From IMG/VR virus record IMGVR_UViG_3300047322_000465, positions 1 to 54,635 of that record: 54,635 nt of DNA; one strand, 5' to 3'. The DNA comes from a virus. Shown piece after piece: positions 1 through 54,635 of this stretch. The notes under the pieces were generated by a model. It made no database searches. It was given only the letters and a program-made list of their open reading frames with translations, and was not told where the DNA came from. Within the stretch, counting starts at the first letter, position 1, and every line of letters begins with the position of its first letter. A program made the position numbers and the translations under genes.

Positions 1-126
1 AGAGGCTCACGAAGATGGCACGGAATCAGGGGTTGACCACGCAGCTCAGCGCGATGGTCACACAGCAGATGAGAGACCGGATCGATGCCCTGGAGGCGCT
101 GTACCCGGTCAGCCGCGCGGATGTGG
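1..126. repeat. Terminal direct repeat, left copy
   Basis: Bases 1-126 are identical to 54503-54628, so the window closes into a circle of about 54,502 bp or has direct terminal repeats. The repeat covers the ribosome binding site and first third of the RHH gene. A repeat inside a coding gene suggests assembly overlap or circular permutation more than a packaging end. After 126 bases the right copy diverges for its last 7 bases. Confidence 0.95.
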
Positions 127-374
127 TGCGCGACGCGCTGGAGGCCGGGCTTCCTACGGTGGAGAGCGCGGGGGTCACGGAGATCAGCGACGGGACCATA
201 CTCTCCGGCCAGCTCAGCGTGCTGGTCACCGAGGAGATGAAGGCTCGCATCGACGCGCTGGCGACCGAGGGGCGCGGTGGTGGACGCATCGTGCGCCGGG
301 CGCTGGAAGTGGGGCTAGCGTCGGTGGAGCAGCGCCTCGGCGCGCGGCACCGGGCGACCACTCCCGGGGCATGA
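15..374 (+). CDS. Tandem ribbon-helix-helix DNA-binding regulator
   Basis: This 119-residue protein contains two successive RHH-like units. The first, about residues 8-45, starts with TTQLSAMVTQQMRDRIDAL and is followed by a helix with SRADVVRDALEAGL. The second, about residues 64-102, starts with SGQLSVLVTEEMKARIDAL and is followed by IVRRALEVGL. RHH proteins normally dimerise to make a two-stranded sheet that reads the major groove; a tandem copy can form that unit from one chain, as in F-plasmid TraY. The start has GAGAGG upstream. In the circular map the gene is transcribed from the palindromic promoter at 54466-54483, so it is the leading candidate for the protein that binds the nine palindromes. 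The RHH fold is read from pattern; the target is inferred. Confidence 0.8.
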   Translation: MARNQGLTTQLSAMVTQQMRDRIDALEALYPVSRADVVRDALEAGLPTVESAGVTEISDGTILSGQLSVLVTEEMKARIDALATEGRGGGRIVRRALEVGLASVEQRLGARHRATTPGA

Positions 375-384
375 ACGTGAAGAA

Positions 385-408
385 GCCCCGACGCGTCAAC
401 GTCGGGGC
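385..408 (+). terminator. Hairpin between RHH gene and replicase
   Basis: A 9-bp perfect stem (GCCCCGACG with CGTCGGGGC) and 6-base loop lie just after the RHH gene stop. There is no T-run, so it may be a weak terminator or an attenuator limiting read-through into the replicase. Confidence 0.5.
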
Positions 409-438
409 CGGGTCCTACTGCCTGGTAAGGAGCTTTCT

Positions 439-2643
439 GTGGACGATACTACCACGAACAGTACGTACGTCGCCGCGCTGGAATACGTCGAGCGCGGCTG
501 GGCGGTCATCCCGGTACACGGGCTGGCCGACCCCGAGCTGAAGCTGTGCACGTGCGGGCGCCGGGGCTGCGAGAACGTGGGCAAGCACCCGGTGCATACC
601 GGCTGGACCGGCGGTCCCGCCATGTCCGGCGCCGATGCGTACGCCACCTGGGAGGAGGACGGCCCCGACTGGAACATCGGCATCCGCACCGGTGACCCCA
701 GCGGGTTCTTCGTGCTCGACATCGATCCGAAGTCCGGGGGGCCGGGCCAGCTCGCCGAGCTGGAGGCCGTGCACGGGCGCCTGCCGGACACCCGCGTGGT
801 GAGCACCGGCAGTGGCGGCCGGCACTACTACTTCCTCATGCCGGACTTCCCCGTCAGGAACAACGCCCGCAAGCTGGCGGCCGGCATCGACGTGCGGGGA
901 ACCGGCGGGATGGTGGTCGCGCCACCCAGCGTGAGCGGGATCGGCCCGTACGCGCTGCTGGACGAGCTACCCATCGCGCCCGCGCCCGCGTGGCTGCTGG
1001 ACCTGTTGGTGATCCCCGCCGGCATCGAGACCAGCCTCAGCGTGACGGCGGAGGATCTCCCGGAGTACGCGGACCTCGACCGGGCCGACCAGGATCGGCT
1101 GACGCGGTACGCCGAGGCGGTGATCCGCAACGAGGCCGCCGCCTACGCGCAGGCGCCCCCGGGGCGGGGGAACGGCCAGCTCTTCGAGTCCGCGTGCAAC
1201 GTCCTGGAGATCGTCCAGTCGCCGTGGAACGCGCTCGGGGTGCGCGATGCGGTGGCCGCGCTGGAGCAGGCCCGCCACATCCGGGCGCTCCAGCGCGGGG
1301 AGGGCGGCGGCCAGGATGTCGAGGAGTTCCGCAAGACGTTCCAGTCCGCGCAGTCCCAGGTGGTCGGGCAGGGACGCCCGGTGCCGCCGGACCCGCACGA
1401 GGGGTTGATGTTCGATCACCCTACGCAAGGGCTCGCCACCACGGCTGACGACGTGGCGAGCCCGGCCGAGGACGCGGTGAAGGGACTGGCCTTCGACGTG
1501 ACGGCCACGGTGGGCACCCCCAGGACCGCGCTGGAGCGGCTTCGCGGGCGCATGCACACCCGAAGCCAACTGGAGGGAATCGAGCCGCCCACGCCGCTCA
1601 TAGAGGGCGTGATGGACGTCGGCAGCATGATCGTGCTGGCGGGCCAGTTCGGCTCGTTCAAGACGTTCGCCACCATCGGCTGGGCGTGCTCGGTGGCCAC
1701 CGGGGAACCGTGGCTCGGCCATGAGGTGGTGACGCAGGGAACGGTGCTGTACGTGGCCGCCGAGGGCGCGAGCGGAATCAAGTTGCGAGTACGGGCGTGG
1801 GAGGCGCAGACGGGCGTCACGGTGCCCGACGACGCGCTCTACGTGCTGGACGTCCCGGTGAACCTCGGCAACGACGAGCAGTGCTCGGCCATGCTCACCA
1901 TCGCCCGCGAGGTGAACGCCAAGCTGGTCATCTTCGACACCCTGCACCGCTGCACCCCGGGACTCGATGGGAACGACTCCAGCGAGATGGGGCGCATCAC
2001 GATGGTGGCGGACGCGCTGCGTGAGCACGTCAGGGCGGCCACGCTCTTCGTACACCACACCGGCCACGCGGGTACCCGGAGCCGGGGCGCGTCCAGCATC
2101 GAGGACGACGCGGACTGTGTGTGGATCTCGAAGTTGACCGGGGACGACTCGCGCCGGCCGGACAAGGCGCGCGCGCTGGAGCAGCGCAAGACGAAGGACT
2201 CCCCACTCCTGGAGCAGTTCTTCGTCAAGCTCGACCTGATCGACGGCACGGAGTCCGGGGCGCTGATCCTGGTGGACGAGTACGGGGTCGAGATCACCAA
2301 CGGGGCGGCCGGCGCCGATCCGTTCATGGCGGCGAGCGACGGGAGGCGGGCGGACATGGCGGAGATTCAGGCGCGTATCCAGGCCGAGACCAACGACAAC
2401 GCGGGGTTGCTGCTCAACGTCTTCGCGGACACCTTCGCCGAGCACGCCAGCGGGCCGACGAAGGCTGAGGTGAGGGCGGCGTGCAGGGAGAGGTACAGCG
2501 ACCTTCAGGGCTGGAGCGCGAAGGGACTCGTCAGTACCTTCGCCCGGGCGTGGGGAAGGCTGGAGCTGCGCGGGGTCATCGTGGACAACGGCGGTGGCCG
2601 GTGGCTCGTCACGCCTCCGGAAGAGCGGACCAGTACCGAGTAG
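439..2643 (+). CDS. Bifunctional primase-polymerase / AAA helicase replicase
   Basis: This 734-residue protein probably initiates phage replication by combining primer synthesis with DNA unwinding. The N-terminal 190 residues look like an archaeo-eukaryotic Prim-Pol domain: the metal-binding DID in FFVLDIDPKSGG near residue 96, SGGRHYYF near 130, and GIDVRGTGG near 150. A small Cys cluster (CTCGRRGC) lies near residue 35. The second half is a RecA/RepA-like ATPase with Walker A GQFGSFKT near 402-409 and Walker B LVIFDTLHR near 495. The GTG start is supported by AAGGAG at 427-432, six bases upstream. Prim-Pol/helicase fusions are common replicases of actinomycete integrative elements and some phages. 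The gene is followed by a strong terminator and the candidate origin. Confidence 0.88.
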   Translation: MDDTTTNSTYVAALEYVERGWAVIPVHGLADPELKLCTCGRRGCENVGKHPVHTGWTGGPAMSGADAYATWEEDGPDWNIGIRTGDPSGFFVLDIDPKSGGPGQLAELEAVHGRLPDTRVVSTGSGGRHYYFLMPDFPVRNNARKLAAGIDVRGTGGMVVAPPSVSGIGPYALLDELPIAPAPAWLLDLLVIPAGIETSLSVTAEDLPEYADLDRADQDRLTRYAEAVIRNEAAAYAQAPPGRGNGQLFESACNVLEIVQSPWNALGVRDAVAALEQARHIRALQRGEGGGQDVEEFRKTFQSAQSQVVGQGRPVPPDPHEGLMFDHPTQGLATTADDVASPAEDAVKGLAFDVTATVGTPRTALERLRGRMHTRSQLEGIEPPTPLIEGVMDVGSMIVLAGQFGSFKTFATIGWACSVATGEPWLGHEVVTQGTVLYVAAEGASGIKLRVRAWEAQTGVTVPDDALYVLDVPVNLGNDEQCSAMLTIAREVNAKLVIFDTLHRCTPGLDGNDSSEMGRITMVADALREHVRAATLFVHHTGHAGTRSRGASSIEDDADCVWISKLTGDDSRRPDKARALEQRKTKDSPLLEQFFVKLDLIDGTESGALILVDEYGVEITNGAAGADPFMAASDGRRADMAEIQARIQAETNDNAGLLLNVFADTFAEHASGPTKAEVRAACRERYSDLQGWSAKGLVSTFARAWGRLELRGVIVDNGGGRWLVTPPEERTSTE

Positions 2644-2660
2644 GGGCCAGGTAGAAATAT

Positions 2661-2690
2661 AGCCCTCCATCGATAGATGGAGGGCTGTTT
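2661..2690 (+). terminator. Rho-independent terminator after replicase
   Basis: An 11-bp perfect stem (2661-2671 with 2676-2686), GATA loop and following GTTTCT form a canonical terminator 18 bases after the replicase stop. Confidence 0.9.
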
Positions 2691-2728
2691 CTATGGATCT
2701 CAATCTAGTAATCTGCGGGGCTTTTCCC

Positions 2729-2775
2729 CACCCTATATGATCATGGCTGGGGTACGCCACTGATCATATAGGGTG
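2729..2775. repeat. 15-bp perfect inverted repeat
   Basis: CACCCTATATGATCA at 2729-2743 is the exact reverse complement of 2761-2775, separated by 17 bases. It could be a cruciform, a binding site or a primer-synthesis hairpin. It has no T-run of a terminator. Confidence 0.9.
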
Positions 2776-2855
2776 TGTCAAGCCCCCGCAAGTTGATCTT
2801 GCATAAGTGCAGGTCAGGACACAGATGGATAGTCTTTTCATCAGAGTGTCTCAGT

Positions 2856-2921
2856 GTCCGTTTTATGGTGTACTGCTGTCCGTTTTATGGTGTACTGCTG
2901 TCCATTTTGCGGTGTACTCTA
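2856..2921. repeat. Three tandem 22-bp iterons
   Basis: GTCCGTTTTATGGTGTACTG followed by CT occurs identically at 2856-2877 and 2878-2899; a third, diverged copy occupies 2900-2921. The 22-bp period is two helical turns, so bound proteins would line up on one face of the DNA, as in plasmid and phage iteron origins. Confidence 0.9.
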
Positions 2922-2994
2922 CCTGTGATCAGCCCAAAGGTCCCGATACACCCCTACGTTGCCCTAATATGTCCTTATTTAGATCATCGACAGG

Positions 2995-3022
2995 AGTCGA
3001 TCTAACAGGTATATGGTAGGAT
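2995..3022 (+). promoter_or_regulatory. Palindromic operator/promoter for the 3060 operon
   Basis: The 18-bp site CTAACAGGTATATGGTAG lies at 3002-3019 and overlaps a TAGGAT -10 at 3017-3022. The -35 in the shared 16-base spacing is weak; an alternative reading is TCGACA (2987-2992), 17 bases, TATATG (3010-3015). It is one of nine copies of the phage-wide operator and drives the early small-gene operon. Confidence 0.75.
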
Positions 3023-3059
3023 GGGGCAGACCTGGAGCACGACGTGAGAGGTGATCATC

Positions 3060-3257
3060 ATGAATGAGGACGAAGCGGACGACCTGGACAACAGGATCGT
3101 GAGACTGGAGGAGAAGGTGGTCGAGCTGGAGATGCAGATGCGGGGAGCGGCCGAGTGGTTCGCCGCGCGGGATCGCGAGCGGGAAGAGCGCAACGCGTAC
3201 CTGGCGAAGACGGCCGCCGCCGAGATGGACGCTTACAACGCCTCGGTTGGCTACTGA
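3060..3257 (+). CDS. Small acidic coiled-coil protein
   Basis: This is a 65-residue charged protein with a heptad-like helix (IVRLEEKVVELEMQMRG) that should form a short coiled coil. The ATG at 3060 is chosen over the GTG at 3051 because GAGAGG (3046-3051) would overlap the GTG but is 8 bases from the ATG. It is the first gene after the operator at 3002 and overlaps the next gene at an ATGA. No family is recognised. An early adaptor or host-interaction role is only a guess. Confidence 0.7.
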   Translation: MNEDEADDLDNRIVRLEEKVVELEMQMRGAAEWFAARDREREERNAYLAKTAAAEMDAYNASVGY

Positions 3258-3730
3258 TGACCACCGACGTGGACTACGGCCGCAAGTGGGGAGATCCGGC
3301 GCCGGTCGTACCGCCGCACCCGGAGCCCGAGGTGGTCCGGCGCATCGCGACCCCCGAGGAGACTCCGACCGGCGCACGGCGGCTGATGAAGAAGGCGGCG
3401 GCCACCGGGTGGTCGGTTGTCGCGACATACGCCCGGGGGCACGCCGTGGACAGCTCCGGACACACGAAGGCGCTCACCCACTCACTCGCGGTGCGCCTGA
3501 GATTGCCGGAAGCCCGGTATCGGGCGGTGGCCGTCTGGACGGCTCCGGCCGAGCTGCCGCCGGAAGAGGCCAAGTGGACATCCGGGGACGTGTACGTCTG
3601 GGCCGTCGGCTCGGGTGTACCGGTTCGCGCGGTGCCGCTCCACCCCGGCCGCAAGGACCCTGACGCGCTGAGTCTCGCGGTCTACCTGGTACACCCTGAA
3701 CGGTTGACGATTACGTCGACCGGGTGTTAG
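3257..3730 (+). CDS. Hypothetical protein
   Basis: This 157-residue protein starts at an ATG overlapping the previous stop (ATGA), which implies translational coupling. The middle part (ATGWSVVATYARGHAVDSSG and following) alternates hydrophobic and polar residues like a small beta-sheet domain, and AVWTAPAELPPEEAKWTSGD precedes a VYVWAVGSG strand. No catalytic motif or membrane segment is visible and no family is recognised. Many short genes like this sit near replication genes in actinophages. Confidence 0.7.
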   Translation: MTTDVDYGRKWGDPAPVVPPHPEPEVVRRIATPEETPTGARRLMKKAAATGWSVVATYARGHAVDSSGHTKALTHSLAVRLRLPEARYRAVAVWTAPAELPPEEAKWTSGDVYVWAVGSGVPVRAVPLHPGRKDPDALSLAVYLVHPERLTITSTGC

Positions 3731-3733
3731 GGT
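3704..3733 (+). promoter_or_regulatory. Possible promoter inside the end of the preceding gene
   Basis: TTGACG (3704-3709) and TAGGGT (3728-3733) are separated by 18 bases, upstream of the gene at 3769. The -35 matches the TTGACG class at 11022 and 43550, but the spacer does not share their sequence. Confidence 0.4.
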
Positions 3734-3768
3734 CGGTCTTCCGGAGCGACGGACGAAGGCGAGGGGAC

Positions 3769-3996
3769 ATGAAGGCGACGGTGTACCACAACGTGACCGC
3801 CACGTTCGGGATCAAGGTGGAGATCCCCGACGACACGCCGGTCGAGGAGCGCGCCGACGCGGCGCGCGCGGCGGTCGAGGAGGTCTACAGCGAGCAGGCG
3901 CCCAGCGGTCTGTGCCACCACTGCGCGGGGAGCTACGACCTGGGCGAGCCGGCCGAGGACATGAGTGAGTACGGCGTCTACGTGGACGCGCCGTGA
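3769..3996 (+). CDS. Small protein with a CHHC metal-binding motif
   Basis: This 75-residue protein starts at an ATG preceded by GAGGGG. Its N-terminal half (ATVYHNVTATFGIKVEIPDD) looks like beta strands. A CHHC motif near residue 51 could bind metal with nearby residues, though a second pair is not obvious. The stop overlaps the next GTG. The function is not recognised. Confidence 0.7.
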   Translation: MKATVYHNVTATFGIKVEIPDDTPVEERADAARAAVEEVYSEQAPSGLCHHCAGSYDLGEPAEDMSEYGVYVDAP

Positions 3997-4076
3997 TCAT
4001 CACGACTGTGGTGCTCGCGGTCATGGTGCTGGTGCTGTTCGGTGCATGGATGCAGGGAGGAGACGACGAATGGTGA
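3993..4076 (+). CDS. 27-residue membrane peptide 1
   Basis: A GTG overlapping the previous stop (GTGA) begins a 27-residue peptide. Residues 2-18 (IITTVVLAVMVLVLFGA) are a single hydrophobic helix followed by a short acidic tail (GGDDEW). Its 3' end contains the GGGAGGA ribosome binding site for the next peptide, so the arrangement looks selected. It is the first of three consecutive tiny membrane peptides. The function is unknown. Confidence 0.6.
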   Translation: MIITTVVLAVMVLVLFGAWMQGGDDEW

Positions 4077-4138
4077 TCATCATCGGTGCGAGCATCGCGC
4101 TCAGCATCATCGGACTGGCGAGGTGGATCGTCAAGTGA
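4070..4138 (+). CDS. 22-residue membrane peptide 2
   Basis: An ATG at 4070, with GGGAGGA about 7 bases upstream, encodes a 22-residue peptide that is nearly all one hydrophobic helix (VIIIGASIALSIIGLA) with a basic end (RWIVK). It overlaps its neighbours by 7 bases upstream and 4 bases downstream. Basic-ended single-span peptides can be antiholins, toxins or membrane-complex subunits. Nothing here decides which. Confidence 0.6.
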   Translation: MVIIIGASIALSIIGLARWIVK

Positions 4139-4224
4139 ACGCCATAACGATCATCGTCGGGCTACTGCTCGGCATCGCGCTCGCGCTCGGCATCATCGGG
4201 TGGATGAGGGGGAACGTGCTGTGA
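4135..4224 (+). CDS. 29-residue membrane peptide 3
   Basis: A GTG overlapping the previous stop begins a 29-residue peptide with one hydrophobic helix (ITIIVGLLLGIALALGIIGW) and a basic tail (MRGNVL). It contains small-xxx-small glycine/alanine spacing that favours helix packing, so peptides 1-3 could associate. Its TGATG junction couples it to the RuvC-like gene. Confidence 0.6.
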   Translation: MNAITIIVGLLLGIALALGIIGWMRGNVL

Positions 4225-4757
4225 TGATCACCGCGCTCGACCTCTCGCTCACCGGTACCGGCATCGCGCGGATCGGCACCGTGACCGTGAGCGTCGAGAC
4301 GGTGAGGTGTCCGAAGCTGGTGGGCAACGAACGCCTGCACCTCATCATCGACCGGTGCATCCGTGCCGGCGTGCCCGGTGCTGACCTGTTCGTGATCGAG
4401 GGTCCCGCGTACGGCAAGCAGGGAGGCCAGGCCGGTCACCACGAGCGCGCTGGCCTCTGGTGGCTGGTGGCGCACTCGCTGTGGTGCGCGAACATCCCCT
4501 ACGTGGTCATCACGCCGAGCGCCCGCGCGAAGTACGCCACCGGCAAGGGCAACGCCAGCAAGGCCGAGGTGATGGCCGGCGCGATCAAGCGGTACGGCCA
4601 CCTGGTAGAGCTGAGGGACGACAACCAGTGTGACGCCGTCATCCTCGGGGCGATGGCGGCCGACCACTATGGGGAGACTCTGGCGAAGGTACCCGCGCTC
4701 AATGCGACCGCGCTGGAAAAGGTTGAATGGCCCGAGATGAGAGGATCGAGCACGTGA
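4224..4757 (+). CDS. RuvC-like Holliday junction resolvase
   Basis: This 177-residue protein has the RNase H-like fold signatures of RuvC resolvases: a first-strand Asp in ALDLSLTGTGIA near residue 6, a Glu in FVIEGPAYG near 57, and a C-terminal acidic pair in DDNQCDAVILG near 135. The family cuts four-way junctions made in recombination or at replication forks; in phages it also clears branches before packaging. The ATG overlaps the previous stop (TGATG), and the end overlaps the RNA ligase start. Confidence in the fold is high, in the substrate moderate. Confidence 0.82.
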   Translation: MITALDLSLTGTGIARIGTVTVSVETVRCPKLVGNERLHLIIDRCIRAGVPGADLFVIEGPAYGKQGGQAGHHERAGLWWLVAHSLWCANIPYVVITPSARAKYATGKGNASKAEVMAGAIKRYGHLVELRDDNQCDAVILGAMAADHYGETLAKVPALNATALEKVEWPEMRGSST

Positions 4758-5329
4758 ACAAGATGCCGACAATCTATCTGCGCGACGAAGAGAACAGGCG
4801 GTATGTGACTAACCAGGTCAACCCGGACGCCGCATGGGTGTTCGCCGGTGAGGGGGTCCCGTCCAGGAAGTATGACGGGACCTGTGTTCGCTTCGCCGGC
4901 TATGGCCAGTGGTACGCGCGCCGTGAGGTCAAGCCCGGGAAGCTGGCGCCGCCGAATTTCCGTCTGATCTCCCATGACGAGGTGACCGGCAAGACGATGG
5001 GCTGGGAGCCCATCGAACAGTCCGCGTTCGCGCAGATCTTCGCTGGAGTCGTGGGCAATCGACCGCTCTACGTCCCCGGCCAGACGTACGAGCTGGTCGG
5101 CCCGAAGATCAATGGGAACCCGGAGAAGCTGACCCATCACATCCTGATTGCTCACGGGTACATGTCGCTACCCGACGCCACTGAGCTGGAGTCACTCACC
5201 CCGATCACGTACCCGAGGATCGAGGCGTGGCTGAATGCTCATACCCACTGGGAGGGCATCGTATTCCGTCACGCCGATGGGCGAATGGCGAAGATCAAGG
5301 GGCGCGACTTCCGAGGGACGGCCCGCTGA
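4754..5329 (+). CDS. RNA ligase of the nucleotidyltransferase superfamily
   Basis: This 191-residue protein carries the ligase motif I KYDG at residues 39-42 (Lys39 would be adenylated), an EGIVFR motif IV near residue 170 and a KIKGRDF motif V near 180. That order and the length fit small RNA ligases that seal nicks in RNA, as in tRNA repair after anticodon-nuclease attack. The GTG start at 4754 is preferred because it overlaps the upstream stop (GTGA) and has GAGAGGA 8 bases upstream; an ATG at 4727 is an alternative. The same phage has a tRNA locus at 45143-45420, which fits a repair role. Confidence 0.85.
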   Translation: MNKMPTIYLRDEENRRYVTNQVNPDAAWVFAGEGVPSRKYDGTCVRFAGYGQWYARREVKPGKLAPPNFRLISHDEVTGKTMGWEPIEQSAFAQIFAGVVGNRPLYVPGQTYELVGPKINGNPEKLTHHILIAHGYMSLPDATELESLTPITYPRIEAWLNAHTHWEGIVFRHADGRMAKIKGRDFRGTAR

Positions 5330-5655
5330 TGGCGATCTGCCTGCTGTGCCCGGCGGACGACAACGAGGTACCCGACGCGATGCTCGAAGAGCACGGCAAG
5401 ATCATGCACTTCGAGCAGATCACGGGGATGGCCGAGGCCGGGCGCAGGGCGCTGATCCAGGCCCATCAGGTGCTCCGCGCGCACGTCGCGCAGTACCGGG
5501 CCGGCGATGACTACCAGGAGGCCGCCGCGCGCTTCGAGGCCAAGCCGCTGGACGGGACCCGGATCTACAAATACGGGGTGGAGAAGTCGTTCGCGGATGG
5601 CATGGCCGCCGCCGCGCACATCCTGGAGCACCTGATCGCGGGGGATGGGCTGTGA
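5329..5655 (+). CDS. Small protein with an N-terminal C2H2-type finger
   Basis: This 108-residue protein opens with CLLC near residue 4 and HGKIMH near residue 22, a spacing that fits a C2H2 zinc finger. The remainder is mostly helical, with many Ala, Glu and His residues (AQYRAGDDYQEAAARFE). The ATG overlaps the RNA ligase stop. It probably binds nucleic acid or protein, but no specific family is recognised. Confidence 0.75.
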   Translation: MAICLLCPADDNEVPDAMLEEHGKIMHFEQITGMAEAGRRALIQAHQVLRAHVAQYRAGDDYQEAAARFEAKPLDGTRIYKYGVEKSFADGMAAAAHILEHLIAGDGL

Positions 5656-5960
5656 GCAACTCAAACAGAGTCCGGGAGATCACCGCGCTGGCCGTTGCGG
5701 CGGGAGTGGAGTCGTGGAAAGAGCGCGCGGCGTCGGAGATCTCGGCGCCACCGGAGGCGCATGTGGCCGCCCTTGTGGAGGCCGTGTTCATCGTTTCGTG
5801 GGACTTGATCGAGGAGTGGCACCGCGAACGTCTGCTGGAGCAGCTCGCCACCGCATGGCGCGGCTGGGTCGAGGAGTGCGAGGGGCGTCCGCAGAATGAA
5901 CGGGGCCGAGACATGAGCGACTGGGAATGGGCCGTGAAGATCGTTCGGGAGTCGAAGTGA
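5652..5960 (+). CDS. Hypothetical helical protein
   Basis: This 102-residue, mostly helical protein starts at a GTG overlapping the previous stop. It is rich in Trp, Glu and Ala (SWDLIEEWHRERLLEQLATA). A TGA/GTG overlap couples it to the next gene. No motif or family is recognised. It sits in the gene string leading into the terminase. Confidence 0.65.
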   Translation: MSNSNRVREITALAVAAGVESWKERAASEISAPPEAHVAALVEAVFIVSWDLIEEWHRERLLEQLATAWRGWVEECEGRPQNERGRDMSDWEWAVKIVRESK

Positions 5961-6253
5961 CCAGCATCCAGGACGTGAAGTCGGCTGCCGCGCAGTACGC
6001 CGCCATCGCCGCGCGACACATTGATCTCGACGTGATCGCGGCTGAGTTCCCGGACCCCCGGGACGTGGCCGCGATCCACCTGGCCATTCTCAGCGCGAAT
6101 ATGCACCTAGAATGGAACGATCCGCCCATCAGTCGGAAGGTGCGGGTCATCGCGATCATGGGCTCCCCGATCCTCCTGCTCGGGCTGGTCACCGTCTGGG
6201 TAGGCTGGAAAGTGCGGGCCCGGGTCGACCGGCTGACGAGGGGAAAGGGCTGA
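5957..6253 (+). CDS. Small single-span membrane protein
   Basis: This 98-residue protein has a soluble N-terminal helical region and one membrane span near residues 66-86 (IMGSPILLLGLVTVWVGW), ending in a basic tail (KVRARVDRLTRGKG). The charge pattern predicts the C-terminus in the cytoplasm. The GTG start overlaps the previous stop. The function is unknown. Confidence 0.68.
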   Translation: MTSIQDVKSAAAQYAAIAARHIDLDVIAAEFPDPRDVAAIHLAILSANMHLEWNDPPISRKVRVIAIMGSPILLLGLVTVWVGWKVRARVDRLTRGKG

Positions 6254-6255
6254 TC

Positions 6256-6795
6256 ATGGGTAAACCAACTCCAGATCGAACCAACATCCCCCGAGGCGGT
6301 AACGGGAAGTACACCGCGCGTTACGACAGCGCTGAGCGGGACGCGCAGGCCGCGCAGATGCGCGTCGAGAGCAAGACGTACCAGCAGATCGCGGACGCCC
6401 TCGGGTACGCGGACAAGGGCGAGGCGCACCACGCCGTCGAGCGGGCGCTGAAGGCCGTGGTGCGCGAGCCGGCCGAGGCGCTGCGCAAGCTGATGCACGC
6501 CCGGCTGGACGAGATGCGGGTCGTGGTCCGGGAGGTCATGCTGGGCACCCACTACGCGCACAGCGCTGGCCGGCTGATCTTCACGCCCACCGGCGACGAT
6601 GGCGCGTCCGTGCCGCTGGTGGACAAGGGGCCGAACCTCGCCGCCGTCGGACAGTACCTGAAGATCGAGGAACGCGCCGCGAAGCTGGACGGCGTGGACG
6701 CGGCGGTGAAGGTTCAGACCCTCTCGCTGGAGGAGATTCAGGTGCAGATCGCGACCCTGGAGGCCGAGGCGGCGGACGCTGAGGACCGGCGATGA
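6256..6795 (+). CDS. Terminase small subunit-like DNA-binding protein
   Basis: This 179-residue protein sits directly before the terminase large subunit. A helix-turn-helix is visible near residues 38-58 (KTYQQIADALGYADKGEAHH), followed by a long helical region that could support oligomerisation. Small terminase subunits bind the packaging site and hand DNA to the motor. The ATG has GGGAAAGG upstream. Assignment rests on position and the HTH; sequence similarity of these subunits is usually weak. Confidence 0.72.
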   Translation: MGKPTPDRTNIPRGGNGKYTARYDSAERDAQAAQMRVESKTYQQIADALGYADKGEAHHAVERALKAVVREPAEALRKLMHARLDEMRVVVREVMLGTHYAHSAGRLIFTPTGDDGASVPLVDKGPNLAAVGQYLKIEERAAKLDGVDAAVKVQTLSLEEIQVQIATLEAEAADAEDRR

Positions 6796-6805
6796 AGATC
6801 TCCCC

Positions 6806-8332
6806 ATGACCGACCCCGTCACGATGCTCGACCACCTGCGCCGCCTGGAGCAGCTTCACCTGATGAAGCGCAACCGGGCGGCGCAGATCGCTATGCGCTA
6901 CCGGGACGACCCGGCCGGCTGGGCGCGGGACTGCATCCGCTGGCCGCCCGGCGGCGGCCTGGCCGACTACCAGGAGGAGGGGCTCACCGCGCTGGTCGAG
7001 CACAAGCGCGTCACCGAGCGCGGACCGCACGGCCTCGGGAAGACCACCAGTATGGCCGTGGCCGTGCTCTGGTTCGCCACCACCCGGGACGCGCTGGAGA
7101 TCGACTGGAAGGTGATCACCACCGCCAGCGTCTGGCGGCAGCTTTCCGTCTTCCTGTGGCCCGAGATCCGCAAGTGGGCGCGGCGCATCCGCTGGGACGT
7201 GATCGGGCGCGCGCCGTTCAACGAGCGCACGGAGCTGCTCGACCTGAACCTGAAGCTGAAGCACGGCGCGGCCACGGCGGTCGCGAGCAACGATCCGGCC
7301 CGGATCGAGGGCGCACACGGGGACGAGATCCTCTACGTGCTGGACGAGGCGAAGATCATTCCCCCGGGCACCTGGGACGCGATCGAGGGCGCGTTGTCCA
7401 ACGCCGGTCCCGACACCGAGTTCAACGCCTACGTGCTCGCGATGAGCACCCCGGGTACGCCGGCCGGGCGGTTCTACGACATCCACCGCCGCGCGCCGGG
7501 CTACGAGGACTGGCACACCATCCACGTCACGCTGGCGCGCGCGGTGGCCGCCGGGCGCATCTCGCAGGCGTGGGCCGACCAGCGCATGAAGCAGTGGGGC
7601 GCCGGCAGCGCGCTGTACCAGGGGCGCGTGCTCGGCAACTTCCACGCCGACGACGAAGACTCCGTCATCCCGCTGGCCTGGATCGAGGCCGCGCAGGAAC
7701 GCTGGCATGCGTGGGACGCCGCCGGGTGTCCGGTGATGCCTGGCCCGAGCTGGACCGGGGTGGACTGCGCGCGCGGCGGCGACGAGTCCATTCTCGCCGC
7801 ACTGCGCGGGCCGGTGGTACAGCTCCGCGCGCCAGTGGTTGGCCGGGACACGATGAAGATCGTGACGGCAGCCGAGGCCGAGGGCTGCCGCGCGATCGTG
7901 GACGTGGTCGGCGTCGGCGCCGGGGTGTTCGACCGGATGCGGGAGAAGAAGCTCCGCCCGGTGGCGTACACCGGCTCGGGCAAGTCGTATCTGCGCGACC
8001 GCTCGAAGGAGTTCGGCTTCACCAACGTGCGGAGCGCGGCGTACTGGCGAGTGCGCGAGCTGCTGGACCCGAACTTCGAGCCGACCCTGTGTCTGCCGCC
8101 GGATGACCTGCTCGTCTCCGACCTCACCGTTCCGCGCTGGGAGATCGCGGTCGGGATGCCGCCGCGCATCAAGGTGGAGACGAAGGAGTCGGTGGTGGAG
8201 CGCTTGAAGCGCTCGCCGGACCGGGGCGATGCGGTGGTGATGGCGATCTACGCGGACGCGGTGCGCTCACCTGCGGAGTTCTTCGAGCCCGAGGGGCACA
8301 TGCCCATCACGGGGCTCTCCCCGCTCGCGTGA
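6806..8332 (+). CDS. terL: Terminase large subunit (DNA packaging ATPase and nuclease)
   Basis: This 508-residue protein is the packaging motor. The ATPase half carries Walker A GPHGLGKTT near residue 73 and Walker B ILYVLDEAK near 175. The nuclease half has acidic motifs in GVDCARGGDES near 317, IVDVVGVGAG near 365 and GDAVVMAIYAD near 473, as expected for the RNase H-like terminase nuclease. The length is normal. The type of DNA end it makes is not deducible; the terminal repeat fits headful packaging or assembly overlap. Confidence 0.93.
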   Translation: MTDPVTMLDHLRRLEQLHLMKRNRAAQIAMRYRDDPAGWARDCIRWPPGGGLADYQEEGLTALVEHKRVTERGPHGLGKTTSMAVAVLWFATTRDALEIDWKVITTASVWRQLSVFLWPEIRKWARRIRWDVIGRAPFNERTELLDLNLKLKHGAATAVASNDPARIEGAHGDEILYVLDEAKIIPPGTWDAIEGALSNAGPDTEFNAYVLAMSTPGTPAGRFYDIHRRAPGYEDWHTIHVTLARAVAAGRISQAWADQRMKQWGAGSALYQGRVLGNFHADDEDSVIPLAWIEAAQERWHAWDAAGCPVMPGPSWTGVDCARGGDESILAALRGPVVQLRAPVVGRDTMKIVTAAEAEGCRAIVDVVGVGAGVFDRMREKKLRPVAYTGSGKSYLRDRSKEFGFTNVRSAAYWRVRELLDPNFEPTLCLPPDDLLVSDLTVPRWEIAVGMPPRIKVETKESVVERLKRSPDRGDAVVMAIYADAVRSPAEFFEPEGHMPITGLSPLA

Positions 8333-8375
8333 CGTCGGCGCGTACCGTGGCCAGGAAGAACGGAGAGGAGAACGT

Positions 8376-9179
8376 ATGTCCTGGTACCCGGAGCTTCCCC
8401 ACGATCAGGCCGGTGGCCACGGCGGCGCGCGCGCGCAGACGCAAATGGTCGTGATCCACTGCACGGACAACACGGCGAGCGCCGAGGCCGAGGCGCACTA
8501 CGCGGAGCATCGCGCCGACGGGATCTCAGCGCATTTCTACAGCGACGATGACTCCATCATCCAGGCGCTCGATACCGCCGTGGTGGCCTACGGCTGTTTC
8601 GCCACCGGGAACGCGCGCTCGGTCCAGTTCGAGCTGACCGGCCTGTCGAACCAGGTGAGCGACGCCGCGATGCGGCAGGCCGCCAAGACGGTGCGGCGCG
8701 TGTGCGTCGAGTTCGGCATTCCGGTGCGGCACGTCGGCCCCGCCGAGCTGCGTGCCGGACAGAAGGGCATCTGTGGCCACGGGGACGTGACGCGCGCCTG
8801 GGGTGAGGGCGACCATACCGACCCCGGGGACAGCTTCCCATGGGCGACATTCATCGGATACGTACAGAATGGGGACGAAATGACTGCGGACTGGGCAGCG
8901 GTGACCGCGATCCAGATCGGCTCGACCGATCTGGGGTACCAGGATCTGACCGCGCCCGCATGGGCGCGCGGCTACGGCACGTACAACCTGCGCGACATCG
9001 AGGCGCGGACGAAGGACCGGATCGATAAGGCCGTGCTGGCGATCAAGGCCAGCCAGCAGGCGCCGGCCCCGCCGACCGATGCGCAGATGGAGGCGCTCGC
9101 GCAGCGGGTGGCCGCGATCATCGGCGGCTCCATCGCGGCGCAGGTCGGTGACCTGATCGCGGCCAGGATGAAGGAATGA
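8376..9179 (+). CDS. Endolysin: N-acetylmuramoyl-L-alanine amidase
   Basis: This 267-residue protein has an Amidase_2/PGRP-type domain in residues 1-160. His28 (MVVIHCTDNT) and His/Asp residues in GHGDV near 134 and DHTDPGDSFPW near 147 are the expected zinc ligands. It would cut the bond between muramic acid and the peptide stem of peptidoglycan. The C-terminal 100 residues are helical (ALAQRVAAIIGGSIAAQVG) and may target the wall or mediate oligomers; no known wall-binding repeat is visible. No signal peptide is seen, so export depends on the following holin-like proteins. GAGAGGAG precedes the ATG. Confidence 0.9.
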   Translation: MSWYPELPHDQAGGHGGARAQTQMVVIHCTDNTASAEAEAHYAEHRADGISAHFYSDDDSIIQALDTAVVAYGCFATGNARSVQFELTGLSNQVSDAAMRQAAKTVRRVCVEFGIPVRHVGPAELRAGQKGICGHGDVTRAWGEGDHTDPGDSFPWATFIGYVQNGDEMTADWAAVTAIQIGSTDLGYQDLTAPAWARGYGTYNLRDIEARTKDRIDKAVLAIKASQQAPAPPTDAQMEALAQRVAAIIGGSIAAQVGDLIAARMKE

Positions 9180-9436
9180 CCACGGTCCCGGAACCCGGGG
9201 TCATCATCACCTTGACCAGCATCTACGCGAAGCTGGTCAAGGTGGAGAAAGATCTGGCGCGGGTGGCGTCGGACATCAGGAACGTGCGCAGCACGCAGCA
9301 CGAGGTGGACACCGACCACGAGACGCGACTTCGTGGCCTGGAGGCGAGCCGGATGCCCTGGAAGGTCATCGGGGGCTTCGTCGGGGTCGGCGCCCTGTTG
9401 GCCACGATCGTGGGAATGTTGATCAAGCAGAACTGA
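9176..9436 (+). CDS. Holin-like protein with coiled coil and C-terminal span
   Basis: This 86-residue protein starts at an ATG overlapping the endolysin stop. A charged helix (residues 20-55, KLVKVEKDLARVASDIRNV) precedes one C-terminal span (IGGFVGVGALLATIVGML), a layout like XhlA-type lysis proteins. It probably works with the next protein to permeabilise the membrane. The role is inferred from position and topology. Confidence 0.75.
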   Translation: MTTVPEPGVIITLTSIYAKLVKVEKDLARVASDIRNVRSTQHEVDTDHETRLRGLEASRMPWKVIGGFVGVGALLATIVGMLIKQN

Positions 9437-9447
9437 GAGGAAAGATC

Positions 9448-9675
9448 ATGAAGCGCAACCCCGTCCTGCTCGTCATGTCCATCTTCGCCGGCCTCCAGGC
9501 GCTGAGCGGCGGCGCATTCCTCCTGGACGTGTTCGGCGCGAAGACCGCCGGCCTGGTCGTGCTGGCGCTCGCCGCTGTCCAGGCCGGCGTGCAGTACTGG
9601 GTGCGCGGTCAGGTCACCCCGCTGGCCGACCCGCGCGACAACCTCGGCCGGCCGATGCGCACGGGGTCGATGTAG
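9448..9675 (+). CDS. Two-span holin-like protein
   Basis: This 75-residue protein has two hydrophobic segments (VLLVMSIFAGLQALSGGAFLL near the N-terminus and AGLVVLALAAVQAGVQYWV) and a polar C-terminal tail. Together with the endolysin and the gene at 9176 it forms the lysis cassette. AGAGGAAAG is upstream, and a bidirectional terminator follows at 9723-9753. Confidence 0.75.
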   Translation: MKRNPVLLVMSIFAGLQALSGGAFLLDVFGAKTAGLVVLALAAVQAGVQYWVRGQVTPLADPRDNLGRPMRTGSM

Positions 9676-9722
9676 CCTGAGCGCGTCGAGCGAGCCGACC
9701 GCAGGAGACGCACGCGAGAACG

Positions 9723-9753
9723 GAAGCCCCCGGGACCTGCGCTCGGGGGCTTC
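9723..9753. terminator. Bidirectional terminator after lysis genes
   Basis: GAAGCCCCCG (9723-9732) pairs with CGGGGGCTTC (9744-9753) around an 11-base loop. It closes the lysis operon on + and coincides with the stop of the convergent RHH gene on -. Confidence 0.75.
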
Positions 9754-9925
9754 ATGCTGCCTGCGGCCGGTACTCGCCACGCTCGGCGGCGGCCTTCAGT
9801 GCCGCCCGGAGGAGTACCTCCGCCGAGCGCGCGGCGGAGCGTCCGGTTTGCCTGCCGTGCTCCGCCACCTCTGCCATGAGTTCCGGGGGGAGTCGCCACC
9901 CCGCTACCGAGCGCCTGGTCTTCAT
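9752..9925 (-). CDS. Small ribbon-helix-helix regulator
   Basis: This 57-residue protein reads like a single RHH unit: basic start MKTRRSVAGWRLPPELMAEV, then a turn and a second helix with SAARSAEVLLRAALKAA. The start at 9925 lacks a ribosome binding site. A GTG at 9955 extends it by 10 residues and would lie inside the inverted repeat at 9942-9970. It is the only - strand gene between the lysis and transfer blocks. The adjacent 12-bp inverted repeat sits in the rightward promoter of the transfer block, so this is the likely repressor of that block and perhaps of itself. The RHH assignment is moderate and the target is inferred. Confidence 0.72.
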   Translation of the reverse strand: MKTRRSVAGWRLPPELMAEVAEHGRQTGRSAARSAEVLLRAALKAAAERGEYRPQAA

Positions 9926-9941
9926 GCGCGGGAGGATACAG

Positions 9942-9970
9942 CCTCTGGCTTGCACTACGCAAGCCAGAGG
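9942..9970. promoter_or_regulatory. 12-bp perfect inverted repeat, likely operator
   Basis: CCTCTGGCTTGC (9942-9953) is the reverse complement of 9959-9970, with a 5-base spacer. It overlaps the -35 and spacer of the rightward promoter at 9950-9978 and the 5' end of the - strand RHH gene, a typical position for a self-regulating operator. Confidence 0.7.
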
Positions 9971-9978
9971 GGTAGCGT
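9950..9978 (+). promoter_or_regulatory. Promoter for the transfer-like block
   Basis: TTGCAC (9950-9955) and TAGCGT (9973-9978) are separated by 17 bases. The promoter reads towards the gene at 10066 through an 80-base leader with a CTCCGGAG hairpin (9995-10026). Confidence 0.6.
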
Positions 9979-9994
9979 TCTGGTGAACAGAAAA

Positions 9995-10026
9995 GCTCCG
10001 GAGCGTGGTGACACACCCTCCGGAGC
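9995..10026 (+). promoter_or_regulatory. Leader hairpin formed by two CTCCGGAG palindromes
   Basis: GCTCCGGAG (9995-10003) can pair with CTCCGGAGC (10018-10026) around a 14-base loop in the leader of the 10066 gene. It could attenuate transcription, stabilise the RNA, or belong to the CTCCGGAG site cluster at 9996-10536. Confidence 0.45.
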
Positions 10027-10536
10027 CGGCGGAACCAGAACCCTCTCTCGAAGGGAACCAGAGCCATGATCAACTCTAATCGGAAGACGGACGTTCCGGC
10101 AAGCGGAGGGCGAAAGCTCTGCTCCGTCGGTGACGCGTCACTGGTCTCCATGCTCCGGAGGGAGGCGGAGGCGGTCGGAGTTGACTGGCGCTCCGATCCT
10201 CTGGGACCCTCCGTCATCCAGAGGGCTTCTGACCTGCTGTTTCCCAGCTCCAGCAAGTGCGGGGAGTCGCGCGCTTACCGGATTCAGAGCCTCGTGCAGA
10301 GCCTGCCGGAGGAACTTCCGGAGGACCTGAACGCCGCTCCGGAGGTTCAGGAGAATGACCGGAGCCCGGAGCCTCCGGCGGAGGACACCGCTGCTCCGGA
10401 GCCGGAGGATGACCGGAGCCCGGAGGGTGGCGAGCCGGAGGAGTGGGGCGGCGTGGCCGGAGCATCGGGGGCCGCCCGGTTCCGGAGGTTCTGGCGGCGA
10501 GACTCCAGCCGGAGCGCGGAGGGCATCGCTCCGGAG
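9996..10536. repeat. Cluster of six CTCCGGAG palindromes and a 17-bp direct repeat
   Basis: CTCCGGAG starts at 9996, 10018, 10153, 10337, 10394 and 10529. The 17-bp sequence ATGACCGGAGCCCGGAG occurs at 10355-10371 and 10409-10425. The palindrome recurs at least once elsewhere (28133), but the density here is far above chance even at this GC. Codon choice for Pro-Glu explains part of it, but not the two copies in the leader. Short repeated octamers are what TraB translocases read in streptomycete clt loci. Confidence 0.65.
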
Positions 10537-11025
10537 GTCGATGACGAATCCTCCGGGCGACCGGAGCGCGCGTGGCCCATCCTTCTGATCGCGGCCTCCG
10601 CCTTCTGCGCGCTCTGGGCCGGCTGGGTGGGGCTCGGGAAGATGACCGGGTTCGGCGCGGTGGTCCCGCTGCCCGGCATCGTGAACTGGACGGCGGATGC
10701 CTCCATCACGCTGCCGCTCGGCGTGGAGGCGCTCGCGGGGTACGCCATCCGCGCCTGGCTGTCCGGTTACGGAACGCCGTCCACGCGCCGGCTGGCGCGG
10801 CGTACCGCCATCGGGTGCCTGATCCTCGGCGCGGTCGGGCAGGCCGCATATCACCTGATGAAGGTGGCAGAGGTCGGCGCGGACGGCGCCCCGTGGCAGG
10901 TCACCACGCTGGTGTCGATCATCCCGGTGGCCTCGATCGGCATGGCCTCAGCTCTCCAGCACCGCCTCGCGATGGACCGCCGCGCGCACAAGGCGCGCCT
11001 ACGGAAGGCCGCGCAGAACGTTTGA
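10066..11025 (+). CDS. DUF2637/SpdB-like membrane protein with Pro-Glu linker
   Basis: This 319-residue protein has a soluble N-terminal part (1-85), a Pro-Glu-rich linker (about 90-135, PEPPAEDTAAPEPEDDRSPE) and a C-terminal domain of four probable spans from about 167 to 305. The spans and motifs (AYHLMKVAEVG; TLVSIIPVASIGMASALQH) resemble DUF2637 proteins, which accompany FtsK/TraB genes in streptomycete plasmids and integrative elements, where Spd proteins help plasmid spread along the mycelium. It is the first gene after the promoter at 9950. The linker is encoded by repeated CCGGAG hexamers. DUF2637 assignment is by pattern, not by search. Confidence 0.7.
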   Translation: MINSNRKTDVPASGGRKLCSVGDASLVSMLRREAEAVGVDWRSDPLGPSVIQRASDLLFPSSSKCGESRAYRIQSLVQSLPEELPEDLNAAPEVQENDRSPEPPAEDTAAPEPEDDRSPEGGEPEEWGGVAGASGAARFRRFWRRDSSRSAEGIAPEVDDESSGRPERAWPILLIAASAFCALWAGWVGLGKMTGFGAVVPLPGIVNWTADASITLPLGVEALAGYAIRAWLSGYGTPSTRRLARRTAIGCLILGAVGQAAYHLMKVAEVGADGAPWQVTTLVSIIPVASIGMASALQHRLAMDRRAHKARLRKAAQNV

Positions 11026-11049
11026 CGTATTCGTTATTCGTGGTAAAGT
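11022..11049 (+). promoter_or_regulatory. TTGACGTAT-class promoter
   Basis: TTGACG (11022-11027), a 16-base spacer and TAAAGT (11044-11049) precede the gene at 11080. The spacer TATTCGTTATTCGTGG closely matches that of the - strand promoter at 43528-43555 (TATGCGCTATCCGTGA), suggesting a shared regulator. Confidence 0.7.
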
Positions 11050-11079
11050 GAGGGCTTCGCCGACCGGAGGAGATAGATG

Positions 11080-11685
11080 ATGTTGACGACCGAACAGCGT
11101 GAGGTGATCGAAAGGACGGCACGCCAGCAGACCCCGGTTGCCGCCGACGCCATCCGTCAGGCCGTGCTGGACCTAGACGAGGCACTGATGGAGGTCGACG
11201 ACGCGAAGGACGAGAGGAACGACCTGGCGAGAAAGTGTGCGAGCCTGAAGCACCAGCGGGACACCACCGTGCGCCAGCGCGACTACCTCCAGGAGAAGAT
11301 CACCAGCCTGGACGCGCACGTGAACGGCCTCGTGGCGCTCGGCGCCCGACGCACCGTCGAGGAGATGCCGGCCCTCTCCCACTACTGCTACTACGTGTCC
11401 TACCGGCACGAGACGGCGGCGGAGGACAGCGGCCACGTGACGCTCGAACCGCCCGTCAAGGGCTGGGGCCACATCGAGATCGTGCTCAACCGACCGATCC
11501 GTAGCTTCGAGGACGTTCGCGTGCTGGCCGGGTTCATCCAGCGGAAGAACGAATTCGGCACGGTGGCCATCCACTCCTGGCAGTTCATGGAGGACTGGAG
11601 CAGCGAGGCGCCGACGTATCAGGAGCACATCGCGGCGGACGGCACCGTGACCCCGGCGCCGGTGAGCCTGAGCCTCCTCACGTAG
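11080..11685 (+). CDS. Hypothetical protein with N-terminal coiled coil
   Basis: This 201-residue protein has a helical, probably coiled-coil N-terminal half (residues 5-85, KDERNDLARKCASLKHQRD) and a beta-rich C-terminal half (SHYCYYVSYRHETAAEDSGH; GWGHIEIVLNRPIRSFED). GGAGGAG at 11066-11072 gives the better spacing to the ATG at 11080 than to 11077. It has its own promoter and terminator, so it is a single-gene unit inside the transfer-like block. No family is recognised. Confidence 0.72.
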   Translation: MLTTEQREVIERTARQQTPVAADAIRQAVLDLDEALMEVDDAKDERNDLARKCASLKHQRDTTVRQRDYLQEKITSLDAHVNGLVALGARRTVEEMPALSHYCYYVSYRHETAAEDSGHVTLEPPVKGWGHIEIVLNRPIRSFEDVRVLAGFIQRKNEFGTVAIHSWQFMEDWSSEAPTYQEHIAADGTVTPAPVSLSLLT

Positions 11686-11687
11686 AA

Positions 11688-11722
11688 CAGCGCGCGCCGG
11701 GCAAGGGCGCGCGCTGCATTTC
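11688..11722 (+). terminator. Terminator after the 11080 gene
   Basis: An 11-bp perfect stem (CAGCGCGCGCC at 11688-11698 with 11706-11716) and 7-base loop are followed by CATTTCCC. Confidence 0.65.
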
Positions 11723-11755
11723 CCGATTCCCGAGCAGAGAAGAGAGGCTTTCATC

Positions 11756-11935
11756 ATGGCACGGAAGCAGGCCCCCGCGATGTTCTGGGCGTGGATGCTG
11801 GTTGCGTTCCTCGACCTGATCGTGACCGCATGGGCGCTCGGCCGAGGTAGCGACTCCGGCGCGATAATCGCGACCGGCGGCGGCGCCTTTAGCCTGCTGG
11901 CGGCCAGCATCACGTGGCGCCGGGGCCGAAAGTGA
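11756..11935 (+). CDS. 59-residue two-span membrane protein
   Basis: This small protein has two membrane spans (AMFWAWMLVAFLDLIVTAWA and AIIATGGGAFSLLAASITW) and ends RRGRK, placing both ends in the cytoplasm. GAGAGG precedes the ATG. Its stop overlaps the next GTG, so it is the first gene of a coupled membrane-protein series. Size and context resemble small Spd-type spread proteins of streptomycete plasmids, but no specific match is claimed. Confidence 0.7.
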   Translation: MARKQAPAMFWAWMLVAFLDLIVTAWALGRGSDSGAIIATGGGAFSLLAASITWRRGRK

Positions 11936-12366
11936 CTACGCTGAGTGACTCGGAAGTCGGAACTTCCGAGTTCGAAGGTGCCTCAGCCGAGCGCGAAACG
12001 GGGGCTGGGGCCACTTCGGAAGTCACACAGCGTGAGATTCTGCGCAGTGTGGCCCGGTACCTCACGCCGCCGGACATCCTGCGTGGCGCGCCGGACAGCC
12101 TGCCGAAGATGCGCGAGTACGCGCACCGGGGGGAGCAGGTCGCCAAGCGCGGCACGCTCCGCGCGCTCGGCATCGGCTACTTCCGCGCGGTGGCGCGCCC
12201 GGCGGCCGTCGTGTGCCGCTCCGTCGAGTGGATCGCGGTGCGTCCCGGGCGCGCGCTCACCGTCTTCGCGACCTGGAAGCTGGTCATCACGACCGGCCCT
12301 GGGCCGTGGATCGTGCACCACATCATCGACCCGGCCCTGCGTCTCGCGGGCTGGATCTTCCTATAG
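11932..12366 (+). CDS. Membrane-associated protein of the transfer-like block
   Basis: This 144-residue protein starts at a GTG overlapping the previous stop. A polar N-terminal third rich in Ser, Glu and Thr is followed by a basic helical region and one or two hydrophobic segments (ALTVFATWKLVITTGPGPWI; IIDPALRLAGWIFL). The first 100 bases hold three copies of CGGAAGT or its complement, including a 9-bp inverted repeat (11949-11970). The function is unknown; position suggests a Spd-like role. Confidence 0.65.
   Translation: MTTLSDSEVGTSEFEGASAERETGAGATSEVTQREILRSVARYLTPPDILRGAPDSLPKMREYAHRGEQVAKRGTLRALGIGYFRAVARPAAVVCRSVEWIAVRPGRALTVFATWKLVITTGPGPWIVHHIIDPALRLAGWIFL
11949..11970. repeat. 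9-bp inverted repeat at the start of a gene
   Basis: CTCGGAAGT (11949-11957) and ACTTCCGAG (11962-11970) form a hairpin with a 4-base loop inside the 11932 coding region. A third CGGAAGT lies at 12017-12023. It could act on translation or bind a protein. Confidence 0.7.
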
Positions 12367-12374
12367 GAGGAGAT

Positions 12375-12872
12375 ATGTCAAAGAGCGCAAAAGCGCGCAT
12401 TAAGGGGGTCGCCGTTCCGATCATGGCGTGGACCTCGTTCGGGTGCGCCTTCCTTGCCGGGGCCTTCGCCCCGGGCATGTGGATCGGACATTGGATAGCG
12501 GCTGGGGTGAAAATGCTGAGCTGGTTCGTGCTGGTGATTTTCTTCAGCCTGCTCGCCTGGACCATCCGCGATCTGGCGATGGACGGTGAGCCCAACAAGA
12601 TCGCGGTGTACTCCGTGATCGTGCTGCCCAGCCTGGCCGGTTCGACCCCGGGCGGCGTCGGCCAGTGGGTGGCTGACCGCTCCCACGACGCGCTGACGTG
12701 GGCGTCCCAGCCGCTGCACGACGCGATGGGCAAGGCGGCGGTCGGCAAGGGGGCGCCCACCGTGATGACCCTGGTCCTGCTCGGCGTGGCTATCGCCTTC
12801 GCTCAGCGCACCGTGAAGAGCGGCACGCTCTTCGGCAAGGGCAAGCGCGGCGCGATCGTGGAGGAGGTCTGA
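12375..12872 (+). CDS. Multi-span membrane protein (SpdB-like)
   Basis: This 165-residue protein has a short basic N-terminus and about four hydrophobic segments (GCAFLAGAFAPGMWIGHWIA; LSWFVLVIFFSLLAWTI; YSVIVLPSLAGSTPGGVG; TVMTLVLLGVAIAFAQ). AGGAGGAG precedes the ATG. It lies between other small membrane proteins and upstream of the FtsK/TraB-like ATPase, the layout of spd genes in streptomycete plasmids. SpdB proteins are thought to form pores or bind the septal wall. Assignment is by topology and context. Confidence 0.62.
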   Translation: MSKSAKARIKGVAVPIMAWTSFGCAFLAGAFAPGMWIGHWIAAGVKMLSWFVLVIFFSLLAWTIRDLAMDGEPNKIAVYSVIVLPSLAGSTPGGVGQWVADRSHDALTWASQPLHDAMGKAAVGKGAPTVMTLVLLGVAIAFAQRTVKSGTLFGKGKRGAIVEEV

Positions 12873-12873
12873 C

Positions 12874-13620
12874 ATGGAGATTTTCCTGGTCGCCTACGCG
12901 ATCTACTGGCTGGTCACGAACGCCGCCGTGGACCTGAAGCACGCCGCGCGCGGCACCACCTCGCCGCGCTGGCAGATGAAGCTGGAGAAGCTGCGCCAGC
13001 GCGGGCTTCCCGGATACAAGCCACACGCGTTGACCCCCGCGTGGTTCGCCGACCTCTGGCTCGACGCGCGCCGCGCCAAGCAGGCGAAGGCCGCCGAGCT
13101 GCTGGAGCGCGAGCGCAGTGCCGAGAAGCGTCTCGCCGAGCACGTTGATGAGGCGCTCGACGTGGCCCGGCCGACGCCGGCCGCTCCGCCCGCCGTCGGC
13201 GGCGTGCCGGCCGATGGGCGGTTCCATCGTCCCGGGGGTGGCGTACCAGCCGACGGCCGGTTCCACCGGCCCGGCGCGGCACCCCCTGAGGGCAAGGTCG
13301 TTCAAATGTTCCCGAAGAAGAATGGAAGTACTGGAATGTCCGAAGTTACCGGTCTCGATCCCGCCATCGCCCACGCGCGCGCCGTGGCCGAGGTGCACGC
13401 GCTGCACGCCGCCGAGGAGACGTTCATCAACGGCCTGGTGACCGCCGGTCACGGTGCGACGGTCAACGACCTGGCGCGTCACGCTCTCGTGAAGAGCCAG
13501 GAGGCCGCCGAAGCCTGGGAGGCGCTCGCGTCCGGGTTGGAAACGAACAAGGGCGTCCAGGCTGCATACGCGGAGAACCCCGAGGCCGCCGGCAAGGATC
13601 ACCTGCTCGGCGGTCGCTGA
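12874..13620 (+). CDS. Membrane-anchored protein with duplicated GGVPADGRFHRPG
   Basis: This 248-residue protein starts one base after the previous stop. Residues 2-20 (EIFLVAYAIYWLVTNAAVD) are an N-terminal membrane anchor. A charged helix follows (residues 65-100), then two exact copies of GGVPADGRFHRPG (residues 109-121 and 122-134), a Pro/Gly linker and a helical C-terminal domain (AAEETFINGLVTAGHGATVN). The repeat copies differ at eight third-codon positions, so the peptide is under selection. It is probably a cytoplasmic adaptor of the transfer-like complex; no family is recognised. Confidence 0.7.
   Translation: MEIFLVAYAIYWLVTNAAVDLKHAARGTTSPRWQMKLEKLRQRGLPGYKPHALTPAWFADLWLDARRAKQAKAAELLERERSAEKRLAEHVDEALDVARPTPAAPPAVGGVPADGRFHRPGGGVPADGRFHRPGAAPPEGKVVQMFPKKNGSTGMSEVTGLDPAIAHARAVAEVHALHAAEETFINGLVTAGHGATVNDLARHALVKSQEAAEAWEALASGLETNKGVQAAYAENPEAAGKDHLLGGR
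13198..13275 (+). repeat. 39-bp in-frame tandem duplication
   Basis: Two 39-bp units (13198-13236 and 13237-13275) encode the same 13 residues but differ only at synonymous third positions. Confidence 0.9.
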
Positions 13621-13682
13621 CCGATCGACCACGGCATGGCGCCCGGGTTCACGTCCGGGCGCGGTGCTGGCCGATCGGTCAG
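13617..13682. repeat. Nested inverted repeat before the TraB-like gene
   Basis: The outer arms CTGACCGATCG (13617-13627) and CGATCGGTCAG (13672-13682) enclose inner arms GCGCCCGG (13639-13646) and CCGGGCGC (13655-13662). All pairings are perfect. It overlaps the previous stop codon and has no T-run. It may be a terminator, an mRNA structure, or a cis-acting transfer or resolution site. Confidence 0.75.
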
Positions 13683-13696
13683 CGAGAGGAGAGGTC

Positions 13697-13831
13697 ATGA
13701 GGGGCTTTTGCTCCATCTGCGGTAAATCTATCTCTATCATCAGGTCCGGGGTAATTCGCTCTCACGGCGGTGGATGGCTGATGACGTGCGAGGGCAGCGG
13801 CAAGCCGCCGAAGGAGGTCACGACGTCATGA
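13697..13831 (+). CDS. 44-residue zinc-ribbon-like protein
   Basis: This short protein begins MRGFCSICGKSISI: a CxxC pair at residues 5-8, a His near 23 and a Cys near 31 could bind zinc. GAGAGGAGAGG precedes the ATG. Its stop overlaps the ATG of the TraB-like gene (ATGA), so the two are translationally coupled. It may be a small regulator or accessory factor of the translocase. Confidence 0.65.
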   Translation: MRGFCSICGKSISIIRSGVIRSHGGGWLMTCEGSGKPPKEVTTS

Positions 13832-15747
13832 TCAAGCAGACCCACAGCTTCGCTGCGCAGGTCGCGCCCCACGCTGCTGTGGGTCTGCTGGTCGTGGCCG
13901 CCGCCGCCACCCACGCCGCCGCCAGCGCGAGCGGCCACGAGATGCAGGTCGCACTGTGGGTAGCCGGTACCGCCTTCGTGCTCGCCGTGCTGGTCGGCAT
14001 GAAGCGCGGCGCGCGGATCGAGTGCCGCAAGGCGCGCGCCCGGCTTCAGCTTCTCCTGGTCGGCTCGGCGGCGTGGCTCGGCGCGGTGACCGGTGCCGGC
14101 CTGTCCTGGGGTGCGGTCGAGATCCTCGTGCTGATGGTCGGCGCGCTCTCGCTGCACTGGTGGCGGATGAAGCGCATCCCGAACCGCGCGGCGGCCGTCG
14201 CCGAGCCGGTAGGCGACTACGCCGCGCGCTGGCGCGAGTCCATCGGTTGCCCCGGGGGCGCGGCGCCCGGCTCGCGGCTCGTGAAGCCCGAGACGATCGA
14301 GTCGGGCGTGCGCTTCGACCTCCGTCTCGTCCCCGGCAAGCAGGACGCGAGCACGATCACCGGGGCCATGGAGAAGATCCGGGGCGGCCTCGGGCTGTTC
14401 GGGGATCAGGAGCTGCTGATCGAGCCGCACCCCACGCTGCCGGAGCCGCACCAGATCGCGACCGTGGTCACGAAGTCGCCCATCCGTGCCGAGATCCTGT
14501 GGCCCGGCCCGAGCACTTTCGACAGCGCGACCGGCACGGTGGCGCTCGGCCCGTTCGCCGACGGTATCGGTGTCGGTCGCTGGCGGGTATACAGCAAGTC
14601 CCGGCTCTACGGTGGCTACCTTCAGGGCGGCACCGACTCGGGCAAGTCGCGGACCGCAGATTCGATCATGGTGTCCATCGCCGCGAGCCGGACGCACCCC
14701 ACCGTCGTGCAGTACGCGGACGGTCAGGGCGGCGCGTCCTCGGCCATGCTCTCGAAGTACGCCGATCGGGTGGCGAAGAACCCGGCGGAGTGCCTGTCGA
14801 TGCTTCAGGACGCCGTCAAGGTCATGGAGATGCGGCAGGACGAGAACGACCTGGAGGGCTGGATCGGCTTCACGCCGCGCATCGACCGGCCTGGCCTGCT
14901 GATCATGATTGACGAGTGCCACCTCCTGCTGGTCTTCCCCGAGATCCAGGAAGCCGTGGCCGCCATCGCCAAGGGCGGGGGCAAGGTGGGTGTGGCGTGC
15001 GTGCTGGCCAGCCAGACCCCGCTTCTGAGCGCGTTCGGCGGTTCCGGGAAGAACAACTTCGCTGACGACATCCGGTCGAACCTGCTCATGGGCAACGGCC
15101 TCGTGCTGCGCTCGAAGTCCAAGGACGTGAGCCAGGTGTTCGGGGTATCGGTCAACCCAAGCGCCTTCCCGGCCACCCCGGGATATGCCTACCTCGTGGA
15201 CTCCATCGGGCGCAGCGCGCCGCTGCGCTCGTACCACTTCACCGACCAGCAGGCGGCGGCCTACCTTCCCGGCAGCGAGTGGCTGGAGCTGGACGCGGGC
15301 GCGGCGAATGCTGCCGGGCCGACCTACCTCAACCGACGTGCGATCCGCGACCGCGCCGCCGCTGCCAAGCGCGAGCGGGTCGAGGCGCTGAAGGCCGGGC
15401 GCCCGCTGCCGAAGGCCGCACCCGCGACCGCGCTGGCCGCGCCGCTCCCGGCAGTGACCGCCTTCCCGGTATGGGTCTCGCCGCCGAGGCCGGTTTCCCC
15501 CATCGCGCCGGCCGGCCCCCGGGTAACCGACATCCATCACCGCGCCACCGAAGCGCTGGCCGGCGGCGCGGTGCGTGCCGGCTTCACGATGCCCGGGTGG
15601 ATGGCGCGCGAGCTGGGATGCTCCGAGCGCTGGGCGCACGAGACGCTGAAGGACCTCGTGGCGCTCGGCGTGCTGGAGCGGCCGGACGGCACGCCCCAGG
15701 GGCGGTACTACCCCACCGGAAAGACTCTTTCGAGAAAGGTCGCCTGA
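13828..15747 (+). CDS. FtsK/SpoIIIE-family DNA translocase, TraB-like
   Basis: This 639-residue protein has two or three N-terminal membrane spans (about residues 12-35, 38-57 and 75-100), a RecA-like motor with Walker A GGTDSGKSR near 267-275 and Walker B LLIMIDECH near 356, a sensor-like ACVLASQTP segment near 390, and a C-terminal winged-helix-like domain (MARELGCSERWAHETLKDL) near 590-615. The order membrane-motor-winged helix is that of FtsK and of TraB, which moves double-stranded plasmid DNA between mycelial cells by reading short repeats. The surrounding small membrane genes favour TraB. A role in segregation or DNA positioning is the alternative. AAGGAGG lies about 10 bases upstream. 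Confidence 0.85.
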   Translation: MIKQTHSFAAQVAPHAAVGLLVVAAAATHAAASASGHEMQVALWVAGTAFVLAVLVGMKRGARIECRKARARLQLLLVGSAAWLGAVTGAGLSWGAVEILVLMVGALSLHWWRMKRIPNRAAAVAEPVGDYAARWRESIGCPGGAAPGSRLVKPETIESGVRFDLRLVPGKQDASTITGAMEKIRGGLGLFGDQELLIEPHPTLPEPHQIATVVTKSPIRAEILWPGPSTFDSATGTVALGPFADGIGVGRWRVYSKSRLYGGYLQGGTDSGKSRTADSIMVSIAASRTHPTVVQYADGQGGASSAMLSKYADRVAKNPAECLSMLQDAVKVMEMRQDENDLEGWIGFTPRIDRPGLLIMIDECHLLLVFPEIQEAVAAIAKGGGKVGVACVLASQTPLLSAFGGSGKNNFADDIRSNLLMGNGLVLRSKSKDVSQVFGVSVNPSAFPATPGYAYLVDSIGRSAPLRSYHFTDQQAAAYLPGSEWLELDAGAANAAGPTYLNRRAIRDRAAAAKRERVEALKAGRPLPKAAPATALAAPLPAVTAFPVWVSPPRPVSPIAPAGPRVTDIHHRATEALAGGAVRAGFTMPGWMARELGCSERWAHETLKDLVALGVLERPDGTPQGRYYPTGKTLSRKVA

Positions 15748-16205
15748 TGAAAGCGCCCCGCCACCTTCCCGACGTCGCGCACGCGCGCCCCGGACGTACC
15801 GCCGTCTACCGGTTCTACGACCGGCGCGGCGTGCTGCTCTACGTCGGAATCACCAACTCGCCGAGGCACCGTTTCGAGCAGCACGCCGCCGACAAGGAAT
15901 GGTGGCCGGCGGTGACGGGGCGGACCATCGAGTGGTGTGCGAGTCGCCGCGCCGCGCTGGAAGCGGAGTGGTTCGCGATCAAGAATGAGCGCCCGATCCA
16001 CAACAGGCAGCACAACGATCACTACCGGGGAGGCAGCTACGTCCCGGCACGCGGCATCGCGCGGCCGGCGTTCACGATGGTCGTCAGCGGAGTTCTGCTC
16101 GGCGCGGCGTGGACAGGGCACCTGGAGCTGAGCTGGATCATGCAGGCGGTCTGCGTGCTCGCATTCCTGGCCTCCTCCCAGTTGATACTGAGCCGCGCGG
16201 AGTAG
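15747..16205 (+). CDS. GIY-YIG nuclease fused to membrane spans
   Basis: This 152-residue protein starts at an ATG overlapping the TraB-like stop. Residues 18-90 fit a GIY-YIG nuclease: VYRFYD and LLYVGIT for the two core strands, RHRFEQH with the conserved Arg and His, and EAEWFAIKNERPIHN with the catalytic Glu and terminal Asn. Two hydrophobic segments follow (FTMVVSGVLLGAAWTGHL; IMQAVCVLAFLASSQLIL), which is unusual for this nuclease family. Membrane placement next to the translocase suggests DNA processing at the membrane or cutting of incoming DNA. It ends the transfer-like block. Confidence 0.8.
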   Translation: MKAPRHLPDVAHARPGRTAVYRFYDRRGVLLYVGITNSPRHRFEQHAADKEWWPAVTGRTIEWCASRRAALEAEWFAIKNERPIHNRQHNDHYRGGSYVPARGIARPAFTMVVSGVLLGAAWTGHLELSWIMQAVCVLAFLASSQLILSRAE

Positions 16206-16227
16206 CATCTGGACGTGTTTCCCCGGG

Positions 16228-16275
16228 GTCAACCCCTCGCGCCGATTGGACGACGGCGCGAGGGGTTGACTTTTC
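16228..16275 (+). terminator. Strong terminator ending the transfer-like block
   Basis: A 17-bp perfect stem (16228-16244 with 16254-16270), 9-base loop and TTTT make this one of the strongest terminators in the window. Its 3' arm also supplies the -35 of the next promoter. Confidence 0.9.
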
Positions 16276-16292
16276 CCGTGATCGCGTAGCCT
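16266..16292 (+). promoter_or_regulatory. Promoter for the structural genes, leaderless
   Basis: TTGACT (16266-16271) and TAGCCT (16287-16292) are 15 bases apart. The ATG at 16299 is 6 bases after the -10, so the transcript should begin at or next to the start codon. The -35 lies in the terminator stem, so terminator and promoter are fused. Confidence 0.55.
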
Positions 16293-16298
16293 GACACC

Positions 16299-16607
16299 AT
16301 GCCTGTCACGCCGCTTGTCCTGCTGATATACGCGCTGGCCGTCGCGCGCCTGACCGGCCTGATCGTAGAAGACGACATTCTGAGCATTCCACGCGACGCG
16401 CTGCTCGGGTGGCTCGATCCGACCCCGAAGAGCATCGGTTCGCACCTCGCGACGCTGATCACGTGCTACTGGTGCATGAGCATCTGGGTTGCCGCTGTGG
16501 TCGCCCCGCTCATGTGGTGGCACGGCATGAATCCGTACATCCTCCTGCCGGCCGTAGTGCTGGCGTTCGCGCAGGTCACCGGCATGATTTCCCAGAACGG
16601 CAGGTAG
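16299..16607 (+). CDS. DUF1360-like membrane protein
   Basis: This 102-residue protein has hydrophobic segments at the N-terminus (TPLVLLIYALAVARLTGLI), middle (WVAAVVAPLMWW) and C-terminus (YILLPAVVLAFAQVTGMI). VARLTGLIVEDDILSIPRD and CYWCMSIWVA match the pattern of DUF1360 proteins, often found near the portal gene in actinophages. The role is unknown; membrane attachment of packaging or early superinfection effects are possible. No ribosome binding site is evident, which fits the leaderless promoter. Confidence 0.75.
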   Translation: MPVTPLVLLIYALAVARLTGLIVEDDILSIPRDALLGWLDPTPKSIGSHLATLITCYWCMSIWVAAVVAPLMWWHGMNPYILLPAVVLAFAQVTGMISQNGR

Positions 16608-16612
16608 GTTTC

Positions 16613-18430
16613 ATGGCCCTTCGGCGCGCGCGTGAACCCGAGAAGGTCAAGGCGATGGTAGCGGCCACCGCCACGGTGCCGCTCGGCGCCGCGTCGGCCT
16701 GGTCAACCTGGAGGTACGGAAACCGCGACTGGCAGATCGAGGCGTGGCGCCTGTATGACATCGTTGGCGAGCTGCGGTTCCTCGCCGGCTGGATCGGCGA
16801 CTCGGTCAGCCAGGCGCGCCTCTACGTCACCGAGATCAACGAGAACGGCGAGGAGTCCGGCGAGGTCGAGGACGGGGAGATCGCGCGCCTGGCCGCCGTC
16901 CCGCTCGGCTCCGGCTCCCAGCGGGACGACAATCTGAGGCTGATGGGCATCGGGCTGGCCGTGTGCGGTGAGACCTGGATCATCGGGGAGGGCGGCGCGA
17001 CCGACGACCCGGAGAACTGGTTCGTCGTCTCGCCCGGCCAGCTCCGGCGTACCGGGTCGGAGATCACCGTCAAGCGCCCCATGCAGGTGGGCGGCGGCAT
17101 CCTCACGCTCCAGGACGGCGTGGACCTCCTCGTTCGGGCGTGGCGTCCGCATCCGAACTGGATCGAACAGGCCGACTCGCCCACGCGCGCCGCGATCCCG
17201 CCACTCCGCGAGATCGAGCTGCTGACGAAGCGCGAGTTCGCCGAGCTGGAGAGCCGGCTCACGGGCGCGGGAGTCTGGTTCCTGCCGGAGGGGATCGACT
17301 TCCCGCACGGCGAGGGCGACCCGGAGGGCGCGTCAGGTTTCATGGCGATGCTCCAGCGGGTCGCCGCGATGAACATCCAGGACCAGTCCCGCGCGTCCGC
17401 CATGGTGCCCATCATGGCGACCGTGCCGGATCACCTTGTCGAGCACATCCCGAACATGAAGCCGGTCACCTTCTGGTCGGACCTGTCCGATCAGATCATC
17501 CCGCTGAAGGACAAGGCGATCACGCGCCTGGGGTCCACCTTCGAGATCCCGCTGGAGCTGTCAACGGGGCTCGGCCAGTCCAACCACTGGACGGCGTGGG
17601 CGATCGGCGAGGAGGGCATCAAGCGGATCAAGCCCTACCTGGCCACCATCGCGGACGCGCTCACCCGGGGCTTCCTGGGGCCGGCGCTGGAGCGTGCCGG
17701 GCTGGACCCGGAGCGGTACGCCTTCGCCTTCGACGTGGCACCGCTGGCCGTCCGGCCGAACCGGCTTACCGAGGCGCTGGAGCTGTCCGACCGGTACATG
17801 CTGACCGACGAGGAGACCGTCAAGTCCGGCGCCTTCACGAAGAACCAGATGCCGGACGACGCCGAGCGCCTGAGGATGCTGGTCTTCCGCGCCGTGGCGA
17901 AGGACCCCACCCTACTCTCTGACCCCGGAGTACGCGCGGCGATCGGCATCGGCGGTACGGCACCGGCCGCCGTACCGGCACTGCCAGCGCCCGCTGAACC
18001 GACCGCGCCCGCGCCGGACAACTCCCCGCCCGCCGAGCCCGCCACGTCGCCGCCGGATACTGGCCAGCCGGGGCCACACTCGGTCAGCGCGCTCAGCGCC
18101 GCGAGCCGGCTCATGGTGCTCCGGGCGCTGGAGCTGGCCGGCGGCCGGCTCACCACACCAGCCGAGCGCCGGGGACGATGGGCGTCCATCGCGCGCCACG
18201 ACCTGCACGGGCGCGTCGGTCCGATCACCCCGGATAAGGCCGACCGGGTGCTCGAAGGCGCGTGGACTCACGTCGAGTCCGTGGCCGAGGCGGTCGGCAT
18301 GGAGACGGCGGAGCTTCAGCGCATCCTGCACGCGTACTGCGTCGAGCTGCTCACCCGGGGCATGACGCATCACGACGACCTGCTCACCAGCACGATGGGG
18401 TTGTCTCGCGACGTTCGGATGCTGCGGTGA
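16613..18430 (+). CDS. Portal protein
   Basis: This 605-residue protein, just upstream of a MuF-like gene and the capsid protease, is the portal: the 12-subunit ring through which DNA enters and leaves the head. WRYGNRDWQIEAWRLYDIVG near residues 34-53 and FLAGWIGDSVSQARLYVTE are typical of actinophage portals. A low-complexity Pro/Ala linker (about residues 445-485) precedes a C-terminal helical region. ATG at 16613 with CAGGTAGG upstream. Confidence 0.88.
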   Translation: MALRRAREPEKVKAMVAATATVPLGAASAWSTWRYGNRDWQIEAWRLYDIVGELRFLAGWIGDSVSQARLYVTEINENGEESGEVEDGEIARLAAVPLGSGSQRDDNLRLMGIGLAVCGETWIIGEGGATDDPENWFVVSPGQLRRTGSEITVKRPMQVGGGILTLQDGVDLLVRAWRPHPNWIEQADSPTRAAIPPLREIELLTKREFAELESRLTGAGVWFLPEGIDFPHGEGDPEGASGFMAMLQRVAAMNIQDQSRASAMVPIMATVPDHLVEHIPNMKPVTFWSDLSDQIIPLKDKAITRLGSTFEIPLELSTGLGQSNHWTAWAIGEEGIKRIKPYLATIADALTRGFLGPALERAGLDPERYAFAFDVAPLAVRPNRLTEALELSDRYMLTDEETVKSGAFTKNQMPDDAERLRMLVFRAVAKDPTLLSDPGVRAAIGIGGTAPAAVPALPAPAEPTAPAPDNSPPAEPATSPPDTGQPGPHSVSALSAASRLMVLRALELAGGRLTTPAERRGRWASIARHDLHGRVGPITPDKADRVLEGAWTHVESVAEAVGMETAELQRILHAYCVELLTRGMTHHDDLLTSTMGLSRDVRMLR

Positions 18431-19236
18431 CCGGGCCGGTCTGGGACGGCGAGGGCACCGACCCGTGGCTGCCGTATCGGCTGGACGCGATCCTGAAGGC
18501 GGCCAGCGCCGAGCGCACCATCTACGAGGTGGTGTGGGACGCACTGTCGAGCTGGCTCGTGGTCACCGCGCGCCGAGTACTGCGCGGTGCCATTCCGGAC
18601 CCGGACGCGATCTTTGCTCAGGTTCCCAGTTGGGAGCGGCACGTGGCCGACGTCATCACCACCGGGGTGATCCCGGTGATGGCGCGGGCGTACAGCGGAC
18701 TGTTCGGCCCGGAGTTCGGTTGGCGGGACCGGCCGAGCATCATCGACTACCTGGCCGGCGTGCACAACCGCCTCTCCGGCATTCCGGGTGAGGTCTTCGA
18801 TCTGGTCAGCGGGCAGATCGCGGCCGGCGTGACGCTCGGCGAGGGCATTCCCGAGATCGCGGACCGGGTGGACGAGGTGCTCTCGACCACCGACAGCGAG
18901 CGCTGGCCGAACCGCGCCGTGGTCATCGCACGCACGGAGGCGCTCGGCGCGCTCAACGGCTCGCGTACGGACGCCTTCGAGGAGTTCGCGGCTGAGAACG
19001 AGGCGCCGATGGAGCAGCTCTGGCTCGCCACCGCAGATCTCCGGACGCGACCCACGCACGTGCTGGCCGACGGCCAGCGGGTGGCGCTCGGCGCGCCGTT
19101 CATGGTGGGCGGCTTCGCGCTGATGTTCCCGGGCGACCCGGACGGCCCGGCGCAGGAGGTCATCCAGTGCCGATGTACCACACTCCTGCTCGAAGCCGGA
19201 GAAACCGTAGACCTGTCCCACCGACAGCTAAAGTAG
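18427..19236 (+). CDS. MuF-like head morphogenesis protein
   Basis: This 269-residue protein starts at a GTG overlapping the portal stop. It has the MuF-type features AVVIARTEALGALNGSRTDA near residue 160 and a C-terminal QCRCTTLL near 250. MuF proteins are minor capsid components packaged in the head. No toxin domain is fused. Confidence 0.8.
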   Translation: MTGPVWDGEGTDPWLPYRLDAILKAASAERTIYEVVWDALSSWLVVTARRVLRGAIPDPDAIFAQVPSWERHVADVITTGVIPVMARAYSGLFGPEFGWRDRPSIIDYLAGVHNRLSGIPGEVFDLVSGQIAAGVTLGEGIPEIADRVDEVLSTTDSERWPNRAVVIARTEALGALNGSRTDAFEEFAAENEAPMEQLWLATADLRTRPTHVLADGQRVALGAPFMVGGFALMFPGDPDGPAQEVIQCRCTTLLLEAGETVDLSHRQLK

Positions 19237-19245
19237 GGAATGATC

Positions 19246-20952
19246 ATGGCTACTCGCTTCCGCGCGCTGGCTGCCCCGGTGGACGCCTCCACCGGGGACC
19301 GGCGCCGCTTCGCCCCCGACGCGCTCACGGCCGCCCCGTGCCCGATGCCGCTGCGCTACGCACCCGAGGACATGGGCGGCCACGACGGCGCCGTGACCAT
19401 CGGGGCCATTCAGTCGCTGGAGATGGACGGCTCGCAGGTCTGGGCGACCGGCACGCTGTTCGATGACGTGTCCCGGGACACGATGCCCCGCATGGCCGAG
19501 AACGTCGCCGAGGCCATGAAGCTCATCACCGAAGGCGTGGCGGGCCTCTCGGTGGACCTGGACGACTTCGACGCGGTACCGGTCCTGGTCGGCACCGACA
19601 CCCCGGTCGGGATGGACGACCTCGAAGACCCCGAGGCGCAGATGGAGCTGTTGATCACGAAGGGGCGCATCCGGGCGGCCACCCTGGTGGACATCCCGGC
19701 CTACGTCGAGACGAACCATACCTTCGAGCTGTTCGACGGGGACGCGCCGAGCGCCATGGTTGCCGCACTGTCCGGCTCGACCAGCCTCCCCGTCGCCGAT
19801 CGCGAGTTGGCCTGGGATGGTCCGGCCGCCGCCGGCCGCATCTTCGACGCGCACAGCGACGCGGACGGAAACGTCGACAAGAGCGCGGCCTCCCCGGCGT
19901 TCCTGTGGGTCGACGGAGACGGCACGAAGCGCGGGGACTACAAGCTCGGGTTCGCGGACCTGATCGACGGCAAGCTCCAGATCGTGCCGCGCGGCGTCGC
20001 GGCCACGGCCGGCGGCCGGGGCGTGGACGCGACCGACCTTCCCGACGCGGACAAGAGCGCGATCAAGGGGCGCATCTGCGAGCTGTACGGGCACGTGCAG
20101 GACACCTTCGAGGACTGGCCGGACTGCCCATTCGACTCCGGCGCGGCCAGCACCAGCGCGCTGATCGCGGCGCTCGGCCCGGCCGCGCTCGCGCCGCTGA
20201 GCGCCTTCACGCCGCCGCCGATCACGAAGCCCACCCGGATGACCTACGACTTCGCGCACAACCCCCCGATCGCGTATGGGCACATCCTGGAGTGGGGCAC
20301 GTGCCACGAGGGCTTCAAGGATTCGTGCATCGTGGCGCCCCGGGACCCGAGCGGGGAGTATCGCGAGTTCCACACGCACCGTCGACAGACGGACGGCGGC
20401 GTGATCTACGCTGGCCGGATCACGGCCGGCGGCAAGCACGTCTCGGCCGAGGACGACAGCCTGACCGCGCACTCGGTCCGGCAGGCACACGACAAGATGA
20501 CGGTCGTGGCGTACGTCCGTGCGGTGGAAGATGAGTTCGGTGTGCTGGTCTGCGGTCCGATCGAGCCGGAACTGGACGACGCCACGCTGCGCATCCTCTC
20601 TCGCCGGAAGGTGTCCGGGGACTGGCGCGAGACGATCGACGGCCTCGGACTGGTGGAGGTGCTGGCGCTCAAGCCCGGCCCGCGCCACGAGTCCGAGCCG
20701 GGCTTCCCGATCACGTTCAGCTTCCGCGACGGGCGACAGGTCGCCCTGTGCGCCTCGCTCGGTCCGGACGATGACGACGCGTCGGGCGGCAGGGTGAACA
20801 CGGCCGAGATCTTCCGGCAGGCGTACAGCGTGATCCGGGAGGAGGAGGCGAAGCTGGCGGCGGCCGAGCTGGCGCGCGTGGAGCTGGGTGACGCCGTGAC
20901 GCGCGACGCTGAGATGATGGCGGCAGAGCTGATCGAGGCGACGGGAGTCTGA
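19246..20952 (+). CDS. Capsid maturation protease, large
   Basis: This 568-residue protein follows the MuF gene. The N-terminal 170 residues fit a phage prohead protease (RYAPEDMGGHDGAVTIGAIQ; GVAGLSVDLDDFD with a candidate Ser; ATLVDIPAYVETNHTFEL). The rest is longer than usual: a middle region around DYKLGFADLIDGKLQIVPRG and a later domain with EFHTHRR and GGVIYAGRITAGGKH. The tail end is helical and may act as scaffold. The ATG at 19246 is preferred to 19240 because AGGGA is 7 bases upstream of it. The catalytic triad cannot be fixed by eye. Confidence 0.78.
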   Translation: MATRFRALAAPVDASTGDRRRFAPDALTAAPCPMPLRYAPEDMGGHDGAVTIGAIQSLEMDGSQVWATGTLFDDVSRDTMPRMAENVAEAMKLITEGVAGLSVDLDDFDAVPVLVGTDTPVGMDDLEDPEAQMELLITKGRIRAATLVDIPAYVETNHTFELFDGDAPSAMVAALSGSTSLPVADRELAWDGPAAAGRIFDAHSDADGNVDKSAASPAFLWVDGDGTKRGDYKLGFADLIDGKLQIVPRGVAATAGGRGVDATDLPDADKSAIKGRICELYGHVQDTFEDWPDCPFDSGAASTSALIAALGPAALAPLSAFTPPPITKPTRMTYDFAHNPPIAYGHILEWGTCHEGFKDSCIVAPRDPSGEYREFHTHRRQTDGGVIYAGRITAGGKHVSAEDDSLTAHSVRQAHDKMTVVAYVRAVEDEFGVLVCGPIEPELDDATLRILSRRKVSGDWRETIDGLGLVEVLALKPGPRHESEPGFPITFSFRDGRQVALCASLGPDDDDASGGRVNTAEIFRQAYSVIREEEAKLAAAELARVELGDAVTRDAEMMAAELIEATGV

Positions 20953-20954
20953 GC

Positions 20955-21095
20955 ATGTGCCAGTGCGGATCGAAGCGGGAACGGTGGGAGGTCACCCTGT
21001 CCACCGGGATGAAGATCGTCAAGTCGTCGGAGGTGCAGGCGCGCAGCTTCGCGGCGCGCCACCCGGGGGCCACGTTCCGGAAGCTGGAGAAGTAG
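20955..21095 (+). CDS. 46-residue protein with N-terminal CxC
   Basis: This small protein starts two bases after the protease stop. It begins MCQCGSKRERWEVTL and then has a short beta/alpha pattern ending HPGATFRKLEK. Short CxCG proteins near capsid genes are common in actinophages; their role is unknown. GGGAGTCTGAGC lies upstream of the ATG. Confidence 0.7.
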   Translation: MCQCGSKRERWEVTLSTGMKIVKSSEVQARSFAARHPGATFRKLEK

Positions 21096-21097
21096 GG

Positions 21098-22024
21098 GTG
21101 CGGTCGGCCCCGAGCCGGTCCAGGCGCACCATCAATCTGGTGAGCCTGGATAACGGCGTCGGGCTGTCCGCCGACATGACCCTGCTGGAGGGCATGCTGA
21201 CCGGCGCCGGGTACGAGGTGCGCCGGGTGGACTGGCGGAAGGTCGCGATGCCCCGGTGCGACATCGCGATCTTCCTGGAGCTGTGGTCGCCCCGGCTCGC
21301 GCAGTACGCCGGCCGGACGGTTGGGGTGTTCAACCTGGAGTGGTTCCAGTCGAGCTGGGGGCGCGACCTGCCGAAGATCACGCAGCTCTGGGCGAAGTCG
21401 ACTGAGTCCTACGCCGCCTATCAGCGCCTCCGGCTGCACAACGCGACGCTGACCGGCTTCCTGTCCCGGGACCTGCGCGACGAGTCCGTGCAGCGCGAAC
21501 CGGTCGCGCTGCACCTGCGCGGGCACTCCGACTTCAAGAACACGGACACGGTGATCGAGGCGTGGCGCCGCGATCCCAGGTTGCCCCCGCTGACCATCGT
21601 CTCGGCGGTACCGCTGGCCGTGCCGCCGTACGTGCGCGTGCTCGGCCGGATCAGCGATGAAGAGTTGCGCGCGGAGATGAACCGCGCCGCCATCCACGTG
21701 TGCCCGTCGCGCGCCGAGGGGTGGGGACACTACATCACCGAGGCGCTGAGCGTCGGCGCGCTGGTGGTGACCACGGACGCCTCACCGATGAACGAGCACG
21801 TGACAAGCGACTGGGGTGCGCTAGTGACGCCGTCGGCGACCGGCCGGCATGGTCTGGTGACTGCGCACGGCGTGAGCGCGCGCCAGCTCGCGGAGAAGGT
21901 GCGCACGGCGGCGGCGGTACCGGCCATCTGGCGGACCGAGATGAGCAGGAAGGCGCGGGCGCACTTCGAGGCCCGGAACGCTAGCTTTACCGAGACAGCA
22001 TTGTCCCTATTGGCGAGGATTTGA
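21098..22024 (+). CDS. GT4-like glycosyltransferase
   Basis: This 308-residue protein has a GT-B-fold pattern: an N-terminal Rossmann half (NLVSLDNGVGLSADMTLLEG) and a C-terminal nucleotide-sugar half with HLRGHSDFKNTDTVIEAW, VRVLGRISDEEL and the retaining-GT E-x7-E-like CPSRAEGWGHYITEALSVG around residue 205. It would transfer a sugar from a nucleotide-sugar donor. It begins a three-gene cassette between protease and capsid, so virion proteins are the likely acceptors. The GTG at 21098 is assigned from its position after GGAGAAG. Confidence 0.82.
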   Translation: MRSAPSRSRRTINLVSLDNGVGLSADMTLLEGMLTGAGYEVRRVDWRKVAMPRCDIAIFLELWSPRLAQYAGRTVGVFNLEWFQSSWGRDLPKITQLWAKSTESYAAYQRLRLHNATLTGFLSRDLRDESVQREPVALHLRGHSDFKNTDTVIEAWRRDPRLPPLTIVSAVPLAVPPYVRVLGRISDEELRAEMNRAAIHVCPSRAEGWGHYITEALSVGALVVTTDASPMNEHVTSDWGALVTPSATGRHGLVTAHGVSARQLAEKVRTAAAVPAIWRTEMSRKARAHFEARNASFTETALSLLARI

Positions 22025-22025
22025 T

Positions 22026-22589
22026 ATGCCCCATCTGAGCGAGATCCTGAGACGCGAGCTGGCGACGTTCCGCGAGAAGGCTGGTCAGGACGACCTGGCC
22101 ATCGTGGAGACGGGCACCATCCGTAACACCGGAGAGGAGTACCGGGTCAACGATGGATGGTCGACACTCACCTTCGCCGAGGAGATCGCGGAGCACGGCG
22201 GCTCACTGCTCGGGATCGACCTCGACACGTCCGCCGCCGCCGAGGTGCTCGGAAAGCGGCTGGTGGACCTGGACATCGAGCTGGCCAGCGGCCACTCCAT
22301 TGACGTGCTGGCCAGCCTGCTCGCCCACGCGGCCGACCTCGGGCAGTTCGACGTCGCGTTCCTCGACAGCGACAACGACGCGGGTCTGATCCTGCACGAA
22401 TACCTGATCGTCAAGAACCTCATGAACAGCCCGGGACTGATCATGGTGGACGACGTGAACCTGACCTCGACCGGCGTCGTCAAGGGTCACCAGATCGTGC
22501 CGTGGCTCGACGCGCACGGTGTGCCGTACCGTCTGGAGATTCGTCACGGTGACGGATACGAGACCGGCGTTCTCGTCATCGAGGTCTGA
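22026..22589 (+). CDS. SAM-dependent methyltransferase
   Basis: This 187-residue class I methyltransferase has motif I-like VETGTIRNTGEE near residue 27, LLGIDLDTSAAAEV (acidic end of strand 2) near 62, FDVAFLDSDNDAG near 109 and LIMVDDVN near 138. The pattern resembles Methyltransf_24 enzymes that act on sugars. Between two glycosyltransferases, it probably methylates a transferred sugar. Confidence 0.8.
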   Translation: MPHLSEILRRELATFREKAGQDDLAIVETGTIRNTGEEYRVNDGWSTLTFAEEIAEHGGSLLGIDLDTSAAAEVLGKRLVDLDIELASGHSIDVLASLLAHAADLGQFDVAFLDSDNDAGLILHEYLIVKNLMNSPGLIMVDDVNLTSTGVVKGHQIVPWLDAHGVPYRLEIRHGDGYETGVLVIEV

Positions 22590-22591
22590 GT

Positions 22592-23431
22592 ATGGAGATC
22601 GTCATCGTCCCCGCGTGGCGCCGGCCGGACTTCTTCGAGGCGACGCTTCGGCGCCTGCTGATCGCGGATGAGGGGGTTCAGCAGTACTGGCTCGCGCTCG
22701 ACCGGAAGCACGACCGAGACGTGAACCAGCTCGCCTGGGACTTCACGCGGAAGCTGGAGGGCGCTCGCGTACGCGTCATCCCGCGCTCGCACCCCTACCG
22801 GGGGAACAGCTACAACGTGTTGACCAGCTACCGCGAGGCGCTCACCTTCCGGCCGGAGATCGTGCACCTGGTAGAGGAGGACGTGTTCGTGGGGGCGGAC
22901 TACTTCGCGTTCCACCGCGCCGCGCACAAGCTGGCGCCGGACGCCTTCGCGGTGAGCGCGGCGCGCAACCAGAACTACGCGGACGACCCGGTAGGCGACG
23001 CCACCGCGCTGTACCTCGATCAGGCATACCAGTCGATCGCGGTCAGCTTCCGGCCGGAGCCGCTCGCCCTCGCGCTCACGCACGCAGTGCCGGCCTACTT
23101 CGCGAACCCGGTCGCCTACTGCCGGCGCGCCTTCCCGCGCTCGCACATCCCGGCCGGCAACGCCGAGCAGGACGGCTTGCTCAACCGCTGCGCGGAGGCG
23201 TGGGGGATGCGAACCGCGTACGCCGCGCGCCCCCGGGCGTATCACGCCGGCTTCGTGGGCTATCACCGCAAGGGCGCGGCCGGTACCGGCCCTGTGAGTG
23301 AGCGCGCCGCGCGCCTGCTCACCATGTCCACGGCCGAGCTGAACGCGAACGCGTACTCCTACCCCGACCACCAGGCCGTGGACCTGGACGCGCGCCCGGG
23401 TGACCCTGACCGGATCATGGTGTGGCCGTAG
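22592..23431 (+). CDS. GT-A-like glycosyltransferase
   Basis: This 279-residue protein has the N-terminal IVIVPAWRRPDFFEATLRRL of GT-A glycosyltransferases, a HLVEEDVFVGADYF acidic metal-binding motif near residue 92 and conserved-looking NAEQDGLLNRCAEAWG near 190. It starts two bases after the methyltransferase stop and completes the sugar cassette just upstream of the capsid gene. Confidence 0.8.
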   Translation: MEIVIVPAWRRPDFFEATLRRLLIADEGVQQYWLALDRKHDRDVNQLAWDFTRKLEGARVRVIPRSHPYRGNSYNVLTSYREALTFRPEIVHLVEEDVFVGADYFAFHRAAHKLAPDAFAVSAARNQNYADDPVGDATALYLDQAYQSIAVSFRPEPLALALTHAVPAYFANPVAYCRRAFPRSHIPAGNAEQDGLLNRCAEAWGMRTAYAARPRAYHAGFVGYHRKGAAGTGPVSERAARLLTMSTAELNANAYSYPDHQAVDLDARPGDPDRIMVWP

Positions 23432-23509
23432 CTGCGGTGCTACCGTGAACGCGTACCAGGGTCTGGCTTCGGTCCGCCTGGGCGGCATGGCCTTTCCAGG
23501 AGCACCATC

Positions 23510-25177
23510 ATGGGATTCGAGCTTCCCGAAGACATCACCGCGCTGTCCGCCGCCGAGCTGGACGCGCTCGTAGTCAAGGTCCGCGCGTACGCGCGCGGCG
23601 TGGCCACCGCCACCCCCGTCAACGCCGAGGCCGTCCAGGACGCGACCACCGCATTCAACACCGTGCTCGGCGAGAAGAACGCCCGTGCGACCCTCGCCGC
23701 CTCCGCCGCCGCTCTCGCGTCGTCCCTGGACGAGACCGAGGAGGTCGCCGAGGGGGACGCCGAGGAGGACGAGGTCGAGGGCGAAGAGGTCGCCGAGGTC
23801 ACCCCGCCGGCCGTCGTCGCCTCGCGCAAGACCACGAAGCGCTCAACGCTGGACACCCCGGCGCCGGACGTTGAGGACGCGGCCGTCGTCATGATCTCCG
23901 CCCCGGACGTTCCCGGCTTCGCGGCCGGACAGCCCCTCACCGACTTCGCGATGGCGGGCCGGATCATCGAGGCACGCCTCGCGGGCTACTCGGCGCCGTC
24001 CCAGCGCAGCGGCTCCCGGGGTATCAAGTCCGGGCGTACGTCGGTGCGTCACGGCGGCGTGATCTTCCGCCGCCAGTTCCCGGAGAACCTCCAGATCCGC
24101 GACGGCGACAACGCGTACAGCAAGGTGCTGGCGGCGGCGCAGGAGAAGCGCCTCCCGGGCGGCTCGCTGGTGAAGTCCGCTGAGAAGCTGGTCGCCGCCG
24201 GCCGCTCCCTCACGGCGGCGGTGGGCTGGTGTGCCCCTTCTGAGGTGATTTACAACCTCTGTGACCTGTCCTCCCTGGACGGCATGCTCGACATCCCGGA
24301 ACTCCAGGCCAGCCGGGGCGGCTTTCAGCTCCCCGAGAATGGCGGACCGGACTTCTCGACCGTCTGGAACGGGATCGGCGACGCCGGGGACGTCATCCTG
24401 ACGGAGTACGACATCGAGAACGGCGCGGTGAAGGAGTGCTTCGAGATCCCGTGTCCGCCGTTCGTGGACGTGCGGCTCGACGCGGCGTATCTGTGCCTCA
24501 CCGGCTCGCTGCTCCAGCGTCGCGGCTACCCCGAGGTGATCGAGCTGTTCAGCCAGCAGGCCATGAAGGCGCTGGCGCACAAGATCAACGCCTCCGTCAT
24601 CGCGCGGATCGCGACCGCCTCGGGCGCCGCGATCGTGGTTCCCGCTGACGCCTCCGGCGACGACGCGGCCAGCGCGCTGCTGTCGGCCATCGATCTCGCC
24701 ATCACGGATGCGAAGTACGCGCAGCGCGCCTCGATGGGCAACTCCTGGGAGGTCGTGCTCCCGTTCTGGGTGCTCGTCCAGATCCGCGCGGCGTTCGCCC
24801 GGCGCTACGGCCTCGGCGCGCTGGACCTCGCGGACGCGGCCATCATGAACTGGTTCGCGATCCGCAAGGCCGTCCCGCGCTTCGTCTACGACTGGCAGGA
24901 CGCGTACACCGGCCTGAACACGGGCCCCGGCGGCGCGGTTCCGCTCACGGTGCTGCCGACCACGGTCGAGTTCCTGGTCTACCCGGCCGGCACCTGGACG
25001 AAGATCGTGCAGGACGTCGTATCCCTGGATACGATCTACGATAACGCCCTTCTCACCACGAACCAGTACACTGCCATCTTCGCGGAGGACGGGTTCAACG
25101 TGATCCAGACCTGCCCGGAGTCGCGGCTGTACCGCGCCGTGGTCGACCCGTCCGGCGTCGTCGGCTGCTGCCCGTAA
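23510..25177 (+). CDS. Major capsid protein with N-terminal scaffold domain
   Basis: This 555-residue protein follows the protease and sugar cassette and precedes the tail tube. Residues 1-110 are helical and acidic (EEVAEGDAEEDEVEGEEV), a fused scaffold (delta) domain likely removed by the protease. The rest has the HK97-like pattern: LPGGSLVKSAEKLVAAGRSL, an E-loop region near residues 250-290, and a C-terminal P-domain/A-domain stretch (LAHKINASVIARIATASGA; TVEFLVYPAGTWTK). CAGGAG lies upstream of the ATG. Confidence 0.85.
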   Translation: MGFELPEDITALSAAELDALVVKVRAYARGVATATPVNAEAVQDATTAFNTVLGEKNARATLAASAAALASSLDETEEVAEGDAEEDEVEGEEVAEVTPPAVVASRKTTKRSTLDTPAPDVEDAAVVMISAPDVPGFAAGQPLTDFAMAGRIIEARLAGYSAPSQRSGSRGIKSGRTSVRHGGVIFRRQFPENLQIRDGDNAYSKVLAAAQEKRLPGGSLVKSAEKLVAAGRSLTAAVGWCAPSEVIYNLCDLSSLDGMLDIPELQASRGGFQLPENGGPDFSTVWNGIGDAGDVILTEYDIENGAVKECFEIPCPPFVDVRLDAAYLCLTGSLLQRRGYPEVIELFSQQAMKALAHKINASVIARIATASGAAIVVPADASGDDAASALLSAIDLAITDAKYAQRASMGNSWEVVLPFWVLVQIRAAFARRYGLGALDLADAAIMNWFAIRKAVPRFVYDWQDAYTGLNTGPGGAVPLTVLPTTVEFLVYPAGTWTKIVQDVVSLDTIYDNALLTTNQYTAIFAEDGFNVIQTCPESRLYRAVVDPSGVVGCCP

Positions 25178-25218
25178 CCCCACCCACTCGGCACCACTCA
25201 CGAGAGGGAGGGTGAGGC

Positions 25219-26079
25219 ATGGTAGGCATCATCCCCGGACCGCTGATCGCGGGACCGGAGCCGGTCGGCCGGCGATACGGACTTCTGTCCGCCGCCTCCG
25301 GCCCGATCGATCTGCCCGACCACGGTCGCGGGGGCGGTATTCGCTACGTCCCCGTGACCTGCGGGGAGGCGACGCCGTACCCGATCGACTGCGCGGCCGG
25401 GCTCGTCGTACACGACGAGAAGGAGGCGCAGCCCGATAACGCGCCGTTCAGCGCACTGCCGTTCATGGTGTACGCCTCGATCGAGTGCGGCGCGATGGGC
25501 TACAGCGAGACGGAGTTCCGCCAGAAGGTGGAGCGCCGTCTCGCCAACGGTGAGCAGGGCGCGGCCGAAATGGCGCTGTGGACCGGCGCGGTATCGCTCG
25601 GCGGCGGCGCGCTCGGAATCGAAAACCTCCAGGACTCGGCCAGCACCGTGGCCGTGGCCGACGATGGCGACTTCGCGGCCGTCATCGGGGCGCTGGAGTT
25701 CTTCATCTACCACGTGGCCGGCTACGGCAACACGGCGTACATCCACGCATCGGTGGACATGGCGGCATGGGCCGGTGACCACCACCTCGTGGTGCAGGAC
25801 GGCCCGTTGAAGAAGACGCCGTACGGCTCGATCTGGGTATTCGGCGGAGGCTATCCGGGGACGGGTGCCGCTGGCGCGCTGCCGCCGGCCGGCGGCTCGT
25901 ACCTGTACGTGACCGGGCAGACCACGGTGTGGCGCTCGGCGGACCTGTTCACCTACCCGGTGAACCAGACCCTGGACCGCAGCACGAACCAGCGGTTCCT
26001 CCTCTCCGAGCGCGAATACGCGATCGGCTTCGACTGCGCCACCGGGCGCGCGCTGTTCAACCCGAATGGGGGTTCATAG
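25219..26079 (+). CDS. Virion-associated protein downstream of capsid
   Basis: This 286-residue protein matches a pattern seen next to the capsid gene in many streptomycete phages: YASIECGAMGYSETEFRQKV near residue 75, ALWTGAVSLGGGAL near 115, and GVFGGGYPGTGAAG-like glycine-rich strands near 210. It is probably a structural head or head-vertex component; the exact role is not known. GAGGGAGGGTGAGGC precedes the ATG. Confidence 0.68.
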   Translation: MVGIIPGPLIAGPEPVGRRYGLLSAASGPIDLPDHGRGGGIRYVPVTCGEATPYPIDCAAGLVVHDEKEAQPDNAPFSALPFMVYASIECGAMGYSETEFRQKVERRLANGEQGAAEMALWTGAVSLGGGALGIENLQDSASTVAVADDGDFAAVIGALEFFIYHVAGYGNTAYIHASVDMAAWAGDHHLVVQDGPLKKTPYGSIWVFGGGYPGTGAAGALPPAGGSYLYVTGQTTVWRSADLFTYPVNQTLDRSTNQRFLLSEREYAIGFDCATGRALFNPNGGS

Positions 26080-26081
26080 GC

Positions 26082-26780
26082 ATGACCAACGTTGGCTGTT
26101 TCAAGCCCCTACAGGGCGCGACCTTCCGCGTGACCCAGCTCGATGAGTGCGGCAACCCGCTGTTCAACGAGTGCTCGTACGCGGTATCCGATGGGCAGAC
26201 CTCGATCGAGATCACGCCCAACACCACCGACGGGCAGACCTTCCAGCAGCTCAACGCCGCTGGTCGGCCGCTGGTGAACCAGCAGGCTCGCACCATCCTG
26301 AACTGGTACGATTACAAGATCATCATGGCCGTCAACGACCCGGAATTGTTCCACCTCATGACCGGGGCGGCCATCTTCCTGGACTACGGTGGCCTGTCCG
26401 CCGGCACGGTCACCACCTCCGACAACTACGCCACCGGCCGGTTGGCGCTGGAGGTCTGGCTGGGCACGTCGGATGAGGCATGCCCGCCGCTGCCCGGCAT
26501 CCAGGCGCCCTACTTCGGGTACATCCTGTTGCCGTTCACCGAGGACGGCCGACTGTCGGACGCGATCACGGTCACCAACGACCTGATCACGTACACGTTC
26601 TCCGGTCGTACCCGGATCGGGGCCGGCTGGGGTCGCGGACCCTACGACGTGATGTTGGACAACGGCGGCCTGCCCGCGCCGCTGCCGGCCACGCTGTCCA
26701 ATCAGACGCACTTCCTGGACCTGTGGACCCAGCTTCCTCCGCCGGAGCCGGACTGCGGTTGCCTGGAGCTGCTCAGCTAG
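26082..26780 (+). CDS. Major tail (tube) protein
   Basis: This 232-residue beta-rich protein has the actinophage tail-tube pattern: TQLDECGNPLFNECSYAVSD, IEITPNTTDGQTF, NDPELFHLMTGAAIF, ALEVWLGTSDEACPP and a C-terminal PPPEPDCGCLEL. Position is unusual, before the head-tail connector genes. A terminator follows. Assignment comes from recalled family pattern, not a search. Confidence 0.75.
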   Translation: MTNVGCFKPLQGATFRVTQLDECGNPLFNECSYAVSDGQTSIEITPNTTDGQTFQQLNAAGRPLVNQQARTILNWYDYKIIMAVNDPELFHLMTGAAIFLDYGGLSAGTVTTSDNYATGRLALEVWLGTSDEACPPLPGIQAPYFGYILLPFTEDGRLSDAITVTNDLITYTFSGRTRIGAGWGRGPYDVMLDNGGLPAPLPATLSNQTHFLDLWTQLPPPEPDCGCLELLS

Positions 26781-26784
26781 ACCG

Positions 26785-26820
26785 GCGGGGAGGGTGCGGT
26801 ACGCCACCCTCCCCGCTTTC
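26785..26820 (+). terminator. Terminator after tail tube gene
   Basis: GCGGGGAGGGTG (26785-26796) pairs perfectly with 26805-26816 over an 8-base loop, followed by TTTC. It probably sets high capsid/tube and lower fibre expression. Confidence 0.75.
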
Positions 26821-26852
26821 AGCTTTCCCGTGATCTCCCGAAGGGGCGCGCC

Positions 26853-29534
26853 GTGGCGCAGTACGGTCCGCAGGAGTGGTTCTACGCAACCGGCGAGCTG
26901 GCCGCCAACCAGCGCGCCGCCGTCTTCGGCCCGGGGGACTCGAACGCGTTCGCCCCCATTTTCAGCGACGCCGGGCTCACCGTCCCGATGGCGAATCCCA
27001 CCATCACCGACGGAACCGGCCAGCTCACCTTCTACGCCGCCGACGGCACCTACTGGATTTTCGTAGGCCCGGTTGGGACCGGCGACAGCGTCATGATCGA
27101 CCTGGGGGCGGTCCCGGGTGCCGTGGACAGCGTGAACGGGCAGACCGGCACGGTCGTGCTCGACGCGGCCGACGTCGGCGCGCAGCCCATCGGGACGATC
27201 GACGCGAAGGGCGACCTGTACGTGGGTACCGGCCCGGACGCTACCGACCGGCTCGCAGTCGGCGCCGACGGACTCGTGCTCACCACGGACTCCGTCGAGG
27301 CCACGGGCTTGAAGTGGGCGGCCGGCGGCGGAGGAGGAGCGGTCACCTCGGTCAACAGCCAGACCGGCGCGGTGGTGCTCACCGCGACCGATGTCGGGGC
27401 GGACGTGGCTGGCGCGGCAGCGGCAGCTGCCGCCGCGAGCCAGCCCATCGGGACGATCAACGCGAAGGGTGACCTGTACGCGGGTACCGCGAACGACGCC
27501 ACCACTCGACAGGGTGTCGGAACGAACGGCCAGGTTCTGACGGCCGACTCGACGCAGAGCACCGGCATGAAGTGGGCGACCCCGGCGAGCGCTCCCGTGA
27601 CTTCCGTGAACAGCCAGACCGGGGCCGTTGTGCTCGGCGCGGCCGACGTGGGCGCCGACGTGGCCGGCGCCGCCGCCGCCGCTGCCGCCGCTTCCCAGCC
27701 GCTCGCCACCATCGACGCGAAGGGCGACCTGTACGCAGGGACGGCCGACAACGCCACCGCGCGCCGCTCCGTCGGCACCAACGGCCAGGTACTCACCGCC
27801 GACTCGGCGCAGGCCACCGGACTGAGCTGGACGACTCCGACCCCGGCGCCGGTCACCTCGGTCAACAGCCAAACCGGCGCGGTGGTGCTCACCTCCGCGA
27901 ACGTGGGTGCGCAGCCCATCGCCACGGTGACCGCTAAGGGCGACCTCTACGTGGCCACGGCCAGCGCGACGGTAACCCGGCGCCCGGTCGGTACGGATGG
28001 CCAGGTGCTCACCGCTGACTCAGTGCAGGCCGACGGCGTGAAGTGGGCGACTCCCGTGAGCGCCCCCGTGACCTCGGTGAACACCCAGACCGGAGCGGTC
28101 GTGCTCACGGCGGCCGACGTCGGGGCCGACGCCTCCGGAGCAGCAGCGGCCGTGCTCGCGACCTCGGCACAGAAGGCCGCGAATCTGTCGGACCTGACCA
28201 GCGCCACCACCGCGCGCGGAAACCTTGGTCTCGGCGGCGCGGCCGTACTTGGCGTCGGGACCACGGCCGGCACGGTTGCGGCGGGCGACGACTCGCGGAT
28301 CGTGGGCGCTCAGCAGCGTTCCACCGTGACCGCGAAAGGGGACCTGTACGCGGCCACGGCCAGCGCCACCGTGGCCCGCCAGCCGGTCGGCACCAACGGC
28401 CAGGTGCTCACGGCCGACAGCGCGCAGGCCACCGGGCTGAGCTGGGTAACGCCGACGGCGGCGCCAGTCACCTCCGTGAACAGCCAGACCGGCGCGGTGG
28501 TGCTCAACGCCGCGAGCGTGGGCGCGGACGCGGCCGGCGCGGCAGCGGCGGCACAGGCGGCCAGCCAGCCGCTGGACAGCGACCTGACGGCCATCGCCGC
28601 GCTGTCGCCCCCGGATGACGACATCATCCAGCGCAAGTCCGGCATCTGGGTGGCCCGGACCATGGCGCAGGTGAAGACTGACCTAGCCATCACTCCGGCG
28701 GACATCGGCGCGGTACCCACCTCGCGGACGCTGACCGCCGGCACGGCGATGAGCGGGGGCGGCGACCTCTCGGCGGACCGGACGTTTAACGTGGTGCTGG
28801 GCACCTCGGGTGCGTCGGCTGCCGCCGGCAACGACTCGCGGATCACCGGGGCGCAGCAGCTTTCCACGCTGACCACGAAGGGCGATCTGTACGTCGCCAC
28901 CGCGAGCGCGACCAGCGCCCGGCAGGGTGTCGGCACCAACGGTCAGGTGCTCACCGCCGACTCAGCGCAGACCAACGGCTTGAAGTGGGCGGACCCGGCC
29001 GCCGCCGGGGTAGTCTCCGGCGGCATGGTGCCGCGCTCCACCGGGTACATTCCGACCGGCGGCGTGGTCACCGCGCGCTCCAGCAAGACGGCCACGCTCA
29101 ACGCCATGTACCTGATGCCCTTCGTCCTGCTCAGCGGTGCGACGCTGAGTTCGATCGCCTTCGAGGTCACGGCCAACATCGCCACGGCTGTGGCCCGGCT
29201 CGGCATCTACGCCTCGTCCGCCTCGAACCTCCCGACCGGCGCGGCGGTGGCCGACTACGGCACCACGGCGGCCGACACCACGGGCACGAAGACGGCCGCT
29301 GTCAGCACGGTGCTGGCGGCCGGGCTGTACTGGCTCGCCTTCGTCGGTCAGACTGCCGCGCCCACCGTCCGCCAGTGCACCGGCTGGACCCCGTATGTGG
29401 CCAGCGCTACCTTCCCCGCCGGCTCCGGCGTCGGCTGGGACAACTGCTACGTGCAGACGTCCGTCACCGGCGCGCTCCCCTCCATCGGCACGATCGTGGA
29501 TTCCGATGGTCCCATGTGCGGTATCAAGTTCTAA
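26853..29534 (+). CDS. Long repetitive fibre protein
   Basis: This 893-residue protein has an N-terminal domain (residues 1-85, YGPQEWFYATGELAANQRAA), then a repetitive shaft with six copies of a VTSVNSQTGAVVL-type unit (nucleotides near 27123, 27343, 27598, 27850, 28069 and 28468) and six of an AKGDLYAGT-type unit. Each is followed by alanine runs (AAAAAAA) and NGQVLTADS. The C-terminal 190 residues form a globular, Thr/Ala-rich head (ARSSKTATLNAMYLMPFVL). Such repeats are typical of trimeric phage fibres. The gene lies between tail tube and head-tail adaptor, so it could be a head or neck fibre. The GTG start has GAAGGGG upstream. Confidence 0.78.
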   Translation: MAQYGPQEWFYATGELAANQRAAVFGPGDSNAFAPIFSDAGLTVPMANPTITDGTGQLTFYAADGTYWIFVGPVGTGDSVMIDLGAVPGAVDSVNGQTGTVVLDAADVGAQPIGTIDAKGDLYVGTGPDATDRLAVGADGLVLTTDSVEATGLKWAAGGGGGAVTSVNSQTGAVVLTATDVGADVAGAAAAAAAASQPIGTINAKGDLYAGTANDATTRQGVGTNGQVLTADSTQSTGMKWATPASAPVTSVNSQTGAVVLGAADVGADVAGAAAAAAAASQPLATIDAKGDLYAGTADNATARRSVGTNGQVLTADSAQATGLSWTTPTPAPVTSVNSQTGAVVLTSANVGAQPIATVTAKGDLYVATASATVTRRPVGTDGQVLTADSVQADGVKWATPVSAPVTSVNTQTGAVVLTAADVGADASGAAAAVLATSAQKAANLSDLTSATTARGNLGLGGAAVLGVGTTAGTVAAGDDSRIVGAQQRSTVTAKGDLYAATASATVARQPVGTNGQVLTADSAQATGLSWVTPTAAPVTSVNSQTGAVVLNAASVGADAAGAAAAAQAASQPLDSDLTAIAALSPPDDDIIQRKSGIWVARTMAQVKTDLAITPADIGAVPTSRTLTAGTAMSGGGDLSADRTFNVVLGTSGASAAAGNDSRITGAQQLSTLTTKGDLYVATASATSARQGVGTNGQVLTADSAQTNGLKWADPAAAGVVSGGMVPRSTGYIPTGGVVTARSSKTATLNAMYLMPFVLLSGATLSSIAFEVTANIATAVARLGIYASSASNLPTGAAVADYGTTAADTTGTKTAAVSTVLAAGLYWLAFVGQTAAPTVRQCTGWTPYVASATFPAGSGVGWDNCYVQTSVTGALPSIGTIVDSDGPMCGIKF
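27123..28530 (+). repeat. Degenerate 220-400 bp fibre repeats
   Basis: At least six units encode VNSQTGAVVL-like strands, spaced about 220, 255, 252, 219 and 399 bases. Sequence conservation in the DNA makes this a likely recombination and length-variation hotspot. Confidence 0.85.
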
Positions 29535-29543
29535 GGAGATGAA

Positions 29544-29804
29544 ATGCCACAAGCCTGGGTAGGGCTCATGGTTCAGACCCCCGCGACTCCGCTGGTCAAC
29601 GGCGGCGAGGACAAGATGCCCGCGTGTATCACGAAGGTAGGCAGCACGGGGCCGAATGGCGGGATCATGGTGTCGTTGAAGACGCTGCCGAACGCCGCGC
29701 TGACGCTGATCGCGTACGTGGGAAGCTGCGAACTGATGGACTACGAGGCCGACGCCCGGACGTTGGGTGTTGGCGCCGGGGCGTGGCCCCTCGACGCGAG
29801 CTGA
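29544..29804 (+). CDS. Hypothetical small virion-region protein
   Basis: This 86-residue protein follows the fibre by nine bases with AAGGAGATGAA upstream. It has a beta-like pattern (GGIMVSLKTLPNAALTLIAYVG) and no charged helices. It could be a fibre chaperone, but no family is recognised. Confidence 0.62.
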   Translation: MPQAWVGLMVQTPATPLVNGGEDKMPACITKVGSTGPNGGIMVSLKTLPNAALTLIAYVGSCELMDYEADARTLGVGAGAWPLDAS

Positions 29805-29820
29805 GAGGTAGGGTCCAGCT

Positions 29821-30684
29821 ATGCCAGTCATCCCGCTGCCGGGGCAGCAACCGTTCCCGCCCGGCGCTGATGGCTGGTGTGGCTGGGATGTCGACGTCAC
29901 GCCCGGCATCTGCGCGAGCTGGGCGTCCTACGATCCGGCCGTTCAGGATCTCGCGCTGTCCATCGCCACCACGGTGATGTGGGCGGCCACCGGGCGCCGG
30001 TTCGGGCCGTGTCAGGTCACGGTCCGGCCGTGCCAGAGTCGCGAGCGCGCGGAGACCTATCGCGCGTTCCCGGTCTGGTGGTCCAGCGCTGAGTTCGGCG
30101 GCATGTTCACCTTCCCGCTGCTCTTCGACGGGACGTGGTCGAACTGCGGATGCGGGAACGGCTGCTGTTGCCGGCCGCACTGCGAGATCCTGCTCGACGG
30201 CCCCGTGGCCAGCATCATAGAGATCATGATGCACGGGGAAGTGGTCCCGAGCACGGAGTACCGGGTCGATGTCGTGGAGGGCACCTACCGGCTCGTGAAG
30301 ACGAGCGCGGGGTGCTGGCCGACGTGTCAGGACTTCGACCAAGCGGGGACCGGGGACAAAGCGTTTCAGGTCACCTACGCCCGGGGCGCAGGGGTACCGC
30401 CTGCACTGACCGGCGCCACTGCGCTGCTGGCATGCAACCTTGGCAAGCAGCTCGCCGGAGGCGACTGCGGGCTGCCGCCGCGCCTGTCGTCGCTCACGCG
30501 GCAGGGGGTAAGCGCCGAGTTCATCGCCAGCGCGGTGGACGTGGACGTCTTCGAGACCGGTATCAACGAGGTCGACATGGTCATCCGGGCGCTCAACCCG
30601 GGGCGCCGGACGCGGCCGCCGGTCGTGCTGTCGATGGATCTTCCGGACAATCGTGACCGAATGACGATCATCGGGGGGCCGTAA
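29821..30684 (+). CDS. Head-to-tail adaptor
   Basis: This 287-residue protein has the actinophage adaptor pattern: WASYDPAVQDLALSIATTVM, ATGRRFGPCQVTVRPC, Cys-rich CGCGNGCCCRPHCEILLDG near residue 110, CWPTCQDFD near 162 and LSSLTRQGVSAEFI near 225. Adaptors extend the portal ring to connect the tail. The many cysteines may form metal sites or disulfides. Confidence 0.78.
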   Translation: MPVIPLPGQQPFPPGADGWCGWDVDVTPGICASWASYDPAVQDLALSIATTVMWAATGRRFGPCQVTVRPCQSRERAETYRAFPVWWSSAEFGGMFTFPLLFDGTWSNCGCGNGCCCRPHCEILLDGPVASIIEIMMHGEVVPSTEYRVDVVEGTYRLVKTSAGCWPTCQDFDQAGTGDKAFQVTYARGAGVPPALTGATALLACNLGKQLAGGDCGLPPRLSSLTRQGVSAEFIASAVDVDVFETGINEVDMVIRALNPGRRTRPPVVLSMDLPDNRDRMTIIGGP

Positions 30685-31229
30685 TGCCGCTGTCAGACCC
30701 GATGGCCTCGCCGCTCGCCTACGAGATGCTCGCCTGCTTCGAGCAGGAGCTGGACAAGGAAGCGACACCGCCGAAGTACCGGGGGCGTCGCCCGGGCCAG
30801 GTGGTGGATCACCTGCTGTCCACCACGTCGGACGAGTGCTGCGAGGGGTCCGCGTGGGTCCGCGTGGCGAGCTTCTTCCCGTCCTCGGGGAAGTTCCCCG
30901 AGCAGGATCAGGACCCGCTGAACAGCGGTACCCGAGCGTGGGCGGTCACCCTGGAGCTGGGGGTGGTGCGCTGCGCGCCGACGCCGGACGAGAACTCCAT
31001 CCCGTCCACCGCGCAGTGGAACGCCGTCGCGGACGCGGTGGACGATGACGCCGCCTCGATGCGCCGCGCCATCTGCTGCTTTATCGAGGCGAGCCCGACC
31101 GCTCGGCGCGGCTACGTGCTGCCGCTGGACTGGCAGCCGCTGGACGTGGAGGGCGGCTGCGTGGGGGGCACCCTGCGCGTCATCGTGCGCGGGCCGGCGT
31201 GCGACTGCGCCGAGGCGGGCGGCTCGTAA
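30684..31229 (+). CDS. Head-tail connection protein (stopper/terminator-like)
   Basis: This 181-residue protein lies between the adaptor and the HK97 gp10-like gene. GSAWVRVASFFPSSGKFPEQ and AWAVTLELGVVRCAPTPDE resemble tail terminator/neck proteins of actinophages. The ATG overlaps the adaptor stop. Confidence 0.68.
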   Translation: MPLSDPMASPLAYEMLACFEQELDKEATPPKYRGRRPGQVVDHLLSTTSDECCEGSAWVRVASFFPSSGKFPEQDQDPLNSGTRAWAVTLELGVVRCAPTPDENSIPSTAQWNAVADAVDDDAASMRRAICCFIEASPTARRGYVLPLDWQPLDVEGGCVGGTLRVIVRGPACDCAEAGGS

Positions 31230-31678
31230 TGGCGATACGCCTGGTCGAGCTGGACCTCATCGGGCTACGCGCCGACGCGAACCGGTTCAGCACTCCGGCC
31301 GTGCGCACCGCGACGCGACAGATACTCAACCGGAGCGCGATCCTGTGTCCGGTCGACACGGGGCGCTTGCGCGCCAGCGGCAAGATGAGCTTCCGTGAAG
31401 CGAAGCGGGGGCCGACCGGCGTCGTGGTGTACGCGGTGAAGTACGCCCTTGCCGTCCATGACGGCACCGGGCCGTACATCATCATGCCGAAGAAGCGCAA
31501 GGTGTTGAAATTCAAGGTGGGCGGCAAAACGGTCTTCGCGAAGAGGGTCCGTCATCCCGGAGTCCGAGCGCGACCGTTCCTGCGCCTGGCGGCCGAGGAG
31601 ATCGCGGGCGCCGACGGCTACCGCTTCGTCCGCTCCAACTCGGATGCCACACCAGTACTGTGGTTAGGGTGGCGTTAG
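31229..31678 (+). CDS. HK97 gp10-like neck/tail-completion protein
   Basis: This 149-residue protein has the gp10-like features CPVDTGRLRASGKMSFRE near residue 48, VVVYAVKYALAVHDGTGPY near 70 and RHPGVRARPFLRLAAEE near 115. The ATG overlaps the previous stop (TAATG). It probably joins head and tail. Confidence 0.8.
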   Translation: MAIRLVELDLIGLRADANRFSTPAVRTATRQILNRSAILCPVDTGRLRASGKMSFREAKRGPTGVVVYAVKYALAVHDGTGPYIIMPKKRKVLKFKVGGKTVFAKRVRHPGVRARPFLRLAAEEIAGADGYRFVRSNSDATPVLWLGWR

Positions 31679-31688
31679 GATAGCGCCC

Positions 31689-32096
31689 ATGACCGTTGCC
31701 AAGAAAGTCACTCCCGCCAAACGGGCGCCGAAGGCCGCTGCCGAGAAGGCGCCCGCCGGACCGCCCACCATCACGTTCCGGGGGCGCGTCATCGCCGTCA
31801 AGCTGCCGAAGTCGGAGCAGCTCGCCGCGTGGCAGCGCCTCATCCCTCGACTGGAGAGCGTGGAGCGCGACAATTTGACCGGGGAGCAGGCGCTCGCCCT
31901 GCTGAACCGCGCGACGAAGATCGTTGACTCGGTCATCGCGGACGAGGTCGATCGGGACTGGCTGGAGGATCTCCGTCTCGATGGCGAGGTCGAGTTGCAG
32001 GAGACGCTGCCCATCGTGGGCGACGCCATCCGCGCGCTCCAGGGCGAGATGCCGGGTGCCGTCGTCCCGAACCGCGCCGCGCGCCGGAAGGCGTAG
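31689..32096 (+). CDS. Tail assembly chaperone-like protein
   Basis: This 135-residue protein has a Lys/Ala-rich start, a helical core (LPKSEQLAAWQRLIPRLESV; DEVDRDWLEDLRLDGEVEL) and ends VPNRAARRKA, a C-terminal pattern frequent in actinophage tail assembly chaperones. TAGGAT ends 6 bases before the ATG and could be the -10 of a leaderless promoter. The stop overlaps the next GTG; no classical slippery heptamer was seen. Confidence 0.7.
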   Translation: MTVAKKVTPAKRAPKAAAEKAPAGPPTITFRGRVIAVKLPKSEQLAAWQRLIPRLESVERDNLTGEQALALLNRATKIVDSVIADEVDRDWLEDLRLDGEVELQETLPIVGDAIRALQGEMPGAVVPNRAARRKA

Positions 32097-32812
32097 TGCC
32101 GAAGTTCGACCCCGTCGCGTCCCTGCGTATCTGGGCGGTGGAGGTGGACCTCGCCGGGCGCGTCCTGCGTATCCCCCCGCTACCGGCGGCCGACTGGCTT
32201 CCCATCGTCATGCGCCTCGATCTCAACGGCCTGCTGGACCTCGCGGACGAGATCGAGATAGACGAGCTGCTGCTCGACGGCGTGATCACCTACGAGCAGC
32301 TCCAGGACGCGCTCACTCTCCTGCTAGAGGGTGCCGCCGGGCGCCCAGCGTGGACCACATTCGCGCTGGCGCACCTGGCGGCCGAACACTGGCGCACCAT
32401 CGGAGGCGACCTGGCTCGGCGCGGCGTCCAGCTCGGCACGCTGCCGCTCGGCGGCGCGCTGGACGCGATCTACGGCTCCCTCGCCGCGCACATGGACGAG
32501 AAGGGGCTCGCCGAGCTGCACCGCGTATTCGACAAGGCGCCGGACGAGCCGGCTACCCCATCGCGCCGGTACGGACCTGTGCCAGCCAGCGCCGAGCAGT
32601 ACGTACGTGTACGCCCCAAAACTGTGCAACGCAGACCGCAGGACCCCCGGGGCGCGCCGAGCGCGCCGCCCACTGCGCTACCCGATCCACCCGCTGATAG
32701 TGATCTGGGAGGTGGGAGCGTGTCCCCGTCACCCGGTCTCCCGCCGGAGATGCCAGCATCCGGTACATGGTCTCCTCCGCACCCCACGCCGCCTTTGCCG
32801 CCAGCATCGTGA
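32096..32812 (+). CDS. Second tail assembly protein, 3' half doubtful
   Basis: The GTG at 32096 overlaps the previous stop (TAGTG). Residues 1-150 look like a real tail assembly chaperone partner (LRIWAVEVDLAGRVLRIPPL; LLDGVITYEQLQDALTLLLE). From about residue 153 the frame is Pro/Ser-rich and lies antisense to the HTH gene at 32553-32996. Either the genes truly converge with a 260-base overlap or this protein's tail is just an open frame. Stop position is as read. Confidence 0.62.
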   Translation: MPKFDPVASLRIWAVEVDLAGRVLRIPPLPAADWLPIVMRLDLNGLLDLADEIEIDELLLDGVITYEQLQDALTLLLEGAAGRPAWTTFALAHLAAEHWRTIGGDLARRGVQLGTLPLGGALDAIYGSLAAHMDEKGLAELHRVFDKAPDEPATPSRRYGPVPASAEQYVRVRPKTVQRRPQDPRGAPSAPPTALPDPPADSDLGGGSVSPSPGLPPEMPASGTWSPPHPTPPLPPAS

Positions 32813-32996
32813 GGTGCCGGATCGGCAGCGTGGCCAGCCGCGCCGCCGTGAGGCCGTCCTCGTGCTGGACATGCAGCTCGACCAGCACCGGGCGCCCGGC
32901 GTGCGCCTCGACGCGCGCGAGGACGATCCAGGGCGGCGTACAGACGCGTACCTGGTCGGCCCCGATCGTCTCCACCGTGGCCTGCTCGATCTTCAT
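32553..32996 (-). CDS. HTH protein of a family found in actinomycete mobile elements
   Basis: This 147-residue - strand protein has a beta-rich N-terminal half (PPWIVLARVEAHAGRPVLVEL; LTAARLATLPIRHLTMLA) and a C-terminal helix-turn-helix (VCVAQFWGVHVRTARRWLAQ). The layout resembles a family I recall from streptomycete genomes and integrative elements. The start at 32996 is preferred because TACCGT lies 6 bases upstream as a possible -10 with a leaderless message; an upstream start at 33023 is possible. It is isolated between tail assembly genes and the tape measure gene, transcribed against them: a moron-like, probably lysogeny-expressed gene. Confidence 0.7.
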   Translation of the reverse strand: MKIEQATVETIGADQVRVCTPPWIVLARVEAHAGRPVLVELHVQHEDGLTAARLATLPIRHLTMLAAKAAWGAEETMYRMLASPAGDRVTGTRSHLPDHYQRVDRVAQWAARSARPGGPAVCVAQFWGVHVRTARRWLAQVRTGAMG

Positions 32997-33066
32997 GCGG
33001 ACACGGTAGCTCAGATGCCACACCGGCTAGCGTGCGCTGTGACGCCGTACCGCTGAGACTGGTGGC

Positions 33067-36057
33067 ATGGCCTCTCGCGGACAGGTGCAGATCGACGTCG
33101 TTGCCGACACGTCGAAGTTCGCCGCGCAGGTACGCCGCGACCTCAAGGCCGCGCTCAAGACGGTCAAGGTCAAGCCGAAGATCGAGGTCGACCCCGAGAA
33201 CTCCGAGGCCGAAGCGCAGCGCGTCGCCGAGAAGCTGAAACTGGAGCTGGAGGCCGCGCTCCGCGATCTGAAGCTGAAGGAAAACGTTGACGTCAAGCTG
33301 GACTCCAGCGCGGCGGCGAAGAACGCGCGCGCAGCGGGGCAGAGAATCGGCAAGTCGTTCGGCGCTGGCCTGACGAAGTCGCTCGGCTCGCTGAGCGGCG
33401 TGATCAGCAAGGCGCTGGTCGGCGCCTTCTCGATCCTCCTGACGGTGGGCAAGTGGGCGCTGCTGGCGGCCGTACTCGCGCAGACGGCCGTCGCCGCGAG
33501 CCACTTCATCGGCGCGCTGTTGCCGGCCGCCGGCATCGTCGCCGCGCTGCCGGCGGTGCTGCTCGCCTCCGTGGCCGCGCTCGGCGTGCTGAAGCTGGCG
33601 CTGCGCGGGGTAGGCGACGCGCTGAAGGCCGGATTCTCCGGGGATGCGCAGAAGTTCGCCGACGCGCTGAAGGGGCTCGCGCCGGCCGCGCAGACGGCGG
33701 TGAAGGCGATCGTGAGCCTGAAGCCGGCCCTGGACAATCTTGGGAAGGCTGTACAGGGGGCCTTCTTCGCGGGCTTCACGGAGCAGATCAAGGCGCTGGC
33801 CACGCTGTACCTTCCGCTGCTCCAGAAGCAGCTTCCGCCGATCGCGACCGCCCTCGGCGCCTTCGCCGTCAAGCTCGGGCTGGCTGCCCGGACGCCGGCC
33901 GTGGTGGGCGCGATCAATGCCGCGCTGGCGAGCACCGCGCGAGCGCTGGCGAGCGCCTCCGGCGGTACGCAGTCCCTGGTTACCGGCTTCGCGCTGGCGT
34001 CACAGGTCGGCCTTCCGCTGGTCGAGGGCCTCGGCATCGCCGTGGGGGTGCTCAGCCAGCGGTTCGGCGACTTCCTGACGCAGGCCTCGAAGTCCGGCCA
34101 GTTGGAGAACTTCATCACGGGCGCGCTCGGCGTGTTCCACCAGCTCGGCGACGTGCTGAGTAATGTCGGTCAGATCGCGCTGACCGTGTTCGCGGTCTCG
34201 TCGTCCGGCGGCGGTAGCCTGCTGACCACGCTGGTCAACGTGACCGGCGCCATGGTGACCTTCCTTCAGTCCGCCAAGGGGATTCAGGATCTGCGGACGA
34301 TCTTCTCCTCACTCGCCGAGGTAGGTCGGGCGCTGGCCTCGACGCTGGTCGTGGTGCTTCCGATCCTTGGCAACGCCATCGCCACGATCGCGCCGAGCAT
34401 CGGATTCCTCGCGGTTGCCCTCGGTGGCGTGATTCAGGCCATCGCCCCGCTGATCTCCCTGGTTGCGCTGCTCATCAGCTCGATCGGTGGCCAGCTCGCC
34501 GCCGCGCTGGTCACGCTGACTCCCTTGATCCAGAGCGTGGCCATCGTCCTCTCCGCCGGGCTGGGCAAGGTGCTGCCCATCATCGCGGGCGCGCTGCTCT
34601 CCCTGTTCGAGGCCGTCGCCCCGGTGCTCCAGATCCTGGCCAGCCTGGCTACCACGATCGGCGGCCAGCTCGCGGCCACGCTGACCATCATCGCGCCGCT
34701 GATCGGAAAGGCCGCGCTGGCCCTCGGCGGCGCGCTGGCCTCGGTGCTGCCGACGATCGTCGGGGCCTTCCTGAAGCTGGTCGAGGCGCTGGCGCCGCTA
34801 CTCCCCATCGTGACCAGCGTGATCACGCTGATCGCCGGCCAGCTCGCTACCGCTTTATCCGTTGTTGCGCCGATTATCGCTACTGTCGCAAATGTCCTGA
34901 TCGGCTCACTCGGGCGCGTCCTGCCGCTGGTGACGAAGGCGATTCTGGACCTGATCGTGGCGCTGGCCCCGCTGCTGATTCCGATCGCGCAGTTGATCGC
35001 GCAGCTCCTCGACGGGCTGATCCCGGCTCTCGTGCCGCTGATTCCCGCGCTGGTCCAGGTTGCGCTGGCCGTGGCCGGCCCTCTGGTAACCGCGCTCGGC
35101 GAGCTGGTTCCGTCGCTGATCAAGATCGTTGGGATTATCGCTCCGTCGCTACTCCCACTACTCCCCGTGCTGGCGGACGCCTTTTCCAAGATCCTTATTG
35201 CCGTACTTCCGCTGATACCTCCCCTTCTATCCCTGCTCGATGCGCTGTGGCCGCTGATCCCGCCGCTGGTGCAGCTCGTGACCTCGATCATCACGCTGGT
35301 GCTGCCGGCTCTGATCGCGCTCGTGACGATCGTGGTGTACGTCTTCTCGACCATGATCAACGCTGCACTGCCCGTGATCAACGCGATAGTCGGAGCGATC
35401 ACGTGGCTGGTGGGGAAGCTGAACGAGCTGATCGGCTGGCTCACGAAGGCATTCGCGGCGGCCGGCAAGTGGGCCTCGGATCTTCCCGATGCAATTAAGG
35501 GCATTCCAGGCAAAATCACTGGCGCGCTCGGCGACCTCGGCAACCTGCTGACCAGCGCCGGGGGCAAAATCATTCAGGGCCTGATCGACGGAATCAAGAG
35601 CAAGTTCGGTGACCTGAAGAACACCATGAGCAACGCAGTGCAGGGCATCCGGGACTACCTCCCGTTCAGCCCCGCGAAGACCGGTCCGCTGTCCGGCGAC
35701 GGCTCGCCCGAGCACTCCGGCATCCGCATCGCCGAGGGGGTGGCGGAGGGAATCGACAAGCGGCGCGCCGACCTCCAGCGGGCCATGGCCTCGATGACCT
35801 CCGGACTCACGGTGGCTGCGCCGCCGGTCGATCTCGGCGGCGCGGTGCAGGGCGGCGACGGCGCGGCGGCCGGTCAGCAGCCGGGAGGGTTGCGGGTCTG
35901 GCCAAACCAGCCGAAGGGCGACGCGAAGACCCTCACGCTGGTGGCGGACGGCTCGAAGATGTCGGCCCTGCTGGTCGAGGTCATTAGCAAGGCGGTGCGG
36001 CTCCAGGGTGGCGACGTACAGAAGGTGCTCGGAAAGAATCCAGGGGGCGTGCAGTGA
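33067..36057 (+). CDS. Tape measure protein
   Basis: This 996-residue protein has the tape measure signature: Lys/Ala-rich coiled-coil start (KFAAQVRRDLKAALKTVKVK), very long hydrophobic helical stretches in residues 105-760 and an amphipathic end. The core contains repeated APL/IGGQLA-type segments (LISLVALLISSIGGQLAAAL; LASLATTIGGQLAATLTIIA; VITLIAGQLATALSVVAP), a decaying internal repeat. At about 0.15 nm per residue the tail would be near 150 nm. No peptidase or lysozyme domain is seen. Confidence 0.9.
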   Translation: MASRGQVQIDVVADTSKFAAQVRRDLKAALKTVKVKPKIEVDPENSEAEAQRVAEKLKLELEAALRDLKLKENVDVKLDSSAAAKNARAAGQRIGKSFGAGLTKSLGSLSGVISKALVGAFSILLTVGKWALLAAVLAQTAVAASHFIGALLPAAGIVAALPAVLLASVAALGVLKLALRGVGDALKAGFSGDAQKFADALKGLAPAAQTAVKAIVSLKPALDNLGKAVQGAFFAGFTEQIKALATLYLPLLQKQLPPIATALGAFAVKLGLAARTPAVVGAINAALASTARALASASGGTQSLVTGFALASQVGLPLVEGLGIAVGVLSQRFGDFLTQASKSGQLENFITGALGVFHQLGDVLSNVGQIALTVFAVSSSGGGSLLTTLVNVTGAMVTFLQSAKGIQDLRTIFSSLAEVGRALASTLVVVLPILGNAIATIAPSIGFLAVALGGVIQAIAPLISLVALLISSIGGQLAAALVTLTPLIQSVAIVLSAGLGKVLPIIAGALLSLFEAVAPVLQILASLATTIGGQLAATLTIIAPLIGKAALALGGALASVLPTIVGAFLKLVEALAPLLPIVTSVITLIAGQLATALSVVAPIIATVANVLIGSLGRVLPLVTKAILDLIVALAPLLIPIAQLIAQLLDGLIPALVPLIPALVQVALAVAGPLVTALGELVPSLIKIVGIIAPSLLPLLPVLADAFSKILIAVLPLIPPLLSLLDALWPLIPPLVQLVTSIITLVLPALIALVTIVVYVFSTMINAALPVINAIVGAITWLVGKLNELIGWLTKAFAAAGKWASDLPDAIKGIPGKITGALGDLGNLLTSAGGKIIQGLIDGIKSKFGDLKNTMSNAVQGIRDYLPFSPAKTGPLSGDGSPEHSGIRIAEGVAEGIDKRRADLQRAMASMTSGLTVAAPPVDLGGAVQGGDGAAAGQQPGGLRVWPNQPKGDAKTLTLVADGSKMSALLVEVISKAVRLQGGDVQKVLGKNPGGVQ

Positions 36058-36554
36058 CGGTACCGTGTGACCTGACCGGCCCCTACGCCTACGACCTGCA
36101 CGTTCAGGTGCTCTGGGTACCCACGATCGTGGATGCGCAGGCACCGACGGATGTGGAGATCGCGACCGGTGTCGACCTCCAGGCGACGTACAGGCTGACC
36201 GACATCATCGGCTGGGAGGCCGACACCAACGTGATCCGAGACGGCATCTGGGGGCCGTTCGAAGAGCAGCGGATGGGAGAGCAGAAGATCGCGGACTCCC
36301 GGTTGATGTTCGCCGCCGCGCGCGACGGCAACGACATTCGCACGCTGTGGATTCGCGGTGAGGAGGGCAACATCGTCATCCTCCCCTCCGGTCCCTACCT
36401 TCAGCACCTCACGGCCCCGGTGAACGTCTACCCGGTACGTGTCGCGCAGATGACCCAGCAGCAGCGGCTACGCTCCGGGGGCGGCTCACTCATCCTGGTC
36501 AGCTTCATCATCAGGGAGCGCGCCGGGGAGAACGTCATCGTGGTCGGACCGTAG
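36054..36554 (+). CDS. Minor tail protein
   Basis: This 166-residue protein starts at a GTG overlapping the tape measure stop. It is beta-rich (YDLHVQVLWVPTIVDAQAPT; GNIVILPSGPYLQHL; GGSLILVSFIIRERAG), consistent with a tail-tip or distal-tail-like component. No enzyme motif is seen. Confidence 0.7.
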   Translation: MTVPCDLTGPYAYDLHVQVLWVPTIVDAQAPTDVEIATGVDLQATYRLTDIIGWEADTNVIRDGIWGPFEEQRMGEQKIADSRLMFAAARDGNDIRTLWIRGEEGNIVILPSGPYLQHLTAPVNVYPVRVAQMTQQQRLRSGGGSLILVSFIIRERAGENVIVVGP

Positions 36555-36563
36555 GGAGCAATC

Positions 36564-39500
36564 GTGGCACTCATGGGCGCGTTGGTCGACAGCTTCCGGG
36601 GCGCCACCCTGAACACGTCGCTGTGGACCGCCGTCAACACGGCCGGCAACTCGGGGCAGCAGGCCGGCGGCCAGTACACCTTCATCGTTCAGGCCGGCGC
36701 CACGGGCGACGCGAGCATCCGTTCCAACGTCGCGTACAACCTGACCGGGTCTCACCTGCACATCGAGCTGATCGACGCGGGAGTGCAGCAGAACGGGCTG
36801 GAGATGTACCCCATCATCCTGACCCAGAATCCCGCGAACATCGACAATTCCCTGCTGGTCGTGGTCAGCAACGGCCTGGTCGGGCTGTACCAGTTCGTGG
36901 CCGGCGTCGGCACCGGACTGGCGTTCCCCGCGTACGACCCGGTGGCGATGCGGTGGTGGCGCATTCGCAGCACGGCCGGCACCGTCTACTACGAGTCGAG
37001 CCCCGACCACCGCACGTGGACCGTGCGCGCCTCGGTGGTTCCCACGATCGCGATCACGGCGCTGTACGCCCGGGTGCGGACCTTCTGCTTCCTCTCGCTG
37101 GCCACCGCCAAGACCACGGCCGTGTCGAACGCCAACTTCCTGGCACCCCCTGACGTACCGTTCCCCAACGGCGCGATCCCGGTCGGGATGGAGATCGCGT
37201 TCGGTGCCGATCTCAGCGCCAGCCAGGTCACGTGGCCGTGGGTCAGCGTCACGCCGGCCGACGGCCAGTCGGACCTGATGAAGCAGGATGTCTCGGTCAC
37301 CCGTGGGCGCGCGGACGAGTCCAGCGACGTGGCGCCGACCGCCGCTAACATCGACCTGGACAACCCGACCGGCGACTACACGCCGGACAACCCGCTCAGC
37401 ATCCACTTCCCGAACGTCGAGCTGGGCACCCCGGCACGCTGGTGGCTCCAGGCGTCCACGTCGCGGCTGTACCTGCGCCCGCTGCCTGACTCGAATGCGC
37501 AGGTCGCCTCGATCGCGTCGCTCAACCTGACGGCCGACCTCGACGTCCGGATCGATCTGCACATCAAGACGATGGACCCCTCCGGGCTGGACGCGCGCCT
37601 CATGGGTCGCGAGAACGCGGGAGGCACCTACTCGTGGCGCGTGGACGTCCGGGCCGACCGGCGCGTGACGTTGTACTGGTCGGCCGACGGCACCACCGAT
37701 GCCGGGGCGGTCACCAGCTCGGTTCCCGCGCTGCCCATGTCCGCGCGTTCCACGCTGCGCATCACCCTGGACGTGAACAACGGGGCTGGCGGCCATGAGG
37801 TGAAGTTCTACGCCTCCGACTCGGTGACCGGGACGTTCACGCAGGTGGGGGCGACCTTCGTCGGAGTCGGGGTCACTTCGATCTTCAATGCGACCGCACC
37901 GCTCAGCGTCGGGGTCATCGGATCGATGACGGACGAGATAGCCGACGACGCTGATGTCTACCGGCTCCAGCTCCGCAACGGCATCGGCGGCACGGTGATC
38001 GCGGACGCCGATTTCCAGGCACAGACCTCCGGGCTCGTCGCGTTCGTGGACTCGGTCGGGCTGGCCTGGACCGTCGGCAGTGCCGCCGAGTTGAGTAACC
38101 GCTGGTTCCGCATCGTCGGCACCGTGGATGAATGGGCGCCGACGTGGCCGTACGGGGATCTCTCCGCGCAGCAGGACGGCGGCGTCGACCCGGGCGAGGC
38201 GCGCGTAACTCTCGCGGTGGCCGGCATCCTGCGCCGCCTCGGGCAGGGCGCCACCCCGCTGAACTCCCCGCTTCGACTGGCGATGCTCGACGCCGGCACC
38301 GAGTTTTCCCCGCTGGTCGCGTACTGGCCCATGGAGGACGCGAACGGATCGACGCAGTTCGCCAGCGGACTGCCAGGCGGCAACCCCATGTCCCTGCTCG
38401 GCACCGCGCAGTTCTCCAGCGACACCACGCTTCCCGGGTCGCGCGGACTGCCAGTGCTGGACGACTCCAGCCAGCTGGCTGGCCCCATCTCAGGCGTATT
38501 CAGCGGGGTCTGGGAAGTCGACTGGTTCATCGAAATTCCGTCACCGGGTCCAGTGGGCGCTACCACCATCATGACCGTGGCCGGCAGTCCCGGCGCCAGC
38601 GTCGCGCTGTGGGTCATCACGATCACGGGCGCAGCCCTCACCGTGGTCGGGCGCGACTCGCTGGGCGTCACCCTGACCACGGTGACCACCGTGCCCACCG
38701 GACTCATCGGGGGCTGGGCGCACATGTCCCTGCACATCGAGCAGATCGGTACCGGGGTCGAGTGGCTGATCAGCTATACCCCCGTGACGTACCCTATCGG
38801 GCCGACTTTCATCGCCTCCCAGTCCTACACGGGGTCCGCCGGCAGCCCGATCAGCATCGGAGTGCCGCAAGGGGTCGAGCTGGGCGGCATCGCCATAGGG
38901 CATGTCGGAGTGTTCGCGGGAACCCCCATCGCCTTCGGGGTCGACACCGGGGCGACCGGAAACGTCGCCGAGGTCGCCGCTCAGCGTATGGCGCGCCTGT
39001 GTGCCGCGCAGGGCATCTCGTTCCGCGTGATCGGCGATCCGAACACCACCGAGCAGATGGGGGTACAGCAGTCGGCTACCCTGCTAACCCTGCTCAATGA
39101 CGGTGCGCACGCGGACGGCGGCATTCTTTACGAGCGGCGCGACGCTGTCGGGCTGGTGTACCGGACTCGCGAGGCGATGTACAACCAGCCCCCGAACATG
39201 ACGCTGAACGCCCTGCTGAACGAGAATCAGAACCCCTTCGCGCCCCTGCTGGATGACCAGCGCGTCCGCAATGACGTGACCGTGACGCGACAGGGGGGCA
39301 GCTCGTTCCAGGTCATCGACCCGATCAGCATCGAGCAGCGTGGGCAGTATCCGCAGCCCGTGACCCTGAACCTCTACGTCGACACGCAGCTCGGCGACGC
39401 GGCCGGCTGGTTACTGCACCGGGGCACCGCGCCGGGGATGCGGTATCCCGAATTGACCACGAATCTCGGCGTCGCCCCCGAGGTCATAGACGCGTGGCTC

Positions 39501-40598
39501 ACGATGGACGAGGGCGCGCGGGTAGACGTGATCAACTTGCCGCCTCAGCATCCCGTCGCCACCGTCCAGGTGGTCGCTGAGGGGTTCACGGAGCCGGTCA
39601 GCCCCACCACCTGGGTAGGCACGATGAACTGCTCACCGGCCAGCGTGTGGGACGTGGCGGTCATTTCTGATGTGGGAGTGCCGGATACCTACCTCCTGCG
39701 ACTGGACACGGACGGCTCCCAGCTCGCCGCCGCCGTGACCGATGTCGCGACCGCGCTATCCGTGGTGGTCACGGCTGGCCCGGCGTGGGTCACCAGTGGG
39801 GGAGAATTTCCCTTCGACGTCCGGATCGACGGCGAGCAGCTCACGGTCACGAGTATCGGGGCGGCAGCCGGAGGCGCCGCCACGACCGGCGCGGGCAACC
39901 AGTCGACGGTGGCCTCGACCAGCTTCGTGGCGCCCTCAGTCGCGGCGCCGGCCTCGGGCGACCTACTGCTCTGTGCCTGGACGTCCGCCGTTGCCGCCGG
40001 AACCTACACGCTCCCCGGCGGCATGACCATCGGAAGCCGGACGGACGGCTTCTTTTCCTCGATGGAGGAGGCGAAGCAGACGCTGGGCGCCAGCGGGGCG
40101 ACCGGCACCCGGACCGCCACCTTCTCCTCCTCGAAGCCATGGTCCGCCGTGTCGGTCGCGGTACACGCCGCAACCGGCTCGCCCGGTGTCGCCGAGGTGG
40201 TCAGCGGGTACTCCCCGGGGTTCTCGCTCATCCTGACCACGATCAACTCTGCCCCCCTGGGAAGCTGGCTGATCGCGATCAACGGGTGGGACTACGACCC
40301 CGGCAACAACATGAACGGCCCCGGGGCGGGCTGGATGCCGGTCGCCGACAGCATGCTCGCCAGCGTCAGCACGTCGCGTACGCGCATCTGGGCACGTCGG
40401 GTCAGCGTGGCCGGACGCCAGTCCGTTACCTTCCCGGCCGGCGGGGCGAACGACAACCACGGCCGGCTGTACGTGCTGTCTGGGGTGACCGGCCCCACAC
40501 AGGCTTTCACCGTCACCCGTAATGTCAACGGGGCCGCGCGCGCACACGCAATCGGTTCCGACGTCGAACTGTGGTTTCAGCCGGTGCTGGCCAGATAG
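36564..40598 (+). CDS. Large minor tail protein with lectin-like domains
   Basis: This 1344-residue protein is probably the main tail-tip/host-recognition protein. Residues 1-190 look like a concanavalin-type sheet (SFRGATLNTSLWTAVNTAGN). Residues 200-300 carry the actinophage minor tail pattern (VSVTRGRADESSDVAPTAAN, LDNPTGDYTPDNPLS). Residues 590-800 include a LamG-like domain (LVAYWPMEDANGSTQFAS). Later there is a tail-hub-like region near 830-1040 and a C-terminal lectin/Ig-like domain with a thioester-free beta pattern (SGDLLLCAWTSAVAAGTYTL). The GTG start is used because it fits the frame after the previous gene. Confidence 0.82.
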   Translation: MALMGALVDSFRGATLNTSLWTAVNTAGNSGQQAGGQYTFIVQAGATGDASIRSNVAYNLTGSHLHIELIDAGVQQNGLEMYPIILTQNPANIDNSLLVVVSNGLVGLYQFVAGVGTGLAFPAYDPVAMRWWRIRSTAGTVYYESSPDHRTWTVRASVVPTIAITALYARVRTFCFLSLATAKTTAVSNANFLAPPDVPFPNGAIPVGMEIAFGADLSASQVTWPWVSVTPADGQSDLMKQDVSVTRGRADESSDVAPTAANIDLDNPTGDYTPDNPLSIHFPNVELGTPARWWLQASTSRLYLRPLPDSNAQVASIASLNLTADLDVRIDLHIKTMDPSGLDARLMGRENAGGTYSWRVDVRADRRVTLYWSADGTTDAGAVTSSVPALPMSARSTLRITLDVNNGAGGHEVKFYASDSVTGTFTQVGATFVGVGVTSIFNATAPLSVGVIGSMTDEIADDADVYRLQLRNGIGGTVIADADFQAQTSGLVAFVDSVGLAWTVGSAAELSNRWFRIVGTVDEWAPTWPYGDLSAQQDGGVDPGEARVTLAVAGILRRLGQGATPLNSPLRLAMLDAGTEFSPLVAYWPMEDANGSTQFASGLPGGNPMSLLGTAQFSSDTTLPGSRGLPVLDDSSQLAGPISGVFSGVWEVDWFIEIPSPGPVGATTIMTVAGSPGASVALWVITITGAALTVVGRDSLGVTLTTVTTVPTGLIGGWAHMSLHIEQIGTGVEWLISYTPVTYPIGPTFIASQSYTGSAGSPISIGVPQGVELGGIAIGHVGVFAGTPIAFGVDTGATGNVAEVAAQRMARLCAAQGISFRVIGDPNTTEQMGVQQSATLLTLLNDGAHADGGILYERRDAVGLVYRTREAMYNQPPNMTLNALLNENQNPFAPLLDDQRVRNDVTVTRQGGSSFQVIDPISIEQRGQYPQPVTLNLYVDTQLGDAAGWLLHRGTAPGMRYPELTTNLGVAPEVIDAWLTMDEGARVDVINLPPQHPVATVQVVAEGFTEPVSPTTWVGTMNCSPASVWDVAVISDVGVPDTYLLRLDTDGSQLAAAVTDVATALSVVVTAGPAWVTSGGEFPFDVRIDGEQLTVTSIGAAAGGAATTGAGNQSTVASTSFVAPSVAAPASGDLLLCAWTSAVAAGTYTLPGGMTIGSRTDGFFSSMEEAKQTLGASGATGTRTATFSSSKPWSAVSVAVHAATGSPGVAEVVSGYSPGFSLILTTINSAPLGSWLIAINGWDYDPGNNMNGPGAGWMPVADSMLASVSTSRTRIWARRVSVAGRQSVTFPAGGANDNHGRLYVLSGVTGPTQAFTVTRNVNGAARAHAIGSDVELWFQPVLAR

Positions 40599-40607
40599 GA
40601 GAGAGAC

Positions 40608-41120
40608 GTGTCTCTACCAGGTCCATTTCTCGCCGGCCAGCGCCTGACCGCCGGCCAGCTCAACGACGCTACTCAGAAGACCCTGAAGTCGATCAGCATA
40701 TCGGCGGCGGGAGTCATCAACACTACGGCCGGCACGACTGAGCTGAACATCCCCAAGCTAGCACTCGGTCCCATTCCGCAAGTCAACGGCGGCCTCTATC
40801 GATTCGAGCCGCGACTGATCGTTCAGAACAGCGTGGGGACGGACGACTTTGAGCTGCGTCTACGTCGCGACACCGCACTGACCGGTACCATCGTCAAGAG
40901 TTGGTTTCTCTACGGCCCCCAGCACGTGGGGGTGCATCACTGGCAAATCTGGGCGGACATCCCCGCCACCGTGACCGAGGACGTCAACTATTTTGTGAGC
41001 TTGCGGCGCACTGCCGGCACCGGCACTCTGTCGCTGTACGGCCAGGTGGGGTCCAGCGATGCCAGCGGTATCGCGGCCGTGCGCTCCGGGTACAGCTCTG
41101 AGTTCGCGGTGATCCCGTGA
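40608..41120 (+). CDS. Minor tail protein
   Basis: This 170-residue protein starts LPGPFLAGQRLTAGQLNDAT, a common opening for actinophage minor tail proteins, followed by a beta-sandwich-like domain (GLYRFEPRLIVQNSVGTDDF; VGVHHWQIWADIPATV). It sits between the large tail protein and the sugar enzyme. GAGAGACG precedes the GTG. Confidence 0.7.
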   Translation: MSLPGPFLAGQRLTAGQLNDATQKTLKSISISAAGVINTTAGTTELNIPKLALGPIPQVNGGLYRFEPRLIVQNSVGTDDFELRLRRDTALTGTIVKSWFLYGPQHVGVHHWQIWADIPATVTEDVNYFVSLRRTAGTGTLSLYGQVGSSDASGIAAVRSGYSSEFAVIP

Positions 41121-41393
41121 GCCGGCGTCGCCGCGCCGCGCGCGGTCGCTTCTTCCGGGCGCTCGGCGCGGCGAGGGGGGCCCGGCGGGGGGGGGCGGGG
41201 CGTGGGCGGGGCGGGGGCCCCCCCCACGCCCGTGGCGCCGGTCAGCATCTCGGAAGTGCTCACGCGCCGGGTCGAGGTGCCGCTGGAGAGCATGACCGTG
41301 ACACAGCTACGCGCCCTGGCCCTCCAGCGCGGCGTGGTGCTCGGGATATCCCGCCGGACGAAGGCGGCCATCATCGAGGCGCTGGGCGAGTGA
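41117..41393 (+). pseudogene. SAP/HeH-like small protein split by a G/C homopolymer tract
   Basis: The N-terminus (VSRRRRAARGRFFRALGAAR) starts at a GTG overlapping the previous stop. The C-terminus (ESMTVTQLRALALQRGVVLG, a SAP-like helix-turn-helix) lies in a frame one base away (read from 41202). Between them are G6 (41175-41180), G9 (41187-41195) and C8 (41218-41225) runs. Removing one base joins the frames, so this is a sequencing error, a frameshift or a phase-variable site. Confidence 0.6.
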
Positions 41394-42061
41394 GGATCTC
41401 GGTCAGCGTGATGGCGCATCCTGATCGGCACGTGCGCGTGGCGGCCCTCCAGGTCGCCCTCGGGCGCCGGGTACCGGTGTACTGGGACCTAGAGGGGGCG
41501 CCCACGCGCGACCCCGAGCGGCTGTGGCGCACCGCGCGCGGCGCGTGGCGCCTCTACGACCCGGCGGCAGCCTGGCATCTCCTGCTCCAGGATGACGCGG
41601 TACCGGCCCTGGGACTGCTCGCCGCGCTTCCCGACGCGCTGGCGCATGTTCCGGCGCCAGCCGTCGTGAGCCTCTACGTGGGCACCGGGCGTCCGGTGCC
41701 GGGCGTCTGGCACGAGCTGGCTCGGCGGGGAGACGAGACGAAGGCGAGCTGGCTGGTTGGCCCGATGGTGTCTTGGGGGGTGGCGCTCGCGGTGCCCACG
41801 CACCTGATCCCGGAAATGATCGTGTGGGGCGACCAGCAGCGCGGTATCCCGGATGATCTGCGCGTGGGGCGCTGGGCGCATCGTCGCAAGCTCGAAGCCT
41901 GGTTCCCGTGGCCATCGCTGGTGAACCACCCCGACGGCGAGTCGCTGGTCGGTCACGGCGCCGGGCGCACCGCGCGCCGATTCCTGGAGGGCGATGCGCG
42001 CGCGGTGGACTGGGGTGGACCGGTGGTACGGTACGGACACGCACGGACAGGGCGCACGTGA
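41390..42061 (+). CDS. Glycosyltransferase-like protein at the end of the tail genes
   Basis: This 223-residue protein starts at a GTG overlapping the previous stop. ISVSVMAHPDRHVRVAALQV at the N-terminus, WHLLLQDDAVPALGLLAAL near residue 65 (candidate metal-binding acidic pair) and SWGVALAVPTHLIPEM near 130 resemble GT-A or GT25-type sugar transferases. It is separate from the other sugar cassette and may modify tail proteins. It ends at the convergent terminator. Confidence 0.72.
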   Translation: MRISVSVMAHPDRHVRVAALQVALGRRVPVYWDLEGAPTRDPERLWRTARGAWRLYDPAAAWHLLLQDDAVPALGLLAALPDALAHVPAPAVVSLYVGTGRPVPGVWHELARRGDETKASWLVGPMVSWGVALAVPTHLIPEMIVWGDQQRGIPDDLRVGRWAHRRKLEAWFPWPSLVNHPDGESLVGHGAGRTARRFLEGDARAVDWGGPVVRYGHARTGRT

Positions 42062-42097
42062 AGGGACCCCCGGAAAGTACTTCCCGGGGGTCCCTTC
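42060..42097. terminator. Bidirectional terminator between convergent arms
   Basis: A 14-bp stem (GAAGGGACCCCCGG at 42060-42073 with 42084-42097) overlaps the stop of the last + gene and separates it from the - arm. Confidence 0.9.
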
Positions 42098-42151
42098 CTT
42101 CGAGCTGGCGACGCTACGCGGTGACCGCGCGCCGGTAGTGCTTCGGTCCCC

Positions 42152-42841
42152 TCACCGTGCGCCACCGAGACGCGCCTGGTAGGCCATGCCCTGGAAGCGG
42201 CCGCCGGCCATGAAGAGCGCCGGGGCGCCGTCGGCCACGCTCGCCGTGCTCATCTGCATCACGCCGTGGCGCTCCACCTTGCCGAAGGCCGCGAGCACCT
42301 TCGGGGAGAACGAGTAGCTGGACGGCGAGACGCTAGCTACCCCCATCAGACTGTCGATCACCGCGTGGATGTCGACCTCGGCCGGATCTCCCGCCTCCAC
42401 GATCGGCGTACCCGACCCGGTGACGTAGAGCTTCAACGCGGGCCAGAGATCCAGTGCGGGCGGCCGCTCGATCTTCAACCGGTAGGAGTTGCTGAGGACG
42501 TTCGGGATCACGTCCAGCGTGAGCGGGGCGTAGGCCAGCTTGTCGGGGGAGAGCTTGAACGTGCTCACGATGCCCTTCACCTGCGCCACCGGAAGGCGCA
42601 GGCTGAACCCGACCTGGTCATGTTCGACGCCGTAGTCCAGCTCGTCAGAGTCTTCGGTGTCCATATCCCACCAGGTGCGCGCGGCCATCGAACGGCTGGT
42701 CGCCGAGACGAACAGGCGCTCCTGCACGGGCAGCCACTCGACGCGCACGCAGGTGTGCGCCACGTCGTCCTTGTCGGTGGCGACGAACGGCAGCGCGTCG
42801 CCGAGCATGCCGAGCAGCTCTCTGGTAGAGAGGGTGATCAT
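42152..42841 (-). CDS. DNA polymerase III sliding clamp (DnaN)-like protein
   Basis: This 229-residue protein starts ITLSTRELLGMLGDALPFVA, then RLFVSATSRSMAART near residue 45 and FSPKVLAAFGKVER near 187, the pattern of the first and last domains of beta clamps. At 229 residues it is much shorter than cellular clamps. It would tether a polymerase to DNA; no phage polymerase was found, so it may recruit the host enzyme. The start overlaps the WhiB stop. Confidence 0.68.
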   Translation of the reverse strand: MITLSTRELLGMLGDALPFVATDKDDVAHTCVRVEWLPVQERLFVSATSRSMAARTWWDMDTEDSDELDYGVEHDQVGFSLRLPVAQVKGIVSTFKLSPDKLAYAPLTLDVIPNVLSNSYRLKIERPPALDLWPALKLYVTGSGTPIVEAGDPAEVDIHAVIDSLMGVASVSPSSYSFSPKVLAAFGKVERHGVMQMSTASVADGAPALFMAGGRFQGMAYQARLGGAR

Positions 42842-43173
42842 TTGTCCTCCTGGTGGTGCCGACGGATAGTCGGCTTCGTGGTGAGAATGAGCGCGGCACG
42901 CTCATCCTCGTCGGTTCCTCCCCAGACGCCCCAGATGATGACGGGACTGCCGAGCGCCCATGCGAGGCACTCGCGCCGAACGGGGCACTGCGCACAGATG
43001 CTCTTCGCGGCGGCGGTACGGTCGCGAGCGTGGATGCCGCGCCCGACCGGGAAGAACAGCTCCGGGTCGAGACCTCGACATCGCGCGTCGGCGCGCCACG
43101 TCTCCAGCCGATCAGCGTCGCTGTCGCGCGGGCGCAAGCTCGGGCGCGTCAGGTTTGCGGTCTTCGCCATCAT
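42838..43173 (-). CDS. WhiB-family transcription factor
   Basis: This 111-residue protein has the four WhiB cysteines (one in DARCRGLDPELFF, then CAQCPVRREC), the GVWGG turn and a basic tail (KPTIRRHHQEDK). WhiB proteins carry a [4Fe-4S] cluster and act with sigma factors; phage copies can block host WhiB or superinfection. ATG at 43173 overlaps the upstream stop; 43170 is the alternative. Actinobacteria-specific family. Confidence 0.9.
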   Translation of the reverse strand: MMAKTANLTRPSLRPRDSDADRLETWRADARCRGLDPELFFPVGRGIHARDRTAAAKSICAQCPVRRECLAWALGSPVIIWGVWGGTDEDERAALILTTKPTIRRHHQEDK

Positions 43174-43424
43174 CCGGCTCCGTGCTCGACCGAGAGCTTG
43201 CACCGGTCGCAGATGACGACCTCGGCGCGCTCGTCGTGCAGGATGGTGGCCGGCGCGTCGCCGCACAGCGCGTCGTGCATCGCGCGCGGGACGACGGGTG
43301 CGGCGCGGTGGATCAGGTCGTCTTCCGGGAAGTACCAAATCATGCTGCCCGGGAGTCGGTCCCCGAGGATGTACTCATCCGCCAAGACGTGCAGCGCGCT
43401 GGCGATGGCGCGGGCAGTCATCAT
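43170..43424 (-). CDS. Small protein with C-terminal CxxC
   Basis: This 84-residue protein has a helical start (ARAIASALHVLADEYI), a middle MIWYFPEDDLI and a C-terminal CDRC. GGAGG is 6 bases upstream of the ATG at 43424, so the longer open frame to 43583 is rejected. It has a structured leader and the promoter at 43528-43555. Confidence 0.65.
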   Translation of the reverse strand: MMTARAIASALHVLADEYILGDRLPGSMIWYFPEDDLIHRAAPVVPRAMHDALCGDAPATILHDERAEVVICDRCKLSVEHGAG

Positions 43425-43452
43425 CGTTACCTCCGAGAGTGAAGCTGGTGTG

Positions 43453-43520
43453 CGGGGAGAGCGGCAGCGGTCCGGCGTCGGAGCTTCGTCGGCAACGCCG
43501 CCGCGCCCTTGCTCTCCCCG
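43453..43520 (-). promoter_or_regulatory. Structured leader of the 43424 gene
   Basis: CGGGGAGAGC (43453-43462) and GCTCTCCCCG (43511-43520) form a 10-bp stem enclosing 48 bases with further pairing potential. It lies between the promoter and the ribosome binding site, so it could be an attenuator or riboregulator. Confidence 0.5.
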
Positions 43521-43527
43521 TCCATCC

Positions 43528-43555
43528 AACGTATCACGGATAGCGCATACGTCAA
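43528..43555 (-). promoter_or_regulatory. TTGACGTAT-class promoter, - strand
   Basis: Read on -, TTGACG (43555-43550), 16 bases and TACGTT (43533-43528). The spacer TATGCGCTATCCGTGA matches that of the promoter at 11022-11049 at 12 of 16 positions. Confidence 0.68.
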
Positions 43556-43764
43556 CCGTTCTCGACCTGCTGATTCCTGACATCCAGCCATGGCCGACGC
43601 GGGCGCGGAGCCGGTGGGGCGAGCAGCGTTGCGCCCGGCGTGCGCCGGGGAAGCGGCAGCGGCGGAACGGGGCTGACCACGAAGAACGGGTAGGTCTCGC
43701 CGAAGATAGTCAGCTCGGCGTCGCCGAGCACCTCGGTTGTCGGGTCGAGCGGGTCCCCGCTCAC
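43552..43764 (-). CDS. Hypothetical protein
   Basis: This 70-residue protein starts at a GTG overlapping the previous stop. It opens DPLDPTTEVLGDAELTIFGE and becomes Pro/Arg-rich. The 3' end overlaps the promoter at 43528-43555. No family is recognised. Confidence 0.55.
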   Translation of the reverse strand: MSGDPLDPTTEVLGDAELTIFGETYPFFVVSPVPPLPLPRRTPGATLLAPPAPRPRRPWLDVRNQQVENG

Positions 43765-44129
43765 GTCCAGTCCGGCGGATCGAGGATCGCGCCGAGCGCC
43801 CACGCGATGGCGCGCAGTTCCTGACCGACCACGCGCGGCGTGTCGGTGGCGTGCCGGCGCTCGTAGGAGATGATCGACATGTCCAGCCCTTCCTCCAGGT
43901 GGTCGAGCACCTCGGCGACGTGGACGCTCTCCAGCTCGCTGAGGTCGATCGCACGGCACGGCTGCTTGTGGACGGCCCAACACACCGCCTGCGTAAGGTT
44001 CAGCCCGCACGGGCCGATCTGAGGGGCCTTGCCGGTGGACGCGCTGGCCAGCCAGCCGTGCTCGCCGATCAGCTTGGCGGCCTCGCGGATCACCTCGGGT
44101 GCGGTGAGTGGTACAGTCTGATTCGTCAT
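43761..44129 (-). CDS. DUF6197-like protein
   Basis: This 122-residue helical protein (EVIREAAKLIGEHGWLASAS; CGLNLTQAVCWAVHKQPC) resembles DUF6197 proteins frequent in actinomycete phages and plasmids; function unknown. The start ATGACGAAT and its upstream GATGGGA match those of the 45038 gene, which supports this start. Confidence 0.65.
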   Translation of the reverse strand: MTNQTVPLTAPEVIREAAKLIGEHGWLASASTGKAPQIGPCGLNLTQAVCWAVHKQPCRAIDLSELESVHVAEVLDHLEEGLDMSIISYERRHATDTPRVVGQELRAIAWALGAILDPPDWT

Positions 44130-44167
44130 TAGAGGTCCCATCTCGGTTGACATTTCGTTTTCCACGA

Positions 44168-44195
44168 TAGGCCCCGGGCTGCATCCTGGGGCCTA
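44168..44195 (-). terminator. Terminator-like hairpin
   Basis: TAGGCCCC (44168-44175) pairs with GGGGCCTA (44188-44195), extended by three more pairs, between the 44393 and 44129 genes. Confidence 0.6.
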
Positions 44196-44204
44196 CTTGG
44201 CGTT

Positions 44205-44393
44205 CTAGTGCTGGTCGAGCTGGATAGCGCTGACCTGATGCGCCACGCCTCGAACCAGATCCCAGCGCTCCCCCTCCGGCGAGCGCACGATCCACCCGCG
44301 CGCGACCAGCAGATCCGCGTACCTCTCCTCGCGCTGTCGCATCCGGGTGGCCGTGGCCTTCTCGGTGCGCTTCTTCTTCTCGGGTTCGTCCAT
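44205..44393 (-). CDS. Small basic protein
   Basis: This 62-residue protein begins MDEPEKKKRTEKATATRMRQ and continues with ERYADLLVARGWIVRSPEGE, suggesting a small helical or winged-helix-like DNA-binding protein. TTGACG and TTACCA give a promoter ending about 9 bases before this ATG, so the message may be leaderless; an ATG at 44402 is the alternative. Confidence 0.62.
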   Translation of the reverse strand: MDEPEKKKRTEKATATRMRQREERYADLLVARGWIVRSPEGERWDLVRGVAHQVSAIQLDQH

Positions 44394-44401
44394 AGCGATC
44401 A

Positions 44402-44430
44402 TGGTAACTGACGTAGCACGAATTCGTCAA
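44402..44430 (-). promoter_or_regulatory. TTGACG-type promoter, - strand
   Basis: On -, TTGACG (44430-44425), 17 bases and TTACCA (44407-44402) precede the 44393 start. The spacer begins AATTCGTG, partly like the other TTGACGTAT promoters. Confidence 0.5.
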
Positions 44431-44457
44431 CCGTCACGTGGAGTGATCGGGACACGG

Positions 44458-44494
44458 AGAAGCCCGGCCCCGTCTCTAGCGGGGCCGGGCTTCT
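44458..44494 (-). terminator. Strong terminator after the SSB-like gene
   Basis: A 15-bp perfect stem (44458-44472 with 44480-44494) and 7-base loop lie just downstream of the gene ending at 44502. Confidence 0.88.
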
Positions 44495-44501
44495 GGTCGA
44501 G

Positions 44502-45038
44502 CTACGCGCCGAACGGGCTCACCGGCTGCTTGCTGGCGAGGTAGTCCCGTGCGATCTGCGCGTCCTCGGGCGCGAACTTCTCCAGCACCCACGCGAACTG
44601 AATCGGGGCGCTACCCGGACGCCACGCGTCGAGCGCGGCCTCCAGCGCCTCCGTGGTCGGGTACTTCCCGCTCTTGGCGTCCGCACCGATCGGCACCCGG
44701 CGCAGGGTACCGAGGATCGCGGGAATCTTGTCCCGTACGGCCTTCTCGGCGGCGGCCACGATCGGCTTCTGCGACCAGTACATCGAGTCGAAGGACTCGC
44801 CGGCCCGCAGCCCGGTGAGCACCACCGTGTCGGCGGATAGCCGGGTGGCCATCACGCCCGGAGCCTGCTGGTACGCCTGCACCTGCTCGAATTTAACGGG
44901 CGTGAGGAGGAGCAGGCAGCCGTTCAACTCGGCCGGCTTCGGGAAGTCGCCGCCGCCGCCGGACGGCTGGCCGAACGGATCGGTGGGGTTGACGCTGGGG
45001 CTGCCGTCGGCCTGCGCGAACGGGTCGAGATTCGTCAT
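44502..45038 (-). CDS. SSB-like recombination/replication protein
   Basis: This 178-residue protein has a flexible N-terminus with NPTDPFGQPSGGGGDFPKP, a core with GCLLLLTPVKFEQVQAYQQA and SADTVVLTGLRAGESFDSMY, and ends KQPVSPFGA. It resembles a family of actinophage proteins near exonucleases, possibly ssDNA binding. The DPFGQP segment recurs at the start of the exonuclease at 46462. The start uses the GATGGGA/ATGACGAAT pattern shared with 44129. Confidence 0.65.
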   Translation of the reverse strand: MTNLDPFAQADGSPSVNPTDPFGQPSGGGGDFPKPAELNGCLLLLTPVKFEQVQAYQQAPGVMATRLSADTVVLTGLRAGESFDSMYWSQKPIVAAAEKAVRDKIPAILGTLRRVPIGADAKSGKYPTTEALEAALDAWRPGSAPIQFAWVLEKFAPEDAQIARDYLASKQPVSPFGA

Positions 45039-45072
45039 GTCGGATTTCCCATCCTGTTGACTGTTTTCTGAT

Positions 45073-45104
45073 GGTGCGCACTCCGTTGTCGCGAAGTGCG
45101 CACC
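45073..45104 (-). promoter_or_regulatory. Leader hairpin upstream of SSB-like gene
   Basis: GGTGCGCACT (45073-45082) pairs with AGTGCGCACC (45095-45104), between the tRNA and the SSB-like gene. It may terminate the tRNA transcript or protect the message. Confidence 0.55.
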
Positions 45105-45142
45105 TTGCCTGCGGGGCAAACAGACCCTGTGAGGGGAGCTGC

Positions 45143-45213
45143 GTGCGCGGACGGGATTCGAACCCGCATCTCTGGCTTTGTGGGCCAACGCTAATCCGTT
45201 GAGCTACCGCACT
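45143..45213 (-). tRNA. tRNA, anticodon uncertain (reads ACA)
   Basis: On - this folds as a cloverleaf: acceptor AGTGCGG with CCGCGCA (first pair mismatched), D-arm GCTC...TAGC, anticodon stem TTGGC/GCCAG, T-arm GCGGG-TTCGAAT-CCCGT. The 7-base anticodon loop is CCACAAA, giving ACA (nominally Cys) with C33 instead of the usual T33, so the identity is uncertain. The CCA end is not encoded. Confidence 0.72.
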
Positions 45214-45322
45214 CCAGCGCTTACGTGCGCCACACGCACCGTAGTCGGTGAACCGAATCTGCATCCGGCCTACGCGTTGTCCCGGGGTCTATTCCGGTGC
45301 CCGTCACGTAGCGCCTTCGCTC

Positions 45323-45417
45323 GACTCGCATCCTGCCGTGGACTCGAACCACGGTGGCCGGTGAGCGCTCACCGGTCGACAACTGCCTATCCAGGACTGC
45401 CGCTCGGCGACCGAGTC
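45323..45417 (-). tRNA. tRNA-like element with long variable arm
   Basis: On -, GACTCG and CGAGTC close a 95-base element with a consensus T-arm (CGTGG-TTCGAGT-CCACG) and a 7-bp hairpin (CCGGTGA/TCACCGG) like a class II variable arm. A CTGGATA loop could place Ser anticodon GGA. Six extra bases separate the T-arm from the acceptor, so this may be a degenerate tRNA or another structured RNA. Confidence 0.42.
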
Positions 45418-45458
45418 TAGAGCGCGAAGCTCAGAACCTCGATCTGCCTTGCGCTTCG

Positions 45459-45486
45459 AGCCTAACACCTACCTACTAGCTACGCA
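45459..45486 (-). promoter_or_regulatory. Operator/promoter for the tRNA locus
   Basis: CTAACACCTACCTACTAG (45462-45479), a diverged copy of the operator, overlaps the stop of the exonuclease gene. The - strand -10 is TAGGCT (45464-45459). Confidence 0.65.
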
Positions 45487-46462
45487 ACCCCGCCGCGACC
45501 TGCTTTCCGAGCGCCTCCAGCGCCTCGGTCCACAGCCCCCGCGCGTTCGCGTCCTGCCACACCGCCGTCAGGTCCGCGCGGCACGTGGCCGAGCGAATCC
45601 GGCTCGCGTAGTCGCTGCCGCCCCAGTGCGGCGCGGTACCCATCGGCAGCGACAGGTCGCGCCGGGACCGCCACGCGCGGACCTTGGCGCACAGTTCGGC
45701 CGCCTCCCAGCCGGCCGTCAGGTCCACCTGGTAGAGGTCGGTGCGGCCGACTCCGATCGGCACGTGCGCGACGATCCCGGTATCCCTGACCAGGGTCTTC
45801 GGCATCTCGATCCAGTCGTCCGCGTCGTCGTCCCAGTAGTGGGTGGCGTTCGCGTAGAGCGCGAGCTGGATGGAGACCGACCCCCACGAGTAGGACATGT
45901 CCTTGGCGGTCTTCACGTCCCCGATGTAGTGGTCGGCCGACGTGGCCGTGGCGTAGAGCCGGTCGAACTTCCCGCACAGGTTGTAGCGCGGGATCGCCAC
46001 GAAGCGCTCGATGTACCGGGTGTCGACCACGAGCGCACCGGCGGTCAGGGCCTTCTGGTACCCCTCGACGTCCGCGAGCCACTCGGCCGGCGCCTCGACC
46101 ACGTCGCCGCGATCCGCCTTCTCGGTGAGCGCGTGCATCGCGGTGCCCCGGTTCGCACCTTCGGTGCCCCCGGCTGCCTCCTTCGCCTTCCAGGCGACGT
46201 CCTGGAGGGCGGCCTTGTCCTCCAGGGGCGTGGCCACCGCGAGCGCGTGCAGGTCGCTGCGCATCCCGAGGCCCTTCACGATCAGCCGCTGATCCCACTT
46301 GTGAAGACCGCTCATGTCCTCGATGGCCTTCGCGAACGTGGTTACCCGGCTCCAGGTCTCCATTTTCCCGGTCTCCACCCCGAGGAGGCGGTACCGGCCG
46401 TTACGCACCTGGGGGGCGCGAGCGCTCGCCGCGCCGCCGGGCTGGCCGAAGGGGTCCGTCAT
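45476..46462 (-). CDS. RecB/Cas4-like PD-(D/E)XK exonuclease
   Basis: This 328-residue protein has a RecB/Cas4-type nuclease core: RGTAMHALTEKAD with His near residue 109, CGKFDRLYATA with Asp near 165, and HYIGDVKTAKD with the Asp-x-Lys near 178-181. It begins DPFGQPGG, shared with the SSB-like protein. With the next helicase it forms a recombination pair that would resect ends. ATG overlaps the helicase stop. Confidence 0.82.
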   Translation of the reverse strand: MTDPFGQPGGAASARAPQVRNGRYRLLGVETGKMETWSRVTTFAKAIEDMSGLHKWDQRLIVKGLGMRSDLHALAVATPLEDKAALQDVAWKAKEAAGGTEGANRGTAMHALTEKADRGDVVEAPAEWLADVEGYQKALTAGALVVDTRYIERFVAIPRYNLCGKFDRLYATATSADHYIGDVKTAKDMSYSWGSVSIQLALYANATHYWDDDADDWIEMPKTLVRDTGIVAHVPIGVGRTDLYQVDLTAGWEAAELCAKVRAWRSRRDLSLPMGTAPHWGGSDYASRIRSATCRADLTAVWQDANARGLWTEALEALGKQVAAGLRS

Positions 46463-48288
46463 GCTGTCGCTCCGATGCTCTGGGTGGCGAAGTACGCCGC
46501 GATGGGGTCAATCCTCTTGCTGGCCATCTGGCCGTCGATCAGGGCGGACACGTCGCCCTTGCTGGCGCCCTCAGGTACCGCGATGCCGCGCGAGCGGCAC
46601 AGGTCGAGCTGCTTCTCGCTGGGGGCCGTCCTGCGCCACCCCTTCGCCTTGTCCAGCGTCATCGCGGCGTTGAGTCCGCCCATGTCGCTGGCGAGATCCT
46701 CGCCCCACGTGAACGCGAGGTCGAGCGGGAGTCCCCGGTGCTCGCTGACGTCGCCCCGCTTGCCGTCGCGGGCGTCGTAGGCCGATTTGCAGCACCACAC
46801 CACGTCATAGGTGCCGGGGTCAGCCTCGGGGCCGGTCGCCGGCACCACGAACACGTACACCGACCCGGCGCCGGTTCCCGCGCTCAGGAAGTACGTGCCG
46901 CCGGCCGTCTTCAACCACAGCCGACTGGACGCGGTGGCGAGCGGGTCGAAGTCCACCACTACGGTGGGGCCGAAGTGGGTCAGCTTGACGCGGCCGCCCT
47001 CGTCCGCGAAACCCTCGTCCAGCGCGCCGAGGTCGAAGGCGTCCTCCGCCTCGATCAGGCCCTGCCCGTCCTGGAGGCGAATCTCGCGGTCGGAGAGGTC
47101 CACCAGCGAGGCCAGCCCATGCACCGCGCTGGCGCCGACCACGTCGAGAATCAGGCAGTCCTGACCCTCGCGCGACTGCGCGGGATCGGGACGCAGGCCC
47201 CGACCCACCATCTGCTGGTACAGCCCGGCCGAGCGGGTGGGGCGCGCGATCACGATGCACGAGACCTTCGGACTGTCGAAGCCCTCCGTGAGCACCATGC
47301 AGTTGCTGATCACCTGCGTCTCGCCGGACTCCAGCCGGCCGAGGATCGCGCGCCGCTCCTCCTGCGCGAGGGCGCCGTGCACCACCTCGGCGGTGATGCC
47401 CTGCGCGCCGAGCGCCGCCGCGAAGCCGTACGCGGAGTCGACGGTGGGCGCGAAGAGGATGCCGGGGCGCTCGGCGGCGTGCTCGACGTACGCCTTCGCC
47501 ACGATCTCTGGCGCCAGCGATGCCTCAAGTGCCTCTTCGAGTGCGCCGGCCTGGTAGTCCCCGGCGGTCTTCTTCACGGCCGCGAGGTCGAAATCCGCGA
47601 TCTCGATCCGCTTGCCTCGGGGTTCCAGCAGGTAGCCGCGCCGGATCATGAACGATATGTCTTTCTTGTACGACACCTTCTCCCAGATGTCGGACAGCTT
47701 GCCCTTGTCCCCGCGCACCAGCGTGGCGGTGAAGCCGGCGGTGCGCGTGGTGCGCTCGGTACCCCGATTGAGGCCGGTACCGAGGCAGTCGGAGCAGGAT
47801 TCGCCGGACCATGCGCCCGCACCCTTACCCCCACAGGTAGAACAGCGGCGCCCCATGCATCCGTAGTGCCCCAGGATGTCGCGGTACGTCTTCGCGGTCG
47901 CGTGGTGGCACTCGTCCACGATCACGAGACCCACATTCCGGATCATCGAGCGGCGCGCGGCGTTGCGCAGGGACTGGACGGACGCCACGATCACGGTCGC
48001 GGTGACCTCGTTGCGCGCGGCCTTGACGATGCCCACCTTGAGGTGGGGCGCCACGGCGTGCAGCTTCTTCGCGGCCTGCGTCACCAGCTCGTCGGTGTGC
48101 GCGAGAATCAGCACCCGCTTGCCGCCGTTCGCGGTCACGTACCGGCTGGACAGGTGCGAGAACACCACCGTCTTACCGGCGCCGGTCGGCAGCACGGCGG
48201 CGAGGCGCGAGGCGCCACCCTCCCAGTCGCGCATGAGCGCATCGATGGCAGCTTCCTGGTAGTCGCGGGGCTTGAGGAGGGCGCTCAC
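46459..48288 (-). CDS. SF2 DNA helicase with DnaJ-type zinc insertion
   Basis: This 609-residue helicase has Walker A LPTGAGKT near residue 35, DECHH motif II near 125, TAT motif III, and motif VI (QMVGRGLRPDP) near 385. Between motifs II and III is CSTCGGKG and CSDCLGTG, which is CxxCxGxG zinc binding as in DnaJ. The C-terminal half has an uncommon beta-rich region (VVVDFDPLATASSRLWLKTA). The GTG start overlaps the upstream stop. It probably acts in recombination with the exonuclease. Confidence 0.88.
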   Translation of the reverse strand: MSALLKPRDYQEAAIDALMRDWEGGASRLAAVLPTGAGKTVVFSHLSSRYVTANGGKRVLILAHTDELVTQAAKKLHAVAPHLKVGIVKAARNEVTATVIVASVQSLRNAARRSMIRNVGLVIVDECHHATAKTYRDILGHYGCMGRRCSTCGGKGAGAWSGESCSDCLGTGLNRGTERTTRTAGFTATLVRGDKGKLSDIWEKVSYKKDISFMIRRGYLLEPRGKRIEIADFDLAAVKKTAGDYQAGALEEALEASLAPEIVAKAYVEHAAERPGILFAPTVDSAYGFAAALGAQGITAEVVHGALAQEERRAILGRLESGETQVISNCMVLTEGFDSPKVSCIVIARPTRSAGLYQQMVGRGLRPDPAQSREGQDCLILDVVGASAVHGLASLVDLSDREIRLQDGQGLIEAEDAFDLGALDEGFADEGGRVKLTHFGPTVVVDFDPLATASSRLWLKTAGGTYFLSAGTGAGSVYVFVVPATGPEADPGTYDVVWCCKSAYDARDGKRGDVSEHRGLPLDLAFTWGEDLASDMGGLNAAMTLDKAKGWRRTAPSEKQLDLCRSRGIAVPEGASKGDVSALIDGQMASKRIDPIAAYFATQSIGATA

Positions 48289-48533
48289 GCCTTCCACTCC
48301 TCGATGACCTGCGCCGAGCGCGGGAACTCGACGGTTACGGCGTCGCCGTGCGCGTCCAGCTCCAGGGTCAACCCGTACGCCTCGACGGTCTCCGTGACCA
48401 CCCAAGAGTGGTCAACCTCGACCACCTTCACGTTGACCATGACCATCTTCTCGACGTAGTCCAGGATCGCGTCACGCTTCTTGTCGGACAGCTTGCCCGG
48501 CAGGGAGTTCAGGAACTCCTCGAACTCGTCCAT
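48285..48533 (-). CDS. Hypothetical acidic protein
   Basis: This 82-residue protein has a helical start (EFEEFLNSLPGKLSDKKRDA) and a beta-rich end (VEAYGLTLELDAHGDAVTVE). The start at 48533 is chosen because GAGAGGAG gives 6-base spacing. It is the first gene of the operon with the helicase and exonuclease. Confidence 0.65.
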   Translation of the reverse strand: MDEFEEFLNSLPGKLSDKKRDAILDYVEKMVMVNVKVVEVDHSWVVTETVEAYGLTLELDAHGDAVTVEFPRSAQVIEEWKA

Positions 48534-48596
48534 GGCCATCTCCTCTCGATCTTCGCGGGTCACCCGGTCCCGCTCACTTCGTCTGGGTGTGTAGTC

Positions 48597-48624
48597 AGTC
48601 TAACAGATACCTAGTAGGTGTCAA
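48597..48624 (-). promoter_or_regulatory. Operator/promoter for the helicase-exonuclease operon
   Basis: On -, TTGACA (48624-48619), 16 bases and TAGACT (48602-48597) enclose the palindrome CTAACAGATACCTAGTAG (48600-48617). Confidence 0.9.
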
Positions 48625-48630
48625 GCGGAA

Positions 48631-48650
48631 GGGGCGCCCGAGGGCGCCCC
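48631..48650 (-). terminator. Terminator after the 48665 gene
   Basis: GGGGCGCCC (48631-48639) pairs with GGGCGCCCC (48642-48650) over a tight loop, followed on - by TTCC. Confidence 0.7.
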
Positions 48651-48664
48651 GGTTCCGACGAAGC

Positions 48665-48847
48665 CTAGTAGCCGTACATGTACCGGGCGCGGTCCTGAGC
48701 GCGCTCGAAGCTGGGGGACCAGACGATTACCATGAGCTGGAAGTGGGGGTCGGCGAAGTGGTTATCGCGCCGGGTCTCCGCAGCCAGGAATCCGGGGTGC
48801 GGCCCGCTGACAACCGTTCCGCGCGGGGCGATGACGTAGAATCCCAT
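48665..48847 (-). CDS. Small hypothetical protein
   Basis: This 60-residue protein (GFYVIAPRGTVVSGPHPGFL; RAQDRARYMYGY at the end) has GAGGAGAT about 7 bases upstream of its ATG. It forms a single-gene cassette between an operator and a terminator, a position often filled by host-interaction or anti-defence proteins, but nothing in the sequence shows a function. Confidence 0.65.
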   Translation of the reverse strand: MGFYVIAPRGTVVSGPHPGFLAAETRRDNHFADPHFQLMVIVWSPSFERAQDRARYMYGY

Positions 48848-48886
48848 TTCGATCTCCTCGGTAGCTTTCCTCTTGCTTATAGTGAG

Positions 48887-48914
48887 AGCCTACCAGGTAC
48901 CTGTTAGGTCCCAC
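48887..48914 (-). promoter_or_regulatory. Operator/promoter for the 48665 gene
   Basis: CTACCAGGTACCTGTTAG (48890-48907) with -10 TAGGCT (48892-48887) on -. The -35 is degenerate (GTGGGA), so basal activity may be low. Confidence 0.75.
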
Positions 48915-48919
48915 AACCC

Positions 48920-49105
48920 CTACGGGGAAATCTCTTTCTGCGGTGCGACTTCGTCCCACACTCCGAGCGTGGCCAGCACGTTGCGGAAGTACGCCAGCAC
49001 GTCCGCGCGCACTGCGCTGACCGTGGCCTCGGTGCCGAACGTGGTCGCCCAGCGCTCGACGTCCACCTCGTGCGTGACGCCGAGCGCCTTCACCTTGATG
49101 ATCAT
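48920..49105 (-). CDS. Small hypothetical protein
   Basis: This 61-residue protein starts MIIKVKALGVTHEVDVERWA and continues into VSAVRADVLAYFRNVLATLG, an alpha/beta pattern. GGGAGAAG is upstream. It is last in the operon from the operator at 50217. No family is recognised. Confidence 0.65.
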   Translation of the reverse strand: MIIKVKALGVTHEVDVERWATTFGTEATVSAVRADVLAYFRNVLATLGVWDEVAPQKEISP

Positions 49106-49114
49106 GACTTCTCC

Positions 49115-49438
49115 CTACAGCTTCCGGTATGCCCTGATGTGCGCCTTCACGCCCTTGATCAAGGGGCTTCCCATGTCGCAGCCGAAGTCGACGTCGGTGT
49201 ACTTCTCCAGCCGGTCGATGAAGTCCTGCCAGTCGACGCGCCCCTCCGCGTACCAGCCGTCGGCGATCTCCTCGGCCACCCTGTAGATCTCGTCCCGCCC
49301 CATCTCCTCGGCCGGGCTCCAGATCCATGAGCACTCGCTACCGTCCCGGTCATCCTGGTGGTGCTCCGGGTACCCCTGGTACCGCAGGTCACAGCCGCAG
49401 GTGGGGCACTCGTCGGGGCACGTCTTGTTGGTCTTCAT
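49115..49438 (-). CDS. Hypothetical protein with zinc-ribbon start
   Basis: This 107-residue protein has CPDECPTCGC near residue 7, a likely zinc-binding knuckle, then a helical acidic region (EIYRVAEEIADGWYAEGRVD). The ATG overlaps the preceding stop. Confidence 0.7.
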   Translation of the reverse strand: MKTNKTCPDECPTCGCDLRYQGYPEHHQDDRDGSECSWIWSPAEEMGRDEIYRVAEEIADGWYAEGRVDWQDFIDRLEKYTDVDFGCDMGSPLIKGVKAHIRAYRKL

Positions 49439-49737
49439 GCCTTGGTGCTCCTGACTGCCAGGTAGGGAACGCCCGGGTGTCCGCAGGAGTACGCGGTGTA
49501 CGGGTCTTCCGGCGCGGTGTAGTTGCCGTGCGGGTTGCACCGGTCGCAGACCTGGACTCGGAGCACGTCAGCGGCCTTGCGCAACGCGGCGCGCGCCGCC
49601 CAGATCACCTGACCGTCGAAGTACTCGGCAGTCTCGGTTGCCGACTCCAGAGCGTCGTAGGCGGCCTGGAGTTTGGCAATGGTGGCGCGGTAGCGGGCCA
49701 CCGTCATGGTGGCGTTCTTCACCCTCGTGATCTTCAC
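49435..49737 (-). CDS. Hypothetical helical protein with CxxC and CxH
   Basis: This 100-residue protein has a helix (TMTVARYRATIAKLQAAYDA), CDRC near residue 64 and CGH near 84, which together could bind zinc. The GTG start overlaps the previous stop. Confidence 0.65.
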   Translation of the reverse strand: MKITRVKNATMTVARYRATIAKLQAAYDALESATETAEYFDGQVIWAARAALRKAADVLRVQVCDRCNPHGNYTAPEDPYTAYSCGHPGVPYLAVRSTKA

Positions 49738-49934
49738 GCGAACATCTCCTCAAACTGCTGGTCAGCGATGCGCTGACGCTGGATGGAACCCTTGCGGGTA
49801 AGGCCGCCGCCGGCGCCGAGGTACCCGAGCGACTTCAACTCCGCGATCACCTCGCGCGGCGTGGCCGGTCCGCAGGTGGAGCCCTGACGCATCGTGCCGA
49901 TGTTCATCAGGGCGGTGCGGGCGGCGGTGCTCAT
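49734..49934 (-). CDS. Small winged-helix-like protein
   Basis: This 66-residue protein (TPREVIAELKSLGYLGAGGG; LTRKGSIQRQRIADQ) has the helix-wing pattern of a small winged helix. It overlaps the next upstream gene by an ATGA and looks like a divergent relative of it. Confidence 0.62.
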   Translation of the reverse strand: MSTAARTALMNIGTMRQGSTCGPATPREVIAELKSLGYLGAGGGLTRKGSIQRQRIADQQFEEMFA

Positions 49935-50173
49935 CGCTGACCAGCCGCCGCGCTCGCGGTCCACTCCGCCAGTGCGGCCTTCCCCGTGTCCGTCGCGCGC
50001 CACCCGAGGGCGTTGTCCAGGGGCTCGATCAGGCCCGCGCGCTGGATGGCGTTGAAGCCGTTGGCGTAGCGCGCCTCGTGAATACGCCGGATGGCGGCGA
50101 GGGTCTCGGTGGTGGGCTGCGCGACGTGCGCCAGGATGGCAGCGGTACTCCGACTCAGGTCCATCTTGATCAT
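49931..50173 (-). CDS. Small winged-helix-like protein
   Basis: This 80-residue protein (ATLAA-type helix, then GFNAIQRAGLIEPLDNALGW and RATDTGKAALAEW) fits a winged-helix fold and opens the operon. It may regulate its own operon or phage genes. Assignment is by pattern. Confidence 0.65.
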   Translation of the reverse strand: MIKMDLSRSTAAILAHVAQPTTETLAAIRRIHEARYANGFNAIQRAGLIEPLDNALGWRATDTGKAALAEWTASAAAGQR

Positions 50174-50213
50174 TTCCGGCTCCCTCGGTTCGCTCTCACT
50201 TGCTTACTCACTT

Positions 50214-50241
50214 AGTCTACCAGGTACCTGTTAGGTGTCAA
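50214..50241 (-). promoter_or_regulatory. Operator/promoter for the 50173-48920 operon
   Basis: TTGACA (50241-50236), 16 bases and TAGACT (50219-50214) on - enclose CTACCAGGTACCTGTTAG (50217-50234). Confidence 0.9.
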
Positions 50242-50246
50242 GGGGC

Positions 50247-50275
50247 AAAAAAAGAGGCCCCCCGGAGGGGGCCTC
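50247..50275 (-). terminator. Rho-independent terminator
   Basis: On -, GAGGCCCCC and GGGGGCCTC form a 9-bp stem followed by seven T (A7 on + at 50247-50253). It ends the 50287 unit just before the next operator. Confidence 0.92.
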
Positions 50276-50286
50276 CCGGATGAGGG

Positions 50287-50520
50287 TCAGATCTCATCTA
50301 CCAGGGTGATCATGGTGTTGCGAGGGAGGGTGAACTTGAACATCCGCCCCGCCTCGTTCCGTGCGAACAGGTCGAAGGTGTTGAAGTCCGCGAGATCACG
50401 GGAGTAGGCGAAGTTGTCATCCACGCAGTGGACGGTGAGAACGTCGCCGCCGCGCTCGATCAGCGTTCCCTCGGCCAGGAACTGGACGGCGGTGGCGGTG
50501 AACTCGATCGTGGTGTTCAT
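50287..50520 (-). CDS. Hypothetical beta-rich protein
   Basis: This 77-residue protein (TIEFTATAVQFLAEGTLIER; FKFTLPRNTMITLVDEI) is a compact beta-rich domain with GAGGGAG upstream. It is a one-gene cassette between operator and terminator. No function is recognised. Confidence 0.68.
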   Translation of the reverse strand: MNTTIEFTATAVQFLAEGTLIERGGDVLTVHCVDDNFAYSRDLADFNTFDLFARNEAGRMFKFTLPRNTMITLVDEI

Positions 50521-50547
50521 GGTGACTCCCTCGGTAGGTGTGCCCTT

Positions 50548-50578
50548 AGTCTAACAGATACCTGTTAGGTACTGTCAA
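50548..50578 (-). promoter_or_regulatory. Operator/promoter with a 19-base spacer
   Basis: CTAACAGATACCTGTTAG (50551-50568), -10 TAGACT (50553-50548) and TTGACA (50578-50573). Three additional bases lengthen the spacer to 19, so it may be weaker. Confidence 0.85.
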
Positions 50579-50583
50579 GGGGT

Positions 50584-50615
50584 AAAAAAGAAGGCGCCCG
50601 AAGGCGCCTCTTTTC
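50584..50615. terminator. Bidirectional terminator
   Basis: GGCGCC arms within AAGGCGCC/GGCGCCTC form a hairpin flanked by A6 on one side and T4 on the other, ending the operon from 52143. Confidence 0.85.
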
Positions 50616-50633
50616 GCGGCTCCAGATGCGCGA

Positions 50634-50858
50634 CTAGGCGACCGCACTCCCGTCCGCGTTCCGCACCAGCCGGTAGCCGGTGGACGTGGGGACCATCCTC
50701 GACACGGCGACCTGCGTTCCGCGCCCGGTGTCCAGGTCGCGAAGGGATACCCGCGCGGCGTCCACGTGCACGACCTTCAGCCGACGCTCTCCGGCCCGCT
50801 TATCGTTGTCCTGCCAGATCTGCCCGACCTCGACCGGGACCCTCTCCAGCTTGCTCAC
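50634..50858 (-). CDS. DUF6354-like protein
   Basis: This 74-residue protein (VPVEVGQIWQDNDKRAGERR; VPTSTGYRLVRNADG) matches the pattern of small DUF6354 proteins in actinomycete phages; role unknown. The GTG at 50858 overlaps the previous stop and has GAGGGAG 8 bases upstream. Confidence 0.7.
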   Translation of the reverse strand: MSKLERVPVEVGQIWQDNDKRAGERRLKVVHVDAARVSLRDLDTGRGTQVAVSRMVPTSTGYRLVRNADGSAVA

Positions 50859-51235
50859 TTCTTCCACTCCCTCATGCCGGCCGCGCTCAGCCTGATCAGT
50901 GCCTTGCCGATGATCTCCAGCCGGTCCTCGACGGCCGGCACCTCCATGGCGCGCTTGCCCTGCTCGATCCGCTCCAGCGCGTCCTCCCAGTCCGTCATGA
51001 GCTGGCGAATCTTCAGGACGCCGACGGCGTAGAGCGAACGCAGGTTCTCCAGCTTGTCCCGCTCAGCGGCGAGCGCGTGGTACCCCTCGTGGATGTCGAT
51101 GCACAGCGTGCACCCGGTGTCCTCGTGCCGCGCGTGCGCCAGCTCCACCTCATCCGGCGGCGGGAAGTTCATGTTCTTCCGCGACCTGATGACGTACTCC
51201 TCGTGCGTGACCTGCTCACCGCCCCAGGTCGGCAT
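50855..51235 (-). CDS. Hypothetical protein with zinc-like motif
   Basis: This 126-residue protein has GCTLCIDIHEGYH near residue 42 (CxxC plus two His) and long charged helices (LMTDWEDALERIEQGKRAME). Its ATG overlaps the previous stop (TAATG). No family is recognised. Confidence 0.68.
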   Translation of the reverse strand: MPTWGGEQVTHEEYVIRSRKNMNFPPPDEVELAHARHEDTGCTLCIDIHEGYHALAAERDKLENLRSLYAVGVLKIRQLMTDWEDALERIEQGKRAMEVPAVEDRLEIIGKALIRLSAAGMREWKK

Positions 51236-52143
51236 TACTTCCCCGTCTCGATCAGTGAGGCGATGAACTCGGCGGTGCGCTCGGGGTACGGCAGCTCGCT
51301 CAGGTCCAGGTTGCGCACCATGTACGCGATCCGTTGGCGCTCGGCGGCGCGCTCGGTGTTCACCAGGTGCTCGACCTCACCCTTCGTGAGCAGGGACCTT
51401 TGCTGCATCTCGCCGATGGTGCGACCGGCCTGGATGACGCCCCCGATCCGCTCGCGTTCCTCGGCGCGCGCCTGATCGAGAAGCTGGGCAACCTCGTCCA
51501 ACGTGAGGGAGGTGGCCATGTTCACGTCGCGCGGGGGCGGGAACACTCGCTCGGCGGCGAGCGCCTGCTCGCGGTTCGCCCGCTCGACGGCAGCCAACTC
51601 CTCCCGGAGTGCCTTGTCGCTGGTGCCATGGCGGAGCGCGGCGGAGATGAACGGAAGCGTGTGCACCTGGTCGGCACCCCGGACGACGTCGCCGGACTGA
51701 CGCACGAAGGTCAGCATGGCGTCCACCTGCTCTGCGTTCGGCATCTCCTCCAGATGCAGCAATTCGCCTACCTCGTCATGGGTCAACTTCACCAGCGGGC
51801 GCAGGAAGCTGCGCACCTCGTCCACCACGCCCCACATCTGCTCCGGGCGTACACCGTCGCGCATGTGCACCTGGTCGGCCTGCTGTTGGACCTCGCCGTG
51901 CACCTCGTCCTGGAGAAGCTCCACCATGTTCGTCTTGCCACCGCTGGCGTTGTGCCCGAGAAGGTTTCCCCACAGCCCGTTGATGCGCTCGGCGATGACC
52001 TTCTTCATGTCCGCGAGAAGCTCGACGGTCCTGGCATCGAGTTCGGGAACACTCTCCGGGTTCTTCGCGGCCGGGATCTCATGCGCGTTCGGTCCACGGT
52101 CCCACCTGTTGGCGCCCTTCAGGGGCTCGTTCTCGCTGTCCAT
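51235..52143 (-). CDS. Large hypothetical helical protein
   Basis: This 302-residue protein is mostly helical. It includes LLADMKKVIAERINGLWGNL near 50, ELLQDEVHGEVQQQADQVHM near 80 and LTLDEVAQLLDQARAEERER near 220. No enzyme motif is seen; the length and coiled regions suggest a scaffold or interaction protein. GAGGAGAACGAG precedes the ATG. First gene of its operon. Confidence 0.68.
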   Translation of the reverse strand: MDSENEPLKGANRWDRGPNAHEIPAAKNPESVPELDARTVELLADMKKVIAERINGLWGNLLGHNASGGKTNMVELLQDEVHGEVQQQADQVHMRDGVRPEQMWGVVDEVRSFLRPLVKLTHDEVGELLHLEEMPNAEQVDAMLTFVRQSGDVVRGADQVHTLPFISAALRHGTSDKALREELAAVERANREQALAAERVFPPPRDVNMATSLTLDEVAQLLDQARAEERERIGGVIQAGRTIGEMQQRSLLTKGEVEHLVNTERAAERQRIAYMVRNLDLSELPYPERTAEFIASLIETGK

Positions 52144-52170
52144 CTCGTTCTCCTCGCTCGATGTTCCCTC

Positions 52171-52198
52171 AGTCTATCAGGTACCTGTTAGGTGTCAA
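52171..52198 (-). promoter_or_regulatory. Operator/promoter for the 52143 operon
   Basis: TTGACA (52198-52193), 16 bases and TAGACT (52176-52171) enclose CTATCAGGTACCTGTTAG (52174-52191). Confidence 0.9.
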
Positions 52199-52209
52199 GC
52201 ACGGAAACG

Positions 52210-52236
52210 GGGACCGTCGAAACGGCCCCCGGTCCC
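52210..52236 (-). terminator. Hairpin before the 52143 operator
   Basis: GGGACCG (52210-52216) pairs with CGGTCCC (52230-52236), just downstream of the 52239 gene. No T-run. Confidence 0.45.
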
Positions 52237-52238
52237 GA

Positions 52239-52466
52239 TCACGTGCGCGGAGTGCCCGTGCGCGGAATGGGCGGCGCGACGTAGCCGGTGGAGCGCTCGG
52301 GCTTGCTGGTGTCGTGCTTCGGGAGCGTCTTGGCGCCCTTGGCGGCGGCGGCGGCACGCAGCTCGGCGGTGCGCTGCTCGGGAGTCTGCTTGGCCATCTC
52401 TCGGTCCTCTCGCTGAACGCCCACGTTCTCGCGGGCGCGCTGGATGATGCGGTGTGCGTGGTGCAC
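52239..52466 (-). CDS. Small basic protein
   Basis: This 75-residue protein starts at a GTG with GGGAGG about 7 bases upstream; an inner ATG at 52397 with GAGAGG-like sequence is possible. Its helical middle (TPEQRTAELRAAAAAKGAKT) and basic, proline-rich end suggest a small nucleic-acid or protein ligand. No family is recognised. Confidence 0.55.
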   Translation of the reverse strand: MHHAHRIIQRARENVGVQREDREMAKQTPEQRTAELRAAAAAKGAKTLPKHDTSKPERSTGYVAPPIPRTGTPRT

Positions 52467-52492
52467 GTCAGTCCTCCCCAGGTCTGGCGGTG

Positions 52493-52524
52493 ATCCGGAC
52501 GGGGACCGAAGCCCCCGTCCGGAT
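52493..52524 (-). terminator. 12-bp stem terminator
   Basis: ATCCGGACGGGG (52493-52504) pairs with CCCCGTCCGGAT (52513-52524), abutting the stop of the DUF6011-like gene. Confidence 0.7.
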
Positions 52525-52526
52525 CA

Positions 52527-53045
52527 TCAGTAATCCAGTCGACCCGCGCAGATCGGGCCGATGCCGGCCTCGATGGACTCCTCGTTGGTCAGCGTGCGGG
52601 CGCAGACGCAGCACATCCCGTAGAGCGCGCCGTACGCCTTCGCCTCGGCGAGGGACATCTTGTGCGCCTGCGTGAGCTGGCGCACCACCCCGGTGGCGTA
52701 CTCGAACTTCTGGCTGTCCTTGTCCAGTCGCTTGGCGTAGAGGTGGCCGCTACCGTGCACGGCCTTCTGAACCTTGTAGATCTCGCCGTCCTTGACGTAC
52801 ATGCCCTCGGTGGCCGGGAGCGCCATGTCGCGCCGGACGTCGTCCAAGGATTCGGACATCGCAAGGTCGTACTCCGGCTGATTCTCGTCATGGGCCAGCG
52901 TCTCGGTCCGGATGCTCGCCACCGCGTCCTGGAGCCGCATCCGGTGGATCGGCGCGCGGGTGGGGGTCGGCATGACCGGTGCCGCACACTGACGGATCTC
53001 GTTGACGGTGGAGTGGCGACCCTTGCAGTGTCCGCACTTGATCAT
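52527..53045 (-). CDS. Zinc-finger protein with C-terminal DUF6011-like domain
   Basis: This 172-residue protein starts with CGHCKGRH, a zinc knuckle. The C-terminus CCVCARTLTNEESIEAGIGP followed by ICAGRL is the typical DUF6011 cysteine pattern of actinophages. Middle segment DGEIYKVQKAVHGSGHLYAK is beta-like. GAGGGAG precedes the ATG. The function is unknown, likely nucleic-acid related. Confidence 0.78.
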   Translation of the reverse strand: MIKCGHCKGRHSTVNEIRQCAAPVMPTPTRAPIHRMRLQDAVASIRTETLAHDENQPEYDLAMSESLDDVRRDMALPATEGMYVKDGEIYKVQKAVHGSGHLYAKRLDKDSQKFEYATGVVRQLTQAHKMSLAEAKAYGALYGMCCVCARTLTNEESIEAGIGPICAGRLDY

Positions 53046-53089
53046 TGGGTGCTCCCTCGGCGTGGTGTGTCGTTCGGCCTTACTCACCC

Positions 53090-53117
53090 AGCCTAACAGC
53101 TACCTGTTAGGTGTCAA
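53090..53117 (-). promoter_or_regulatory. Operator/promoter for the DUF6011-like gene
   Basis: TTGACA (53117-53112), 16 bases and TAGGCT (53095-53090) enclose CTAACAGCTACCTGTTAG (53093-53110). Confidence 0.9.
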
Positions 53118-53120
53118 CCC

Positions 53121-53474
53121 CTACCGGCATACGCACTTTCCCCGCTGGCCACAGCGCAACCAGCGGGGGCCGTCGACCGGGCCGGTGTCGTCGCGCTGGA
53201 GCACCTCGACCTCCCCGAACGCCATCCGCAGGCGCCCCAGCGTGGCCTCGGCGTTCACATCCGGCCCGGCGCGGTCCGGCCGCCGGGCGCTCACCGGGTC
53301 GCCCGGGTCGTGCGGCGTCCAGACGATGCCGCGCTCGGGGTGACGAATCTGCCACTCGCCCCCCTCGGCGATGATCAGCGCGCCGAGCACCTCCCACGCG
53401 GAGCCGTCGGGCGCCTGGATCTCGTCCCCGGGCGCCAGCTTGTCCCAGGTGGTCGGCCACCATGGGGCGCTCAT
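53121..53474 (-). CDS. Hypothetical beta-rich protein
   Basis: This 117-residue protein (KLAPGDEIQAPDGSAWEVLG; GEWQIRHPERGIVWTPHDPG) looks like a small beta-barrel domain of the type seen in several phage accessory proteins, ending RCGQRGKCVCR. The ATG overlaps the preceding stop. No family is recognised. Confidence 0.68.
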   Translation of the reverse strand: MSAPWWPTTWDKLAPGDEIQAPDGSAWEVLGALIIAEGGEWQIRHPERGIVWTPHDPGDPVSARRPDRAGPDVNAEATLGRLRMAFGEVEVLQRDDTGPVDGPRWLRCGQRGKCVCR

Positions 53475-53926
53475 CCGGCCGGCTCGCCGTCGGGCGCCCC
53501 GAAGTGCTGGCGCACCTGCGCCTGCCGCAGCTCGTCCGACGGGTCATCGTGGCCGAGCAGACGTACCCAGACCTCGTAGGCCGCGCCGTTCTCCTCGCGA
53601 TCCACGAAGTAGTGGAATGCCTCGGTGGTGAAGTCCACGATTCCAGCCGGGGGTGCCATGCGCTGGCACAGGGCCGACCCCAGCGTCATAGCGTGCCGCT
53701 GGCGCGCCTCGGCCTCCTGGATCGTGGTCGACCGCTGGAGGATGAGCACGGGCGCATCCCCGTCCAGCCGCGACTCGTAGAACCGGAGCAGGTTCTCCAG
53801 GTTGGTCAGGGTCGCCTCCAGCACCTGCGACAGCTCGTGACCGAGCGACAGCCCGTTGCCGGCGTGCATGAGCGTGCGGCGGAGGCCCTGAACGACCAGG
53901 TCCAGGGTCTCTTCGGGGGTGCTCAT
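53471..53926 (-). CDS. Hypothetical helical protein
   Basis: This 151-residue protein is mostly helical (TLDLVVQGLRRTLMHAGNGL; ATLTNLENLLRFYESRLDG), with an aromatic segment FHYFVDREENGAAYEVWVRL. Its ATG overlaps the stop of the first gene in the operon (TCAT on +). No family is recognised. Confidence 0.65.
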   Translation of the reverse strand: MSTPEETLDLVVQGLRRTLMHAGNGLSLGHELSQVLEATLTNLENLLRFYESRLDGDAPVLILQRSTTIQEAEARQRHAMTLGSALCQRMAPPAGIVDFTTEAFHYFVDREENGAAYEVWVRLLGHDDPSDELRQAQVRQHFGAPDGEPAG

Positions 53927-54456
53927 TCGAACGGGTCCGCTTCGCGCGGGGCGACCGGCTCCAGGTCGTAGTTCAGTCGGAACGTGGCCGGGTCGATGCC
54001 GAGATTGACCAGCCTCGGTCGCAAGAGAGTTTCCTCGATCTCGTCCAGAACCGGCTGGAGCGCTTTGCGCACCTTCCGCCAATTGCGATCCCACGCCACG
54101 CGACCGAGGCTGCGCAACAGGGCGTCGAGCACGCCGTTCGCGGTACCGGAATCCTCCAATTCGACCACGAAGGCGTGGATCTCCTCAGCCACGTCCTCGA
54201 CGCTGGCAGGGTACGGACCGTCCAGCGGGTCGCCGGAGAGTGGTCGAAGCGCAATTACCTCCTCCAGGCGCGCGGTGACGGTGGGGGGCGCAGCGAATAG
54301 CGGCAACAGGTCATACAGACGATTGCTCGCGCTCTCCAGGTCGGCCTGAACGCCGCGCAGACCGGGGGCCGGGGCGTCATCGTGTTCCAGCAGATCGCGC
54401 ACGCTTCCCTGGATCAGGGTCAATACGCGATCCAGCTCTCTCAGCTCTTCATCCAT
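53923..54456 (-). CDS. Hypothetical acidic helical protein
   Basis: This 177-residue protein opens the operon (53923, 53471, 53121). It is helical and acidic (ELDRVLTLIQGSVRDLLEHD; DVAEEIHAFVVELEDSGTAN). The ATG at 54456 is only 6 bases after the TAGGCT -10 of the shared operator, so its message may be leaderless. It is divergent from the RHH regulator. No family is recognised. Confidence 0.68.
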   Translation of the reverse strand: MDEELRELDRVLTLIQGSVRDLLEHDDAPAPGLRGVQADLESASNRLYDLLPLFAAPPTVTARLEEVIALRPLSGDPLDGPYPASVEDVAEEIHAFVVELEDSGTANGVLDALLRSLGRVAWDRNWRKVRKALQPVLDEIEETLLRPRLVNLGIDPATFRLNYDLEPVAPREADPFE

Positions 54457-54458
54457 GC

Positions 54459-54490
54459 CGACAGCCTAACAGGTACATGGTAGAGTTGCA
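54459..54490. promoter_or_regulatory. Divergent operator between RHH regulator and - arm
   Basis: CTAACAGGTACATGGTAG (54466-54483) lies between two -10 elements: TAGGCT on - (54468-54463) for the 54456 gene, and TAGAGT on + (54481-54486) for the RHH gene across the circle junction. Neither -35 is strong. One bound regulator could control both directions, including its own gene. Confidence 0.8.
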
Positions 54491-54502
54491 CAACACCTAC
54501 CG

Positions 54503-54628
54503 AGAGGCTCACGAAGATGGCACGGAATCAGGGGTTGACCACGCAGCTCAGCGCGATGGTCACACAGCAGATGAGAGACCGGATCGATGCCCTGGAGGCG
54601 CTGTACCCGGTCAGCCGCGCGGATGTGG
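54503..54628. repeat. Terminal direct repeat, right copy
   Basis: Identical to 1-126. The following seven bases (ACCATCG) do not match the continuation of the left copy (TGCGCGA), which is typical of noise at a contig end. Confidence 0.95.
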
Positions 54629-54635
54629 ACCATCG
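54517..54635 (+). CDS. Partial copy of the tandem RHH gene
   Basis: This is the start of the gene at 15-374, cut by the window end. It carries the gene's upstream promoter region (54459-54490), which is absent from the left end of the window. It is the same gene, not a second one. Confidence 0.9.
   Translation, partial: MARNQGLTTQLSAMVTQQMRDRIDALEALYPVSRADVDH

Follow-up and report, generated by a model that had tools for sequence, protein, structure and literature searches.

The window analysed here, a stretch of 54,635 nt, is a single IMG/VR virus record (G000), which we compared with four related IMG/VR contigs (G001-G004). It begins with a gene encoding a candidate regulator with two RHH units, and the genes that bear on its role are as follows.

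15-374 (+): tandem RHH candidate regulator, 119 aa; N unit at approximately residues 7-52, C unit at approximately residues 63-115
439-2643 (+): Prim-Pol and AAA_25 primase/helicase; follows the RHH gene as the next gene, both here and in the related phages
9752-9925 (-): second RHH gene, single unit, 57 aa, with its own 29-bp inverted repeat at 9942-9970
42838-43173 (-): WhiB-family protein (PF02467, E 3e-23); present in G001 and G004, with no G003 relative
53923-54456 (-): first gene of the minus arm, divergent from the RHH gene; 177 aa, of unknown function, conserved in G001, G002 and G004
54517-54627 (+): repeated start of the gene at 15-374, within the 126-bp identical end overlap of the circular contig

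The last 133 bases of the window open with an identical 126-bp copy of positions 1-126 (54503-54628) and finish with seven stray bases. This overlap closes the contig as a circle, so that gene 15-374 and a palindrome at 54466-54483 become adjacent; the presence of separate genes at the two ends could thus be ruled out. End overlaps also mark G003 and G004 as circular, and in G001 and G002 the sequence runs uninterrupted across the junction, with the palindrome directly 5' of the RHH gene. Four of the five phages are fairly closely related to one another. G003 is the most divergent, and a tblastn search at E <1e-5 finds relatives of only nine window genes there. Between 8376 and 50520, the window and G001 have two blocks of proteins with 95-100% identity, at approximately 8.4-19.2 kb (with exceptions) and 42.2-50.5 kb, against roughly 60-90% over most of the remainder, a patchiness that points to recent recombination of these two phages. 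Just six window genes, the RHH gene among them, have relatives in all four other phages.

Some features are more local. Genes for an FtsK/SpoIIIE-like protein and then a GIY-YIG nuclease (13828-16205, plus strand) lie between the amidase (lysis) and portal genes, and tblastn detected neither in the Actinoplanes phage phiAsp2. An RNA-ligase-like gene (4754-5329, plus strand; PF17720, E 2e-11), with no relative in G001-G004, is perhaps a recent insertion beside RuvC. The second RHH gene has relatives in G001, G002 and G004, and the inverted repeat 5' of it (CCTCTGGCTTGCACTACGCAAGCCAGAGG) recurs in G001 and G002; neither gene nor repeat was found in G003. Judged from these sequences, it looks like a separate local autoregulator. 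The initial annotation had considered 9942-9970 as an alternative target of the tandem RHH protein; this repeat fronts a different, single-domain RHH gene.

A predicted single-chain RHH fold

Two RHH-like units some 56 residues apart had been proposed for the 119-aa protein, and the sequence bears this out: the N half (residues 7-50) and C half (65-107) are 50% identical (E 9e-9), and the predicted strands begin at residues 7 and 63, exactly 56 apart. The predicted secondary structure runs beta-alpha-alpha twice (E7-16, H17-29, H34-52; E63-72, H73-83, H89-115). Structure prediction, which the initial annotation had suggested as a check, gave an RHH fold: an AlphaFold2 model built with five orthologous sequences had a pLDDT of 80 and a pTM of 0.70. 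When this model was compared with the PDB using VIA-align, the list was headed by six entries for F-plasmid TraY (Z 10.9-11.1; 2.6 A over 99-101 residues), followed by DndE (Z 8.3-9.6), permuted single-chain Arc (1u9p, Z 6.5) and others from approximately 5 down. The whole predicted chain superposes on the TraY monomer over those 99-101 residues, in agreement with the TraY-like single-chain architecture already suspected.

Sequence similarity to known families is weaker. Against PF01402 (RHH_1; cut-off 20.5 bits), the G001 orthologue scores 23.6, the window protein 17.5 and the three other orthologues 18-19; weak profile matches to RelB and plasmid copy-control proteins were also seen, and PDB sequence searches with the whole protein or a half-domain profile returned nothing significant. 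A chance open reading frame is ruled out by the orthologues, the conserved position and the signature of purifying selection in comparison with G001 (dN 0.24, dS 0.64). On the strength of the model, the 15-374 product is a single-chain RHH DNA-binding protein whose two units are predicted to fold together like the usual RHH dimer.

The G003 protein, in contrast to the tandem form, has one unit (82 aa) beside the same operator consensus, and this unit is equally distant from the N and C halves of the window protein (42-50%). The two-unit form has therefore replaced, or been replaced by, a one-unit form with the operator unchanged. F TraY is described in a cryo-EM study of the relaxosome as a monomer whose one chain contains the complete RHH dimer fold, whereas R1 TraY has one RHH per chain (PMC12117103), a pair that parallels the window and G003 proteins. 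One- and two-unit forms working on one operator would provide a natural test of fusing an RHH dimer into a single chain, which could reveal effects on affinity, concentration dependence and half-site preference.

Palindromes within promoter spacers

The 18-bp palindrome CTAACAGGTACCTGTTAG occurs at eight window sites with at most three mismatches, against none expected from 100 shuffles, and a ninth, weak site at 45462 has four mismatches. These putative operators are listed below.

3002-3019 (+): CTAACAGGTATATGGTAG; promoter 5' of the rightward genes from 3051, lacking a TTGACA -35
45462-45479 (-): weak site; promoter TTGCGT-17-TAGGCT, 5' of a tRNA-Cys-like sequence (45141-45214) and gene 44502-45038
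48600-48617 (-): promoter TTGACA-16-TAGACT; gene 48285-48533 and on
48890-48907 (-): promoter TTGTGG-18-TAGGCT; gene 48665-48847
50217-50234 (-): promoter TTGACA-16-TAGACT; genes 49931-50173 and on
50551-50568 (-): promoter TTGACA-19-TAGACT; gene 50287-50520
52174-52191 (-): promoter TTGACA-16-TAGACT; genes 51235-52143 and on
53093-53110 (-): promoter TTGACA-16-TAGGCT; genes 52527-53045 and on
54466-54483 (no strand): CTAACAGGTACATGGTAG; separates the RHH gene (+) from the divergent gene (-), with a -10-like hexamer on each side

Across the five phages there are 43 such sites (39 distinct). The weak site keeps its position in G001, G002 and G004, and the 3002 variant recurs in G002 at 13119. 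All nine window palindromes lie within a promoter spacer and overlap the -10 element. An independent promoter scan recovered three of them (48600, 50217 and 52174), with a mean of 0.8 promoters expected from shuffles. The right half, CTGNTAG, is an extended -10 in one orientation of each site (the orientation step used to build the site table favours T at the last -10 position, making that column partly circular), and in most leftward promoters it is preceded by a TTGACA-like -35 at a spacing of 16-19 bp. The left half is dispensable for the promoter, yet strongly conserved, with positions 0, 1 and 5 at 97-100%. Conservation of both half-sites is the mark of a bound protein, and placement exactly inside a strong promoter is the arrangement of a repressor site.

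The site at 54466-54483 ends 33 bp 5' of the RHH gene ATG (counted to its second copy). On the other side, the minus-arm ATG is approximately 10 bp away, so a leaderless transcript is possible. The arrangement of two-sided -10-like hexamers with a close divergent ATG (54456-54486) recurs in G001, G002 and G003. The earlier proposal of a gene driven by a palindrome-bearing promoter and divergent from the minus arm thus fits the circular map, in which this site joins both across the junction, and the operator just 5' of the RHH gene in the window and its relatives points to the autoregulation also proposed there. The regulator and the Prim-Pol/helicase are the first two genes of the unit, which links regulation with the start of replication. 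Directly after the Prim-Pol/helicase gene and before the 3002 operator, positions 2644-3001 are AT-rich (GC 0.48 versus 0.68), with three 22-bp direct repeats at 2855-2918, a three-repeat layout found again in G001 and G002, and an inverted repeat near 2742-2777; this stretch is a probable replication origin with iterons.

We consider it likely, from the sequence comparisons made here, that the tandem RHH protein binds the nine promoter palindromes and acts as an autoregulator and occluding repressor, most probably with a timing or homeostatic function in lytic growth. The best-placed alternative is a dual regulator resembling AvtR of Acidianus filamentous virus 6 (AFV6), which both activates and represses (PMC5569661): the strong leftward promoters would be repressed and the weak -35 promoters, at 3002 and the protein's own gene, activated, giving an early-to-late switch. 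Neither of the rightward promoters, at 3002 and 54466, has a good -35, and both carry the variant palindrome CTAACAGGTAYATGGTAG, which makes activation there a live alternative; the 3002 form is also present in G002. Nearly all sites, however, overlap the -10 in one and the same register, which favours occlusion, and the G001 site 5' of the rightward genes is degenerate (32487, four mismatches). We therefore regard dual regulation as rather unlikely, and occluding repression as the better account of these promoters.

Distribution of the candidate regulator and its putative operator

We scanned 2.9 million IMG/VR viral contigs once for the operator and once for the RHH protein. The operator scan yielded three contigs and the protein scan the same three plus a fourth; on inspection, the gene and operator co-occur without exception, with all four other contigs carrying both. 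The operator is just 5' of the RHH gene wherever the promoter was read (window and G001-G004; in G004, operator at 51694 and gene start at 51660). G003 keeps both despite sharing relatives of only nine window genes. Conversely, phiAsp2 shares structural genes with the window, at 64% identity for the terminase, 57% for the portal and 53% for the capsid, but lacks a relative of the RHH protein and, even with five mismatches allowed, any operator. The operator thus tracks the RHH gene and not the structural genes. Since four of the five phages are closely related, these are not five independent events, and the independent contrast comes mainly from G003 and phiAsp2. This comparative evidence supports the suggestion in the initial annotation that the RHH protein regulates the other eight sites as well as its own.

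Neither the exact operator (searched as one pattern) nor a relative of the RHH protein was found in 84,980 bacterial and archaeal genomes. Among 72,556 plasmid records there was no convincing RHH relative, the matches being at chance level. A named-phage collection yielded no relative, its weak Aeromonas, Yersinia and Nocardia matches likewise being at chance level.

These searches bear on a second alternative, in which the protein is the immunity repressor of a temperate or plasmid-like phage and keeps all nine promoters silent while the circular genome lies dormant. Dispersed operators with an autoregulated repressor do resemble lysogenic repressor regulons, and the window, G003 and G004 are circular by end overlap, although circularly permuted lytic phages likewise give circular contigs. 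No tyrosine recombinase (PF00589), serine recombinase (PF00239) or AAA_31-type ParA (PF13614) was detected in G000, G001, G003 or G004, which counts against the immunity role that had been put forward earlier, and prophages would be expected to appear in the bacterial and plasmid collections just described. We consider an immunity function improbable; the missing integrase and ParA genes, together with the lack of relatives in bacterial genomes, make lytic timing the likelier role.

It is more doubtful still that another phage or host protein reads the palindromes, with the tandem RHH protein otherwise employed. The phage candidates are all encoded in the window: the WhiB protein, a true family match; winged-helix-like open reading frames at 49931-50173 and 49734-49934; and the second RHH protein. 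None of them has a relative in G003, though G003 keeps the operator, and the second RHH gene has its own inverted repeat. We rejected these candidates accordingly, and a host regulator as well, given the absence of the exact operator from the genomes searched. Of the six genes conserved in all five phages, the RHH gene alone is recognisable as a sequence-specific regulator; the other five are formal candidate readers, including two (53121-53474 and 3257-3730) whose function is unknown. A non-transcriptional role as a relaxosome-accessory, partition or antitoxin RHH protein, with coincidental or structural palindromes, recalls the relaxosome TraY structures and the weak RelB and copy-control matches, but is very improbable: the sites are in promoters and unclustered, and the neighbourhood of the RHH gene, which is followed by the primase, has no recognisable relaxase, ParA or toxin gene. 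A scan covering part of the gene content showed no relaxase or T4SS.

A proposed mode of regulation and its precedents

The predicted fold, duplication, sites, promoter overlap and co-occurrence in five phages were computed here, and from them we infer binding, stoichiometry, repression and timing as follows. Two tandem RHH molecules would occupy each 18-bp palindrome, one on each 7-bp half-site, with half-site centres 11 bp apart. As the palindrome fills the spacer of host-type promoters (TTGACA-16/19-TAGRCT) and overlaps the extended -10, the bound protein should block RNA polymerase. Binding at 54466 would keep the regulator's own gene and the divergent one in check, and binding at the eight remaining sites would reduce expression of the minus-arm operons and from the promoter that precedes the rightward arm. 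Its most likely role would be in lytic growth, as a repressor with a timing or homeostatic function. On the present comparisons, the RHH protein very probably controls its own gene and most non-structural phage genes.

The nearest functional precedent is AvtR, which has its tandem RHH in a single chain and binds as a monomer; it is autoregulatory, has eight potential genomic sites and protects approximately 100 nt, presumably by oligomerising along the DNA (PMC5569661). The window protein resembles it as a predicted viral single-chain tandem RHH with multiple putative sites and apparent autoregulation, although no sequence relation between the two was detected. AvtR belongs to an archaeal filamentous virus, whereas the window represents a tailed phage in which each site is a separate 18-bp palindrome within a sigma-type promoter spacer. 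F TraY is likewise a tandem RHH monomer and a close structural match to the predicted model (Z 11), but it is a relaxosome component acting at oriT, is approximately 10% identical to the window protein and lacks phage-wide promoter sites. Among tailed phages, Arc and Mnt of phage P22 are RHH repressors that act on promoter operators, as proposed here, but have one RHH per chain and local operators without a dispersed regulon. The stoperators of cluster A mycobacteriophages offer a different likeness: one repressor (L5 gp71) with many dispersed sites in an actinophage genome. L5 gp71 is, however, an HTH protein of temperate phages whose asymmetric 13-bp sites are mostly outside promoters, in contrast to an RHH protein with promoter palindromes.

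Among tailed phages the protein can fairly be described as an uncommon type of repressor, but this needs qualifying for viruses at large, as AvtR is already known (PMC5569661). Tandem-RHH-like proteins are also predicted in archaeal viruses and tailed phages. The viral tandem-RHH regulator is therefore a known kind, seen here in tailed actinophage-like genomes. More tentatively, these phages might represent a family of tailed phages whose early-to-late timing is set by a single RHH master regulator acting through one 18-bp palindrome in the extended -10 and spacer. Within this family the regulator would have changed between a single-unit protein, presumably homodimeric, and a fused chain of two units as the operator code stayed constant; such a regulator may also activate the two rightward promoters. 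A regulator, a likely operator and a regulon can now be proposed for actinophage-like viruses in which the RHH protein has no relative in the named-phage collection searched, and the compact, spacer-embedded palindrome could become a repressible promoter system for GC-rich actinomycetes.

Follow-up and report, generated by a model that had tools for sequence, protein, structure and literature searches.

Does a tailed phage whose putative hosts are soil actinobacteria carry a plasmid-type DNA transfer module, and what would it do with one? In plasmids of filamentous actinobacteria, such blocks pump double-stranded DNA between cell compartments. We analyzed a virus-derived stretch of 54,635 nucleotides (IMG/VR record IMGVR_UViG_3300047322_000465; hereafter, the window), in which the initial annotation had placed a plasmid-style transfer block of plus-strand genes between lysis and structural genes. 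The block was found at this position, with the lysis genes on one side and the portal gene on the other (Table 1), and the tree, synteny, and profile comparisons all supported its plasmid-style character.

Genome and Genetic Context

The window represents an essentially complete tailed-phage genome of 54.5 kb, circular or circularly permuted according to comparison with G001 and G002. The set of morphogenesis and lysis genes was complete (TerL, portal, capsid, tape measure, amidase). The nearest cultured relative was Actinoplanes phage phiAsp2 (capsid 60%, TerL 64%, portal 57%).

A Prim-Pol replicase and the lack of an integrase had led to the suggestion of a phage-plasmid. Both observations held: the replicase matched Pfam, and neither PF00589 nor PF00239 was matched in the window and the four relatives searched. 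However, ParA (PF13614) had no match in the window (partition systems of another type may be encoded), no lysogeny repressor was recognized among the genes scanned, and no host genome containing the phage was found. A phage-plasmid lifestyle is therefore possible and remains putative; the data agree equally well with a role of the block in lytic growth. In phiAsp2, integrase and ParA were likewise without match. The replicase is followed by a probable origin with iterons and an inverted repeat, an arrangement possible in lytic phages too.

Table 1. Features of the transfer-type block, its leader, and context genes in the window.
Feature	Coordinates	Strand	Evidence or remark
Prim-Pol/AAA replicase (context)	439–2643	+	Pfam 1.6e-38 and 3.3e-36
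AT-rich non-coding stretch directly after Prim-Pol, probable replication origin (context)	2714–2918	.	inverted repeat with 30-bp arms; 22-bp iteron, 2.9 copies
Large terminase (context)	6806–8332	+	phrog_2 1.2e-33
Lysis amidase	8376–9179		flanks the block
Terminator-like inverted repeat, 10-bp arms	9723–9753	.	repeat search; between lysis genes and block
Divergent RHH (ribbon-helix-helix)-like regulator, 57 aa	9752–9925	-	Pfam RHH_5 E = 0.03 only; conserved in L003
Perfect palindrome, 12-bp arms, putative (probable) operator	9942–9970	.	L003 conserves the left arm and adjoining sequence
Inverted repeat GCTCCGGAGCGTG/CACCCTCCGGAGC, block leader	9995–10026	.	identical in L003 (5877–5908)
Array of 6 × 8-mer CTCCGGAG, candidate clt/TRS-like cis site	9996–10536	.	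7 copies in the whole genome
Spd-like protein, charged N-terminus, C-terminal membrane domain of about 4 spans	10066–11025	+	46–52% to Nocardia/Cellulosimicrobium plasmid and Thermobifida phage P1312 proteins
Coiled-coil-like protein, 202 aa	11077–11685	+	conserved in L002, L003, L035
Small membrane protein, 59 aa	11756–11935	+	
Small membrane protein, 150 aa	11914–12366	+	plasmid blocks have a homologue at this position
Membrane protein, ~165 aa, 3 spans	12375–12872	+	conserved in L003; positional counterpart in plasmids
248-aa protein, one N-terminal span	12874–13620	+	homologues in L003, L035, L036, L037
Cysteine-containing protein, 55 aa, overlaps ATPase start	13664–13831	+	96% in L002
FtsK/TraB-like membrane DNA translocase, C-terminal winged helix	13828–15747	+	motifs, tree, fold search
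GIY-YIG nuclease, C-terminal hydrophobic spans	15747–16205	+	Pfam 5.3e-7; phrog_3312 1e-20
Portal, flanks the block (context; start and end approximate)	16577–18430	+	phrog_776 2.5e-149

The ATPase

The ATPase had been described as a membrane-bound FtsK/TraB-like protein, and the corresponding elements were all found: N-terminal spans within the first 130 residues (hydropathy), Walker A (GGTDSGKS, residue 267), Walker B (LLIMIDE, residue 357), and a C-terminal winged helix (helices 564–612 and a strand). The structure model was poor overall (mean pLDDT 54), with the core and winged helix at about 65–84; the winged helix itself was modeled at about 78 and was conserved in the alignment. The match to Pfam FtsK_SpoIIIE, the family comparison proposed in the initial annotation, fell under the curated cut-off (E = 0.0017; 18.3 vs. 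24 bits), but motifs, tree, and fold search place the protein in the FtsK/HerA DNA translocase superfamily. Foldseek matched the pCW3 conjugation coupling protein TcpA (6.5e-10) and the FtsK motor (2e-8). Sequenced phages searched by tblastn gave no match, and phmmer against PDB returned nothing useful.

In the tree, the ATPase fell into one clade with actinomycete plasmid ATPases and two other phages (98/96; 96/99). Its grouping with chromosomal FtsK, named at the outset as one of the results that would speak against a transfer block, was rejected by the AU test (p = 0.00037). The pIJ101 TraB and AICE rows were outside this clade, their deep long-branch placement being unsure; the window ATPase, which did not share a clade with pIJ101, SLP2, or AICE TraB, appears by its position to be a sister type and not a classical pIJ101-type TraB. 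Comparison with L002 (dN/dS 0.013/0.167, about 0.08) points to purifying selection. Matches to the ATPase were present in 23 of the 297 Actinomycetes genomes, at 26–36% identity in the five examined; none of the phage proteins tested was encoded near these five loci, one of which, with a Prim-Pol gene nearby, may be an AICE.

Partner Genes and Leader of the Block

Pfam and NCBIfam yielded little for naming the block proteins. The first of them had been called DUF2637/SpdB-like. The window protein itself did not match Pfam DUF2637 (PF10935), but its L003 orthologue did (25.5 bits, cut-off 22.8), and the predicted DUF2637 identity is supported only through this orthologue. A profile of the window protein gave 52% (E = 1.5e-4) with the DUF2637 protein of L037 and 2% with a mixed Spd set. 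Some plasmids also carry the Spd-like membrane domain with no annotated FtsK gene nearby. Pfam and other profile searches found no family match for the 202-aa protein. The tiny membrane proteins and the GIY-YIG nuclease with its spans were present as first described. The 150-aa protein matched its plasmid-block counterpart (blastp 1e-4; hhalign 97.9%, E = 5e-13), and the 248-aa protein showed a weak profile match to plasmid counterparts in its C-terminal third. The GIY-YIG gene immediately follows the ATPase gene in L003, L035, and L036 as well.

The block comes with a leader and a divergent regulator gene of its own; in L003, the regulator counterpart is 58 aa long (5631–5807). The CTCCGGAG array scored 13.5; among 40 Markov shuffles and 40 synonymous ones, no score exceeded 10.4, and a chance origin is thus not supported. 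Most of the array lies within a low-complexity coding stretch, and repetition at the protein level may partly explain it. In L035, a different repeat, CAGAGCGC, occupies this place, which is compatible with co-divergence but is not proof of it. We regard the CTCCGGAG array as a candidate clt-like site; TraB binds 8-bp repeats (PMC4170104, PMC3583192).

Distribution and Comparison with Known Systems

The search for related phages with the same block, also proposed initially, was productive: the whole block is present in four phage contigs (the window, L002, L003, and L035), with gene order kept and protein identities of 31–98%. In a fifth related contig, G005, the Spd-like gene is retained, but the FtsK encoded at the site is of the chromosomal type. 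In phiAsp2, the block is absent and other genes occupy the holin–portal interval. The initial idea of a block common to all related phages was given up on account of these two. An ATPase–GIY unit was found in an unrelated 108-kb phage and a DUF2637–ATPase unit in a 65-kb phage. The block was absent near capsid relatives (31–43%) in bacterial genomes, within the flanks examined, and no plasmid matched the L036 stretch in megablast.

The ATPase belongs to a plasmid-linked FtsK-type clade and stands among homologous partner genes in nearly the plasmid order; besides the ATPase, two block genes resemble those found at the corresponding positions of these plasmids. Blocks on plasmids of Amycolatopsis sp. 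FU40 and Saccharothrix sp. AJ9571 and on Pseudonocardia pBCI2-2 encode a homologous winged-helix ATPase and a homologue of the 150-aa protein, in a matching layout: multi-span, small, one-span and 3-span, and medium proteins, then the ATPase. The Amycolatopsis block also has a DUF2637 protein at its head; its regulator, however, is of the GntR type, in contrast to the RHH-like one of the window. Unlike the phage block, none of the three has a GIY-YIG gene after the ATPase or annotated phage genes in the stretches examined. The genera of the plasmid relatives of the ATPase are mycelial.

Classical Streptomyces TraB proteins (pIJ101, pSVH1, AICE TraB) are likewise membrane-anchored FtsK-type motors with a C-terminal winged helix, but sequence similarity is marginal (pIJ101 TraB vs. 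L003, 3e-4) and the clade is separate. A phage with a transfer-type block is already a known kind: pZL12/phage ZL12 (GQ919031) is referred to as a Streptomyces plasmid-phage in secondary accounts (PMC3583192, PMC7157519, citing Zhong et al. 2010). In its phage genome, membrane proteins and an FtsK-type ATPase are encoded as a block close to the large terminase gene, with a GntR gene in divergent orientation. It differs from the window in encoding ParA, ParB, and integrase, in its ATPase, which lies in another clade with that of P1312 (99/99), and in that the RuvC-like 4086 protein was its sole match among the window proteins tested. In Thermobifida phage P1312 (KT021004), an FtsK gene adjoins that of a Spd-like protein sharing the membrane domain of the window protein (about 46%); the phage differs, however, in its serine integrase, pZL12-clade ATPase, and other structural genes.

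Proposed Function of the Block

On this comparative evidence, we consider it reasonably probable that the block is an actinomycete-plasmid-type module for DNA transfer or spreading that is stably kept in a tailed-phage lineage and would move phage DNA between hyphal compartments. The ATPase would assemble at the membrane or septum via its N-terminal spans, recognize the 8-bp repeat array at the block head with its winged helix, and pump double-stranded phage DNA into the adjacent hyphal compartment or a touching hypha; the Spd-like protein and the small membrane proteins presumably assist it. The block may be repressed via the palindrome by the RHH-like protein. An extrachromosomal prophage and a lytic infection are about equally probable as the setting of transfer. 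The more specific proposal, that a phage without recognizable lysogeny genes pushes its replicating genome through septa, particle-free, by means of a plasmid-derived translocase and Spd-like proteins, is tentative and rather doubtful. That phiAsp2 manages without the block counts against transfer, as do the chromosomal-type FtsK of G005 and the presence of the Spd-like membrane domain in plasmids at a distance from annotated FtsK genes.

Alternatively, the ATPase may act within the infected cell to clear or segregate phage or host DNA, aid packaging, or disturb division, with its partners as membrane anchors; we consider this unlikely. FtsK-like translocases of other phages may hold the same role, and such genes do occur where no transfer block is present, as with gp178 of mycobacteriophage Thibault and its relatives. 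The position between terminase/lysis and portal genes also fits, as does the chromosomal-type FtsK of G005, from which the conserved trait may be FtsK activity in general. However, the AU test sets the window ATPase apart from those FtsK proteins, the Spd-like and small membrane partners fit the plasmid layout, and the large terminase is separately encoded.

The recurrence of a nuclease with a hydrophobic C-terminus right after the ATPase would suit an exclusion or competition module, in which membrane proteins, translocase, and membrane GIY-YIG nuclease block or degrade phage or plasmid DNA entering the cell. This is still less likely, since the plasmid relatives examined keep the remaining layout without that gene, and a motor with its own winged helix implies active DNA movement. 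A decayed or neutral plasmid fragment, a moron without present function, would agree with the block's absence from phiAsp2 but is disfavored as very improbable, given the open frames and order kept in L003 at 31–72% identity, the low dN/dS, and the conserved promoter region.

Under the preferred reading of a transfer module, the finding bears on how phages spread in multicellular bacteria, for which the usual picture is lysis followed by reinfection. Retention of a plasmid-type spreading module by a phage lineage points to a second, testable route within the mycelium, by which the virus may spread in the colony, not always as a particle. Such blocks are shared by plasmids with three or more phage groups (the window group with L036, L037, and pZL12/P1312); the boundary between actinomycete phages and plasmids thus seems more permeable than pZL12, the only known case, would suggest.

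Genome organization and relatives

The window, a complete IMG/VR virus record, was 54,635 bp in length with a G+C content of 68%. Bases 1–126 recurred at 54503–54628, and the counterparts of its end and start adjoin in two related contigs (G001 and G002); the contig, about 54.5 kb, is therefore essentially complete and either circular or circularly permuted. The plus strand encoded a weak ribbon-helix-helix (RHH)-like gene, Prim-Pol/AAA replicase, large terminase, amidase, and the transfer block, followed by a DUF1360 gene, portal, Mu-F-like protein, capsid, tape measure, and tail genes; helicase, PD-(D/E)XK-like nuclease, and many small genes occupied the minus strand. The nearest cultured phage by capsid (60% over 77%) was Actinoplanes phage phiAsp2, which has morphogenesis genes of the Rosebush type and different genes at the position of the block.

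Coordinates of features in the window and related contigs
Feature	Coordinates	Remark
AT-rich non-coding stretch	2643–3060	3' of Prim-Pol gene; 22-bp iterons, inverted repeat with 30-bp arms
RuvC-like resolvase of mycobacteriophages	4524–4593	sole megablast similarity to known phages in first 25 kb
RLIG1 (RNA ligase 1) match	4727–5326	Pfam, E=2e-11; unexpected in such a phage
RHH-like gene	9752–9925	divergent
CTCCGGAG cluster	9996–10536	6 of 7 genomic copies
Transfer block	10066–16205 (+)	
Spd-like protein	10066–11025	
One-span protein homologue	11914–12366	
Medium-sized protein counterpart	12874–13620	
FtsK/TraB-like ATPase	13828–15747 (+)	most likely start 13828
GIY-YIG nuclease	15747–16205	
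Two glycosyltransferases, methyltransferase	20957–23431	structural region, 5' of capsid gene; methyltransferase 22026–22589
Tandem repeats, ~255 bp, 2–3 copies	27183–27907	within virion/fibre-like gene 26853–29534
Glucosyltransferase-like gene	41117–42058	3' of tail genes
Spd-like orthologue, related phage	L003:5948–6904	
Chromosomal-type FtsK, related phage (IMGVR_UViG_3300010047_000005)	L030:3645–5411	replaces plasmid-type ATPase at equivalent locus
DUF2637 (35.3 bits) and ATPase block, phage contig (IMGVR_UViG_3300019889_000166)	L037:4859–11332	beside lysis and tail genes; GntR-like gene recognised by eye only
Second GIY-YIG gene of the L036 phage	L061:15594–16154	

Structure and conservation of the transfer block

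The genes of the block lie where the initial annotation had placed them; the membrane spans of their products are hydropathy predictions. In three related phage contigs, the block kept both its gene order and its location, with identities mostly of 87–99% (one gene 60%) in L002, 31–72% in L003, and 45–61% in L035. The ATPase is under purifying selection, with a dN of 0.013 and a dS of 0.167 between the window and L002. A further relative, G005 (capsid 62% identical), carried a Spd-like gene at the equivalent place (41% over the full length) and FtsK of the chromosomal type, not the plasmid-type ATPase.

Support for the DUF2637/SpdB-like assignment of the first protein came through an orthologue: the window protein had no Pfam DUF2637 match, while the C-terminal domain of its L003 orthologue, 54% identical in the N-terminal half, was above the DUF2637 cut-off. 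The window's own C-terminal membrane domain is of the plasmid/P1312 type, so that this domain differs between close relatives and looks as if swapped. The window's version shared 46–52% identity with proteins from Nocardia and Cellulosimicrobium plasmids and from Thermobifida phage P1312, where the homologue adjoins an FtsK gene.

Plasmids of Amycolatopsis, Saccharothrix, and Pseudonocardia likewise encode multi-span, small, one-span, three-span, and medium-sized proteins upstream of the ATPase; in the Amycolatopsis plasmid, the multi-span protein is DUF2637 by Pfam, and the one-span and three-span genes are arranged in a different order. The one-span plasmid protein was homologous to its window counterpart (hhalign 97.9%, E=5e-13); resemblance of the medium-sized proteins was limited to the C-terminal third (96.2%). 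The block and its kinship with plasmid blocks are firmly established.

Phylogenetic placement of the ATPase

By tblastn, the ATPase had relatives on plasmids of Saccharothrix, Amycolatopsis, Pseudonocardia, Kitasatospora, Streptomyces, and Nocardiopsis; sequenced phages yielded none. A profile-guided search added two unrelated viral contigs, both with terminase, portal, and tape measure genes: L036 (IMGVR_UViG_2934470325_000001; 108,622 bp), a large phage that stems from an isolate genome and carries an ATPase–GIY-YIG unit and a serine recombinase, and the 65-kb L037, with two tyrosine integrase matches.

Maximum-likelihood trees united the ATPases of the window, L002, L003, L035, L036, L037, and three plasmids in one clade (98/96; 96/99), separate from chromosomal FtsK (100/100), classical TraB, and the P1312/pZL12 pair. 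Grouping with chromosomal FtsK, which the initial annotation had named as its refutation, was rejected when the phage ATPases were constrained to it (AU p=0.00037). L037 and Saccharothrix plasmid ATPases paired in one tree (91/95), and the second left this pairing open; thus, phages and plasmids may have exchanged the gene on more than one occasion. The AlphaFold model of the ATPase was weak overall; its core matched conjugation coupling protein TcpA (6.5e-10) and FtsK (2e-8).

Regulation and candidate cis site

The block is set off from the lysis genes by a terminator-like repeat. The palindromic 8-mer CTCCGGAG occurred in 7 copies in the genome, 6 of them at 9996–10536; L003 had 7 copies in the equivalent region, and L035 had six copies of another 8-mer, CAGAGCGC. 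The cluster score was 13.5 against a maximum of 10.4 in shuffles (40 Markov, 40 synonymous-codon). Because classical TraB recognizes repeated 8-bp motifs (PMC4170104) via its winged helix (PMC3583192), we propose the array as a candidate clt-like site. Alternatively, it may be bound by the small RHH-like protein, which has weak Pfam support (E=0.03) and is conserved in L003 and whose gene adjoins a perfect palindrome with conserved surroundings.

Lifestyle and comparison with pZL12

The AT-rich iteron stretch after the Prim-Pol gene is probably the origin. The suggested phage-plasmid nature is possible. The claimed lack of an integrase was borne out: searches of the window and four relatives detected neither a tyrosine integrase nor a serine recombinase. 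The same searches detected no ParA, and none of the genes scanned was recognisable as a repressor. The gene content is compatible with a plasmid-like prophage and equally with a purely lytic phage. Spreading can itself serve plasmids as a stability function (PMC4170104) and could replace partition in this phage.

The precedent is the plasmid-phage pZL12, with a phage genome, ParA/ParB, and a block in which an FtsK-type ATPase is accompanied by a divergently oriented GntR gene. It is reported to be transferable (PMC3583192) and, among temperate actinobacteriophages with extrachromosomal replication, is described as the exception that lies outside cluster A (PMC7157519). The window's kind is thus already known from pZL12; it differs in its separate lineage, its ATPase clade, and the lack of ParA and integrase. 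A lytic phage that moves its DNA across the mycelium is a possible reading, though less likely than not; that the block moves phage DNA between compartments is likely.
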